From Capsaspora owczarzaki ATCC 30864 (Eukaryota > Opisthokonta > Filasterea), in assembly GCF_000151315.2 (NCBI RefSeq), contig NW_011887294.1, forward strand, positions 591,710 to 655,709: a stretch of DNA of 64,000 bases, given 5' to 3'. Made by a program: the position numbers and the translations under genes. Numbering within the stretch: position 1 is the stretch's first letter; each line of letters starts with the position of its first letter. The notes beneath the pieces were generated by a model. The model did no database searches. It saw nothing but the letters and a program-made list of their open reading frames with translations, and was not told the DNA's origin. Positions 1-64,000 of the stretch are shown in pieces.

Positions 1-1856
1 CCTCAATCCTTCGCCTTCGTGCATGAGATGGCACGAGAATGTCCCTCCCTTGTTTTGCCTCAAAACACAGCGACCACGCACAGCGATCCAATCGCCGGAT
101 TTGGTCAAACCCACGAAGGGAAAAAAAAAAAAAAAAAAAAAAACAGGTTTGAAAAAAAATCATAAAAAAATCAAAAGAAGGTCGAAAAACAAAATCCTGA
201 CAAGTTTGGAAAGCAGAGAAGCACGCAAACACACACAGAGAGGAAGCATCGATCAATCCAGCGCTGGGAAGCAGCGAGAACGACGAACGCCGCACCGAGG
301 AAGAAGAAACACGCAGTGAACCGAAACAAAAAGAAAAAAAAATAATGCGTAAAAAACCGTTTTTTTTTTTTTTTTTTGGAGATGAGAGTGTTTGCGAGGC
401 CAGCGCGTGGCTGCCACGCAAGCGAGCGAGTGCGTAGACACACCATTCGGTGCGTCTTGAAGCCGCTCGTCCGATGTGCTAAGCCGCGACGCAGCAGGAG
501 CAGAGGGCAGCGATCAACGAAGGCGAATAAAAAAGCCAATGGGAATGCGTTGAGCTTGCACAGTCACGGCTCGTTTTTTTTTTTTCCCACTTTTTTTTTT
601 TTCCCCGCCATCGGCCACGCTGCCGAAAACTGCCGACACTTTCCCCTCCTAAGCAATCTCCAAAGCAAACGCACTCAGAGGGAGGACGACAGACGGAAGC
701 AACGGAATCAAACAGAGAAAGCGAAAGTGTGCAAAGATGCGTTTTTGCGCAGTCACATCAAAAAAAAAAAAAAAAAAAAAAAGCAGATGCGTGGATTTTT
801 CATGTTGCCTCGCTTTTTTTCGTTCTCACACTCTTTGCATCTGCATCTGCATCCTCATCGTCAGACTACGTGCGATCGTCGTGTCATGTTGCTTTCGTTG
901 TGTGAGTTGCGTCGCTTTATTTTGTTTGGCTTTCGTTTGTTTGGTTGGGTTTGAAATGCACTGAGCGCAATCAAACACCAATGGGGTGAAACGCACACAC
1001 AGTCGCATCTCGCATCAAGCACGCACGCACTTTTGCCACTGCTGCCAAATGTGCGAGCTTTTACATTGTAGGGGGAAACTTCAAAAAGAGAAAAAGCAAA
1101 AGCAAAAACCAGTACTCACAGCAGCGCGAGCAGCGACTTGGACGGCAGACGAGCGAAGAGCAGCAAACATGGCTGTGGATGTGATCAAAAAATAAACAAA
1201 TAATAAGACTGAGAGAGTGATTTTTGGAAGATGGTTGGAATAAGAAGCCTGATGGTTGGATGGCTGGATGGCTGGATGGCTGGATGGCTGGATGGTGTGA
1301 GAGAGAGCTGGGGATCTGGGATCCTGTCGACCAACTGCGCAAAAATTGTAGGACGAAGGGCTCAACTGAGCTCCGTCCTTCTTCGTCGATCGGGTTTCCG
1401 GGTTGTTCATTTGGTTTCAGTATGGTTGATGAGTTACTTTCCTTTGTTTGTCGTGCTTTGTTGAATGCAAATCAGGGTGACCGAACAGAACCACAAGAAA
1501 CAAAGAAAAAAGGAAGGAACTGGCCAACGTTTTCCAACTCCAACTCCAACCCCTTCCCCTCCTCCACCCCAGCATCGGAATAACGAGTCACACTGCGATG
1601 GCTCGTATTGGAGAATAAAATCCAATATGAGCTCACTTGAGCAAGGGGAAGTCGAGAAGGCAAGTTCACTCTTCTTTGTCTCTTTTTGTTCTTTTTTCCT
1701 CTCCTCCCCTCATTCGCTTCCTTTGTTGTTGGATTCTTTGTTCTTTTCTTGTCTCGTTTTCAGTGTGTGTTGTGTGCGTGCGTGTGTGTGTGTGTCTCTC
1801 TCTCTGTTGTCTGTGATCGAGCAACACAACGGAAAGGAAAGCAAAACCGATTCACA
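1..1856. other. Low-complexity upstream region, no supported gene
   Basis: This stretch holds repeated A and T homopolymers (for example near 121-143, 361-377, 577-602 and 760-782), a short tandem repeat at about 1257-1295 and an AG-rich tract near 1975-2005. The open frames here are short, rich in Lys, Phe or Ser runs and lack any recognisable domain. It is probably the intergenic region and 5' UTR of the SNF2 gene. A possible short coding exon at 1857-1895 is discussed with that gene. Confidence 0.6.
1257..1295. repeat. 8-bp tandem repeat (GGATGGCT)n
   Basis: About four to five near-perfect copies of the octamer GGATGGCT lie in tandem, ending in GGATGGTG. It is a minisatellite-like array upstream of the SNF2 gene with no coding context. 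Confidence 0.8.
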
Positions 1857-2061
1857 ATGGAGACGACTCTGCCGTCCCTGCCTGACAATGCTGCTGTAAG
1901 TATTCAGTTCAGTCTTAGGAGAGAAAGCGAGCGATCGAGCACATTGCAAGCAACGACGCCAGCGAGAGTGAGAGCGAGTGAGAGAGAGAGTGAGAGAAGG
2001 AGAGTGAGCGAGAAGATGAAGAAGCTCTGACGTCCTCTTCCATCACACACACACACAGAGC

Positions 2062-5000
2062 ATGGCGTCAACGACCAAGCGCACAGCAGCAGACATGGAC
2101 ACGGACGACGAGCCAATCCACATCGCAGGAGGACCGGACGAAGGCGCCGTACAAGCGTCGAACAGCGGTGCTCAACAGGCATTGCCGCCTTCCGTTCACG
2201 CTGATGCTGATGCTTCTACGACGACATTGAACAATGGTGGGCAACCGCACGCAAAGCGATTTGGCATGGATGACAACGACAGTCCTGTGGCGCTGCCAGT
2301 CCAAGGCGGAGACACGACGAGCAGCAGTAGCGGTCGCTCGGCCGACACAGTCACTGTCGTGGATGAAGACCCGAGCAGCGAGGACGGCGAAGTCACAGTC
2401 AAGTCAAGTCGACCGCGCGCCATTCTGATTGACGACGAGGTGGACGATGACGTGCGGCTCGGCGACAAAGCAGGAGCACCGTCAGGAGCAGCGGCACCAC
2501 AGGAAGGGCTGCTGCCACTCCCTGCCCAACCGCAGCAGCAGCAGCAGCAGGCTCCTGCGTGGCTCAGTGCTCCGTACTATCCACCTGGCGCGGGTCACTG
2601 GAACTACCAGCAGATGCAGCAGCAACAGCAGCATCAGCGCCAGGCACAACACTACTACCAAAATCCACACCTGTACCAAGGCGTGCCGCCACCGCCCTTG
2701 CCACCGCCGTTGCCACCAATACCGCCAGGATACATGCATCAAGCAGCACCACCGCAGCATGGACCGCGTCGGCAAGCACTCATCAACGAACTGGTCCGAT
2801 GGAGCGTTTCTGTCATCAATGACTGCGAGGAAAAAGCCAAGCAAAGGCTTTCCAAAGCCGATGTCGCAGACCAGGCCTCCATCTACAACCTGCTCGATGA
2901 GTTGAGCCGCAACAAGGCGGCTTTCGCGGCCAAAGTCCGGGAGCTCTCCGATCTCGAGCTGAATGCAATCAAGACGCGCTCCAACGCCAACACAAAAACT
3001 GGCACGGAACGCTACCACTTGATTCAATCCGTGGTTCAAAACAGAGCCTTCACAACCTCCATGGTTGCTCCTGTCGGGCCTTATGGCCCCAGAGGCGGAG
3101 GCTACCCATATCCGCATCACCTCCCCAATCCAAACCTGCTGCATCGAGGAGGTGCGCAGCCTCAGTGGCAAGCTCGGCCACGCTCCAATGCTGGCGGGCA
3201 GCTTCCGGGCGAAATCAATCGGCACCGTGCCTTGTTGGGCACGCCCTTGGAGAATCCCCTCTTCCGGCATCGCGCGAACATGACTCAGAGCGACGGCCAG
3301 CCGGCACCAGCGGGGCTGTTCGAGTACGCGCCGCTCATGCCTGCCTTCCGCGCGGTCGAAATTGCGCCAGCGGACTTGCCTAAAATCATGGACGCCATCA
3401 TGCTCAAAGACCACAATTTCGACACAATGCCGGAGGCGGAACCCCCGGCGGGCTTGAAAACGACCCTTTTGCGCTACCAACTGCAAGGTCTTCACTGGAT
3501 GATGGGCCAAGAAAACCCAGACAAGCTGAAAAAAGATGCACCGTCTCTGTTCAACTCTGACGGCGAAGGCAAGGACGATGCAGCGCCATTTCGGGGCGGT
3601 CTGCTTGCCGACGATATGGGTTTGGGCAAAACAGTGCAGTCGCTTGCCCTGATGCTGAGTGATGATGCCGCACGACCACGCTCTTCGCCGACACTGATTG
3701 TCTGTCCTCTCTCCGTTGTTGGAAACTGGGAAAGCCAGATTGCGGTGCGTGACCCCGATACTTGTTGTTATTCGTTTTGGCAGTTGTTGTTTTTGGTGTG
3801 TCACTCACTCGTTTTGCGATGGTGCTGCTTCTACTTGCGATGCTATCTGTTTCTTGTGGCAGAAACACGCGCCCGGGAAGCTGACGGTGCGCATTTACCA
3901 CGGCCCTGATCGTGCCAAGCAGCACGCAGCTTTCCGGAATGCCGACGTGGTTGTGACCACGTACGCACTGGTTGGAAACGAATGGGATTTGCACATCAGG
4001 AACCCGTCCACCGAGTCTTTTTTGCACACGGTTCAATGGTGGCGGTGAGTTGGATGGGTTTTCTCTTTATTTCTTGGGCTGGAGATTCTGTGACTGACTT
4101 GCCATATCTTCCATTCCTTCTGTTGTTGTTGTTGTTGTTGTTGCGTCTCCACAGTGTGATCTTGGATGAGGCACACACCATCCGGACAATCAAAACGAAA
4201 ATGGCCATCGGCTGCTGCCAGCTTCCAGGCGCGCGGCGCTGGTGCTTGACTGGTACCCCTATTCAAAATTCTGTACGTTTGCCATTGTGACTTGCACCCC
4301 TTTTGCCGAACATTGACTCACATATCGCTTTCTACTTGTTGTACCTGTCAGTTGAATGATCTGTTCGCGTTGGTTCATTTCATGCGCATTCCGCACTTTT
4401 CCCAATCCCACATCTGGCAAAGCATGTTTGGAAAGCGTGCCCCACGAAGCCAATCCAACCAAGAAGCTCTTCAGGTGCGTATCCCCCCCCTCCCTTTTTT
4501 TGTTGATTCAAAAGTTTTGTCTGATCGCAGGTGTTGCACTGCTGACTGTTGGACCGATTTCCACCGCGTTGCAGGGACTGATTAGCAACATTTGCCTGAG
4601 GCGCACCAAAGATTTGAAAGTCAACGGCAAACCCATCATCGAGCTTCCAGACAGGAAGGTCTTCTCGGACGAAGTCGATTTTTCGCCGGAAGATCGCGCC
4701 AAGTACCGCGAGCTTAGCGAGCAAACATTCAAAGAGTTGCAGCGTTTGATGGCCGATGTGGTAATGCTTTGTTTTGTTTTTGGGTTTTGTTTTTGGGTAT
4801 TGCGGTTGTAGTGGTCTGGTCAATGTGCGTGTATGCTAAACAATCGCCGCCTCCCACAAACGACTTTGCAGGGAAAACACTACATGAGCATCCTGGAACT
4901 GCTGTTGCGCCTGCGACAGTTTTGTGACCACCCTTCGCTGGTCGACTCGGTCATGAACTGGGACAACAAAGGCGAATCAACTGCCGCGCGACTTGATGCA

Positions 5001-6718
5001 TTCATTGATTCCGGCAACCTCGTGGAATGCATGCAGTGCGACGAGCCCGTGGTATCGGCCTACCTCACTTCTTGCGGCCACCTGTTTTGCAACAAGTGCA
5101 CCGACTTGGCAGTGGTATGTCTTTTTTGTTTGCATGACATGACCCGCTAATTCTTCCTTCTTCCCCTTTTGCAGTTGTAGCCTGACTCTGTTGTCCTCCT
5201 TCTTTATCGACAACGCAGAAACGTGCGCGGTGCCATTTTTGCGAAAGCAAAATCACTGAAGCGGACGTCAAGGAGCATCGTGCCGCGCCAGTTGACCAGG
5301 ACGATGACGACGAGGAGGTGGTCATTTTGGCTTCCTCGCGATTGTCGTCTGCTACGTCGTCGTCTTTCTCCGAGCCATCCACCCCGGCCGCGCGCTCAAC
5401 CCTATCCAATGCAAGGTCGAGTGACGCTGTTCCCTTCTACTCGGCGCCGTCCTCGGCCGCAGTATCCGTAGCTTCCTCCGCTGCAGGGTCGCTTTCAAGC
5501 ACTCCTATTCCCACTGCACTTACACCGACGTTTCAGGCCCAGGAAACCTTGCAACCTGACACTTCGATCGACGAGCCAACCGCGGATGTTGGTGATGATG
5601 CCGAGCCTGTCATCAACGTTCGCTCCTCGCGCAAGCGGTATCAGCAAATCTCGGACGACGAGGACGAAGATGTTGCCCCTGCCACGGCTTATCCAGCCGT
5701 GTCTTCCACCTCTGGTGACGAGCCAGGCTCTCGGCACGTCTCGTTTTTGCGACAGGTAGAGGTGTAGAATGGCTGATGTTTTGAACAACGAGTGGTTTTG
5801 TTGATTGTTTGTGTTTGGCTTCCATGTTTGACCCTTTTGTGGCTTCATCTGCTTTGCGCAGACCTATCCAACTCCACTGAGCTGCAAGATGGTACGACTC
5901 TTGCAAATCCTGGAAGAGACGAGAAACACCGACTCCACAATCAAGACGGTCGTGTTCTCTCAATGGACATCAATGCTGGATCTGCTTGAGGTATGCGTTG
6001 ATGAGGCCGATTGACAACTCGTTCCACCTTTCTTTTTTTGGCTGGCCATCTTCTTCATTGACCACTGTTGTTTGATGTTTTGCTTTTGTACTAGCAACCT
6101 CTCGCCATCAACAAGTTCCAATTCACTCGTCTTGACGGCCGGATGGGTCGCAGGCAGCGCGAGAAGGCTTTGCAGGCGTTTGACTCTGATCCTGCAGTCA
6201 CTGTCTTTTTGATTTCGCTCAAGTGTGGTTCCCTCGGTTTGAACCTGACCGCTGGCAGCCAGGTACGCCTCGAAGATTTCAAAACCTCGCAGATGGCTTT
6301 TTTTTTTCGCGCTTTTTTTTTTTTTTTTTTTTTTTTGGATGCCGAATCCGCTGGAACTTTCTGTCCCTCCCGTTTCTTTCTCTCTCACTCTCACTTACTT
6401 GCTCACGCTCTGTAGGTGGTGGTGCTCGATCCATGGTGGTGCCCGAGTGCCGAAGACCAAGCAGTCGATCGTGTTTACCGGCTCGGACAGATGCGCCCCG
6501 TTGTTGTTCGGTCGATTTTTGTGCGCGACACTGTCGAAGAAAGCGTCCTGAAGCTGCAGCAAGCCAAGCGCGACCTGATGCAGTCGACCTTTGCCTCCAA
6601 AGAAGAGGCGGCGCGTCGGAACAAGGCGCCGGGTCACAACGTCAACTTTTTGTTCAAGCATCTCGAAAAGGCTCGTGAGCAGGACAAGGCGGACAGGTCT
6701 GTAGAAATTGTAGTGTAG
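2062..6718 (+). CDS. SNF2-family ATPase with internal RING finger (Rad16/HLTF type)
   Basis: Ten exons: 2062-3744, 3863-4044, 4155-4272, 4352-4474, 4575-4760, 4872-5114, 5219-5755, 5862-5990, 6095-6262 and 6416-6718. All introns are GT-AG and the product is about 1223 residues. The N-terminal third is Gln/Pro-rich. The helicase core shows DDMGLGKT (about residue 517), the DEAH box (about 626) and, near the end, QAVDRVYRLGQ (about 1140). Between the two ATPase lobes sits a C3HC4-type RING (CMQC, CGHLFCNKC, then CHFC after an intron; about 818-852), which defines the Rad5/Rad16/HLTF branch. Family members are DNA translocases and ubiquitin ligases in DNA-damage tolerance or repair, and act in the nucleus. 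No HIRAN domain is visible, so it is closer to Rad16 in layout than to HLTF. A 179-codon exon (5219-5755) adds an acidic, Ser-rich spacer after the RING. An exon at 1857-1895 could splice in phase to 2059 and extend the N-terminus. Confidence 0.9.
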
Positions 6719-6931
6719 CCAATGTCGTGGCTTGGTCCTTCTCGCCGGAATTTTGTACTTTGCCAGAATTTGTACTTTTAGCAAAAAATTGGCTGTAATC
6801 TTGAGCAAAGCGTGACACAAGCCGAAGCGAAGGACAATGGCAAACAACACACCACCACCAACAACAACACCACCACCAACAACACCACAACGAAAAAAAA
6901 AATAATTCAAATCCTCAAACTCAATGGCACA

Positions 6932-8574
6932 CTACTGCAGATCGGATGTAGCGCGGGGCCGGTTGCCAGTTGTTGTGGTCACGTCGCTGACGGGCGTTTC
7001 CAGAAAGTAGAAGCGCGTTTCGCTGCCACGTTGTTTGGAGCGCAGTTGATCGGCGGCTCGCACACGGCCAAGCGCTGACGGCTTGGCTGCCGCAACGACG
7101 CTAATCTCGGGAACGACCGCCGTTGGAGCAACCACCTGGTCTTCGGCCTCGAGAGCCAAGGATTCGTCGGCCTCCTCATCCTCAAGGTCTGCAGGCTCGT
7201 CCTCGTCCAAACGCTGCAGGAGATACTGCACCTCGACCTTTTTGGTGAGCGGAATAATCCACTTTTCGTACAGCTCGACAACCAGCGCGGGGTTGATTTT
7301 GCTGTGCGACGAGTCGGATGCGAGGTTGTCGACGTCCTGACCGTACATTTTGGCCTTGTTGTGCAAGCGAGTGAGCAATTTTCGCTCGACTTCCTTGTTG
7401 GTGAGCAGCGCCATGAGGCCATCGGCGTTTCCCTCGCGAATCAGCCGGGTATACTCGTCGGTGTGCTTTGGGTCGGAGAACTTGGCTTCGGCGATAAACT
7501 TGCCATAGTGGATGCGGCGGGACACGGCTTGGAGGCATTGGACGTCCAATGTTGCCGAGGATCCGTAGTTTGTGTCATCTCCCGACTGGCACAGGGCTGG
7601 CACAAGCTGTTCAATGTACATCTGCTCAGAAAAAGTGGGACAAAATGGGACAAAGTTGGTTGGATCTGGTTGGCATGGTTTGCGTTTTATCAAACCTGGT
7701 CTCGCAACATGTTACCAACCTCCTTGATCTGCGCATTCACGTTAATCTTGTTTGGCTTCAGCACGGATGGAAAGTCCAGCGCTTCAAGCACGGGCTCCGG
7801 CAGGTTGTCGAAGAACGGATTTTCATCGGGGCTGTCCAAAGCCATACAACGCACAAATCAACAACGTCAACAACCTCAGCAGCCTCAACACAATCGAATA
7901 CTACTCTGCGAGATGTAGTTGCGTGTCCATTCCTTACCTGGTGTAGCGACGGACGCTTGCTAAAACCGATCACACAGCCAACAACAACAATGCCATTTCC
8001 CAGTAAGTCAACCATCATCAAGCCAAAATTTCAAGCATCTTCTTGTATTTCATTGTTACCATGCAGTTTCTCCGTTTCATGGAGGAAGTAATCCAGGAAC
8101 GAAGGCACGGCTGGCGATGACGTCGTTGCCACCACAGTCGCTGTGGCGAGCGAGGTGGTGGAGTGCTCGGTCCGAGTCTGTGCCTGCTGCTTGACCGATG
8201 ACGACGACGACGACGGTGATACACTTGATAGACCCGATTGCTGCGCTTGCGGACGGCGGAACGAGAAGGCGCCCGAGCGGTAGACGTTCGGGTTGTGCTT
8301 GAACTGGGCGCGTTCAATCAAGCCTGACCCAATTCAAGTTCCCACACGTCCAAGCAACAGTCATGGATGTACATCACAAGTCATTCCCAAGATGATCAAG
8401 TCAGCGAACGCTCCCCAAAAATAAGTCAGCCGAGTCAAATTCAGGGGTCAAATTCGACGGTCAAATTCGGTCGTGACACGCTTTCGACTTGCCAAAGATG
8501 ATGGTGTCCTCCATGCGCATCAGAGCAGCACGGAGTCTGTCGAGACTGAGCGCTTCATCGGCGAAAAAGTTCAT
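6932..8574 (-). CDS. ARO7: Chorismate mutase, eukaryotic AroQ (Aro7) type
   Basis: Five exons on the minus strand: 8574-8493, 8323-8060, 7959-7938, 7831-7696 and 7621-6932; 397 residues. The enzyme converts chorismate to prephenate, the entry to Phe and Tyr synthesis. Family hallmarks are MRMEDTIIF then GLIERAQF near the start, RRYTSPDENPFF in the middle, and CLQAVSRRIHYGKFIAEAKF followed by EVERKLLTRLHNKAKMYG towards the end, which include the active-site Arg, Lys and Glu positions of Aro7-like enzymes. Yeast Aro7 is about 256 residues. The extra length here is a Ser/Thr/Gln-rich loop after SFRR (about residues 45-95) and a roughly 70-residue acidic tail rich in Ala, Glu and Val. The first intron has a GC donor (GCAAGT) and exon 3 is only 22 nt, yet the frame is exact throughout. 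Animals lack this enzyme. Confidence 0.93.
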
Positions 8575-8813
8575 GGGGGAATTCGGTGGAGAGAGGTTCG
8601 CTTGGAGGGTGAATCAGGACTGAGCGGACGATGAAATTCAATTTGGACTGAGTTGGATCAGAATTCATGTGCATGCTCAGACATCATGGATTCAGATCGT
8701 TTCGATGTTTCATGATCGTCAGATGGTAGAGATGACGCCATTCATCGGCGTGACGCTCGAGTAAAAGTAATAAACATACAAAAGCTGTATTTGTATTTGT
8801 ACTGTATTAGGGA

Positions 8814-10192
8814 TTAAAAGCCATCATCCACGGGCGCAGAAGACTTGGGCTTGGGCACAATCTTGATAAATATAACCATCCACGTGAACACGACAATAAT
8901 ACCAATCAACGCTAGCCAGATCCAACACGAACCCCATTTGGTGCGTTTGATTTGCTCGGAAAGCCGAGCATTCTCGACCTTGAGTTTACTCAAGCTACGA
9001 TTTGCTATGGCCTCAGTGGCGTCCAATGCGAGATTATCCTTTTGCACAATGCCGAGTGCAGCGCGGGCTTGTTGCTTGAGCGAGGCGGCCATCACCAGCA
9101 TTTCGTCGGTGAGCTGGTCTTGCACTTGCCGGTGGTGCTGCAGCAGCACATCGACAGCATCCACCTTGGATGCGTTATTGTCTGTAGGTGGTTGTATTGC
9201 TCCAGGGCTGTAGTGGGAATAGAGGGTGAGCAAGCAATAGCGGCGAGGTGTGCTTCACACACGACCGACTGCACTCGTGCAAGCAGACAAAAGCAGCAAC
9301 GAGAAATATGGCACCTTTTACGAACAAACCCAAGTAATGCTGGAGCCGTAGCACTTGAAATCTCTGTACACGTGAAACGAAAGCAAGTCAGAGAAGAATA
9401 GTCCAGTCATGAAGCACGCGTTTGCCTACCGGAGGTCGTCGGGGTTGCTAGTAGGCTGGATCCGCCATCTGTACGCACGGTGGGGTAGTTGGACGGCTAC
9501 AAAAAGTGCGAATGCCAACCCACGACGTAGTCAGAGATTTGTCGCAGCACAAATGGGTGCTGAGATTGGCAATTGCAACGGCTTACCGCTGGTGCCAATG
9601 CAATCCGATCAGCGTTATCGGGCTGTGTGAGAGCTTGCAGTTGGTCAATGCGTCTTGCATATCCAGCAAATACGTTACTACAAAATCCAATGACGTTCAG
9701 TGAGCAGGTGCTGGGTTGTGGATTGAAACTTGTTCATGGCGCCAAAACCAAGTCCAACCACAGCTTTCCCTTCCCCTCCCCCTTTCTCTCTACCCACAAC
9801 TTACTCGCTGTTATTGAGCAACAAGCTCCGTGCGCTTTTCCCAGCGGCGACTGCGCTTGGGGTGGTCTTTTTGGATGACACGCTGGCAAGCGATGACGAC
9901 TCGACTTGCTGTCCACTGAGCTCCTCGAGCATCTTCCAGAGTTCGCGCACATACTATCCAAAAGAAACCACGAGTGAGATGAAATGAGATAGGGGGGGGG
10001 GGAGGCACTCCAATGCAGTCGGTGTCTCTGTTCGCAAACCTCTTCAAAGCGGTAGAGCTGGGAGCCCTGCGTCCGAAGCTGCTCGCGGTCACCGCTGGCC
10101 ATGGCCTCGCATCGGTGCAGCAATCGCACGAGGTTGATCTCGGCGCGTGACTGGGCGGTGGTCGGAGTGGATGTACCTGCAATGGCGGCCAT
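8814..10192 (-). CDS. USE1: USE1 (p31) SNARE of the ER
   Basis: Six exons: 10192-10040, 9953-9805, 9677-9587, 9496-9430, 9363-9315 and 9207-8814; 300 residues. The start MAA followed by AEINLVRLLHRCEAMA matches the N-terminus of animal USE1, which sets the start codon. RFEEYVRELWKMLEEL follows across the first intron. The C-terminal part carries the SNARE heptads (LLQHHRQVQDQLTDEMLVMA, then KDN) and ends in one membrane anchor with the conserved sequence IFIKIVPKPK. USE1 is the Q-SNARE that, with syntaxin 18, BNIP1 and Sec22, fuses Golgi-derived COPI vesicles with the ER. Length fits the family (human 259). The frame stays open upstream of the start to about 10322, so an N-terminal extension is possible but unlikely. 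The gene lies 239 bp upstream of chorismate mutase on the same strand. Confidence 0.92.
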
Positions 10193-11893
10193 TGATTGAC
10201 CGAGAATGGAAGAATTGAACAAAGATTGACGACTGAGCGTCGAACCCGCTGAGATGCCGAGTTTGGCTTTATACTGTTCTCGAACAGTCAAGTCGCCTTG
10301 CTTCGAGGTTTGGTGGGCATTTCTACGTGGGAATGAGAAAAACAAACAAAAAAACAAAAAACGACGACAACAGCATGTCCTCCTCAGAAGCCATAGTAGG
10401 GTCCCTTGTTTTGAACTTTTTATTTGTTCGTTGCCAAAAAGGCCATGATGTACCTGCGCCAGTCATTGAATCTCTGCTTTGGTGCGTACTATTGTTGGTG
10501 CTCGAGCTTGAAGGTGGCACGAACGGCGACCTTGATCTGGAGCGTTGTGGCTTGAGCTTGAAGAGGGGATGGCGCCTGCTGGAGATGCCGCGTTCTGCCC
10601 ATGGTGGATGATGAAGTGTGATTGACGAGCGGACGAGCAGGGAGGGGTGGGGAAAGCAGTGACATGGGTCGGACGAGTGGAACAGAGAGAGAGAACGAGT
10701 CTCGTCGTCCCAGCGAGTGGCGTCGATGACGATGACTGATGCCGTTGTTGGAGCAGAGGATGAGGACAACATGCAAGCGGGAACCGCGGCACAGAGTGAG
10801 ACCGAGAGACAGGGAGTGAGGGAGAGAGAGGGGCGGGGAGATCTCGGAATGTGGCGAATCACAACAGCAGCGAGACAGAACAGAGAGAGAGACAGTCAGA
10901 GCGTGTCGCGCAAGATCACTCAGTGGGAGACAAAGTGTTTGAGCGAAGGGAAGGGAAGCGAGTTGGGGTTAGATTGGCAGAAGGAGAGCGAATGAGATTC
11001 GGAATGAGAGAGAGAGAGAGAGAGAGGTGAATTTTGAGCGACTGTGTGCAACAGCGTTCCAGTGGCGCAACGCAGACGCAGCAGCAGAGCGATGGAGTAC
11101 TCTGTTTCCCATTATTCGCTAGACTCGTGGCATCCCCCCTCGCTTGGGAATCGCCACCGCCACCCCCTCAAAAGACACGAACGAACGCTCACAAACACTG
11201 ACCAAAGAAAAAAAAAAAAAAAAAAAAAAAAACGAAAAAAAAACATCCCAAACAAAACAAACAAATATCCAAAAACAACGTTTCATTCGCTTTGTATTGT
11301 TTGTTGCTGTAGTTTGTCGCTGCCATTGCACGAGGAGCAGGATGGTCGGGTGGTTGTCAGCCTTCATTGTCGTGACTTTGTGGGGAGCCCACCGAGATTA
11401 CGGGTGTTTTGGGAGGACCATGGTTGAGCTGAAATGCATTTGGGTTTGACAGGAGGCGGGGAACACAACAGGGGATTATTTCCTGTGCTGTGCTGTGTGC
11501 TGTGCTGTGCTAGGAGAGTATTCATCCACCTGAAAACACAAAGGGGGATTATTGGATATCGAGTCATTGAGTGGAAGGGCAATATCGCGCGCGAGCGAAC
11601 CTCCTACTGGGTTTGGCGATGAATTGCCGAACCCGTCCATTTCCCCCGATGTTGAGCGTTTTTGAAGCTGTGGCAGAAAATATCGCGTGAGGAAGAACGA
11701 AACATCCAGCAAAAACACCACTTCGCTCACTTTGCGTACATCATACCGACAACACAAAACCCACCGAACACCATTCGAATACTCCCCGAGCTGCATTTAA
11801 TGCAGCCGGATGTGGAAATGCGGCAGGCTCACTTTTCATTTTTCATTCTTGTTCTCATTCTCGTTCTGTCGCCCAAAAACAACTTTGGCCATC
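10193..11893. other. Intergenic region between USE1 and the HPt gene
   Basis: This divergent intergenic stretch includes AG-rich microsatellites (about 10680-11030), an A run at about 11210-11245 and short repeats. On the minus strand 10322-10193 is open and in frame with USE1. A further fragment around 10475-10450 could splice to it, but an in-frame stop lies just before and no start is convincing. Nothing else coding is supported. Confidence 0.5.
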
Positions 11894-12585
11894 ATGCTGC
11901 AATCAATGTCGCTTCGCCAAGCAGACAACGTCTCCTTCGAGTTCAACGACTGCCTCGGCTTGCAAGCGCAGACAACCGTAGCCACTTTCACCAGCATGGC
12001 ACAGCTCGACGAGACCACCTCTCCGATTATTGACTACGAGTCGTTCAACGCCGTCAAGGAATGCGACGATGACCCTTCCTTCCTCGAGTCCATTGTCAAC
12101 GACTACATTGAGCAACTCGAGTCCAAGAAGGTCGAGCTCTTCGACTTGCAGTACGTTCTTTTGACTGTTTGCTTTTTTGTTTGTGGTGCATATTTTTGTG
12201 TGCGTTTTTTTTATTTGTTGTTGATTTCTTATCGTGTAACACGCCCGAACGTTGAAATGTTTGGAGCTTTTGTGACTCACCTTTTGTCCTTTTTCTTGTA
12301 TTTTGCTTCCACTTTGTTTGCTTGAACTGTCACCCTGCCAGTCAAAAGGGCGAGCTGCAGCAGTTCTCCCAGGTTGCCCATTTCTTGAAGAGCAGCAGTG
12401 CCACGCTGGGCGTTGCACGGTTACGGTACCTGTTTGGCAAGCTGCAAATCTTTGCCCAAGAAGGCGCACAAAAGGACCCCGCCAAAGTGAACGAGCTTGT
12501 CCTCAAGGTCGATCCGCTGGTGGACGAGGCGGTGGCCAAGCTAAAATCCGAGGTCGACGAGGCCATTCGCGCTGCTTCGTCGTGA
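11894..12585 (+). CDS. Histidine-phosphotransfer (HPt) protein, Ypd1-like
   Basis: Two exons, 11894-12150 and 12342-12585, with the intron splitting a codon; 166 residues. The protein is a single HPt four-helix domain: FLESIVNDYIEQLE in the first helices, then QVAHFLKSSSATLGVARL, which is the HPt signature. His99 in AHFLKSSS is the predicted phospho-acceptor, followed by the usual Lys and small residues. Such proteins shuttle phosphate from hybrid histidine kinases to response regulators, as Ypd1 does in yeast osmosensing, and move between cytoplasm and nucleus. No histidine kinase or receiver gene is in the window. A second in-frame ATG at 11906 could also serve as start. Animals have no such phosphorelay, so its presence helps place the organism outside Metazoa. 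Confidence 0.9.
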
Positions 12586-13257
12586 GCATCTGCGTTCTTC
12601 GGTGCATGATCGTGTTATTGTCAACTTTAATATAGTAGTTACATTGATTTTGTGTCCTGCTGGGGGGGGTGGGGCACGAGCTCGGAAGGCGGAAAAAAAT
12701 AGCCAATAAGGCCCGATGTCAACAACAAAGACAAACAAAAACAAAAACACGAGAAAGTCACGAAGTACCTCCCTCCAATGGCATAAACAAGAAGCAACAA
12801 AAGGAATACTGTACTGAATGGCACTGCAAACCACGTTGTTGACCATTGATCAAGTTCATCCCATTCATGTCGGCTGCGCGCGAGAGGGTTTGTTTGGTTC
12901 TTGTGCCTCGCTCGTCAACCCCATTTCTTTTTTCATAAACACAAAAAGTTCGCCACCTTGGTCCACCAAAACACCCCGAGGAAATCCCGTTCAAAAGAAT
13001 ACTGCTCGCAAATCCACCGCCAATTCGACAATATGGCACGAAAACCAGCCGAATGGAACATTGATGTAAATTGACACACTCAGGCACACACACACACACA
13101 CACACACAAACACAAACACGCAGACACGGACACTCTCGCATAAACAATCACACAGACACACACACACAGAACCCACACGCATTGACAAGTGATGAATGAT
13201 GAAAACAAAGGATTATCAAAGATCAAAAACAACGAGAAATGACACGAGCAGGAATTT
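12586..13257. other. Convergent 3' intergenic region with CA microsatellites
   Basis: The stretch separates the 3' ends of the HPt gene and the PIP5K gene. It holds a CA-repeat tract near 13083-13110 and related CA-rich sequence to about 13175. Open frames here reflect these repeats and show no domain. Confidence 0.6.
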
Positions 13258-16072
13258 TTACACTGCCGTGTTCTCAGCGTCGCCTGTGTCGCCGCTGGTC
13301 GGTGCCTCGGGGGCCGACGTGGTCTCAGGCAAAGGAGCAGCGTTGCCAGCGACCGGCGTGGGCGGGGTCACGATCGAAGTTTGGTTGTTGCTCGCCGAGC
13401 CGGCTTCCTCGGCTTGCTGCTCGGAATGGGCCGCAGCCATTTTAATCGAATCGTTGGACGCCGGGGCAGCGAGCGGGACGCCGGAGGTTGTCGATGATGG
13501 CGAGCCGTTTGGTTCGGGCTTGTCGTCCTTCTTGGAGGGCGCGTCCTTGGTAGTGCCGGCCGAGGATTCTTTGGGGGTTATTTGGACGAGAAGCGAGGAG
13601 CTGGTTACCGAGCCCGAGCGAATGCGCGAAGACTCGGAGCTACGAGCTGATGGCCTGGGCGTGGTCGGCTCGTCATGCTGCTGCGACGATTGCCGAGCCA
13701 TGCCCTTGCCGCGAGCAGGAGACGCGGAACGGGCGCTGGAGCTGCCCCCGACGCCAGCACCGGGGACGACAGCAAGGGTGCCTTCGTCCGAGGCCGTGCT
13801 GTGGCGCTTTGCCGGATCTTCGATCGAGACGGCAATTGCAGGCATGAGCTCTTTCAGCATTTCCATGCCCATGACCTTGAAAACGCGTTTGGCAAAGAAA
13901 TCTTGGAATCGAGCGGCATAAAAGCTGGGATTGGTCACCGACACGGCCTCCTGCGTTGTTGTTCAAGGAATGAATGAATCACAGAATGAGAAACCTCATC
14001 CTCGCCGCTATGCACACAAACACCACCACCACCACCACCACCACCGCCACCCCCTCACTTACCCCATCATACAGCAACGCCTTGAATGAATGTTCGAGGC
14101 GTTTTTTGAGCTGGTATTGCTGCAAAATATCAATAATACCCAGGAAGATGATACACCGCTCCTTCTTGTCCGTGTAGGCGAGCATACCACCCGCATACCT
14201 GACACAAGGGAATCAAATCCAAAAGGCCAAAAAGTGAGAGAAACTGCAGCTACAATAAAACAACAACAACAACCAACCAACCAACCAGTACAACACGGAT
14301 CGGAACGTACGTCTCTAGTTCTGGATCGAGATCCAGCGTTTCAGAAATGTCAGCAACATAGCTGACCTGCTTCTGAAACTTTTTGTTGAGCACGTTTAAT
14401 GGAGTGCCGGTCACAGCTGCAATTTCAGACAACTTCTTGTAGAGGACAGCACGCCGGAGGGACTCGTTCTTCTCTTCCTTGCTGACAGAGGCGCTAGCGC
14501 GCGGTGACGAGAAGAAGGATTGCGGCTTGTCGGGCGAAGACATCAAGTCGAACGAGTTGGCGTGCGTTGGAGGCGGCGTGACGTCGGGCATGCTGGTTTG
14601 AGAGTCCATGCTGTTTCGCTGCAACTCGGTCTCATCCAGTTTGTGCAAGCCCACAAGCAGACTGTAGTCCATGATTTTAAAACTTCGCAGCACCTATCAA
14701 GCCCCACAACGGCGCGCGCACACACACACAGATACACACAGACACACGTAAAAAGTGAGTCCCGAATCCCGATGTGGTCGACAAACTCGAGTCCGAGTGC
14801 AACTCACCAAACAATCGCGTTGCATTGCACGCATCAAAGCCTCGTAAGTACTTGGAGGCAGGTAAATGCCTTCTGGATGCTTGTTCATAAAGTCCAAATC
14901 CTTGAAAGTAGGGTCGCTCTTCATGCATTCCTTCTGGGACGCCATGCGCGCGTGTGTTGAGCCCTGCGAAGACGACAAAGACACGAAAAATTGTCAGGCG
15001 CGGGTTTCCAGCGGGCGAAAGCGAAGCAATGAAAAAAACAGCCAACCAACAGCCAACCAACAGTGCTCTCGAGCGAGTCGCGGTACCTTCAGATCATAAC
15101 GCTCGTGGTATCGGAAAATGGACGGAAGCAAATTGTTCATGACAACAAAGCGGATATTAAAACCAAGCGCGCTCTTGTAGCAATACAGGCCGAAAAATTT
15201 AGGCAGCAAAGTCTTTTTGTTTTGCGTCAGATTCTGTGGACCGAGAAAAGAAAGAAAACAAAAAGAGCACAAAGGGATCAATCAAGCATCACATACACAC
15301 GAAACAAAAGTTGAAAAGCACAAGCGAGCGAGAAACAAAACTCAGAAACACGTCAAAAACCACACACTCGAAAAAAAAAACTCACCATGTAATAACCCGG
15401 AAGCAGCTGCCGCAAGAACAGGGCTTCCCGCCGCTGGACAGTTTTGATAATAAAGTGATCGTTGTGCGACATGTAAAAGAGGGAACCGCTGGCACCCGGG
15501 TTGGAGAGCTCGCGCAGCGGCTCATTACACAAGGAGAGCATAAAGTCTTCAGCCTTAATCCCAAAGGCTTCACGGAAGTGCCGGAAAGCGCGAGGGGCGT
15601 ACGACTTGAAGCGAAAAGAGTTGCTAGAGTGCGCGGGCGTGTAAGTGCCGCCCTCGCTCGGAAAGTCGACAATCTCGTGCTCTTCAAAATCAATCATCAG
15701 GAGATCCCGCGACTGCTTGGGCGTGATGCTGCCGACCGAGTGCCGAATGCCGAGCTGGATGCCTTGCATGAGGTCTGACGACGGGGTCTTCTTGTAGACA
15801 ACCTCGCCGTCGACAACCTTGCGATGCCCAAGCTTGTTGGACGAGCTGTTGCTCGAATAGCGGCGCTTGTCCGAAATGCCTCCCGTTGGCGATGCCGGTG
15901 GCGATGAGTTGGTCGACGCGAACGACGCAGTCGACGCCGTGCTGCCCACCCCCGTCGCGATGGGCGCGAGTGACAGCGGCACATGCAGCGTGGCGGTTGC
16001 AGACGGCACGACCGACGCGTCGGCAGCGGCAACGACAGGCGCCGAGGCGGACTGCGCCAAGCCTGTCTCCAT
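13258..16072 (-). CDS. Phosphatidylinositol-4-phosphate 5-kinase, type I-like
   Basis: Six exons: 16072-15386, 15233-15087, 14963-14808, 14693-14311, 14198-14063 and 13950-13258; 733 residues. The kinase makes PI(4,5)P2 from PI4P at the plasma membrane and endosomes. The PIPK core runs from about residue 100 to 570: [16 protein letters not shown], then [30 protein letters not shown] with the ATP-binding Lys, [49 protein letters not shown] with the catalytic MDYSLL, and [20 protein letters not shown] with the Mg-binding IID. The activation-loop region is [17 protein letters not shown]. The order and wording fit type I PIP5K better than PIP4K or FYVE-type kinases. A Ser/Pro-rich insert of about 60 residues lies between MDYSLL and IID, as in animal enzymes. 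The 150-residue C-terminal tail is low-complexity. Confidence 0.93.
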
Positions 16073-17234
16073 CCTACTTTGGTTTGGGCTCTCTTCGACC
16101 GACGACGACGACGACAAGTCTTCTAGCTTGCTTCACAGCGTGTTGATGATTGTGGAACGTGGATGGTTGTCTGTCAAAAAGCCGGTGAGCGATGAAGCCA
16201 TAAAGCCAAAAAGCAAGAACGTGAACGGTGGCCCACACGGGACGCGACACAACGCGGGATTGCCCTTCCCCCTGGTCAGCCCTCGCACACACACACACAC
16301 ACACACACCGTACATAGTTCTGTGATGACCAACATGCCGCGTGTCGGGGGGGGGTCGCGAGTGCAGAGCAAAGAGAATCAACGAGGGAAAAAAAACAAAA
16401 AACAAAACTTGGTTTCAAAAAAAAAAAAAAAAAAAAAGTCTTGTGTTGTGGAAAGACGAAGGGGATTTTTTTTTTTTTTTTTTTGATTTTATGGTTTGAG
16501 AATCATGAGGGAAGGGAAGGGAAGGGAAAAAACAGCTGGTTGTTTGTGGGACGCGAGCAGGGGACGAAGGGCCGAAGCGCGTGTCCGATGGTGTCCGTAC
16601 GGCCATCCCCAAGCCTGCGGTGCGGCATCAACGTGACACGGGGGCTGGGGGCTATGAGGAGCTTCTCCGAACGTGCATCGAAGCTTCGCTCCTTTTTTTT
16701 TTTTTTTTTTTTTTTTTGAATGCATTTGCATTGCCAAACCTCGCCAAAGTCAGAGATCTCAGAGCCAGGAGCCGGTCAACGAGCTGAGCTGAGAGCAGAG
16801 GTGGGGCAACGACTGGCAGAAACCCACAAAGCAGGCCTCGAGTCAGGCCTTGTGAGCGAGTGAGCGAGTGAGTGGGACGAAGAGCGGCCTTACAGCAAAT
16901 CGAAGCTACAAATAGCCAGTTGGAAAAAAAAAAAAAAAAAAGAATTAAAAAAAACAAAAAAAAAAAACTGAGAATCTAAATCAACACTTCGAAATCCCAG
17001 AAACACAAAAAAGGAAAGCTACTCTTGGCATAGGGGAATTCTCAGCGATTCTCTGTGACAAAAGCTAAACCTGAAGGGAAACTGGCGCAGCTCGAGCTCG
17101 AGCCGATTCGTCATGTTCAATGCAGCAATCCATGCGTGCTGAAGGGCTGAACAAACACACCTACTGAACAAGAGTGTCAAAATACGCAAATCATATTCTA
17201 CAAAGCCACACAAACACAAACGAAAACATCCGCT
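16073..17234. other. Intergenic region between EPG5 3' end and PIP5K 5' end
   Basis: Both neighbours are on the minus strand, so this holds the EPG5 3' flank and the PIP5K promoter and 5' UTR. It contains a CA repeat at about 16285-16308, and long A or T runs near 16418-16437, 16468-16485, 16694-16717 and 16924-16941. No gene is supported. Confidence 0.6.
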
Positions 17235-20200
17235 TCAACGAGACGCCGCCAAAACATCCAAAAACTTGGTCCGCTCGTTCAGTAAAAGCCGAGAGGCGAG
17301 GTTGGCCACAAACTGAGGGGTGTGCAGCAGGGTGTGGGACGGGTCTTGGACAAACGCCACCACGTACCCGACGTGCTGCTGCAACGGCTCGAGCGCACGC
17401 GACGACGCGGTCTTTTGGAATTGTCGGAGCGCCCTGTCGAGGTTGGCAGCAGCGGACGCCGGTGCAGCATTGGAGCCAGTTGCAGTGGCAGCAGTAGCCG
17501 CGGCGGCAAAGATGACCGGGTTTGACGCCTCGGTGCGCAGCAGCGCCGCATCTCGTGCCGTTGGAGGCGTCGTTGGCAGCGAGAGGTCGGCCGCGAGGAC
17601 TGCCGAAATCTCTGGCATGGAGGCCACCTGCGCGGCCAGGTACAAGGCAGTAGCACGCGCAACAAAGCGGTACTCGACGCTGAACGGGGACTTGGCGCCA
17701 AGCCCAATCGCGTTGAGAATGCCAGTCGGCTCCTCGCCCACTTGCTCCAGTGTCACCAGCAGGTTGCGCAGACCTGTAGCAAGCTCCAGCACCGACGCAA
17801 CATCTCCTCGTTGGACGGCCGCCACCGCCATGGCGTTGCTGGATGGCGGCACAAAGTCGTTCTCATCGCCATGGATGTACTGGGAGCCGTGTTGGGCCAA
17901 GCCGCCGGCCGCAAGAGCCAACTCGGCTTGTTCACAAGCAAGTTGCAAGGTTCGGTGGAGCAGCAGCACAGTCTTGGGTTCACACCCTTGACCTTTGCGC
18001 GCCACGACGGAAATCCACCGCAACATGTCCAGCAACAGGACACGGCGCGAGGGCCAAACGCACGCCGGGAGTTGCATTGCGCCCGCGGAGGGCATGGGGC
18101 TACTCGACGAGCCAGTTGGAGCTTGCAAAAGCTGGAAGCCATCCTGAGCGACGCCAGCACCACCACCCAGCTGCATCAAGGCTTGCGCCAAGATGGCATA
18201 CAGGGTCAGCGCACAGCCCTGGTCTGCCGCCTCCTCGGCAAGTGCGGACAGTTTGTGCGAGGGGAGGCGCAAGCGAGCACACAACACAGACCAGCCATGA
18301 GCTTGAATGAGCGCTGCCGCATCCGAGAGCGGCAGCAACGGCATGCCGAGCTGCTGCTGTTGCTGCATCTGTTGCTGGGCAAACGACTGCTGCAGTTGAA
18401 TCCGATCCGGCGTGGGCATCAGGTAAAAGCGCTGAATGACACCCTCGAGGAGCCAGGCCAGTCGACGCGACGACCCGACAATCCGACACGCCGCAGAAAT
18501 GGTTGGAAGCACGAGTGGCGTCGATTCGGGCCGATCCAAAAATTCTGGAAGCGACTGGGCGAACGCGTTGACAACAGCCTCGCTGGCCTTGGATGTGTTG
18601 AGCAGCTCGAGCACGTCTGCGAGCAGGAGGCTCGTCCAATCGTCCAGCAGGCGCGCGCCGCACAGCCGTGAAGAGGTGGCGACAATGATGAGGTTGCAAA
18701 TGTGACCCATGAGCTGCTGTGAAAACGTGGACAGGCTGTTGAGAGGAACGTTGGCAAGTTTGGCCACCGCGCGCACACAGTAGCGAATAAAGACGGCGAG
18801 CTTCCCAACGGCCCCCTCCAGTCGCGGCAGCTCGACCGCGCCCTCGATCAGGGAAAAGTCTCCAACCGTCTGCAGCAGGCGCATGGCGTGGAATGACCGC
18901 GAATTTGTTTCGAGCAGCGAGTCGGCCGCTCCACGGGCCATGTTGTCGAACGCGACTGATTGGTAGGCCGGCACGGACAGCAAGCCCCATGCCAGCACAT
19001 TCGATTTGGTGGCCACCTGAACCAGCGACTCTTGGGATGGGCCCGAGACCTCGTTGACAAGCCGGAGGAAGAGCCGCAAAAGCTCAGCAAAGAAGGCGTT
19101 GCCGTACGCTCTCGGAGCAGGTGGTTGCTGGTGGTACGGATGTTGCTGAGCCTGGAATTGGCTTTGCAAGTCATCATGCATCTGGCGCTGAGTAATGGCA
19201 AACTGCAGCCGACCAGGATCGCTCAACAAAAGCGGACCAAGCACGCGCGCAATAAACTCGCAGGACTCGGCCGGCCGCGTGTCCATGAGAAGCACCAACT
19301 TGTTGATCGTCTCGAGATCAAGGCGCAAGCGGTGCCACGGAAGCTGGGCAAACGACTGATGATACAGGAGAAGGCATGACTGAGGCGCCACGCTGACAAT
19401 GCTGTGCGTGTAGAACGACCAGAACCACTCGAGCGTGATGGCATCCATAAAGAGCGTATCATGCACGCTCGACATGTCCGAGCACATGGACGTCAGGGCC
19501 TTCGTTGCCACTTGCACAGACTTGACGCCGCCAGACAACCATGGTTCTGGCATGTCCTTGGTCGCGAGCACCCACGGCCCATACAGCTGTTGGACCATGT
19601 CCCAAGCGCCGTGCAGCATCGCCAACATGGCTTGCATGGCGTCGGGATCAATTGCCAAGCTGGCAATATTGCCTCCAGACTCTGTGCTATAGGCACCGCG
19701 AGACTGGACGTGGGCTTCGGCAAGGATGGCTCGACAGGCCATTCGCACGAGCTGTCGCGAGAGTTCGAGCACAGGGTCGACGTACGCACCGAGCGAGCGA
19801 TGCAGCGAGCCTCCCAGGCGTTTGCGGTGATAGAACAACAGTTCGCTCACAAGGCTGGCCTCCTGCGTGAGTTGCTGCCAGGAGCGGGGGAGGAGGCGTG
19901 CGTCGCTCTGGTTGATGGCTGCTGTCGCTGCATTGGGTACAGAGGCAGGCTCATGGCTTGCCTCGTCATCGTCGTCGTCACCATCCAGGTCGCTCTGTTG
20001 TTGGAACGCCTCGGGTTCAGAGGTCAGCGAGAAGCCATAGTAGATGAGCAAGACATCCCACCAAATCTGAGCATCGATCTGCTGGTCGACCGAGCTGGCA
20101 ATGAGCAGACGAATGGTTTCAGTGACGAGGGAGAGCCCCGTTGATGACAGCAAGTTGACCAGCATCTCGCGACAATGCTTAAAGATGCCAGCATAATGGG

Positions 20201-20412
20201 CGGGGACTGTAGCACCACACTCGCAAAGCGCGCGAACAAGCGCGCCGAGAAGCTGGATTTCGTCCTTCAGAGTTTGCCCGTCACGCGCGGAGGTTGCTGC
20301 GCCGAGCCATTCATGCACGTGGAAGCGCATTACCACCCGCTCAAGCGCCGAAACGACCGAGTTGCCTCCGTTTGCCTCTGTTCCCCCAGCAGCTGCCAAG
20401 TCGGTGAGATTT

Positions 20413-20445
<33 letters not shown>

Positions 20446-20451
20446 GTGGCA

Positions 20452-20493
<42 letters not shown>

Positions 20494-23400
20494 GTGGTGG
20501 TCTTGGACACTCCATTTCCGCGCTGGTCGCACAGCAGTCCAACAACACGAACAAACATGGGCACGAACGCATCCGGCACGTTAGCAGGATGGAACAGGTG
20601 GGCCAGATACGGGACCATGGTCACTGGGGCGCGCAGCATGCGATCACAGAGATGCTGTGTTTCCGAGGGAATGGACGCGACAAAACTTTCACCAAGCAGC
20701 GTCAGCACTTCTCGCAGGAACGACCGGGTGGGCGCATACTGTTCCCAGCTGTCGCTGATGAGCGACAAAATGTGATAAAAAATGTGCCGACCGGCCGCTT
20801 GAAGCTTGGGAGCAGCTGAGATCGGGCGCTGCGCGTTGCTGTGCAAGGCCCGAACAACTCGCAGAATTTGCAACACGGCGCGACACACTTGCTCGAGATC
20901 AAACGCCTCTCCTGCAGGGAGAGAATGAACCGCGTTGCGGTTGGCGTCAATCAAGTGCGATGTCCGTTCGTCCGTTTCGCGCAGGCGGTACTTGAACTTG
21001 ATCTGTGCTGGGGCAGAGCACACTCTGGCATGCTTGCGTTGGTCACAGGGAACGGGCACAATGGTTTCCATCTGCCGGTTAAAGTACAGCGTCGGCAGAA
21101 GGTCGAGAAAATCTGCATCCCGGGCCACGAGCACTGCCAGACGAGTGGCAAACGCCCGTGCAGCGCGACCGAGAACATTCATCTCGTCTTGAACAATTGG
21201 CAGGATGTCGCTTTCGCACTGCAAGGAAAAGATGGCAGAGATGGCCTCCTGCGGCACGACAGGAATGAGGCGGGGAGGCGGGTGGCGGACTGCAAGATTG
21301 AGCGCAAGCTCCTTGTAAATTCCAGCCAACGAGGCCGTTGTCGCGGAGGAGCCTCCACCAATGGCAATCGTGACCTCGTCAGACAGGGACTCGGTTGTCT
21401 CACTGCGCGGCGAGCTGCGCGCAGTAGGCTGCACCAACAACGCCGCATCGCCGCCGCCGCTGCCGCCGCGGCGTCCGTTGGACGAGTAGGCGGTCAGAAC
21501 TGCGCGAAGAGCCGAGCGTGGAAGAACATCCATCCAGGGCGCATGCGCGACCGTCTCCGGGTCGCAGTTCTGGGACGAGTGTTGCACGGTCGCGAGACGC
21601 TGAAGTTGCCAAAACGCAGGCTGTCGCGCATCGTACACAAGCAACGGGTTGAGTGCCTCCTGCTTGATCCAGTTCAACATGGCCTCATAGAGCGTGGCAA
21701 GCTCGAGATAGTAGGCGCGAGTGTGGGGAATGCGAACGTCGATCGGGTCTTCGGCGCCTGCCTCTGCCGCAATCAGATGAAGCGGGGACACGTTGAATCG
21801 ACCGCCAGTCGAAGTGATTTGGCTCGAGCGCGCCGCTAGAAGGGCAGCGCTGGACGACGACGGTGAGAGCGCCGCTGCACCAGAGTTCACTGGCAAGTCG
21901 CCCACGCCCGTTCCCGCGCCGCCAGCAGTTCCCTCGCTCGGCGTCGACTCTGCAAGCGTTCGATAGACATCCAGCAACTGGTGCAGCCGAAGCCGCATCT
22001 GATCCAAAATCTCTCGCTGAGTGGCACTAAAGTAACGCTGGCCAATAAAGTACATGCTGGCAGGTGCCATGCTATTGGTGCCCTGGGGCGCACGCTGGCC
22101 CCCAACAGCGTACGGATTGGGAAACGCTTCAAAGTAAAGCCAAAAGAACATTTGCCAGAACAGCGGCAAGACGGGGCAGCTTGTTGGCAGATTGAGGGCA
22201 TAGTATGCCCACTTGTAGATGGTAAACTGCTCTAGTGGGACGAGCTGTGGCGCCTTTTCGACATGCGACCGGTGGACGGCGTCGGGCGACATTCGAATTT
22301 CGCTCAGCAAGAGTCCCGAGAAGAGCTTCCGAACGCTCGTTTCTTGGCATGTTTCCATGAGCAAAACCTGGAATGCCAGCCACGGGAACTTGCCGGGAAG
22401 CGTCACCGGGCGGAAGAAGGGAATGAGCGACGACACGGACCAGTTTTGTGGATTGTTCAAAAAGCTGATGGGCGCGGCAGGCAGCGCTTTGGACGTGGCC
22501 GCAGAGATCAAGTTCAACAAGGGACTGAAAAACGAGGACGCGCCGCCAGCAGAAGCATTGTTTTGAGCGAGCGGTGCTTGGTTGGTGCCACGATCGCCTT
22601 GAAGCGCAGTGTAGCGGGCCAGCAGCGTGGAGAGCACGCAAGGATGCCAACCAACAACCATAGAGACGCGGCAAAGCGCATCCACCACAAGGCGGACATC
22701 GTTGCGGTTGTACCAGCCAGGAATGGCTGTCAACGCGAGGGCAAAGAACTCTGTCCACTGTCGCTGAGCCACAGGAGAGTCGGCGTCGACAAGCACCAGT
22801 CGATGAATGAGGCGCACGAGCTGTCCGAGGAAATCCGTTGGCGCCGACGGTGCCAAGAGGCTGACTTTCTGCATGGCGAGGCTCAACGGGTTGCTAAACA
22901 TGGAGGCGTCTGCACGAACTTGCGCTTCCAAAATGGAGACAAACTCGGGCATGTTGGCAAGCGCTTGCGCTCGACGCTCGACCCAAACTGGCAGCATGTC
23001 GTGCAAGAGGCGGTTTACACCGTCAAAGCGGTACCACTGCTGCAGTTGAACCAGCTTTTCAAAGCTCGCTGCGTCGATCGAATTCTCCGCATATCCCAAC
23101 TTTGTCATCTGCAGCACACAGTACATGCCGAGCGGGACATCCTGTGCTTGCACAATGGCGGCAGCGCGCTCATCGGACAACTCCATTGGCGCCAGCGGGC
23201 GATCAGCCATCAAGTGTGCAATGCGGAGCGTCTTTTGCTCCCATTCGGATCGTTCGTTGTTTGGATGCTCAGGCTGCTGCTGCTGCTGCGACTGCTGTAG
23301 CGGTTGCTGCGACGTTGATTGGACCCGAGCCTTGTCGTGGGGAAGCTGGCGTCGTTGCAGCATGGTAGTGGACATCCACGGAAAGTCACGCGCTTGTGGC

Positions 23401-26400
23401 CCGAGGGAGCCATGGTGGGAAGGGCGTGGTGCGCCTGCAGGCAATCGAAGTTCCAACCTCAACATGGTTGACCAAGCCCACTCCCCAAAGACAATTTCTG
23501 CTGCGCCGAGCGTTCGCTGCGCAATAGCATTCAGCTGGCTCAGGTAAGTGGTGGCAGGTGGCACGTGAAAGTGGTTGGCCTGCAGAAGCAAGAGTGCGAA
23601 ACGCCAATGCCACGTTGTGTCGAGGAACAACATGTCCGAGTTGAGTGGAATGCGGTGGGGCACGGGTGGATGCTGCTGAGATGAAGGCGGCAGCGGCGGA
23701 TGCGCGGCCAATCCCAAAAGCGACTGAGCCTGAAGTGGCGCAACCGTACCCCAGTTCATCTGCTGAATCACGTGCTGAGCAAGACGGATGCGCAGTGAGC
23801 CGAGCGGGGCAAGGAGCATGCTTTGCAACACGAGAAAGTCGTCCTCGGTGAGATGCCAGCGCGAGTACTCCAAGCCTTGGAAAAGCGCCAGCACCGGAGA
23901 GCCCAGAGCATCAATATCGGTACGAACGCGTTCGAGCAGCATGGACACGACGATGGGATGGCGCTGGGACACCACGCCAATCAGGTCGTGCCCGGACTTG
24001 TGGCAAAGCTCGCGCGTCAAAATGTTCACGTACGACACTTCGAACAGCTCTTCGACAATCACAGTGACGAGCTCGAGATGCGCGCGCAAATCCAGCTGGG
24101 TCACGGGCGACAACCCGGCGAGAGAGCCCGAGGCAGATTCGTCAAGGCTGTCCGCCGCCGTGGTGGGCGACCGAGCCGAATGGAGCGTGTTGAAGAGTCG
24201 CTCAATGGGTGTACCCGTCTTGCTCGCACCGCCCACAGTTGAAGCAAGTCGCGTTGCCGAGGAATCTGTGCTTAAAGCGCCCGCAAGATTGGCAAAAGTG
24301 GTCAACAGGAAGATGGCCTCAGATGCGGACATGCTCATCACAATGTCCGCAAACCGTTCACGGAAGAGGGGTTCTGCATTCGTCAAATAGGCAAGAGGGA
24401 TGATTCGGAGAAAAAAAGCGGAACCAATGATGAGAAAAAAAAATCAACAACAACAACAACAGGAAAAAAAAAAATCCATCCATTCCCAAAAGTGGGTTTA
24501 CCTCGTTGCATGAATCGCTTCCAGGTGCCATAGTCGCGAACCCGTAGTAGTTGATAGTCAATGTTGTGACGAACCTCAAGACGACCAGTGAAGAGGAGCA
24601 AGAAAATTTCCCAACGCGTGCTGACGGAAACACACTCGAACGGAAGATCACAGAGGAACTGCCAAACACCCGTGCCCCGAGCCCCGAGGAACGAACGAAC
24701 CGCTCGCAGCAAGAACTGGTCGTACTCGAGCGACAGGATGGCCAAGTCCTCATGCAACCGCCGCGCTTCGGCAGCCAAATGTGGAGCGGAGCTAGCGTGC
24801 ATGCATGGGGACTGGATTTGGCGGTAAAACTCGGCAGTGCTGGGGGATTCGAGCTGGAGGCCAGCGATAATGGGAGAATAGTAATCAGCCGGAGCCCCAG
24901 CGGACATGGGGTGGGTTGCTTGGTAGCTCTGGGCAGCAGGGCGCGTTGTCTCGCTGAATCGCGCGGCACCGCCATCGACGTTGGCCCGCTGCTGCTCGTG
25001 TTGGCGGATGAGATGAACAAGCGACTGACGATAGAGAATCCAATGCGCCGAGACGAACTGGACAGATTGGGTGATGGTGCGAGCAATTCGCTTGAGGAGA
25101 TGACCATTTCCGCTCGGAGGCACTTTGGCGAACACGGACGCGAGCAACTGCACAAAATGCGTGCCATAGGCCAGCAGCCGGAGCAAGCCTTGTGAAGATT
25201 GATGCGTTACGTCGTGAGTGACGCGATGGACGCTGGAAGACGAGCGGCTCGCCGTGTTGGAGGTCGAGGTGTGAGTATTATTGTTGTTGCGCGGGGCCGC
25301 AAAGCGCGACCCGAGAGCCACAGAGGGGCCATGCCGCTCGTTTGCCGACACTGGCAACGGATGTGCTTCCATGTGAATGTTGAGCACGAAAGAGAACAGC
25401 CGACCGAACGGGAATTGTTCCAGCAATGCGACCATGTCGTCTTCATTCAGCACGCACGCGCCAAAGCGCGGATAGAGTCGGCGAGGGCCAGCCACGATTG
25501 GCACGCTTGGGCGAACGGCTGGTGGCAATCCGGGAGCATCTGGCGCGGGAGTCACCACATGCGAGTCGACGGAGGCAGACGACGGTTCCGGCATAAAGCT
25601 TGTATCGACCACGACCCACTCATTTCCACCAGAGGCCCCTTCTGGCTTGGGAGCTGTTGAAGTGGGACCAGCGGCGGAAAGAGGAGGCGGAAACACGGGT
25701 GCTGTCGCAGGCTCGACGGTTTGCTGGGCGGGCGAGGACGGCGCACTGACCAGCAACTCCATCGGGGAGTCGGCGTGCTCATTCGACACCGACGGATGTC
25801 CGCCTTGCAGCTCCGCGGCAACCGAAAATGTAGGGGCGGCAGCGCTGGATTCCCGGGAAGCGGAGCTCGCCGCCGCCACATACAGCGGCGAGAGCAGGGT
25901 GGACAGCTGGACTCCAAACAAGTCAACTCCGCCGTCGTCCAACTGCTCGGGAAACTGCAAAAGCCGGGATCCCCATTCGCCAACTCCACGGCAGCGAACC
26001 AAGTGCAGCAGGAGGTAGCGATGGTCGCTCACAGAAGCGCACCGCAATAAAACGGAGGCCTACGCAAAGCAAAAAGCAAAAGCAACGCGAACATGAGGAA
26101 CGACAAGTGAACAGCAAAAAAGCGGGTTCGACAGCAACATTTGCTTACCAGCTGGTCAATCCACTGTCGAAGCGATTGCCGGAACTCTTCTATCGGTGGA
26201 TCCGACCGCAAAAAGATAAAAAGCACATCGAGGAACCGTTTCAATAGATCTACATCGGGACGAGCGGATGTTGTCGCGTCTGGCAACGACACAACAGGTG
26301 ATGCAGGTGTCAACTGCGTAAAGGTAGCGGATTCGGCCAGAAACTCATCCAGATAGAGGCAAATTTGGAGAAACGCAATTCGGCTTTCGTAGTCGTACTC

Positions 26401-28187
26401 CAAATGAGTCTGTTCATCCGAATGATTGACACCAGGAAAGCAACGAACACAGGGGGAGGAGAATCCCATCCAACGGTGAGTGAGGGTCGGAGGATTGGGG
26501 CGGCGTTGGCCATTTGAAGAGCAAGAACAACCAAAAACAACAAGAACACCAACGCCATAAAGTACTCACAAAATTACGCTCTCGTCGCGCTTTGTCGAGA
26601 GATTCTCGCAGTTCTTGCAGTCGCTGCTGATTGATTTCGGCTACCTCGTGGGTCAAGCCTCCAGAGACGCGCGTGCCATCCCCGCAGACGCCTTCTTGTT
26701 TGAGTGCAATTTTGCGAAAGGACCAAACGAATTGTTCTGCTTCTCGGCTGTCCTTTTCAAACAACTGGACAAGACCAAAACATCGAGTGTGGGTTAGAAG
26801 GCTGCTCAACAAAAGCCATCGCATCAATCACAAGCGAAAGCCTACCTCTACGGCCTTGCGGGAGACGTACAACCGGTCTAACGCGTCGCGATACCGTTCA
26901 ACCATCGCATAAAATTCAGAATGAGGCCGTGTCAATCGCTGGAATTGGGAGCGGCATTTGGAAGGAGCAAACAACAAAAAAATAAGTACGAGGACAAAAG
27001 CAAAAGACGACCACAGATGCAGCTCGCAAAAGGTACCTTGAGGAACGACGATGTGAGTTCAGGTTGGTCCGTCAACAGCTTGTTGTCATACAAGGCTGCA
27101 AGCTCGGATTCTGTGAGTGCTTGCCGCACTATCACAAAAGAGAGGTGAAGCCCAAACGAAACATAAAGTGAGGGACGGGAACCAATACCAAGAAGTCGAT
27201 CAAAAACGGCTGTCGTACCGTTCTCTTGCGTCGCATCCAAGCTCTCGGAAATCTCAGATTCCAGAGCAGCGAGCGAAGGATATAACGCCGGCGCTGTCGC
27301 AACGGTTTCTTGCGGGGCTTCCAGCTCAAAGCTCACGTGCGTGTGCTCAAACTCGCCGGCCGGCGCGGTGGCTGCCACGGCATCAAACAGCATCTCGCCA
27401 GCGGGCGGAGCGCTACTGGGTACCTCTGTCGACGCCGTGTAGGGATTGGGTTGGTCATAGTCCATCACTGGCGCTGACGCCTCGTCCGCTTGTTCCGGGA
27501 AGGCGAGCATTGCCGATTCAAAGCTGTGAAGGCCTGCGACCTGCTGCTGAGACATTCGCATCGCAGGGTACTTGTACGCGGTATGGTCTGCAAAAGCAAA
27601 AAGGTAGAGCGAAAGAGTTAGCGTTACGCTGTGGTTGAGTGTGTCGTAAGTTCTCAGACTTTTTGTCTTGTTCTGAGCTTTTTTCCACGGCGTTTGTCGT
27701 TCTTGTTGTTTGGTTTTCTGTTGCTAGTTTTTATAACGACCCTTCCGTGTTTGCTGTCGTTGTTTCAACGCTGTCTTGCCAACTCAGAAAACCCCCTTGC
27801 GCTTTTAGCTGTATGTTGTTTACCTGACTGTTTCACCGCGTCGACCCGCGGCGATGCTGCTGTCACCGCCACAGCCACATCAGCATCAGCAGTAGCAGCG
27901 CTAGTACTAGTAGCAGACGCAGTTGCAGCAGCAACAGCAGCAGAAGACGAGACAGCTTCGGGAGCGGCAGTCGTCGCCGATGATGACGCAGCTTGCTCGC
28001 TTGGCTGTGGGTCGTCCACCGAGACCACCACCGCCGCAGTCCCCGCAGCAGCATCCTGTGTGTGCTCGACAGTGGCCGTAGTTGCAGCGGCGTGACTGGC
28101 AGGCGCCTCATCATCGTGCGCTACGACGACGCTGGCTTTGGCTTTGGCCTTCTTTGCTGTCGTTGGCCTGGGTCGTTCGAGCTCCAT
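17235..28187 (-). CDS. EPG5: EPG5 homolog (ectopic P-granules protein 5)
   Basis: Eight exons: 28187-27824, 27587-27219, 27128-27037, 26938-26846, 26764-26570, 26409-26149, 26059-24502 and 24373-17235. All phases agree, giving about 3356 residues, against about 2579 in human. EPG5 is a large helical tether that binds Rab7 and LC3 and lets autophagosomes fuse with lysosomes. Matches run along the length: HSEFYAMVERYRDAL in exon 4, LNEDDMVALLEQFPFGRLF in exon 7, SEAIFLLTTFANLA then LFEVSYVNILTRELCHKSG at the start of exon 8, and near the C-terminus GILNAIGLGAKSPFS followed by RFVARATALYLAAQV. The last exon alone is 7.1 kb. The N-terminus is a low-complexity Ala/Ser/Val region and a Ser-rich homopolymer interrupts the middle (20414-20503). 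It is divergently arranged with the methyltransferase gene at 28480. Confidence 0.92.
20414..20503 (-). repeat. Triplet repeat encoding Ser/Asn/Thr run in EPG5
   Basis: On the plus strand the tract reads as (GTTGCT)n and then (CTG)n up to about 20490. On the coding strand it gives a Thr-Ser run of more than 15 residues followed by alternating Asn-Ser. It lies inside the large terminal exon and keeps the frame open, as expected for a tolerated coding microsatellite. Confidence 0.85.
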
Positions 28188-28479
28188 CAGAATACGCCCC
28201 AAATGAAAAAGCAAAAAGTATCTACAATTAAAAAAACGAGCAATGGACTGGAGTATGAAAGCGGATTATGCGACAACAATTGAAACAATAAACTCAATGC
28301 AAAAAGTCAATGCAAACGCCAATGCAAAAGTCAATCAATGCTGCCGCGTTGTCGTTGTTCACTGGAGTGGTACTTGCTTATCACGTCACTGCAAATTGTG
28401 TCTCATTGCCATTTGACACGACAAGACTGAATCTGAGCGTCTCAGTCTCAAGTCGTCTCAGTCAGTCTCCCTTTTGGTT
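28188..28479. promoter_or_regulatory. Shared divergent promoter of EPG5 and EFM7-like gene
   Basis: Only 292 bp separate the EPG5 start codon (minus) from the methyltransferase start codon (plus), so both promoters must lie here or overlap. No clear TATA box is seen. Short direct repeats of CAATGCAAA-like sequence occur at about 28296-28335. The regulatory role is inferred from position only. Confidence 0.45.
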
Positions 28480-30069
28480 ATGAATCCAGCATCCGACGAC
28501 CACGACAACGAGGCCGAGCTGTCACTCGATGGCAATGCAATGTTCGAAGAGCCCGAGAACTTTCGTCCAAAGACCCCGCCGCCGACCGAGCATGTTGTCG
28601 CTCGCACGGTCGCTGGAGCAGTACCAGCAGGTGAATGAACGACCTTCCGTCCCACAAGGATCATTGCAGCTGCCTATCGGGCCCATTATCGTTGACTGTG
28701 CATGATCAACGATCAACCATGTTTGCTGACGACTGTCTGCTGTTGTCTGTGGCGGTGGGACTTGGCGTTTTCTGGATGACAGAACTCCGCGTGCGTCTCG
28801 TCGGGCACCACTCGCTGTGGGCGCATTGCATGTGGAATGCTGGCGTCCATCTTGCACACTACTTTGACGAACACTGCGCATTGGTTCGCGGCAAGACGTA
28901 CGTGAGGGCTCCCCAATCGCCAACAAAACTTGCTGTGCCAAGCGCCTCGTGGAACGAATCTTCGACACTGATGCTAATCTCCCTATTGTGATGCTATGGT
29001 GATGCTATGGTGATGATGATGATGATTGAAACTTCAAAACTCAGAGTGCTCGAACTTGGTGCTGCAGCGGCACTGCCATCCATGGTCGCTGCTCTCAACG
29101 GCGCGCTTCGAGTAAGTTTTCGCTTTTTTTTTTTTTGTATGGACGAGGTTTCNNNNNNNNNNNNNNNNNNNNNNNNNNNNNNNNNNNNNNNNNNNNNNNN
29201 NNNNNNNNNNNNNNNNNNNNNNNNNNNNNNNNNNNNNNNNNNNNNNNNNNNNNNNNNNNNNNNNNNNNNNNNNNNNNNNNNAAACATTATTGTTCAGGTA
29301 AAGCTTGATGATGCGCTCTTGGGGGGTTTCATTGCTGCGCGATCAGCATTGATGGGCTCTCACATGCCTATTGACGCTCGTGCAGGGATACTTGTGGGGA
29401 GCACAAGTCGCGCCATTACTCACAACGCTGCCAGCCGACCACAAGACCTTTGACGTGATTGTACTGGCTGATCTCATTTTCAACCACAACTCGCACGCAG
29501 ACATGTTGCGGACGTGCCAACAGAGTCTGACGCGCTCGAAAGACGCAAAGGTGCGAGTTCTGTTTCGATGAGTTTGTTGGTGGAATGTTGGTTTCTGATT
29601 TGCAGACTGCGGCATGGAACTGGCCATGGGTTGTTCAGGTCTATGTTGTGTACTCGCACCACCGTCCTTGGCTGGCAGAACGAGACATGGTAGGGTGCAA
29701 TTCAAACGAGAGAGAGAAACTGCAATGGGGTTTTTTGCTTTTTGTTTTTTTTTGGTTTGGTTTCTCAATCGTGATGGATTCATTGTCCCCAACATTGGTG
29801 TGGATTGATCCGCAGGCATTTTTCAAACTAGCAGCGGAAGAACCATTCAACTTTGTCGTTACGCCGCTGTTCGAAGTAAAAATGCCCCCAATGTTTGCCG
29901 GTACGTTTTGATCCTTTGCCCTTGGGCATTTTGTGTTGGAGTTTGTCCATCCTCATCCCTTTGCTTTCTGAATACAACTACAGAGGATCCTGGTGATGTT
30001 GACGTTCGGTCGACTGTCCATGGGCATCTGTTGACTTGGCCCGAAGCCGCGTTGGAGCCTGCCCAGTAG
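28480..30069 (+). CDS. EFM7: EFM7/NNT1-type protein N-methyltransferase, interrupted by a sequence gap
   Basis: Visible exons: 28480-28630, 28783-28897, 29045-29111, a fragment 29282-29297, 29386-29550, 29639-29689, 29816-29900 and 29984-30069. The family signature near the start is MFEEPENFRP. It is followed by LRVRLVGHHSLWAHCMWNAG, GKTVLELGAAAALPS (SAM-binding motif I), GYLWG, FDVIVLADLIFNHNSH, VVYSHHRPWLAERDM, AFFKLA and MPPMFAEDPGD. In yeast, Efm7 (formerly Nnt1) methylates the N-terminal Gly2 and Lys3 of translation elongation factor eEF1A. The piece carrying the acidic SAM-ribose motif and about 35 residues is missing because it falls in the run of N at 29153-29281. The flanking exons join in phase, so the gene is probably intact in the organism. 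A nicotinamide methyltransferase role, once proposed for the yeast protein, is less likely. Confidence 0.88.
29153..29281. other. Assembly gap (129 N)
   Basis: The gap is a run of undetermined bases within the methyltransferase gene, flanked by intron sequence on the left (T-rich, after the donor at 29112) and the last 16 bases of an exon on the right (CAG then GTAAAG). The gap length may be nominal. Confidence 0.98.
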
Positions 30070-30983
30070 TTTTTCATTGTGCATTGTTTGATTAAACAAT
30101 TCGAATTCCACACAGTGCCGCCTCTTGTTTTCTATATGGAACCAAAAGGAGTGCCAGATACTGACACATGCATTGCGCGGTTTGGTGCGTGATGATGCGG
30201 TGGATCTCGGATCTCGGGTTCCGTGTTTGGGGGGAAAACCGCATTCACCTGATGGAGTTTATTCCTGTCCATCCGCGTGCATGTTATCCACAACAAACAA
30301 TTTGCAATGTGCGCTATCGAAGCACCTCAAATACACCTGGTGATTCGATCGACACTTTGAACTTTGGCTGTCAACAAAGCGTGCTTGTTGCCTCGGCAGC
30401 GGCTCGGTCGTTGTGCTCGCTGCCTGCCTCTCCTGTCTGTCGAGTTGACGCAACAACATGTGTGATCGTTTGATTGTTGTTTTGTGACGTTGTTTGTTGT
30501 GCACACACTAAACAAGGCAAAGATCGGCAACGTCACATCCGTGCAGGAGTGCGAGCGGCCCATTTTAGGAGAGGTCGCTGTCGACGTCACAGCCCCCGCT
30601 TTGAAAAATGATTGGCCCCCGCAATGATTTCGATCAACACCCAGCATTGTACGTGCACTTAACTCGAACCTAGAACGAGGAGAAGGTGATTCTGGAGGTC
30701 GGGAAGGGGTTCTTGTGTTGAGGAGGACTTTTGGGTCCATGGGTGGTGACTTACCCACCCACCCACCCACCCGGTCCAGCCGGCGGACAGCGTGGATACC
30801 GAGGCGTGATCGATTGCCGATGCGACACAATCGCTCCAGAGATGCAGGCTATTTCTGGCATCAACGAGCGCGTGGGAGTTCCAGCAGGAAAACCACAGCC
30901 TTGAAAAGGGCAGCGAAATTGCATTCATTTGGTTCAGTCTTTTTTTTTTTTACTTACAGTAAGCAATCCCTCCAACAAGAATC
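30070..30983. other. Intergenic region, nothing recognised
   Basis: The region lies between the 3' end of the EFM7-like gene and the next start. A CCCA-type short repeat is at about 30750-30770 and a T run at 30940-30950. Frames are short and no domain, tRNA-like box or transposon was seen. Confidence 0.55.
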
Positions 30984-31856
30984 ATGATGTACCGCAACAC
31001 TGCAACGGCCATCCTGCTCGCATGTCTCGCTGTCATGGCCGGCTCGGTGAGCCTCGCTCAGGCCGCCCCCGCCGCCGCTTCGGCCGCCCCTGTCAAGCTC
31101 CTGGTCGCTTTCTACCCAGATCACTTCCCCTGTGACATTGAGCTCGGATACTATGACAAGACTCCCATCGAAATCACTTCGGGCGAGTGCCTCCAAGTCC
31201 CTGGAACCACCCAGTACTTTCAAGTCAACGACGGTGGAAGACAACAACTACGACGTCCGGGCGCAGTGCGACTCGACCTGCTCCACATGCTTGATGGGCT
31301 TGTACGGCAACCAAATGGGCAATGCCTGCTTTAGCGTCAACTTTGCCCGCGACTTTACTGCCTCCACCCGGGTCTACCTCGTCGAGTCGCCTCCGACCAC
31401 CCCCGAACGCCCCAAGGTGCAGTTCTTCACCGATGCCAACTGCCAATCGGCCTCGTACTCGATCAACTTGGAGAGCGACGACGAGTTTGCCTGCGTGACC
31501 AACGCGAGCCTTCCCTATTCCTTTGGCTTTGTTCACCTTGGCAACGACAAGGTTGCTCTGCTGGGCGAGTGCAACTGTAAGCGAGAAATGAGTTGGTGTC
31601 TTGTCGTTGTCTTGTGTACTGTGTCGTGGTTGCAAATGCTGACGGACTCTCGATTTGGTTTTTTTGTTTACCTATGACAGCGAACTGCGACAACTGCGAG
31701 TTCAACGCCATTGGCAGCTTCGACGAGTGCCAAACAGCTCAAGGAAAGTACTTTATGGTTGCAAAGAAGAGCGCTGCTGGCCTTCTCCAGGTTCCCACAC
31801 TGTTCGCCATGCTGTCTGCGTCCTTGGTCGCCATGTTCATGTCGAAAATGCTCTAA
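30984..31856 (+). CDS. Secreted Cys-rich, probably GPI-anchored protein; one-base frame break
   Basis: I do not recognise the family. The start MMYRNTATAILLACLAVMAG is a clear signal peptide ending near AQAAPA. Translation is open to about 31232 (FQVNDG). The downstream sequence then continues in the frame one base later (VEDNNYDVRAQCDSTCSTC) to a splice donor at 31577, and exon 2 at 31681-31856 follows in phase. So a single extra base around 31233-31234 breaks the frame. Cysteines are evenly spaced, often in CxxC pairs (CDSTCSTC, CNCDNC-like). The C-terminus is a hydrophobic stretch (LFAMLSASLVAMFMSKML) after a short polar segment, as in GPI-anchor signals. Codon use on both sides of the break is like that of neighbouring genes, so a sequencing error or a recent mutation is more likely than an old pseudogene. 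Confidence 0.7.
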
Positions 31857-32073
31857 TCGTTCGGCAACATGATGCTGCTGTTGTGAATCGCTCTGTACAT
31901 TAATCCACTGTAATAACGTTTGTCCTTCATTGAACAAGTTGTAGATCTACTCAAATATGATATGAATTATGAGGAAAAAAACAACATACGAACGACAAGG
32001 TTACACAAACCAACAAAAAAATAGTACAGACAAACACAATGACAACTACAAAATACAACCAGAAACTCGACGG

Positions 32074-35000
32074 TTAGGGTGCGTTCAGGAGCGCTACGGG
32101 AATGCCAGACAGCTCTTGCAAGTCGGAAATGAGCTTTGGCAAGTAGTCGGTGACTTCCTGCAAAACATTCGGACGCGAAGAGTTCCGCTTGGTCGCTTTG
32201 AGGAAGTGCTCATGTGATCGTGTCAATTCCTTGGCCAGACGTTTCATGGCATGTCCAGGAGCGCACAAGACCGAGATGCGTTTTGTTCTGAGCAAAAAAA
32301 TAAAAAAAATTACACAAGGCAGATGATTGGTCAGACAATCTGCAAAAATCATGACAAGCTTCATCGATACCGGATCTCACGTACCGAAGCAGGGACACCA
32401 TGATGGGGTTTAAGTCGAGCAAGTCCGCCCATGTGAAGATGAGCACGGGGTAGCAATTCGGGTTGAGCTTGTTGACAACATACTGAAGCATGGCATTCTG
32501 TGCAACCGAAGAGAAGAAAACAACAACCAGATGAGTGCAGGCAAAAACACAAGGGGGCCCGGTGTTGCCAAGATTGGTGAGTGCGGTGCTGCAGGCTACC
32601 AACCTTATCCGTAAGCACTGTCACGTCCATAAAGTCAATCACTTTGAACTTCTTCTTGATCGTTGACGCCTTCTTTCCAGCTCGAACAACAGGATTGTGG
32701 AAGGGAGCAGTTGACGCACAAAGGCGATTGCCTCCCATAATCTGTTGAAAAGGAGCGGAAACGGCACGAAAAGGCGCGGTCAATACAACAACGAAGTGGT
32801 CAAATACAACGAAGCGGTGAAATACAAGGAAATCAACCACACTCACCGATGTACGAACACCAAACTGATTCCATAAGGTTTCAAGCACAAAGGAAAGGCG
32901 CATGACATTGACTTGCTCGGGAGTTGGCTCCATGTTGGGATCTTCCCACGAATAGCAAAAGCAAAAGTATTGCGGAAGGCTGCCGGGGGTGTAGCCGAGC
33001 GAAGCAGGTAGACCAGAAGGAGCCGTCGTGAGACTCATCAGGCCGGGCAGCGCAGAAGAATCGGACTCGTTGGGTGGATGGCGAAGAGTGCCAGGTAGCG
33101 AGGGCGACCGGGCCACAGGTTGACGAGCCAGGCTGTCAATCACAGCATCGTGCGAGTTGAAAAAGCGCAGCAAGGACGCGCGCACACCGCCAGCCCTTGA
33201 CGAAAGAGCGTGTGGATCGATGCTGGCGATAATCTCCCACGGCAGGGCGTGGAAGGCACGCGAAGAAATGAGTGCGATATGCTGCGAGCCGGCAGAAGAG
33301 TTCGACCCAGGCAAGGACAGCGCGTGAGATGCGAGTGACGAGCCCGCGGTGCCGGTACTGGAGACGCTTCCTTGTGGAGAAGGCTTGCGCGCGCTGTCCC
33401 CATGGCGAGCCGCAGGACCAGCATCCAACAGATGGGAAGTTGGAGCTCGCGTTTCGTCGTCCAGACCAAAGGAACTCTCGCTGCAGGTTGCCAGCGCCGT
33501 TAGGAGAGGCGCCATGTTGCTGAGCACAGTGGCACGCATGCCTCGAACAATATGAAGCTGCTCGTCGAGGCTCAAGACCTCGCCTTCGATGGAAGGATGC
33601 CGCGTCACATTCAAAAGATAGTCGAGCAGCACGCACATGCGAGGAGTAAACAGGCTCGACCGGTACTTGCCGGGAGTGAGGATGGGACGCAGGCCCACGC
33701 GGGAGCGCAATCGCTCGTCCACATCGACAATGCTGGAGAGCGCACCGAACGCATGCGAGCGTGTCGCGCTGCCTGAAAACACGGGCGGAGCCTGCACCAG
33801 CTGGTTGCCAAAGCCGGCGCCACCCGAGATGGAGCCGCTTGTGCTGCCGTGGGATGTGATGAGGCTGTTGAACGTGCTCTTTCCGACAGTCGATGGGCCG
33901 GTGGTGATGGGCTCCGATGACAGGAACACGAGCAGAGGGTCGTGCGACGAGCAAAGACGCAGTACGTTTGGATCAAACAGCTGGAACAAGAGATGTTCGG
34001 AGCTGTCAAGCGACAAGTGCGCCAACGACTGGCCAGAGACGCCGTACATTTGAATGCCCTTCACAGAGCTGCCGCCCTGCCCACCTCCGCCACTTGGTGC
34101 GCTCCCGCTCGAGCCGCCGCCGAGGCCGGCGCCTCCCATCAAGCCACCGGGACCGCTGCCCAGGCTGCTGATGGACGCATGCGGCGAAGATACACCACCC
34201 GAGAACGAGGCGAGCGACTGTTCAAACATGGCAAGCAACAATTGCTGGAAGCCAGAGCCGGACGACGTCACTTCAATAATGGGCTCGACACGGGATTTGG
34301 TGATGCCAGACACGGCAAACTGCTTGAGGAAGGAGCATAGCAACTCGATGGGCGTAATGGCCGAGAGACTAATCTCAACGTTGCTCTCGGGCATGTCCAG
34401 AATGGCAAAGCGAAGGTGCAGCACCATTGTTTTGAGCGCCTGGAATGTGACGCTGTCTCGCGATGCTTGGTCTTCCACCAACGGACGGCCACCGAGACGC
34501 TGCACGGGGCGGAATCCAGCCTTGACATCGAGAGATGAGTGGCACAGCGACAGGTCATCGACGCGCAGGGCATACATTGTGCGCCGGAGGCGCGGAACTT
34601 GACCGGCAACCTCAGGCAAGGAAAGGAAGCGACGACGCTGAAGGAGCAAGGTGCCATGCCGGGGATCAGCGTCGACCGCAGCGGCAGTGGTTGTGAGCTG
34701 GGCCTCCGGACACATGGCAAGATTGATGAGCGTATGCCGGGCGACAGCTGCGCGCAGATTGTCGAGACAAACTCGGTTGTAGGTGCGCAGTTCTTGCTGT
34801 GTGATTTCGCTGGCAGAGTACTTTCGAGCGAGCCGTCGCATGTGTTGGAGGCAAGCCCAGACGTGCTGAGCGACCACGGCATCATCTTTGCAATCCACCA
34901 CATCGCCAATCAAGTCGTAGCACTCTGCGCCATACAGACTGGTCGACTCGAAGAGCGTTGACGTCATCGAAATGGTATCGTCCTCGCGAGCGCCCTTGAT

Positions 35001-35285
35001 GGTGCTTGCGACAGACGTCGTGGCCGAGGTGACGTCGCTCGACACAAATGCAGGAATGGGCATGCGACCAGGGCGGGTGGCAGCTGCCGGCGTCGTTGCT
35101 GCTGGCTCGGCCCCAGACAATGCAGTGCTCGTATTGCCATTGCTGCTGCTGCTGCTGCTGGTCATCGAGTCAAAGATTGCAGTCATTGTTGGCTTTTTCT
35201 CCAAAGTGGGCTTTGCAATCTTGATTGGAGTAGACGCGTGGTACGGCATCGCACCATCGGGCTTTTGCGACTGCGACTGGACCGA

Positions 35286-35318
<33 letters not shown>

Positions 35319-38300
35319 TTGTTGCTGCTGCTGCTGTTGCTGCATGGTGCTCGATGGTTGCTTGGTGAGCGGCGGGTGGCCCGAGCGGCGTGCGGGCTCG
35401 AGTGTTTTGCCTCTTGTGCGACTGAGAGTGAGCGCCAGATCGTCTTCCATTTGCGCAATCGCGTTTTGGGCATTGGCAGCCGAGGACAAGCTGTTCCCCG
35501 CACTGCCCGAGCTCATGCTGCCAGAGCTGTCGCTGCTCGAATTCTCGTTGGGATTGTTGGAAGCGCGATTGTTGCCACCAGCCGTGGCAACCTTGCCCGA
35601 CTTTGCCTTGGCCGTCCTTCGGCCCTTGCCGTACGCGGTTGTGGTGGCCTCAAAGCCAGACAGCGTCGTGAGCTCGCCGTCAGCATTCCACTTGTGCGCC
35701 GCGTCGTGAGCCGCTTCAACTTGCAGGAGCAAGTCCAGCAGCACATAGTTGCGGTTGATCAAGTCCGAGCTGACGCCAAACATAAACCGCACCATGCGCT
35801 TACAAAGCGACAAAAGACGCGATGTAAGCCCTGGCGAACTCGTGGCGGGCAGCAACAGACGCACGCCGCTGTAAAACACGGACAGAAAATGGTCACGGCA
35901 CTCCGTCCAGAACACGAGAGCGCCAGCCACGTTGCCCTGGAGCAGCCGGAGCTCTGCCATGGAAATCAATCCGCGCATCATGAGGAAGAGCGAATTCATC
36001 TCATTCGCCGTGTCAAGGACGGTCACGAGCGGTTGCTCGATGGCCTCCAAGGCAACCAGCTTGCGGCGGTTGGCGGCGCCAGACTGGGGCTTGGTGGCGG
36101 ATTTGACCGGCGTGGATGCCGATGCGCCGCCGGATCCAGACTCGCCGATAAAGTCGCCACGAGGCAAGTTGAGCAGGCAAACGGGGGCAAAGACACGCTC
36201 AAGGTAGGTTTCGGAAATCCGACACAGTGCTTTGGCCATGTGCAGGTCATCGCCAACGGCGCGATACAGTTCAAAGGCGCGCTGGAACTGGGCCGCGGCC
36301 GCGCGAACGAGCTCTTCGGTGGATTCGAAGGACACCTTGTTCTGGAGCAGCTGCGACATGGCTGACGCTGCAGCTGTGGTTGCACTCGCCTTTTTAGCGC
36401 TGCCGGGAGTGGATGATTCGGCAGCAGGTGCTGCGGTGGATCTTCCACTGGTGACCACCGTGGGGACTGACGCGCGCCCAACGGTCGTCGAGCGAACCGA
36501 AACAGTCCTCTGGAAGCCCTTGCCGCCGGCAGCAGACTGCTGCTGATGCTGCTGCTGCTGCTGCTGCTGTTGCTGTTGTTGCTGTTGCAAAATTTGCTGT
36601 TGGTGCAGCGCCGAGGGGTTGGGATCGGTTGCCGTGTCTGCAGACTGAGGCAGACGCACGGGAAACTCGACCATTGTTGAAGATCGGCAAAGATGCTGCA
36701 AGACTTTGCCGCGCAAGTACGACACCCGCGCGAAGGCGCTCAAGTTGTTTGGATGAACATATTTGAGAGCCTGAGCACACGCCGAGATCGCCTCAGAGTG
36801 ACGCTCGGCGTGGTAGTGATTGCGAGCGACCAGAAGCCAAAAGTCGAATGTGTCTTGAATCATCCTCATGTTCGAGAAGGGCAGAACGTGGAACGAGTAC
36901 ATGTCTGCGACACTGGCAATGTTTGCCGAGTTGCGCGCATGCCCCAGGGTGGAGTACTTTTCTCCTGCGAGACCGTGAGCGATACCAGTGCCACTGGCAG
37001 GGTTGTTGTTGTTGCTCTGTCCATCCCCTGCGGGAGGACTTGTGCCAAGCCCGTTGCCAGCCTCCGCCCCGTTGCTGGCCTCGCCAATGGTGGTCATGGC
37101 ATTGGACTGCCGTCGTCGGAATTGGATGGGAATGTGCGGCAGCGACTTTGTCTTGAGATGCTTGGCAATCGCACCGATAGGCCGCAGCGTGGCGTGCTCG
37201 TCGTCACCTTCAGACGGTGCTATGATGGCGTCTTGCGGTGACGAAAAAGAAGCAGAAGAAGAAGCAGAAGAAGACGTTGGGACGAGCGAGCCGCATGACG
37301 ACATGGGTTGGTGGGTGAGAAGCAAACCGGACGACTCATCCAGCCAACGCTTCTTCATGTACGCCTCGGCCAGTCGCAGCTGCAGCGTGCCGTGGCGCGC
37401 TTCGGGATGCACGTTTTCGAGCATGCGCTCCAGCAGATCAATGCCCTTTTCAATTTCAAACCCGTCGTCGACATGGAGACGAACGAGGCGCGAATTGACT
37501 GTGGCCGACATGGGATCCATGCGTGCGAGCGATGCGCTGGGTACAACGGCAGGGGCAGCCAAGTTCATGGTGGCGGGCGTGGCTTTGGCGCCAGGGAGTC
37601 CGGTGGTGTCGGAGGACGTTGGCGCATACTGCATGGGCTTGGTGCGGGTGGTCGATGGCACAAGCTGGATGGCGCGGCGCATGCATCGAACGGCTCGTGC
37701 ATGCAGACCTTGCTCGCTAAACATGTTGGCCATCAGGACGGAAATGTGCACAATCTCGTTGGTCTTGCGTTCTCGCTTCATGATGGAAAGCAGATGGGAG
37801 TAGTACTCGAGTGCGCGGCGCATGTCGTGATGATCGGCCGCGACAGCAGCCAGTCGACTGAGTTGCTGACGTTCCGCTTGCTCGTTGGTCTGCATCGTGC
37901 TGAGCACAACCGACTCTTCGAGAGCGAGCACTCCGAGTTCGTACCGATCATTTGACAAGAGCAGTTCGCCAAACACGCGAAGAGCGTTGCGACCGAGACC
38001 ACTGATGATGTGCGGGAAGTGCGGGAGCACGGGCCGGCACCGATCGAGCACAACGAGACACTCCATCAGCACGCGCTCGGCACGAACATTGTCGTTGAGA
38101 TCGTGCCAGAAATGCACGCCCAGCGCGTACGCCGCCTTGGCCTTGATGGGCGACAGCGGCAAGCGAGCGTAAACCTCGTCGAGCAGCCGCATGCGGTACG
38201 AGGCTGACGACAAGAGCTGGGCGTCGATCGGAATGTCGGTCGCGTTGGCAGCGGCGGATTCGAGTGGGTTGAGCATTGAAATTCGACTGCGGCTGCCAAA

Positions 38301-40783
38301 CCGGGCCCTCGCTCCGGCTCCAGCATTGCTGGACGACGAGTCTGGGCTCTCGCCGCCCGAAGGTGAACTTCCAAACAGCCCACGGGCCACTCCCGAGGAG
38401 CCGGCATTATTAGCGCCGAGTCCTGCTGGTTTTGGGGACAGGTTGACCTCAGCGTCCAGGGAATCCATATGTCGCATGCGGCGAGTGGGTTTTGGCGACG
38501 CCGTCAGCGGCGAAAAGGTCTGGAGAATGAGTTGCAAGTCCAAAAGCGCCCGCGCCTGGCAAAATAGGGGTGTACGCTCCAGCGGAGTGGTTTCCAGAGG
38601 CGGCTGAGCTGCCAGACTTGCTCGCTGATAGACTTTACAGAGCGCCGGCAATAGGCTGTTAAGTGTGTGTGTGTGTGTGGGGGGGAGGGCACAACGCAAT
38701 GAGTAAAACGCGCAATAAGTGGTGCAACGACAGCAACGACAGCAACAACAACAACAACAACAAAGAACAACAACAAACGTAACCTACTGGTCGATTGACA
38801 GCGTTTGGGCTTTCCGCGCATGATGCACTTGCATTTCAACTTCGAGCAGCCGAGTGGCGTCACGGTATTGAGGCTCAATGGTCGTGAGGGTGGTGGCCAT
38901 CGCAGAGAAGGTGGAAATGACGGGCTGGCCGAGAGCATCGCTTGGCACGGCTTTCGCGGCGACCGAGAGCAGGTAAAAGGCGATATGGGTCACGCCCTCT
39001 CGTTCGAAAACATTGGACGCGGTCATGGTCGCTAGTTGATCGAAAAAGCTCTTGCAGGAGAGCCAGCATTGCTCGCGATCTCCACAGCGTTCCAACTGCC
39101 GAACAGCCAGGTAGTATGCCTCCGCCCAGGGAACGGTGTGGACTTTGACTGTGCACAGAGTTTGCCGCAAGTTGCTTTGGATTTCGGTTGCGGACAGTCG
39201 CTCTCGGTGGAGGAGTTGGGCGGGGGTCGCTTCCGCCTCGCTGGAAGTGTGGTGGGCAAAGAGCAGGTGCTTTGACACGAGATGTGACAGCCAATTCATC
39301 TGCTCCTCGATTGTTTGGAAGAGCGATGTGGATGCAAACGACGTGGATGAAACTGTCGTGGTGACGCTGCCTGGAGATGACGACAGCAACCCAGAAGTAC
39401 TGGCGGGCGAACCCGATGGAGATTCTGCATCTCCCAAGGACAATGAGTGCTGAAAGGTTCTCCCGAGCTTCAAGGAATACAGCTCGGTAGGAATTTGTGA
39501 TGGATGCAAGGCAGGCGCTGCTGTGGGTATTGCTGTTGGGAAGATGGGTGCCGCGGAAACGGATGACTTGGAGGTGGTTGTGGTGGATGATTTGCCGGCA
39601 GCGGCGGCGGCGGTGATGGTGGTGGTAACAGAAGCAGCACCCGGTGCACCAAGGCGCAACGAGGCAGGGATAGCATCCGCACCACGCACACTGCCGGTGG
39701 GAATAGAGTTGGAGCGTGAAATGCCGCCGTTTGCTGGCTCTCTCCCCAATCGAAACGCTCTTCGAAATCCAAACTGCTCGAGCTCGTCTCGTGCATCCGA
39801 AGCGGATGTTCCAGACGAAAACCCGAGGCCGTTACTTGCACCATATCCGCTGGCGTTGGCATTGGTGGAGACGGGGGTGGAGTAACTGCCGCTGTGCGAT
39901 GGCGAAGAGTTGAGGAGCAACTTCAAGCTGGGATTGCCGACCGGCGCAATGCCCAACTCTGCATCCCAATCCTCGTCCTCATCATCCGCATCGTCATCCG
40001 TGGATGGTTGAATCGTTGCAGGTTTCTTTGGCGTCACAGGACCTGCAGCTACAGGCGCGGTTGGTGCAATACTAGTCGTAGAATTTGTTCCTGAGGGTTT
40101 GTCTGCTGATGCGACCGCTTTGCGAGCCGCCGTCGGTGACGATTCTTGGGAGGATGAAGACCCTGCAGAGGAAGGAATGCGCCTTGGTAGCCGCTTTGTC
40201 ACAAACGATGGTGATGTTCGTCCAGACGAGCTGCCGGACGTTGCTGATGATGAGGAAGTGCTCTGAGGTTTGGCCGCGAAAGAGACCGATTTGCCACCTC
40301 CTGCTGCCGCACTACTATTAGCATTCTTGAGCTCCTTGAGGAACTTTTGAGCATCTGGTGTTTGTGTCGGTTGGTGATGGCAACACGAAAAGACAAAAAA
40401 AAAAAAAGAAAGAAAGTGTGAGTTGCTGCACGATCATGGAGGTTGGTTGTCGATGAATCGGGGGAGTTGCTCACCTTCTTCGTCGTCCGTGTTCTCGCCC
40501 CAATCAATCTCGTCGACGTTAAAACCTTCGGGGAGTTGCTCGGCATCGACGGACGGCACTTCGTTCTTGACACGGACGTGGTTGACGGCGGCGCTGCGGA
40601 CGACACTGAGCGTGCGGTGGAACTTTGCAGTCTCCTGCGAGGTCATGCTGAATGCGTCGTCGTCGTCGTCAAACTCGTCGTCCCAATCCTCAATCACGCC
40701 TGCAGGAGCTGCTCCCGGGTTGGGGCTGCTGCGCGCTGCGGTTGAGGCATCGCCTAGCTGGCTTGAACTGGCTGCCGTTGTCG

Positions 40784-40815
<32 letters not shown>

Positions 40816-40952
40816 CCCGCCGCGGGTCTCCGCAGCGTAAGTGTGAGTGTAGATGGCTTTGCAGCATTGTCTCCACTGCTGCCGTCGCTGAGGTCAAAGC
40901 CAAACTCGTCGTCGTCGTCCTCGTCATTCTCATCGCTGCTTCGCGGCGGCAT
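32074..40952 (-). CDS. Giant TPR-like protein with acidic DW motifs and C-terminal CHAT/separase-like domain
   Basis: Six exons: 40952-40475, 40354-38788, 38655-32847, 32741-32604, 32497-32385 and 32287-32074; 2772 residues, all in phase. I cannot name it. The N-terminal 230 residues are acidic, with tryptophan-centred motifs IEDWDDEFDD, DEIDWGENTDDE and DEDWDAELG. A helical part (about 440-680) is followed by TPR-like repeats, for example SNDRYELGVLALEESVVLS and EQGLHARAVRCMRRAIQLVP (about 820-1010). Long Ser/Gln-rich linkers intervene. Near residue 2470 ALISSRAFHALPWEIIASID resembles the strand-PWE motif of separase and other CHAT-fold proteases. Further on, YPVLIFTWADLLDLNPIMVS resembles the separase segment after the catalytic Cys. 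I see no clear catalytic His-Gly or Cys, so any protease activity is doubtful. Microtubule or cell-cycle roles would be speculation. Confidence 0.75.
35284..35345 (-). repeat. Poly-Gln tract (about 20 Gln) in the TPR/CHAT-like gene
   Basis: The plus strand reads (TGTTGC)n and then (TGC)n; the minus strand codes an uninterrupted Gln run after SSTM. Mixed CAA and CAG codons indicate an older, stabilised repeat. Confidence 0.9.
36538..36603 (-). repeat. Second poly-Gln tract in the same gene
   Basis: A Gln-rich run with a single His interruption is encoded on the minus strand between LHQQQILQ and SAAGGKG. It consists of CAG and CAA codons and keeps the frame open. Confidence 0.85.
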
Positions 40953-41974
40953 CTTGCTTGCGTTTGTCGGCTGATGACGGGCGGGGGGCCACTCAGCGCG
41001 CGCGCTCGTCTTCTGTACTGTTGGTCTTGTGTGTATCTCTCGAGTGGCGGGAGAAGTGGGTTGTCGGAGGGAAACTCCAGCGACGAAGAGACGACCTTGA
41101 ATTCAAAAAAAAAAAAAAAATGAAAAAATTCAACACATAAAAATGCAATGCAAAACCAGCAAAACCAAAAAAAAAAAAAAAAAAAATATGAGCGGTGTTT
41201 GTTTGGCTTTGTTGTGTGCGCCGTCAAAAGCGTAGTCGTGTTGTGGTGTGCTGGATGAACGCACGCAAGTTGCTGATGATGAGAAACAAGAGCGAAAGGG
41301 AGGAGGGGTGAAGGTGAAGCGGGAACTTCCAAAAAAAAAAAAAAGAATCCAGCAAACTCGGCTGCGAATAGTACACGGCTCGTTGGCCAAGGCAAGCAGA
41401 GCCCGCAACGAGAAAGGGGGCGGGGATGGACGAGATGGAGACACGTGGGCCGAACAAAACGAGAAAAGCGGCTGCTGCGATGGTCTGGGAAGGCGTTCAA
41501 TGAGAAGAAGCTGCGGCGTAGAATTACCTGACTTGGAAACTGACTGACTGAACCAGAACTGAGAAAAAAATCAATGGCGGGAATGATGATGATGATGATG
41601 ATGATGATAATAATAATAATAATAGTAATATGATGCGACAAGGTGCTCGTGCGTTTGTATTGGTTGTGTGCATGTCACCCGAGCATTCGGACTGGGGAAT
41701 GCGAATGACATGTCCTCGAGTCTAGACCTTTGAACAAGAACCCTGCGTTTGCAATGGTGGCTCCAAGTCAACGCATATCAGAAATAGCAGCTCTGCGCGA
41801 AGAGCTTGGGCGATCGCGAGGGATTGAAAACCTCGTCGAAAAAATGTGCCAAACACTCTCTGAACCTGCTTTTTTCCTGCAGTTGAAGCTCGACCGAATC
41901 GCAAAGTTTGCTCCACGTCAATGCCAAAATAGTAACCCGGTTGTTGGCACTCTTGTTGTTGCACTTTTCACAAC
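40953..41974. other. Divergent intergenic region, A/T runs and ATG-triplet repeat
   Basis: This lies between two head-to-head genes. It has A runs near 41105-41120 and 41168-41186 and a triplet repeat at 41583-41626. A 266 bp open stretch at about 41722-41987 shows no domain. No gene is supported. Confidence 0.55.
41583..41626. repeat. (ATG)n followed by (AAT)n microsatellite
   Basis: About nine ATG/GAT triplets pass directly into about six AAT triplets. It lies in non-coding DNA between the TPR/CHAT-like gene and the cupredoxin-like gene. Confidence 0.9.
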
Positions 41975-43256
41975 ATGCACCGTTTAATCTCCGTGATTGC
42001 GTTGGTTTGCGCGTTGTTTGCGGGTGTGAGCTTTGGGGCCTCGACAACGCCCGTAACATGGGGTCCGAGTCCCATCAACACGGTCGCGCTGTCCACCGGC
42101 GACTCGCTCCAGTTCACAGTGGGCGCTGGCCATACTTTGGTGCGGCAACAAAGCTGCAGCTCGGCGCCATGCTGCACGTTTGGCGCCGGTGACACGATGA
42201 TTGCCGGCTCCGGAGGCGCCGCCACGCAGACCTTCTCGGCTGCTGGCACGTATTACTATGTAAGTTGATGGCCATTGAATGGTTGCTGTCGCAGCCTCAA
42301 GCAAGCAGAGAAAGGCGGACTTGAGCAACGACATGTCGACATTCCAATCAGGTCGACGTGTGAAGTCCGTTGTTTTTGCTGTTTTTGTTTTTTTGTTTGT
42401 TTGTTTTGTGGGCTTTGTGGGTTTTGTTGGCTTCGAGTGAAGAGCAGACGAGACGCACCCACACATACACCCACACATACACACAGCATGCAGCGATCGC
42501 TGAAGTGGGCGGAGGTTTGGAGGCGCTGCTGGTGCGGTGTGGAAGTGTGAAGGTTGGATTGGAAAAAACAAAGATCAAAACAGGAAATGTCCCAACATGG
42601 GTGACTCATTGTGGTTTTCGTGTCGTATGCGCCCATCTTTGTTTCAAATCAATGTGGTTTTGGTTTGGAGTCAAAACGTGCAGTGATGAGTGGCAAACCA
42701 AAAAAGACCGCCTGTTCAATCTGATGGTCGATGAAAAACAGACAACGGTAGTGGGTGGCATTGTTTCTGAGTTTGTGGAGCTTCAAATTGTTCTCCCGTT
42801 GCTGTTGTTGTTGTTGTTGTTGGTCTTTGGGTGGCTTTGTTACTCGTGCCGCTCGGATGTGAATGAATCTACTTGGGTGAAGCAGATTCCTGACAAAAAA
42901 CAAAACATGTTGACAAATTTTTTGGGTTTTGTTTTTGTTGTTGATAGGCGTGCAATATTGGAGCGCACTGCTCGAGTTTGAGCATGCACCTGCAAGTGGT
43001 TGTCACCGATGCAGTTTCTACCACACCTGCAGTGTCTACCACAGCAGCCACGACTGGCGGTTCAGTTTCGGTTGAGGTCTCCACCACCAGTGCGGTTTCA
43101 GTTGACGTCTCGACCACACCCGTCTCGCTCTCCACGACGGCGACGTCAACTGCTGTCAGCCCAACTCACAGTCGCACGAACAATGGCAACCGTATTTGCA
43201 TCTCGCCTCTGCTTCTCGGGGTCGGCATTCTTGCGGGCGTCGCGAGATGTGGCTGA
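41975..43256 (+). CDS. Cupredoxin (plastocyanin-like) surface protein
   Basis: Two exons, 41975-42259 and 42948-43256, joined in phase; 197 residues. A signal peptide (MHRLISVIALVCALFAG) precedes one small beta domain of about 95 residues. Candidate blue-copper ligands are His53 in GAGHTL, then Cys97, His102 and Met108 in ACNIGAHCSSLSM, which is the C-x4-H-x5-M arrangement of type 1 copper sites in phytocyanins and plastocyanins. The domain start VTWGPSP and GDSLQFTVG also fits cupredoxins. After it comes a Thr/Ser/Val stalk of about 60 residues and a hydrophobic end (ISPLLLGVGILAGVA), suggesting a GPI anchor. Two further Cys (CSSAPCC) lie in the first half. A role in electron transfer or copper handling at the cell surface is inferred from fold only. 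Confidence 0.78.
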
Positions 43257-43449
43257 ACTTCCGTGTTGAGTGATTTGTTCTGTTGTTTGAGAATCATCAA
43301 CAAAACCTCTTTGTGCGCATTCATAGCTGTACTGGTTGACTCGCGTACTGCACTACATCGCAATACAATTACAAAATGCTGAGAACCCTAAACTCTGAGA
43401 AAATCGTCCAGTCTTGTTCTGATTTACAAACACTGCTGCGCACAATACA

Positions 43450-44316
43450 ATGCTCGATCGCCGACGCGTCCAACGGTCCACGTCGCCATCATCACGGACG
43501 CCATCGTTATTCATGCCAAGTGGCGGCGCAGTTAGGCGCTGCATGATGGCGACCTTGCTCCTGGCCGTCGTGCTGCTTGTGCTTGCCAGCTCAGCGAGCG
43601 CAGCCACCGAGCCAAAGCCGAAAGGCGCACCCGCCCGCCTGCGCACGCCGGACGAGTGGAGCAAGCTGTCGGACAAGGACTTGGATCGCATTGCCGACCA
43701 GATGGCCGAGGACGACTACGACGAGGAGGACGCGCGCGACCCGCGCCATCCACGCACCCGCCGCGCGCGCAGGGAAGCCGAGGAGCAGCAGCGCGCCCAA
43801 GCTCAAGCTCAACAAGACGTTGCTCCTCCGACACAGGAGGAAATCGAGGCCGCGATGCGTGCTGCGGGTCCCGGGATGGCCTCGCGCGTGCAGGACGTCG
43901 AAACGGAGCAGATTCTGCGCCAGAGCAAGAAGAACCAGGCCGTGATGGTCGCAGTCAGGACGGTGGGCCCGCAGACCACCCGCGAAATGGACGATCTCAT
44001 GGCCCGCTGGCAACTGTCGCTGAAGAACGCGCACATTGACTCGCAGCGCTACACAATCAAGGTCGGCCACGGCGTTCTGATGATTCTCGACGGATACCAC
44101 GCTTGGGACGCCCGAGATTACCTCGTCCAGCAACCCGAGCTCGACGAGTGCTCGTTTGAGTCTCGGCAATACAAGGGGGTTCGCCATGGCGACGACAGCT
44201 TTGTGCACCAGCGCAAACTGCAGCAGCAACAGCACCGACAGGCACAAGCTGCCGCCAAGTCCAAGTCTGAGGCGCGTCGCAAGGCCCGGCGTCAGGCTGC
44301 GCACGGCGAGCTATGA
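43450..44316 (+). CDS. MESD: MESD-family ER chaperone
   Basis: Single exon, 288 residues from the first ATG. The hydrophobic signal peptide MMATLLLAVVLLVLASSASA begins at 43543, so that Met may be the true start (257 residues). The core matches MESD/Boca: LSDKDLDRIADQMAEDDYDE near the start, then SRVQDVETEQILRQSKKNQA, MVAVRTVGPQTTREMDDLMA, RWQLSLKNAHIDSQRYTIKV and LMILDGYHAWDARDYLVQQP. It ends in the tetrapeptide HGEL, a KDEL-type ER retention signal (animal MESD ends in REDL or similar). MESD helps fold the beta-propeller/EGF modules of LDL-receptor family proteins such as LRP5/6. The C-terminal tail is Gln- and basic-rich, as in animals. Its clients here are unknown. Confidence 0.93.
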   Translation: MLDRRRVQRSTSPSSRTPSLFMPSGGAVRRCMMATLLLAVVLLVLASSASAATEPKPKGAPARLRTPDEWSKLSDKDLDRIADQMAEDDYDEEDARDPRHPRTRRARREAEEQQRAQAQAQQDVAPPTQEEIEAAMRAAGPGMASRVQDVETEQILRQSKKNQAVMVAVRTVGPQTTREMDDLMARWQLSLKNAHIDSQRYTIKVGHGVLMILDGYHAWDARDYLVQQPELDECSFESRQYKGVRHGDDSFVHQRKLQQQQHRQAQAAAKSKSEARRKARRQAAHGEL

Positions 44317-44415
44317 CCGGCGTTTTTGTTTTTTGACTTTTGTTTGTTTGGCTTTTGTTTGGATCTATGTGTGTGTGTACTGTGTATGCCGCTCCAAGAC
44401 GCCAAGTTGTTTGTC

Positions 44416-44422
44416 TATAAAT
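44416..44422 (+). promoter_or_regulatory. Possible TATA box of USP8
   Basis: TATAAAT occurs 113 bp before the USP8 start codon and 100 bp after the MESD stop codon, in the short gap between the two genes. Only position and sequence support it; it could instead be chance A/T sequence in the MESD 3' UTR. Confidence 0.25.
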
Positions 44423-44534
44423 CTTGTACAACTTTCACAGCGAGATCCAGCACCGCAGCTACAGCAAGTTTTGCTTTCACATAAACAAACAAAAAAAAAG
44501 CCTCTGTCGTTTCAGTCTTCTGCAATCGTCGGCC

Positions 44535-47500
44535 ATGCCTTCTGTCCTTGACGGCATCGGGGACGAGGGCGGTGACGGGGCAAAGGGTGCAGCGCCGCCG
44601 CTGGTCGCTCTGCGCCCGTTGTACATCAGCTCGACCTTTTCCGAACTGGCAGCACGGCCGTGCGCCATCGACTACACCCCGGGCAAGGGCGGCGCTGGAG
44701 CGGAGGACCGCGTCGCTCGAATGGCCCACAAAATGTACACTGAAGCGCTGAGCGTGATGACGTTCGACCATGAGCGCGCATATGTGCTCTTCCTCCACAG
44801 CGCCGAGCTGGGAGTCAAGCTGCGTGCCGGCCACAAGGTGTCCAAGGACGAAGCGGCGCGGCTGGCCAAGCTCGTCACCAACGCAATGACAGCGGCAGAG
44901 ACGCTCAAAGACCGCCTCAAAGCGCGCTACGAGCACGAAGCCCAGCGCGCCAAGCAACGCGAACGGGAGCACCAGCTGCAGCTGCAGTCGCAGGAAGCCA
45001 GCAAGCACAACCCTGCGGGTGCGCAAGGGCCAGCGTCCGCGTCAGCCTCCGCCCACAGCCAAAGTGACTCTCCCGCCGCTCAATTGGCAGCGTCCAATCT
45101 GACCGAGCAAGACGCGTCTGGGACACGGAGCCACGACCATGCGGCAGAGGGTAGCTATGGCAATGACACTGTCGGTGCAGATGGCATTGCCGATGCAACA
45201 GCGTCGTCGGTAGGTTCGCAGTGGTCGGCGGGCGCAAGCCTGTCGTCATCACTCCCGTCCGACTGGTCGCCGGCGCATAGCCCTGGGCCAGGTGCTGCTG
45301 GCTCTCCTCGGCAGCATCCTTCGGCGGGCAGCCCAGTTCCGAGCAAACAGAACGCAGCCGCCGCCGGTGGTGGTGGTGGTGGTGGTGCGAATCATGGGAA
45401 GGGAGCAGCGGCGCAGCCAAAGCAGCGAACCATCTCAGCGTCGGAGGTGTTTCTGAGCGACCAGAAAACAAAATCCACGCCCTTCTTGCAACCCATGCCA
45501 GTCTCGACAGATGCACTCGCCAATTGGTCGGTGTTTGAGGACGCCGGATTGAGCAGCAATGACGCTGCAAGCTCCATTGTCGCGTCCTCATCCACGTCGT
45601 CGCTGACATCGATCGGATCGCTCCTGCACGGCCCGTATGACCACTTAGGGCTCATTACGCCACAGGAATTCTTCCAAATGATGAATAGCAAGCTACCCAA
45701 CCACCTGGCAGTCCTCGACATGCGCAGCGCCTCGGAAATTGCGTCGTGCGCGTTGCGTTGGCGCGACGCTGCCACACTTCCGCCACAGCTCCTCAAGGCC
45801 AACACATCCATTGGCGACCTTATTCCGTCTTTACCACGAGCCTGTGCTGAGCTTCTCTCCCGGCGGACCGAATTTGAGCATGTTGTGGTTGTCACTGCGT
45901 ATGGGTAAGGCGAGCGTTTTGTTGTTGTTGTTGTTGTTGTTGTTGCTGCTGTTGTGATCGGTCGTTTCGCTGGTTGCTTCGTCCTCTTACTCGCAAGACC
46001 ATTTCACAAACGATGAACAGCAATGCGACCGACCTGCAACTGGAAGAGGCGCCCGTCCGCATTCTGTTTGATAGTATTTATAAATGGGACTTTTCCTCCT
46101 CTCCTGCCCTGAAAAACCATCTGCGCTACCTGAGTGGAGGCATCTCGACGTGGCAGACCCTCTACCCGGCGCTGTGTATCACGCAATCGCCTTTGGCCAA
46201 ACACACGCTGTCGAGCAGCCTGCCGGCCCACTTTGGTCAAACGGCCATCTCGTATCCATCCTTGATGACGCAGGATCAACGCACGCTGTTGGGGGAGGCG
46301 GGCATTCCGCTCCCACCCGCGTCCGCGGCAGATCGGCAGCTTGTGGCCTACCCCGAAGTACCTCGGAGTGCACTGCTGGAAGAATTGGACAGACAGGCAG
46401 AGCTTGCTCGCAAGGCCGCCATCCGCGCTCAAAAGGAGCAAGAGGAGATCGCGCAGCGTACCATGCAGGCCGAGCTCGAGGTCAACGCGCGCGAGGCCGC
46501 CAAGCGTGCTGCCGCCGAGGCCGCACGCGTGGCCGTCGAAGCGGATCGTGTGGCGCGGATTGCTGAACAACAAGCTCGCAAGCAACGTCAATTGGAACAA
46601 GAGCAGGAGGAATTGCGAAGACAAGCGGCCGCTGCACAAGAAGAAGATGAAGCGCGGCTGGCGGCGCAGCAGCAAGCGGCCGCAGCAGCAGCTGCAGCAG
46701 CGGCATCGGCTACTGCTCCCCCTGGAGACTCCCTCGATCGCACGACCAAGCCGCCCCGGGCTGTGTTCTCAAAATTGCCCCCCGCAGGTGGCGATGCCAA
46801 TGCCTTTTCAGTCCAACCTGCAGCCCCGCCGTTGGCACACTCTGCCGTGGCAGCGGCCGCAGGAGCAACCACTGCCACCACCGTCATTCCAGTCATCAAC
46901 CCGGAGGAGCGTGCTGCCAAACCGTCGCTTACTTCACTCTCTCCACCCCTACAGCCACCACCACCCCCAACGCGCGCCTCCGCGCCACCAGAGGCAAACC
47001 TGTCTGCACCCAAACCAAAATTCGACCAAAGCGTCAATCGCCAAATTGCCACGCCATCCCAACCACAGCCCATCCCTCGCGGTCGCCGCAAGTCGTTCGA
47101 TGGAGCTCTTCCCGGACAGTCACCCTCGTCAGATATGATTGGCACGAGTCCTTCCTTCCAGCAGCAGACGGCTGGTCGGTCACCAAGCACACGCTCTGGC
47201 ACGAGCCCATCCGCCTCTGTGATGTACGGCTCGCCTTCTGCGGCACCTGTGCAATCTTCGGCGTACGGCGGAGTAGGGGACGGCTTGACGGGCTTGCGCA
47301 ATCTGGGCAACACGTGCTTTATGAACTCAATGCTGCAGTGCCTCAGCCACACCATGCCTGTGACCGCCTACTTTATCAGCAACAAATTCCGACAAGACGT
47401 CAACCGCTACAACCGTCTTGGGCGTGGAGGCATTCTGGCGGAAAGCTTTTCAGAGCTTTTGCGCAATCTCTGGCTGCAGCGCTTTCGATGCTTCTCGCCT

Positions 47501-49314
47501 TCCGACTTTCTCGGTGCTGTGTGCCGATTTGGTCCGCAGTTTGCGGGTGGCGAGCAGCACGACTCGCAAGAGCTGCTTGCCTTCCTTCTGGATGGCCTTC
47601 ACGAAGACCTCAATACAAAAGGCCTGACCAAGAACAACCAGCAGCTCATCACGCAGAGCGATGGCACGCGTGCGCTTGTTGCGGCCTTGCCAAACCGAGA
47701 CCAACAGGAAGAGGAGGACGAGGCTCGACGCAACATGCCGGTTGAGCTCCGTGCCGAGCGCGCCTGGCAGCGATACAAGCAACGGAACGACTCGGTCATT
47801 GTCGACATGTTCCAAGGATTGTTCAAGTCTTCCATTCAATGCGACGTTTGCCGCCACGCGTCCATCACATTCAGCCCCTTTATGTTCCTTTCGCTTCCGA
47901 TTCCCTTGGACAAGACCCACCCGACCTTGGCGGATTGCATTGAGTTGTTTACTCGAAGCGAGCGCATCGACGGCGAAAACCAATGGTTTTGCGAGCGCTG
48001 TCGGCAGCATCGAAGTGCCGTGAAATCGCTCCAATTGTGGAAGCTCCCGCCCGTGCTCCTCATCCACTTCAAGCGTTTTTATTACGACGGCCCATGGCGG
48101 GACAAGCTGCATCACTATGTTGAATTTCCTCTCGAGTAAGAACAGGCAGTGGTGGTGGTGGTGGGGTGGTGGTGTTCAAGAGCTTGTTGGTTTTGTTACC
48201 AGTGTTGTTGGAATCGGTTGGAGTCATGCTCCTGCTGGGGCGGTCCATTTGCTCAACCTTTGATTGGTGTTGCTCTCTTTGCAGTAATCTGGACATGAAC
48301 CCGCACGTCATTCACTCGGCTCGACGGCCCTCTACAGATGCGCGCATTCCAATTGCTCCGTACCATTTGTATGCCGTTTCGGTATGCACAGTGTTCGTGG
48401 CTGTGTTTGAGTTGCGCTGCTTTCCTTGTTTCAATTGATTGAGGCGATGCGAAAACAAACTGATTGCCGCGTCCTTGATTGTGGTTTCCAGCTGCCTCCT
48501 TATTGTACACTCATTTGTCTCATTTGTCTGATTTGTCTCATTTGTCGCGCTCTCCTTGAAACCAGAACCATGAAGGGACGATGGAAGGCGGACATTGTAA
48601 GCCCCAATTTATCCCCTACTCCCTTTTCCATACACAGACACAATCCGATCCGGATGCATTCCTTCGGATGCAAATGGATGCATTGATTTGCTTGTTGCCA
48701 ACAGAATGTGGCCTGATTTTTGAAACGTCGTTCGCCGATCGCGGTTCAGGCCGTTTTCGCACTCACTTCCGTTTATTACTTCTTTGCTCTCGCAGATATT
48801 GCCTCCTGTCGCAATCCAATATCCCGCCAGTGGTATCAATTTGATGACAGCGTCGTTCGCCGTCTCACTACGTCGGTCAAGGTGGGTAAATTTGGATGTT
48901 CACATTTCGATGCGAATTCGATTCGCAATTTCGACTTTGTTTTTCCTTCTTTTGGTTTGTTTTGTACTTTTTATTTTTTTATCTTTTTGGCAAATTGATG
49001 TTTGGCCCGTTGCCTCGGCCATTCTGTGCCCCTTCTTTCGAGCCGCCATGGACGTAGTCGATGGTTGGAAGACACTGGACTTGAATGAAGAGTTGGAGTG
49101 AGCGCTGCGAATGACGAATTTTTTTATTGATTATTTTTGTTGTTGTACTTTTTTTTTTTTTGGTTTTGTTTTGTTTATGACTCGCATTCTTGTGGGCTGG
49201 CCTCATGATCTTGTTCTCACCTTGTAGACTCGAGCGGCGTATGTGCTCTTCTACACGAATCTGGACTTTGACAAGTACGTGCACCGGCACTTGTTCGAGC
49301 CCTCAGCCGAATAA
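44535..49314 (+). CDS. USP8: Ubiquitin-specific protease USP8
   Basis: Six exons: 44535-45904, 46021-48135, 48285-48381, 48566-48596, 48796-48881 and 49228-49314; 1261 residues. The layout is that of USP8/UBPY. A USP8-dimer/MIT-like domain comes first (YTEALSVMTFDHERAYVLFL; about 30-145), then Ser-rich linkers, then a rhodanese domain (LITPQEFFQMMN, HLAVLDMRS, LKNHLRYLSGGISTWQTLYP; about 370-510). A Glu/Arg-rich coiled coil (about 575-690) precedes the catalytic USP domain. The Cys box is GLRNLGNTCFMNSMLQCL (nucleophile near residue 888). QFAGGEQHDSQELLAFLLDG follows, two CxxC pairs form the zinc knuckle, and the His box is EGTMEGGHY (about 1204). USP8 removes ubiquitin from receptors and ESCRT-0 at endosomes. 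Exon 4 is only 31 nt and encodes the His box. Confidence 0.95.
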
Positions 49315-49813
49315 CCGATTGAGAGCAACTGCGTGGATTGTTGATTGTTTATTGGTTGGCGCTGTGGACAATTTTAGCACCATTGAAGTGATATTCTTTG
49401 TCAATCTGCAGTGCATCCTTTTCATTACGATGCCATGGTGACTGTTCGTCGGGTTGTGTTTGTGTTTGTGTTTGTTTTCTCCGATTCATTTCGCACCTTG
49501 TTTTTGACAAGACGCGACGTGCCCTCGCCTTCCCTTCGCCATACCGCCTGCGTCTTGCTTCTTTGGGTGGCATGACGCACACTGCGATCGTTTGCCGAAA
49601 CACAGTGAAGGGTTTTCGCGTTGGAAAGACTTCAGTAAAGCCGGAGGTGTGAGCAACTGTTGGTAGATCTCGATTCTTTTCGGCCTTCCGGAGATTTTGC
49701 TTTGCCTTTTTCATCTGGCCCGGGCAATGCAGATGGGCGCCTTCTGGTTTTACTTTGATGGACAAGACTACAGCTCGGCCACGATCCACAAGGATTCAGA
49801 TGGCCCAAAATGA
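49048..49813 (+). other. Candidate small four-exon gene starting inside the last USP8 intron
   Basis: I do not recognise this product. A start codon in a near-ideal context (GCCGCCATGG) at 49048 opens MDVVDGWKTLDLNEEL, ending at a GTGAGC donor (49098). In-phase exons could follow at 49412-49437, 49606-49646 and 49733-49813, the last reading MGAFWFYFDGQDYSSATIHK and stopping at TGA. The joined product is 65 residues. Each exon is flanked by AG and GT, and codon use in the first and last resembles neighbouring genes. The first exon lies in USP8 intron 5 and the first intron would contain the USP8 terminal exon, so the two transcripts would be interleaved on the same strand. It may instead be an alternative USP8 3' end or chance. 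Confidence 0.3.
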
Positions 49814-49889
49814 ATCAAATGAATGGATCACTCATTCTTTTTTTTTTTTCTTCTTTTTTTTTCCTGATTTTTTTTTCAACTTCTCGTAG

Positions 49890-50393
49890 GCTGTGTGCGC
49901 AAGTCTGCCCTTGCTGTTGGACTGTGCTGCTCCTCCCATCGGTAAGGCGCGTTTGCGCATGTTTTCGTACACCTCGTGTTGCGGTGTGAAGAAGCGATGC
50001 AAGGACCGCATGTGTCGCCTTGTGACGGCTCGGGGGCTTGGGTCTCGTTCTGTCATATGCTGATGCTTTCCCCCCCCCACCTCGCTTTGGGGCTTCGCGG
50101 CTGGTGTTTGAGTATGGATCGATGATGCGGCTCTTCATCCGACAGCCCTGAGCTTCGTGCCGCCTAGCAGTTCGAGGGATGCGGACAGACGTGTGTCAAT
50201 GACGTTTGGCTGTTTTTGGTTTTCTACTTTTTTTTTCGCTTCCTTGCTGGGTGCTCTCTCGCTTCCAGTGCATGATAGTGATTCGATCATGGCCGTATCG
50301 CTCCTTTGCTGGTGTGATCGCTGTGGTGCTTGCTTGGGGAAGGCAGCAAGCCGAGCAACAGCCGCCAAACCCCAAATAAAGGGATTGCCGCTG

Positions 50394-50432
<39 letters not shown>

Positions 50433-51550
50433 AGAACAGAGACATCAAAACAAATCTGCCGTCACCTCGTTTCGCGATGATCTCTGGTGTTGACTAATGA
50501 AGGTTGAAGGGTCGAATTTTTCAATTGTCCTGCATTACGCCATCTACACCTGTTTGCTGTTGGAGCTTGCCTCGAATTTCCCCGAGTTCCAAGTCGGCGT
50601 GTGTGGGGTGGAATGGAGGATCCGGCGTGAATTGAACTGGCGACTTTTTTATTCGCGGTTTGCCTTTGCTAAGACACTCTCTCCCAAAAACAATCTCATC
50701 GTTAAGATGTTGAATTCGGCGAGCGATGGTTGCGTGTTGCTATTGGTTGTGATGTGTCATATCGAGAAGCGGGGGGGGCGGGATGTGTGTTTCTGATATT
50801 TTTTTACTTTAACTTTTGCTTTGACACTTTTTTTTTGTATTATTTTGGACGTGTGTTGGCGTTGATCTGCGCTGACAGTTTTCGCGGCTTTTTTTTTTCT
50901 CCCTCTCTCCCTCTCTCCCTCTCTTTTTCTCTCTTGTTTGAATGCTGTCAACGAGGCGCTGCTGTCTTTCTATTGAACGCGGATGAGCTCGGGCTCCTTT
51001 TCTTTGCTTCAATTCGTTTTTCTACTTTGTATCGCGCTACGCATGTACCCTTCAAATCATTGGCATTCCTCGGGCGCATTTCTTCGCTGCATATTGCTGC
51101 TTCACCAGTCATTTTTCTTGATCGAGTCAACCAGTTGTAAAGCGAACCCAACCAAAACAACATTTGATGGGCGTTCCTCAATTCCCCAAACACACACACA
51201 CACACACACACACTCGTTTCGCTTTGCCCACCTCCGCCGATCTACCTAGAGATTCTCTTGGGTAAAAGCGCTCGCTGATACGTGCAATGCGCATCGGCAA
51301 CGCTGCGGGCTGGCGGTCTGTCTGGACGTCAAAATTTGAATGCGGATTCGATCGATCCCGAACATTCCTTCCCCCCCCCACACACACACACAAACGCCTT
51401 CCTTGCAGAAGATCAACCAGCATGTGGCGCACGTCATCGTGGAAGCTCGTCACGAGTGGATGCTGCGTGCGGGGACGCCCGTTGGAGTCTGCAATGCTCC
51501 CAAGCTTGTCAAACTGATTAGTCCCGAAACGCCAGTTGTCACACTTTCGG
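49890..51550 (+). other. Unresolved plus-strand stretch with several exon-like segments
   Basis: Segments bounded by T-rich acceptors and GT donors include 49890-49941 (AVCASLPLLLDCAAPPI), 50146-50190 (LSFVPPSSSRDADR), 50269 to about 50390 (HDSDSIMAVSLLCWCDRCG) and 51409 to about 51550 (KINQHVAHVIVEARHEWMLR, then AGTPVGVCNAPKLVKLISPE). The first three join in one frame. No start codon, stop codon or family could be fixed, and a 37-base T run and much low-complexity DNA intervene. It may be one multi-exon gene with an exon upstream, or a decayed one. The 51409 segment looks the most convincingly coding. Confidence 0.3.
50395..50431. repeat. 37-base poly-T run
   Basis: An uninterrupted T homopolymer that directly follows an exon-like segment and an AATAAA at 50375. 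It is the longest homopolymer in the window, and its length is prone to sequencing error. Confidence 0.95.
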
Positions 51551-51866
51551 GGTTTTTCTTCAAGCATTATTTTGTATTTTCTTTTTTTTTTTTGCCGCCC
51601 CGCCCCCCCCCCCGCTCTCTACACCGCCAAATCCATCTTTACTTTTGAGAGTGGCAATGAGAGGGTGGGTTGTCCTTCCTTGTTTGCACGAACGTCGTGT
51701 GGGTGGTCGTCCCACACATGTTTTGCTCTGTGTCATGCAGATTTGGATGCGTTTTCCTCCCATTCTGCATTTTTTTTTTTTTCGTCGATCGATTCCGCTC
51801 AGATCGATTGTTTGGTACAGAATTTGGTTTTTTGATACATCATCGCGGCTTTATTTTGATTTTATC

Positions 51867-51899
<33 letters not shown>

Positions 51900-52161
51900 T
51901 TCTTCTTCTTCTTCTTCTTCTTCTTCTTCTTCAACATTTGCTTGTGTGACCATCTACTTGTTCGTTGTGCGAAGAAAACTCACGCTTCGGTGTGACACTC
52001 TTGGGTGTGTTCGCACTTTTTGGTACTGATTGTGACAGACTTTTTCAAACTTTTGCCAATTCGGGTCATATCGAACGTTTCTCGAAGCCGCCCGCTCCTC
52101 CCGCTAGCACTCTTCCTGTACCGCACAAAGTCCTTCGCAATACGCACCCCCCAAAAATTTC
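51551..52161. other. 5' flank of the Tribbles-like gene
   Basis: The region is pyrimidine-rich, with T and C runs at 51580-51615, a T run at about 51768-51782 and a triplet repeat at 51866-51933. No coding segment is supported. It probably contains the promoter and 5' UTR of the pseudokinase gene. Confidence 0.5.
51866..51933. repeat. (ATC)n passing into (TTC)n microsatellite
   Basis: About eleven ATC triplets run directly into about eleven TTC triplets, upstream of the pseudokinase start codon. Confidence 0.9.
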
Positions 52162-53712
52162 ATGATGGCAAGCTCCAACTTTGCCCCCGCGATGCAGACT
52201 GTTTTGGTGGACACGCCGCCACAGCAAGGCCAAAGCCGATCTGTTCTGCTGCAACCGGCGAGTGCCGTGTCGGCCAGTGCGTCGCCCACACAACTGAAAA
52301 ACAGGCGATGCTTGCGAGTGGATCCGATAGCTGCTGCGCGCCGCGGCGAGGCGTCTGCATCGAGCGCGACCGCTGGCACACCCACCGGCTCTCTTGCGCG
52401 CACACGGCGTCGCGTTGTCATGGAGGACCCCGATGATCATAGCAATCCGGCGTCTCCCGTTAGTCCAGTTACTGCAAATGGCACTTTCGCCGACTTGGGG
52501 CAACCAGATTCCAGCGTGACTGCCCCTGAGCTGCAGCAACACCAACAGCAACAGCCCGAACACCTCGAGCACCTCGACCAACTAGACGCCCAACCAAGCC
52601 AATTGCACGAGCAACCACCACCACCACCACAACAACAACAACCATGCTCGCCGCAACAAGAACTTGCAATGACGGTTTGCGATGGCAGCTCGGCCACACG
52701 AGTTCGGGTTGGGTCTGTCGTTCTAGAGGAGGAAGTCCCCAACCAGGCGCGCGACTATCCATCCACGCGCTGTGTGGGCTACTGGGCAGCCGACCCCGAC
52801 TACCATGTTCTGATCAGAATTATTCCCAAGGCAACGGCGCCCGTCGCAAAGCTCGCCAGCGAAGTTGCCGTGTCGCTGCAACTCGCGGACGTTCCTGGCG
52901 TGGTGCATCTTGTTGACTGCTTTGAAGATGCCGACAACCACTATTTGGTGCAAGAACACTGCCCCGACCCCCGCGCAACAAGCTTGCTCGACTTTGTCAT
53001 GCAAAACGGCCGTCTGCACGAGTGGGTTGCGCTCGAGCTGTTTGAGCGCATTCTCCAGACGGTTTCAGACGTGCACGAGCGTGGAGTCGCGCTGTGCAAC
53101 CTCTCGCTCGACGCCTTTGTTTTGGTGCCAGAACAGTGGGATCCCGAGCAGCCCTGGCTTTCAAGTGCCGACGCTCAACCGATCTCCCATCCCAAAATGG
53201 GCCCCGACCATCGACCAACCGTGGGCCTGCGTCCCATCTTCCACGACCTTTGCGCGGCAATGCTGGCTCAACCCGACACCCTCCTGTGCGAGCCGTTTGG
53301 TGCCGCCGCGTACATGAGCCCGGACATTTTCGCCTGCCGCCCATACAGCCCGATGGCAAGCGACGCATGGGCTCTTGGCGTCATCCTGTTTGCGCTGGTC
53401 ACCGGAGGCTTCCCTTTCAATTCCGCCGTCCCGCCCATGCTCGTCAATGACGCTCGCCGAGGCCATTTTTCAACCATCAACGGCTTGTCTGCTGGTGTCC
53501 AGCACCTCGTGCACGCTCTGCTCAACCCGGTTGCCGCTCGCCGTGCAACTGTTGCTGAAGCGCTTGCGATGGTCCAAGAACTGCGGCAGACTTGCTTCAT
53601 CATGCAGCAGTCTCACGGTGCTCTCTACCAACTCAACGGCGCCAGCATGCCGGGCAGCAGTGTGCTTTCTTCCGCTTTTGTGCGTTCGGGCGTTACAACA
53701 GCCTGTTGGTAA
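52162..53712 (+). CDS. Tribbles-like pseudokinase
   Basis: Single exon, 516 residues; a second ATG follows immediately. The first 190 residues are low-complexity (Gln, Pro, Ser). A kinase fold spans about 205-475. Key catalytic residues are absent. The beta-3 segment is YHVLIRIIPK, with Arg at the usual Lys position. The catalytic loop is HERGVALCNLSLDAFVL, where HRD is replaced by LCN. No DFG is found. The back half is well preserved: GAAAYMSPDIFACRPYSPMA, then SDAWALGVILFALVTGGFPF, RRGHFSTINGLSAG and VQHLVHALLNPVAARRATVA. This closely parallels Tribbles proteins (AYVSPE, DVWSLGVMLYTLLVGRYPF, RRGQF). Tribbles act as scaffolds that bring substrates to the COP1 ubiquitin ligase. The typical C-terminal COP1 and MEK1 motifs are not evident, so the partner is unknown. 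Assignment to Tribbles rather than another CAMK-like pseudokinase is likely, not certain. Confidence 0.8.
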   Translation: MMASSNFAPAMQTVLVDTPPQQGQSRSVLLQPASAVSASASPTQLKNRRCLRVDPIAAARRGEASASSATAGTPTGSLARTRRRVVMEDPDDHSNPASPVSPVTANGTFADLGQPDSSVTAPELQQHQQQQPEHLEHLDQLDAQPSQLHEQPPPPPQQQQPCSPQQELAMTVCDGSSATRVRVGSVVLEEEVPNQARDYPSTRCVGYWAADPDYHVLIRIIPKATAPVAKLASEVAVSLQLADVPGVVHLVDCFEDADNHYLVQEHCPDPRATSLLDFVMQNGRLHEWVALELFERILQTVSDVHERGVALCNLSLDAFVLVPEQWDPEQPWLSSADAQPISHPKMGPDHRPTVGLRPIFHDLCAAMLAQPDTLLCEPFGAAAYMSPDIFACRPYSPMASDAWALGVILFALVTGGFPFNSAVPPMLVNDARRGHFSTINGLSAGVQHLVHALLNPVAARRATVAEALAMVQELRQTCFIMQQSHGALYQLNGASMPGSSVLSSAFVRSGVTTACW

Positions 53713-54082
53713 CAAGCGCTACCCTCTCCCACCCATCCACTCTGTGCTATCTTTGTGTAGTAGTCCTCCGATTTCGATTTCCTCCATTGTTATTTCTTCT
53801 TCTTCTCCTCCTCCTCCTCCTCCTCTCTCGTGCTTTCGCTTGTTATTGCCTATCCCCCCCCCCCTTCCTCGTTTTTCAGTTTGTTAGTGAAACTTTCGAT
53901 CGTGAAACCTTTTCGTTGTGAATAAAAATCCAAAAGGTTTGAAGTTGAAGTTTCAACCCGCCAATCCGACCCAGACGTCGATTTCTGTTGACTTCAAACG
54001 AACTCGGCAAAATAGGATACGTTTGCCATTGAATATTGAATGCAACAACAAGGCTCACTTCTCGTTCTTTGCTGGTTGAAGA
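53713..54082 (+). other. 3' flank of the pseudokinase gene with AATAAA
   Basis: The region is pyrimidine-rich (TCC repeats near 53800-53825) and contains AATAAA at 53921-53926, 209 bp after the stop codon, a plausible polyadenylation signal. The remaining bases up to 54082 are the probable promoter and 5' UTR of the methyltransferase gene. Confidence 0.45.
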
Positions 54083-54347
54083 ATGAAGCACCGCGTTGGC
54101 TCGGTCGGCAAAGGCAAAGGAGCGTCGTCAGCTGCTGCTGCTGCTGCTGCTCGCTCGAGCGCCCGTGCCTCGCCGCTGGATGTGGCCAAGGACCAGTTCC
54201 TTGAGATTCTCGCAGGGCTGTCCACTGCGGGCGGCGCGGACTCGGACGACAGCAACGAGCTGCTCCTCGCGTTTGAGGACTTTGCCACAGACACGCTCAA
54301 CGGAATGCTCCACGCTGACGACCACGATGGCGATGATGATGCTGACA

Positions 54348-54379
<32 letters not shown>

Positions 54380-55458
54380 GAAGATGCCGAGGCCCAAGAC
54401 AAGGCCAGCACAATCGCTCCGTACGTGAAACAAAACGTTACTGAAAAGAAAAAAAAAAAAAAAAAGGCAAAAGATTCATTGTTTCAGTCCTTTCAATTCG
54501 CAACAGATGATCCTTTTCATACTGGACGTCAACAGCGTCAAAATTTGTGATGCTGTGGTCTGACTCATTTTTGTGTGATGTTGTCGGGTTTTGTGTGCGT
54601 TTTGCTTGCGTCTTTGCTTGCTTTTTGTTTTTGCGCAGGGGAAATCCGCGCCACGCCCGACGCATGCTGCGAACAATTGCGGGCGAACTGCGCGAGCGCG
54701 TGCCGTTCGAGGCGCAGGCTCCCGGCGAAAAGATTGTCTTCCCTCAGAAGGGCGAGTTTGCAGGCTGTGACGCGTCCAACTCGGTGCACGTCGACGCCTT
54801 CCTGTACGACGATGATGCCGTCGACCAGCTTGTCGATGCCGGCAAACTCTCGCGCTCGTACTGCACAAAGTGCGGCTCGCAAGACACGCGAGAGCTGACT
54901 TTTGTGTCGCACTCAATTTCGCATTCGCAGGCACGCTTCATCTTTCGAGATGCTTTGCCGCCGCTCGACTCGAGCACCACCGTTGTCGATGTCGGCTCGC
55001 GCCTCGGCGCGCTGCTGTATGCCGGCTACCTGTACTGCCCGAGCGCGCGCTTTGTTGGTGTGGAGATGAGCGACTACTTTTGCAAGCTGCAAGAGGAGAT
55101 TATTGCCAAGCATTCCTTTGGCGATCGCATCAACATTGTCTGTGCCGACGTCCGAAGCCAGGGCGAGCTGCTCAAAAAGGCCGACGTCGTGCTGCTCAAC
55201 AACGTCTTCCAGTTCTTTGTGGACGAAGCCGGGCAGCAGGCCATCTGGCGTTTCCTGCGCGAGTCCATTCGCAAGAAGGGCGCGCTCGTCATCTCCGTTC
55301 CCTCCCTTCAAGAGGCTTTGGAGCAGGCCGGCTTGGCTGGCGACAAGATTCTGGATGGCTGGCTCGAAAAGGTCGAGCTTGCCTATCCTCTCAACGACGA
55401 TGGCGATCCAGATGAAGAGAGCGATGCGCTGAACGTGCACATGTACACCGTGTTGTAA
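54083..55458 (+). CDS. Uncharacterised class I SAM-dependent methyltransferase
   Basis: Two exons, 54083-54420 and 54639-55458, with the intron splitting a Pro codon; 385 residues. The first 110 residues carry an Ala/Ser-rich start and a strongly acidic Asp run. The second part begins GNPRHARRMLRTIAGELRER, followed by a CxxC (YCTKCGSQ, about residue 186) and SHSISHSQARFIF. A Rossmann-type SAM site follows: VVDVGSRLGALLYAGYLYCP (motif I), RFVGVEMSDYFCKLQEE (acidic end of strand 2, Glu), NIVCADV and VVLLNNVFQFF (motif IV region). The C-terminus is HMYTVL. No specific family or substrate can be named from sequence. The paired Cys before the domain hints at a small metal site or structural loop. 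Confidence 0.8.
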
Positions 55459-55601
55459 AAAAAAAAAAAAAAAAAAATGTGGTGGTTGTTGTTGTTGTTG
55501 GCAAAAAGAAATGAACGTGTTTCAAGTGCCATTTTCTTTTACATGTCTTACATGTTCTCAGTCTTCGCTTTTGTGTATGAGCGATTGACCGCGCACAAAG
55601 C

Positions 55602-57463
55602 ATGTTGTTGTTGACAGAGCTGCTTGTCGCCGTTGCCTGCGTTCTGGCGTGTTTGCTACTGTACGTGCGTCAGAGGCCGCCTCGCCGCCCACCAAGCCCG
55701 ACCGACGCTGCTCCGAAAGCGAAAGCGGCTGCGCTCTTGTCGCCCGTAGCAGCGACCCAGCAGCAGCAGCAGCAGCGCCGGCCTGCAGCCTCAAGCAGCC
55801 CAAGCACGAGCGAGCAGCCCAATCTGGAACAAAAGCCCGCTCCTCCTCCTCCATCCGCGCCACCGCGCGTGTCGGGCGGCTACTGGTACTTTGGCCATGC
55901 ATTCGCACTGGCATTCAATCCCGTGGCGTTCTGGCAGGCGTGCCGTGAGGAGGTTTGTCGAGTCTTCTGCGTTGCTGATTTTTGATCTGCAGCAAATTTT
56001 CACTCACTGGTGGTGTTTTGTCTACAACCTCACACAGTATGGACCGGTGTTCTCATGCACAGTGATGGGCAAACCATACACCTTCCTGTCGGACGACGAC
56101 GGCCCGCGGTTCTTCTTGAACGTGCCGCCAAGCAGTTTGGCACCCGCCACGCTTTCGGATGATCCGGCGCGGAGCTTCTTCCCAGCCTACTTTTTCGCGG
56201 CGGCCACATCCGAAGCACGCGATTGGATGCACACGGCGTTGGCCGAGTACTCACGGCGCCCGACATTTCCGGCGGTGGTGCAAGAGTGCGTTGAGGGCTT
56301 GGACGAATTCTGGGACAAGATGGGCTCCCACGGCGAGCTCCGGTTGTTTGACACGATGGAAGAAGCTGCGTTTCGAGTGGCAACCATTGCATACGGTGGC
56401 CGCGAGCTCCAGGGAGAGTTCTTCCACGAGTGGAAGTCGTACTTTGTCGACACGGACCTTCAGTCTGGCTTCCTGACTGGCAAGACGCAAATGTTTGATC
56501 CACGTCTCTGGTGGCGCAGGTCGATGGTTTTCAACGGGCTCGAGCGGCTTCTTGAGAGGGTGAGTAGGAGACGAGAGAAGTATGTGGCGAGCTGCAATGT
56601 CGTCGCTCAATCTGAACGTCCACGCATTGTCACGCATTCATTTTCCCCCATGAACCGTCGTCTAGATTGTTGAGCGACGACTTCTTGAAGGCGGTGACCT
56701 CGGTGGAGACTACATTGCCTTGCTGATACGGCAAGCACAGCACGAAAGTCAAAGTGCCGACTCGGTCGCCTCGACTGTGCCACAACGCGTTTTGGCGCGC
56801 CTGTTTATGACCGTCTCGGATGCGTTTATGAATGCGTATATTCATGCCGCGTGGACGTTGGTGCATGTCTTGTCCACGCCCGCGCTCACGTAAGTTTCTT
56901 TTTTTTTCTTCTTCTTTTTTTTGTTTGTTTTGTTTTGTTTTGTTTGTTTGTTTGTTTGTTTTTCTTCGTTGTTGTTGATGTTCAAACCCGTCACGGTCAA
57001 AACAATCGCTCACACATTGGCGCCGCTCGTTGACGCCGGTTTTGTCTTGTGCTTTCCACCATCATGTCACAGCTATCATGTCGCAGCCGAGATTGAGAAT
57101 GCTGGAAAATCGACCACTGGCGCCCCGGCAGCGACCGGCCTGATCCATAGCTTGCCCCTCGTCGACGCCAGCATCGAAGAAATGCTCCGGCTGAGCACGT
57201 CCGGCGTTACGATTCGCACGTTAAGCCAAGCCGTGCCTTATGGCGCGTTTCTCATTCCCGCAGGTCACACGGTCGCTACGACAGCCTTCTTCCGCCACCA
57301 CAATGCCGAAATCTATCCTTCGCCGGCGCAGTTCAATCCTCTGCGCTTTTTGCCATCAAACTTTTCCTTGCCGTCCCCAAAGTCGCCAACCTCTCCAGGA
57401 ATGCGGCCCTCGTCGCCCCCGTTGCTTCATCTGCACCATCCGCATGTTGAGCATCCAGCAGCG

Positions 57464-57494
<31 letters not shown>

Positions 57495-58003
57495 CGACAC
57501 ACATTACAAGAGATGGCTCTGTGGTTCTCGAGCGGCCGCCCCTCGCTCCCTCAACGACTGGCATGCAGACAAGCCAGCTCGTCGACACGAGCGAAGAAGA
57601 GCTGAGCGCCGATGAAGGTAGCGATGCCGGCGAGCCATCGACCGCTCCAACTCCTCGCGCCCAACAAGGACTGGGCCATCCACAACGCACCGTCGTCGCA
57701 GACAGCTCCTCCACTCGAGACGCTGCCAGTGCTTCCTCGGCGCCACCCCCTCAGCGTGCTGTGCCCGATTCCGCCATTGCGGAACTGCCGTACACGAACA
57801 TACCGTTTAACGGGCGCTACTGCGCGTGTGTCGGCCGCATGTACATGACCACCTTTACAAAAGTGCTGCTGTCGGTCGCGATCACTCGGTTTGAGCTGTC
57901 CTTTGCTGGCGAGCCGCCCGCCATTCCCAACAGCTGTCTCACCGTTGTAACAAAGCCCTCTCGCGATTGCTTGTTGCGATATCAGAGTCGCGAGGCGTTG
58001 TAA
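55602..58003 (+). CDS. Divergent cytochrome P450 (CYP51/CYP7-8-like) with His-rich insert
   Basis: Four exons: 55602-55952, 56038-56559, 56666-56889 and 57073-58003; 675 residues, against about 500 usual. The N-terminus MLLLTELLVAVACVLACLLL anchors it in the ER membrane. YGPVFSCTVMGKPYTFL is close to the CYP51 N-terminal strands. The I-helix region NAYIHAAWTLVHVL lacks the usual acid-alcohol Thr pair and resembles CYP7/CYP8 enzymes. The K-helix is SIEEMLRLSTSGVTIRT with the ExxR (EMLR, about 400). The PxRF element is FNPLRFLPS. About 110 residues of Ser/Pro/His-rich insert follow, including a His run (57465-57490), before the heme loop IPFNGRYCACVGRM. There the invariant Gly and Arg of FxxGxRxCxG are replaced (F-N-G-R-Y-C-A-C-V-G), leaving the second Cys as heme ligand candidate. 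Function may be sterol- or lipid-related or lost. Confidence 0.85.
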
Positions 58004-59697
58004 CAATGTAATTTTTTTCATTTTGTCCCTTTTCATTTTTCCTTTTTCATTTCGAGCTCAAAAACTGAAACATTTTCTCGTTTTGGGTTTTTGGTTCAGT
58101 TTTTTTTTTTTTTTTTTTATTATTCCCGGTTTTTTTTTTTCCTGTGTTTGACGGTAAACTGTGTTTGTCCTCAACTTGGACAATCCGCCTCTGTTCAGAG
58201 CGGCTTGGTCGCTCCACCCCACTTTGCAGAATAGAAGCCCTGTCCGCAGAAGGGGCAAACGCGGGGGTGCACAAGCAACGGATGGACGAGAGGTTTTTTC
58301 GCATCACGATTTTCGTTTCAGCTGTTTGGCGCTTTTTTTTTTTTTTTTTTGTTCAACTGTCGAACAAGAAGAAAAACCGCCGCCTCGGCTTGCGTGCTGC
58401 GCCTGTTGCAGCCTTCACAGCCGAGCAGCGTTGCCTCTCCCGTACATCGCTTCACTCTCTTCATCGCTGCGTGGAGACGCAGCTGCGGTGCTCGTGGCAC
58501 TCGGCAATCGCCGTCGTCCTCCCAATTTTCCGTGTGCCAATCATGCCGCGTTTTCTTTTTTTTTTTTCTTTTCTTTTTTTTTGAAGTGCTGTGCGCCATC
58601 GCCCTTGCCCCTCTTCCCCCTTCCATGCCTTGCTCCAGCCTCGTGCTGTCTCGCTCGCCATCTCTCTGCACACGCAATGATTGACTGCGTTGGGGGCTCC
58701 GTGCTTCTTTTGTCTCAGCGCTCAGTGTTGTCTGTGGTGCTTGTGGCACACGCGACAACTCGCCCCAATCTCTTCCTTTTTTTTTTTTCGTTTTTTTTTT
58801 TTTTTCATTTTCCGCTTGCGAAACATACAGATCTCGCGATTTTTTTTTTCATTTTTTTCAGTTTTTTGGGGGTTTTTTTGGTTGGTCGATTTCCCTCTGC
58901 ACCCAAACTTCTGACCGGCAAAGAAGAGCGGACAGTGTCTTGGCGTTGCTTCCCGATAAAGTTGTGAATGAGGTGTTGCTCGATCCGTCCTCTGGGCTCA
59001 CAACGCCGTCCGCCTGCGTCGTTCCAGCCAGCAACAGCCAGCAGTGGGAGAAAACGGTCCATCGGGAAAAAAAAAAAAAAAAAGTTTCAAGTTTGTCGAT
59101 TCAACTTGCGACCCACGCTCCGCCTTGCACAGACGGCCGGGCGCTTCCTCTTTTCACCTCGCGCGAGATCGTGCTTTTGTGTATTGGTTTGTGGTGTTTC
59201 GGTTATCCCTTGTGGCTCTGTGGTTTGTCTTGGGAGCAGGCACCTTTTTTCCCTTTTTTTTCCTTTTTTTTTTCCTTTTCCTTTTCCTTTTCCTTTTTTT
59301 TTTTTCTTTTTTCCGATGACTATTTTTTTTTTCATTTCGCGCCTCTTTCAGCGTCCCGCTCCATCACTCCTCCCCCCGTCACTCATCGACACTGCTTGTA
59401 TTGCATGTTTCACTCGATTTGCAACACTCACCTTCTGATTGCTCCTTGTGCGTTTGGCTGCCTCGTTCTCCATTGGTCGTTTTTAGGTTGTTTCTTTTTT
59501 TTTTTTTTTCAAAAAAAAAGACCTTCAACAAATCCAGCGCGCGTTTTTGACAAAACAGCGTCATCAAACAACCGTTCGTTCGTTCGCTTTGGTGCCTCTC
59601 AACTCGCCCTTCCCATCTGTTCCGACACCCAACAACATCCAAAGGCAAATCGACACCTCTATCAATTGTTCTCAACTCCAAAAACAAAAAAACAGCC
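58004..59697. other. Intergenic and SIN3 5' flank, T-rich
   Basis: The region has many T runs (58100-58118, 58125-58140, 58331-58350, 58778-58805, 59490-59508 and others), (CTTTTC)-type repeats near 59270-59300 and pyrimidine-rich DNA. Open frames are dominated by Phe/Ser runs and no domain is visible. It probably contains the promoter and an untranslated leader of SIN3. Confidence 0.6.
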
Positions 59698-60636
59698 ATG
59701 AGCGCGCCGCCAGTTCCAGGAGAACAAGTGATGCAGCAGACGGCCGAGCACATGCCACCAGCTGTGGCCCCGATGATGGTCGTCGCCCCGCCGCAGCCTG
59801 GACAGCCACACGACGAGGAGGCGTATCGCATGCGCAGACACGAGGAGCTCCAGCAGCCAGTCATGTACCAGTCGCCCCTTCAGCAGAGCGTCCAGCCCCC
59901 ACCGTTGCAAGCAGCTCAACAACAGCAGCAGCAACAGCAACAACAGCAACAGCAGTCAGGCGCTGCTGCTGCTGGTGGCCAATCGCAAACCTTCCACAAG
60001 CTCAAAGTGGAGGACGCGCTGTCGTACCTGGACCAGGTCAAGCTCCAATTCATCAACCAGATGCAAGTCTACAACCAGTTCCTCGACATTATGAAGGACT
60101 TCAAATCGCAGAGCATCGACACGCCCGGCGTCATTCTGCGCGTTTCCACCCTCTTTGAGGGCCACCCGGACTTGATTAGCGGCTTCAACACCTTCCTCCC
60201 GCCGGGCTACAAGATTGAGGCGTCGTTGGAAGGAGCCGTCACCGTCCACCAACCGGGCGATCGCGGTCCGCAGCAGATCTATCCCGGGCAGTTGCAGCAC
60301 CTCTTGCCGCGCGTCCCGACACCGCCTACACCTGCCCAACAGGCGCAGGCCCAACAGGCGCAGGCGGCTGTCCAGCAAGCGGCTCGCAAGCAACCCGTCG
60401 AGTTCAATCACGCCATCAACTATGTCAACAAGATCAAAACGCGCTTTTCGCAGCAGCCCGAGACGTACAAGGCCTTCCTTGAGATTCTGCAAACCTACCA
60501 AAAGGAGCAACGCACCATCAAAGAGGTCTACGCCCAAGTCGCCAACTTGTTTGTGTCGCAGCCTGACTTGCTGAACGAGTTTTCCCAGTTTTTGCCAGAG
60601 GCTGTGCCGATTGCCCAGCAAGCACAACAAGCACAG

Positions 60637-60668
<32 letters not shown>

Positions 60669-63600
60669 GCAGCAAGCAGACGGCGTCAATGCGGCTCATA
60701 ACGCGGCTGCGGCTGCCATGAGCGCGATGCCTGCTCCAGCCCATCTCGACGGCGGCGGCAAGGCTCCCGTCATGCGCAACATGGTCCCCGGTCCATCGGG
60801 CCCTGTCCCTATGGACTCGCAGTCCAAGGGCGGCAAGCTTGCCAAGACGACTCGCCGTGGTGCTGCGCCGGCCGGCCCTGCTGCTGCTCCTGCACCCACC
60901 CCCGCCGGCAACCGTCCGCCCTCGCAGCAGCAACCCACGCCGCCACCGCCCCAGGTGCAACCGCACCCCATGTATATGCAGCCCGGTCCGGTGCCCTCCA
61001 ACGCGCCCATGCACCCCATGGCGATGCAACAAGTGGGCATGCAGCCGCAAGCCATGTACCCGCAGCACCCGTATGGCCACCCGATGCCTCAGGCGCCCGG
61101 GCAGCCCCAGCAGCAGTCCCAGCAACAACAACCGCCACAGCAACAGCAGCAACAGCAACAACAACAACAACAACAACAACAACAGCAACAACAGCAGCAG
61201 CAACAACAGCAGCAACAACAACAGCAGCAGCAGCAGCAGACGGCTGGTGGTGCCGCGGCTCTTGGGAAAAAGAACAAGAACAAGGGCAAGGACGGCCCGC
61301 AGGCCGGCTATGGCCAAGCAGATGTCTACCAGCAAAAGATGGCCACGTTTGGTGCGCCTCCGACCGGCGCGCCCTCGTCGATGGGTCAGAACTCTGGGGA
61401 GGAGTTGGTCTTTTTCGAGCGCGTCAAGAAGGCGTTGAACAATCAGCAGGTCTACGAGAACTTTTTGCGCATTCTCAACATGTTCACCAACGACCAAATG
61501 AGCCGAAACGAGCTCGTCATTGCGGTGCAGGGCATCCTTGGCAAGCACGCGGATCTGTTTGAGTGGTTCAAGTCCTTCCTCGGCTTCCCGCTCAACGAGC
61601 AGACAGTGTTGCCGCATCACATGGGCCCGATGGGGTTGATGCAACCCGGCGTCCACCACGCGGCGATGAGTGGACCCATGGGTCCGATCGGCATGGCTCC
61701 CCCGATGAACTCGGCCTCCGCCGCCGCTGCAGCGGCTGCTGCTGCGGGCGCTGCGGGTGGCCATCCGGGCATGATGATGGGAATGCCATCACAGCCAGGA
61801 CAAGCAGGCCCGCATCATCATCATCAGCAGCAGCAGCCGCCCATGTCGCAAGCGCAAGCCCAGCAGCACCAGATGGAGCCGACGCCGTGGCAACCGGTCG
61901 ACTTTAACAAGTGCAAGCGCCTGGGACACAGCTATCGCGCGCTCCCGAACGATTTCATTCTGCCTCGCTGCACTGGCCGCACCGAGTTGTGCGAGTCTGT
62001 GCTCAACGATCAGTGGGTGTCCTTCCCAACCTGGTCGGAAGATACGGTCTTTGCGTCGTCACGCAAGAACGTTCACGAGGAAGCCTTGTATCGCGTCGAG
62101 GACGAACGGTTTGAGTTGGACATGGTGATTGAGGCCAATCTCGCCACGATTCGAGTGCTCGAGCCAATTGCGAAGCGCATTTCCAGTCTGTCCCGCGAAG
62201 ACGCCGCCAAACTGCGTCTGCACAAGAATCTCGGCGGGCAGTCCGAAGTGATTCATCTCAAGGCCATCCAGCGCCTGTATGGCGAGCGTTCTGGCGAGGT
62301 GGTTCAAGCCCTCAAGAAAAACCCTGCCGTGGCCGTGCCGGTGGTGCTTCGTCGTCTCAAGCAAAAGGACGAAGAGTGGCGCCGCGTGCAGCGCGAGTGG
62401 AACAAGATTTGGCGCGACGTCCACGAGCAAAACCGTCTTCGCTCGCTCGACCATCAAGGCCTCACATTCAAACAGACAGACAAGAAGGCGATCGGCAGTC
62501 GCGCGCTCCAGCAAGAAATGGAGACGGCACTCAACGAAGCCAAGACTCGCGCGCGCAGCTCTGTCGTTGGTCGCTCGGCGCCTTCGTCTGCTTCGACAGC
62601 CAGCAATGGGGACGCTTCTGCTTCTGCTGCTACTGCTGCTGCTGCTGCTGCTTCAACCACGAGCAAGACGAATGGTGACGCGGGATCACACGCAACCCCC
62701 CTCACTCCCGCGGAAATCCTCGCCGCGCCCCATCTCAAGTTCTCACTTCCATACGACACCTTGTTCAACGAGGTTGCCAATCTCCTGTCCTACTACCTCA
62801 AGAACATTGCTCCCGCCACCAACAATACCGACAAGGAGCGTGTCGAGCCGCAACTGCCGGCATTCTTGTCTGATTTTTTCGCCCGCGAGCCAGTCACGCC
62901 CGACCCGCTGTTTACCACCGCTGTGACGGATATTTCCACTGGACCTAGTCCCCAACAAGTGTCGACGACCTCGAGTGCAGAGCCCGCCGGCATGGACACG
63001 GCTCCAGATCGCGCTGCAGGAGCGGAAGGGGACGGCTCAGCTGCTGCTGCTGCTGCTGCTACCAGGCCAACCGTCAAGCCCTCGTGGGCTGCCAAGATTC
63101 TTCCTCCAACGGACACGAGCGTGCGAACATTCTACGCCAACCTCCCCTGGTTCTTGTTCTTCCGATTGCTTGCGACGCTGGTGGAGCGTTTGGGCAAGCT
63201 GCGTCAGCATGCCGAGTCGCTTGCTACCGCCTACCTGACCGCTGGCGGGGACAAGACCATGGATCCCGAGATTGCCTGCAAATTGAACGTCAAGGTGGCC
63301 CTCGACTACCAGCCGCACATGTACTGGAGTGCGTTCATCAAGCTCCTCCGCTCCATGCTCGAGAATGAGATTGACCTGACGACCTTTGAGGACTTGTGTC
63401 GCGAGATGTTCACGACCAGTGCCTACCCCGTGTTTACCATTGACAAGCTGCTGCAAACAGTGGCACGCCAGGTGGGTTTTTTTTTTTGGGGGGGGGGGTG
63501 TTTTTCTTGTGTTTGTATTGGAGGGTGGGGGTGGGGCTTCTTGTGGTGGGCCGTCTTTCTGGAATTCAAATCTCACCAAATCCTCTTTGTTCTCTTTTGC

Positions 63601-64000
63601 GTGTGTAGTTGGTGGTCGGCTTTACCGACGATACTGGGTCGCGACTCCTCCAACTCTACCAAACAGAGCGCAGTCGTGTCTCAACTAGCAAAGTCACGGA
63701 CGATGCGTACGCCAACGCTGCCTCCGGGCTGATTGAAGACGCGTGTTACCGAGTGACCTATGTATGTTTCACACTGAAGGTTTTGTGTGGAGGTTGACGC
63801 GGCGCGTGGGTTTTCACTTTTTGTCGTGTTTGGCGGTACATTGTTCTTTTTGTAGAATCCTGTCACGCGCGAAATGGCCTTCTACCTGGTTGATCGCACG
63901 GATGTCATCCCTGCCGATCCGGCTTCTGTTCAAGAACAATGGACTCAGTATGTTGACCGCTATCTCAAAACCGAGGCCGTGGATGACGCGCTACTGGAAC
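59698..64000 (+). CDS. SIN3: SIN3 transcriptional co-repressor scaffold (C-terminus beyond window)
   Basis: Exons 59698-63471, 63609-63761 and 63856 to the window edge; about 1357 residues seen, then truncated. Sin3 is the scaffold of the Sin3-HDAC complex in the nucleus. Three paired amphipathic helix domains are clear: PAH1 (VEDALSYLDQVKLQF then YNQFLDIMKDFKSQSIDTPG; about 102-165), PAH2 (FNHAINYVNKIKTRF then YKAFLEILQTYQKEQRTIKE; about 237-300) and PAH3 (ELVFFERVKKALNN, YENFLRILNMFTNDQMSRNE; about 568-630). The HDAC-interaction domain starts at CKRLGHSYRALPNDF (about 740) and includes LNDQWVSFPTWSEDT, CSG-type CTGRT, LRLHKNLGGQSEVIHLKAIQ and YGERSGEVVQALKKNPAVAV. The C-terminal Sin3a domain begins near SVRTFYANLPWFLFFRLLAT. 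Linkers hold several poly-Gln tracts. Confidence 0.96.
61138..61240 (+). repeat. Poly-Gln tract of about 34 residues in SIN3
   Basis: A mixed CAA/CAG repeat lies between PAH2 and PAH3. The antisense frame gives a long Leu/Cys-rich open frame that is only a shadow. Shorter Gln runs occur at about 59918-59956 and 60625-60676. Confidence 0.92.

Follow-up and report, generated by a model that had tools for sequence, protein, structure and literature searches.

A giant TPR-repeat protein of Capsaspora owczarzaki without a recognisable protease pair and with a possibly separase-like C-terminal region

Analysis of a 64,000-nucleotide stretch of DNA from Capsaspora owczarzaki ATCC 30864 (contig NW_011887294.1; hereafter the window) reveals a gene for a giant protein on the minus strand. 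Its six exons (40952–32074) splice into a frame of 2772 codons with no stop inside it, and the five introns are all of the GT-AG type, with lengths of 120, 132, 105, 106 and 97 bases. The 2772-residue model that an earlier note had placed at 32074–40952 is recovered with the same length and ends after splicing, as an uninterrupted frame. The exons are as follows:

40475..40952, minus strand: exon 1, residues 1–160, ATG at 40952, model-frame codon-usage score 0.232; acidic and of low complexity, with acidic W motifs 1 and 2
38788..40354, minus strand: exon 2, residues 160–682; low complexity, ordered-looking from about residue 505
32847..38655, minus strand: exon 3, residues 682–2618; TPR-like repeats interrupted by low-complexity runs, after which the C-terminal region begins
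32604..32741, minus strand: exon 4, residues 2619–2664, including the strand-like KFKVIDFMDV
32385..32497, minus strand: exon 5, residues 2665–2702, including YPVLIFTWADLLDLNPIMVS
32074..32287, minus strand: exon 6, residues 2702–2772 and the stop codon; carries ISVLCAPGHAMK with H2714

When codon usage was learned from five further long frames of the window, the model frame had the highest score among the three frames in all six exons; for the short exons this is weak evidence, as exon 4 reaches only 0.08 and intron frames can score equally high (some at 0.2–0.28). The protein comprises three acidic W motifs, stretches of low complexity and TPR-like repeats, and ends in a region with strand-like and helix-like segments.

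Several other open frames were noticed in the window. At 17235–26059 on the minus strand, a 2383-residue frame (17235–24386) adjoins a 554-residue frame (24383–26047); no Pfam family is found in either at E 0.01, and together they possibly encode another giant protein. Adjacent plus-strand frames at 44424–48139 match USP8_dimer (2.1e-4, sub-cut-off) and UCH (1.6e-45), possibly forming one USP8-like deubiquitinase gene. A homologue of the Sin3 co-repressor, with PAH, Sin3_corepress and Sin3a_C domains, is encoded at 59698–63732 (plus strand), and a 15-base CAACAACAGCAACAG repeat lies inside its region at 61126–61232. Frames with an SNF2-related domain (2062–3909) and with a protein kinase domain (52162–53712) are also present on the plus strand.

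The acidic DW motifs reported earlier for the giant protein correspond to three acidic W motifs, at residues 90, 151 and 289:

40644..40697, minus strand: acidic W motif 1, residues 86–103, VIEDWDDEFDDDDDAFSM
40476..40520, minus strand: acidic W motif 2, residues 145–159, NVDEIDWGENTDDEE
39951..39995, minus strand: acidic W motif 3, residues 280–294, DDADDEDEDWDAELG

Residues 1–500 are mostly acidic or of low complexity, and a Pfam scan of residues 161–681 gave no family up to E 5, a limit to be read, here and below, with the restriction that the HMMER filters discard most matches above approximately 0.1. A Byr4/Bfa1-like or kinesin-light-chain-like source of the motifs was considered; no literature connecting Byr4 with Capsaspora was found.

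The helical repeats claimed for this protein are TPR-like, as indicated by Pfam, AF2, Foldseek and phmmer, and they occupy approximately residues 834–1129:

37314..38201, minus strand: TPR-like helical repeats, residues 834–1129
36759..36842, minus strand: additional TPR-like repeat, residues 1287–1314 (Pfam TPR_2, 0.0023, sub-cut-off)

In the scan of exon 3, Pfam TPR_12 matches residues 948–1013 at 6.9e-6, under the gathering cut-off; a shorter piece gives TPR_12 at 7e-6 and TPR_2 at 1.7e-4, both under the curated cut-offs, and the TPR protein LapB is listed by NCBIfam at 0.00075, far under its cut-off. The AF2 model of residues 834–1129, computed without an alignment, consists of helix pairs with a mean pLDDT of 52, rising to 65–77 in blocks within 944–1013. 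Comparison of this model with the PDB by Foldseek places many TPR proteins among the best 50 of 426 matches; the matches listed include LGN and designed TPRs, with a best E of 0.17 and none under E 0.001. With phmmer, the TPR-like part retrieves designed TPRs and TTC29 at E 0.003–0.007. The region has the character of a TPR repeat protein, with 34-residue helix-turn-helix repeats, and the assignment is sound.

We further analyzed the C-terminal region by sliding six separase and four CHAT blocks along the entire 2772-residue protein. Two of the positions retained are:

33204..33278, minus strand: LPWE block, residues 2475–2499, IALISSRAFHALPWEIIASIDPHAL, rank 1 in the protein
32089..32142, minus strand: C-terminal block, residues 2751–2768, LPKLISDLQELSGIPVAL, rank 2 in the protein

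The separase LPWE block, expected ahead of the catalytic domain, is found with its top score at 2482 (29.7, against a mean of −14.2 and s.d. of 6.3; runner-up 20.3), and the CHAT LPF block also ranks first here, at 2475 (residues 2475–2496). The end block, SGIPVAL (compare separase YGLPVSL), stops four residues short of the C-terminus. When the last 300 residues were shuffled 5000 times, the separase score of the LPWE segment AFHALPWEIIASI was reached once, that of the end block, which was chosen after the fact, 17 times, and both jointly in none, and neither score was reached in any of 132 stop-to-stop frames from bacterial loci, some of which encode CHAT proteins; these shuffle and frame figures overstate the case, as the blocks were inspected after the resemblance had been noticed.

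Between the two ends, the whole-protein scan gave no convincing in-order match for any of the four remaining separase blocks. The best C-terminal ranks of the NP, His and Cys blocks are 8, 14 and 36, and the LWDVTD block ranks first at 2504, yet out of order and without the W. The earlier note had quoted two segments as resembling separase and CHAT proteases. Both occur in the spliced model and the resemblance holds for the first, which ranks first for LPWE/LPF, but not for the second, which is poor as an LWDVTD block: TWADLLD (W2687, in YPVLIFTWADLLDLNPIMVS) ranks 678, 424 or 74 in three registers, and no LWDVTD block was recognised. Placing W2687 at the position of the Cys was also tried, and is unconvincing with rank 395 at best.

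As for the catalytic residues, the C-terminal region contains neither His-Gly nor a GCSS-like Cys block, as had been noticed before. A Gly-His-Ala occurs at 2713–2715 (ISVLCAPGHAMK), and H2714 falls in the register of the separase catalytic His (rank 14; match at 2707, one of two tied) and in that of the CHAT catalytic His (rank 34), the best C-terminal match of the CHAT His block being at 2649 (rank 6), where there is no His. The last 300 residues contain five Cys (2580, 2582, 2626, 2679 and 2710); since none of them follows H2714, there is no separase-like pair. In the best C-terminal match of the Cys block (rank 36), a Gly occupies the place of the Cys. Moreover, Gly-His 2713–2714 comes after the segments that, in the LW reading, are expected downstream of the His, and a catalytic His (GHG) followed by a catalytic Cys (GCSS) was not found. 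The absence of a recognisable His/Cys protease pair is well supported.

Comparison of the whole region with CHAT and Peptidase_C50 profiles, suggested earlier as a check, gave scores at or near chance over the whole domain. Pfam gave no PF03568 (Peptidase_C50) match up to E 5 in the last 300 residues, and no CHAT, C50 or credible family in C-terminal pieces, the sole listing being Not1 at 0.15 and 0.07, sub-cut-off. No family was found by NCBIfam in the C-terminal region, and phmmer against the PDB yielded noise alone (best E 0.93). Using a CHAT alignment constructed from 80 bacterial loci, hhalign gave a probability of 1.2, with a score equalled by 5/100 shuffles (300 residues) and 6/100 (loop-trimmed); against a first separase profile of two sequences, the human one and our own consensus, the corresponding counts were 5/100 and 1/100. 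However, hhalign gives only 21% for human separase against CHAT (98.9% for Csx29) and is therefore underpowered at separase-like distances. With hmmsearch, the separase profile scored 2.8 bits, equalled by 5/500 shuffles and by 0/70 control segments (bacterial open frames, frames from the 64-kb window and the first part of the protein itself), in an alignment that spans 2477–2499; the CHAT profile scored −1.0 bits, equalled by 17/500 shuffles and 15/70 control segments.

In our own profile alignment, the local score for separase was 37.0, compared with 26 ± 4, and was equalled by 1/100 full shuffles, 0/100 window shuffles and 2/70 controls; over the whole domain, the counts were 5/100, 9/100 and 10/70. 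Against CHAT there was no signal, the local PSSM score of 19.5 being identical to the null mean of 19.5; it was equalled by 50/100 full shuffles, 44/100 window shuffles and 32/70 controls (whole-domain: 45/100, 16/100 and 33/70). A second, cleaner separase profile was built from three solved separases (7NJ1, human; 5U1S, yeast; 5FBY, Chaetomium). Its local score of 32.2 was equalled by 1/60 and 1/60 shuffles and 1/69 controls with one gap setting, and the local counts with the other setting were 0/60, 5/60 and 5/69; whole-domain scores were equalled by 1/60, 3/60 and 3/69 or by 1/60, 1/60 and 0/69, depending on the gap setting. With this profile the hhalign probability was 1.3 and the hmmsearch score 0.5 bits. 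Csx29, a true relative, scores similarly against it (local 36.0), so that such tests do not exclude homology. The local separase alignment covers the LPWE block alone, and the whole-domain alignment places the catalytic blocks implausibly. AF2 modelling of residues 2039–2618 alone, the exon-3 part of the C-terminal region, failed, with a mean pLDDT of 34. By the profile scores, similarity to separase is borderline at best and that to CHAT (PF12770) at chance; no profile similarity to CHAT across the domain and no match to the Pfam profile of Peptidase_C50 (PF03568) were found. No literature was found that joins CHAT domain, tetratricopeptide and Capsaspora, or pseudoprotease and CHAT domain.

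The genome of Capsaspora (27.46 Mb, 29 contigs) was searched with a trimmed C-terminal part of 492 residues (3 candidates scored), and the 8 matches are all pieces of this gene, which appears to be single copy at this sensitivity. Searches for homologues elsewhere gave no match at E 0.01 for residues 150–1936 of exon 3 (best 7981 word-sharing candidates scored; the search words were probably swamped by low complexity), none at E 1 for the C-terminal 259 residues (691 candidates) and, for the joined ordered TPR parts, a single TPR protein at E 7.4 among 7997 scored candidates, which is noise; among viral contigs, none of 14 pattern matches was confirmed as a homologue. As the exon-3 search did not recover the protein itself, the collection probably does not contain Capsaspora, and the absence of homologues says little. 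The conserved pseudoprotease scaffold envisaged in the earlier note is not confirmed, since these collections yielded no relative.

Within the Capsaspora genome, neither CHAT and C50 family searches nor consensus separase and CHAT queries and a human separase fragment yielded candidates; in the control for these searches, the CHAT family search alone gave control-genome matches (1/14). Scans for LWDVTD gave 0 matches, for YxGHGxG 6 matches (6/6 inspected, none separase-like) and for a GCSS-type pattern 16 matches (4/16 inspected, none separase-like); with no positive control, introns able to split the motifs and 4/16 GCSS matches inspected, the absence of separase from the rest of the genome does not follow from these scans. 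They do not contradict Table 2 of PMC3195147, which lists a separase for Capsaspora. In the same genome, T-box matches lie on two contigs, in approximately four places, and integrin-beta matches on four contigs, a picture that would fit Capsaspora owczarzaki.

The protein may be explained as a giant TPR scaffold or adaptor without catalysis, possibly with a degenerate separase-like tail, a combined reading that we hold tentatively, at somewhat under even chances. Its scaffold part is the likelier one and is well supported in itself; the separase part, taken separately, is possible but doubtful, its basis being the two short end blocks, and from the sequence comparisons the tail would be matched better by separase than by CHAT. 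At least as likely as a decayed separase-like tail is a TPR scaffold followed by an unrelated module of alpha/beta type (Rossmann/flavodoxin-like or TIR-like), with the LPWE and GIPV matches arising by chance, which we regard as a serious possibility just short of an even bet. The strand-like segments QYFCFCYS, KFKVIDFMD, YPVLIFTW and RISVLCAPG, read by eye, alternate with helix-like ones in a manner common to many three-layer alpha/beta folds, and such a module agrees with CHAT scores no better than those of controls and with the lack of in-order matches to the middle separase blocks. On the other hand, Pfam and NCBIfam show no alpha/beta family in the C-terminal pieces, and the two separase end blocks stand in the correct order, the second being four residues from the C-terminus.

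The gene might also encode the ordinary, active separase of Capsaspora with mispredicted active-site exons, in line with the entry in Table 2 of PMC3195147 and with motif scans that located no canonical separase elsewhere in the genome among the matches inspected; this is very improbable, as exons 4–6 score best in the model frame and contain no Gly-His-Gly or Gly-Cys-Ser-Ser block. The least probable of these readings is a TPR-CHAT protein of the TTC28 type. TTC28 has a TPR-CHAT organization, and the order of TPR-like repeats and a putative CHAT-like region would fit, as would the similar protein size, but the TPR matches are few and weak and no CHAT match was found.

Separase is likewise very large, with a helical solenoid in its N-terminal part and inserts that are disordered. 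The giant protein resembles it in size and layout, in an LPWE block at the start of the C-terminal domain and possibly in a GxPV block where that domain ends, but it lacks a convincing Cys/LWDVTD block, its Gly-His is not followed by a Cys, and it is unmatched to separase in Pfam or in the PDB sequence search. With the bacterial TPR-CHAT proteases (PF12770; Csx29/Craspase) it would share the proposed layout of TPR and C-terminal caspase-like region, and the LPF block is matched, whereas its CHAT profile score is that of shuffles and control segments and there is no dyad. In PMC9729208, TPR-CHAT is described as structurally related to separase, with catalytic residues H585/C627, and H2003/C2029 in the human protein. 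The succession of helical repeats and tail in the giant protein parallels the layout of both. Ordinary TPR proteins such as LGN/GPSM2 have the same TPR-type helix pairs, but not the long low-complexity and polyglutamine insertions, the acidic W motifs and the extra C-terminal region.

In the scaffold reading, the TPR solenoid would bind peptide partners, the acidic W motifs could serve as short docking sites, and a binding module might be formed by the C-terminal strand/helix region. The tail may have arisen by decay of a caspase-like (separase/CHAT) domain, keeping the first strand-loop (LPWE) and the last strand (GIPV); as the catalytic pair would have been lost, we propose partner binding, not cleavage, as the likely activity. 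A more specific version, in which this unicellular relative of animals has retained a catalytically dead separase paralogue as a giant TPR scaffold ("pseudo-separase"), is in our view unlikely; if true, the protein could engage the substrates or regulators of separase but leave them uncut. Should the tail not be a decayed separase domain, the protein would be another unannotated giant TPR scaffold, mainly of use for annotation. If it is one, the protein would count as an inactive relative of a protease that is essential in the cell cycle, and it would be informative on the pre-animal evolution of separase regulation.
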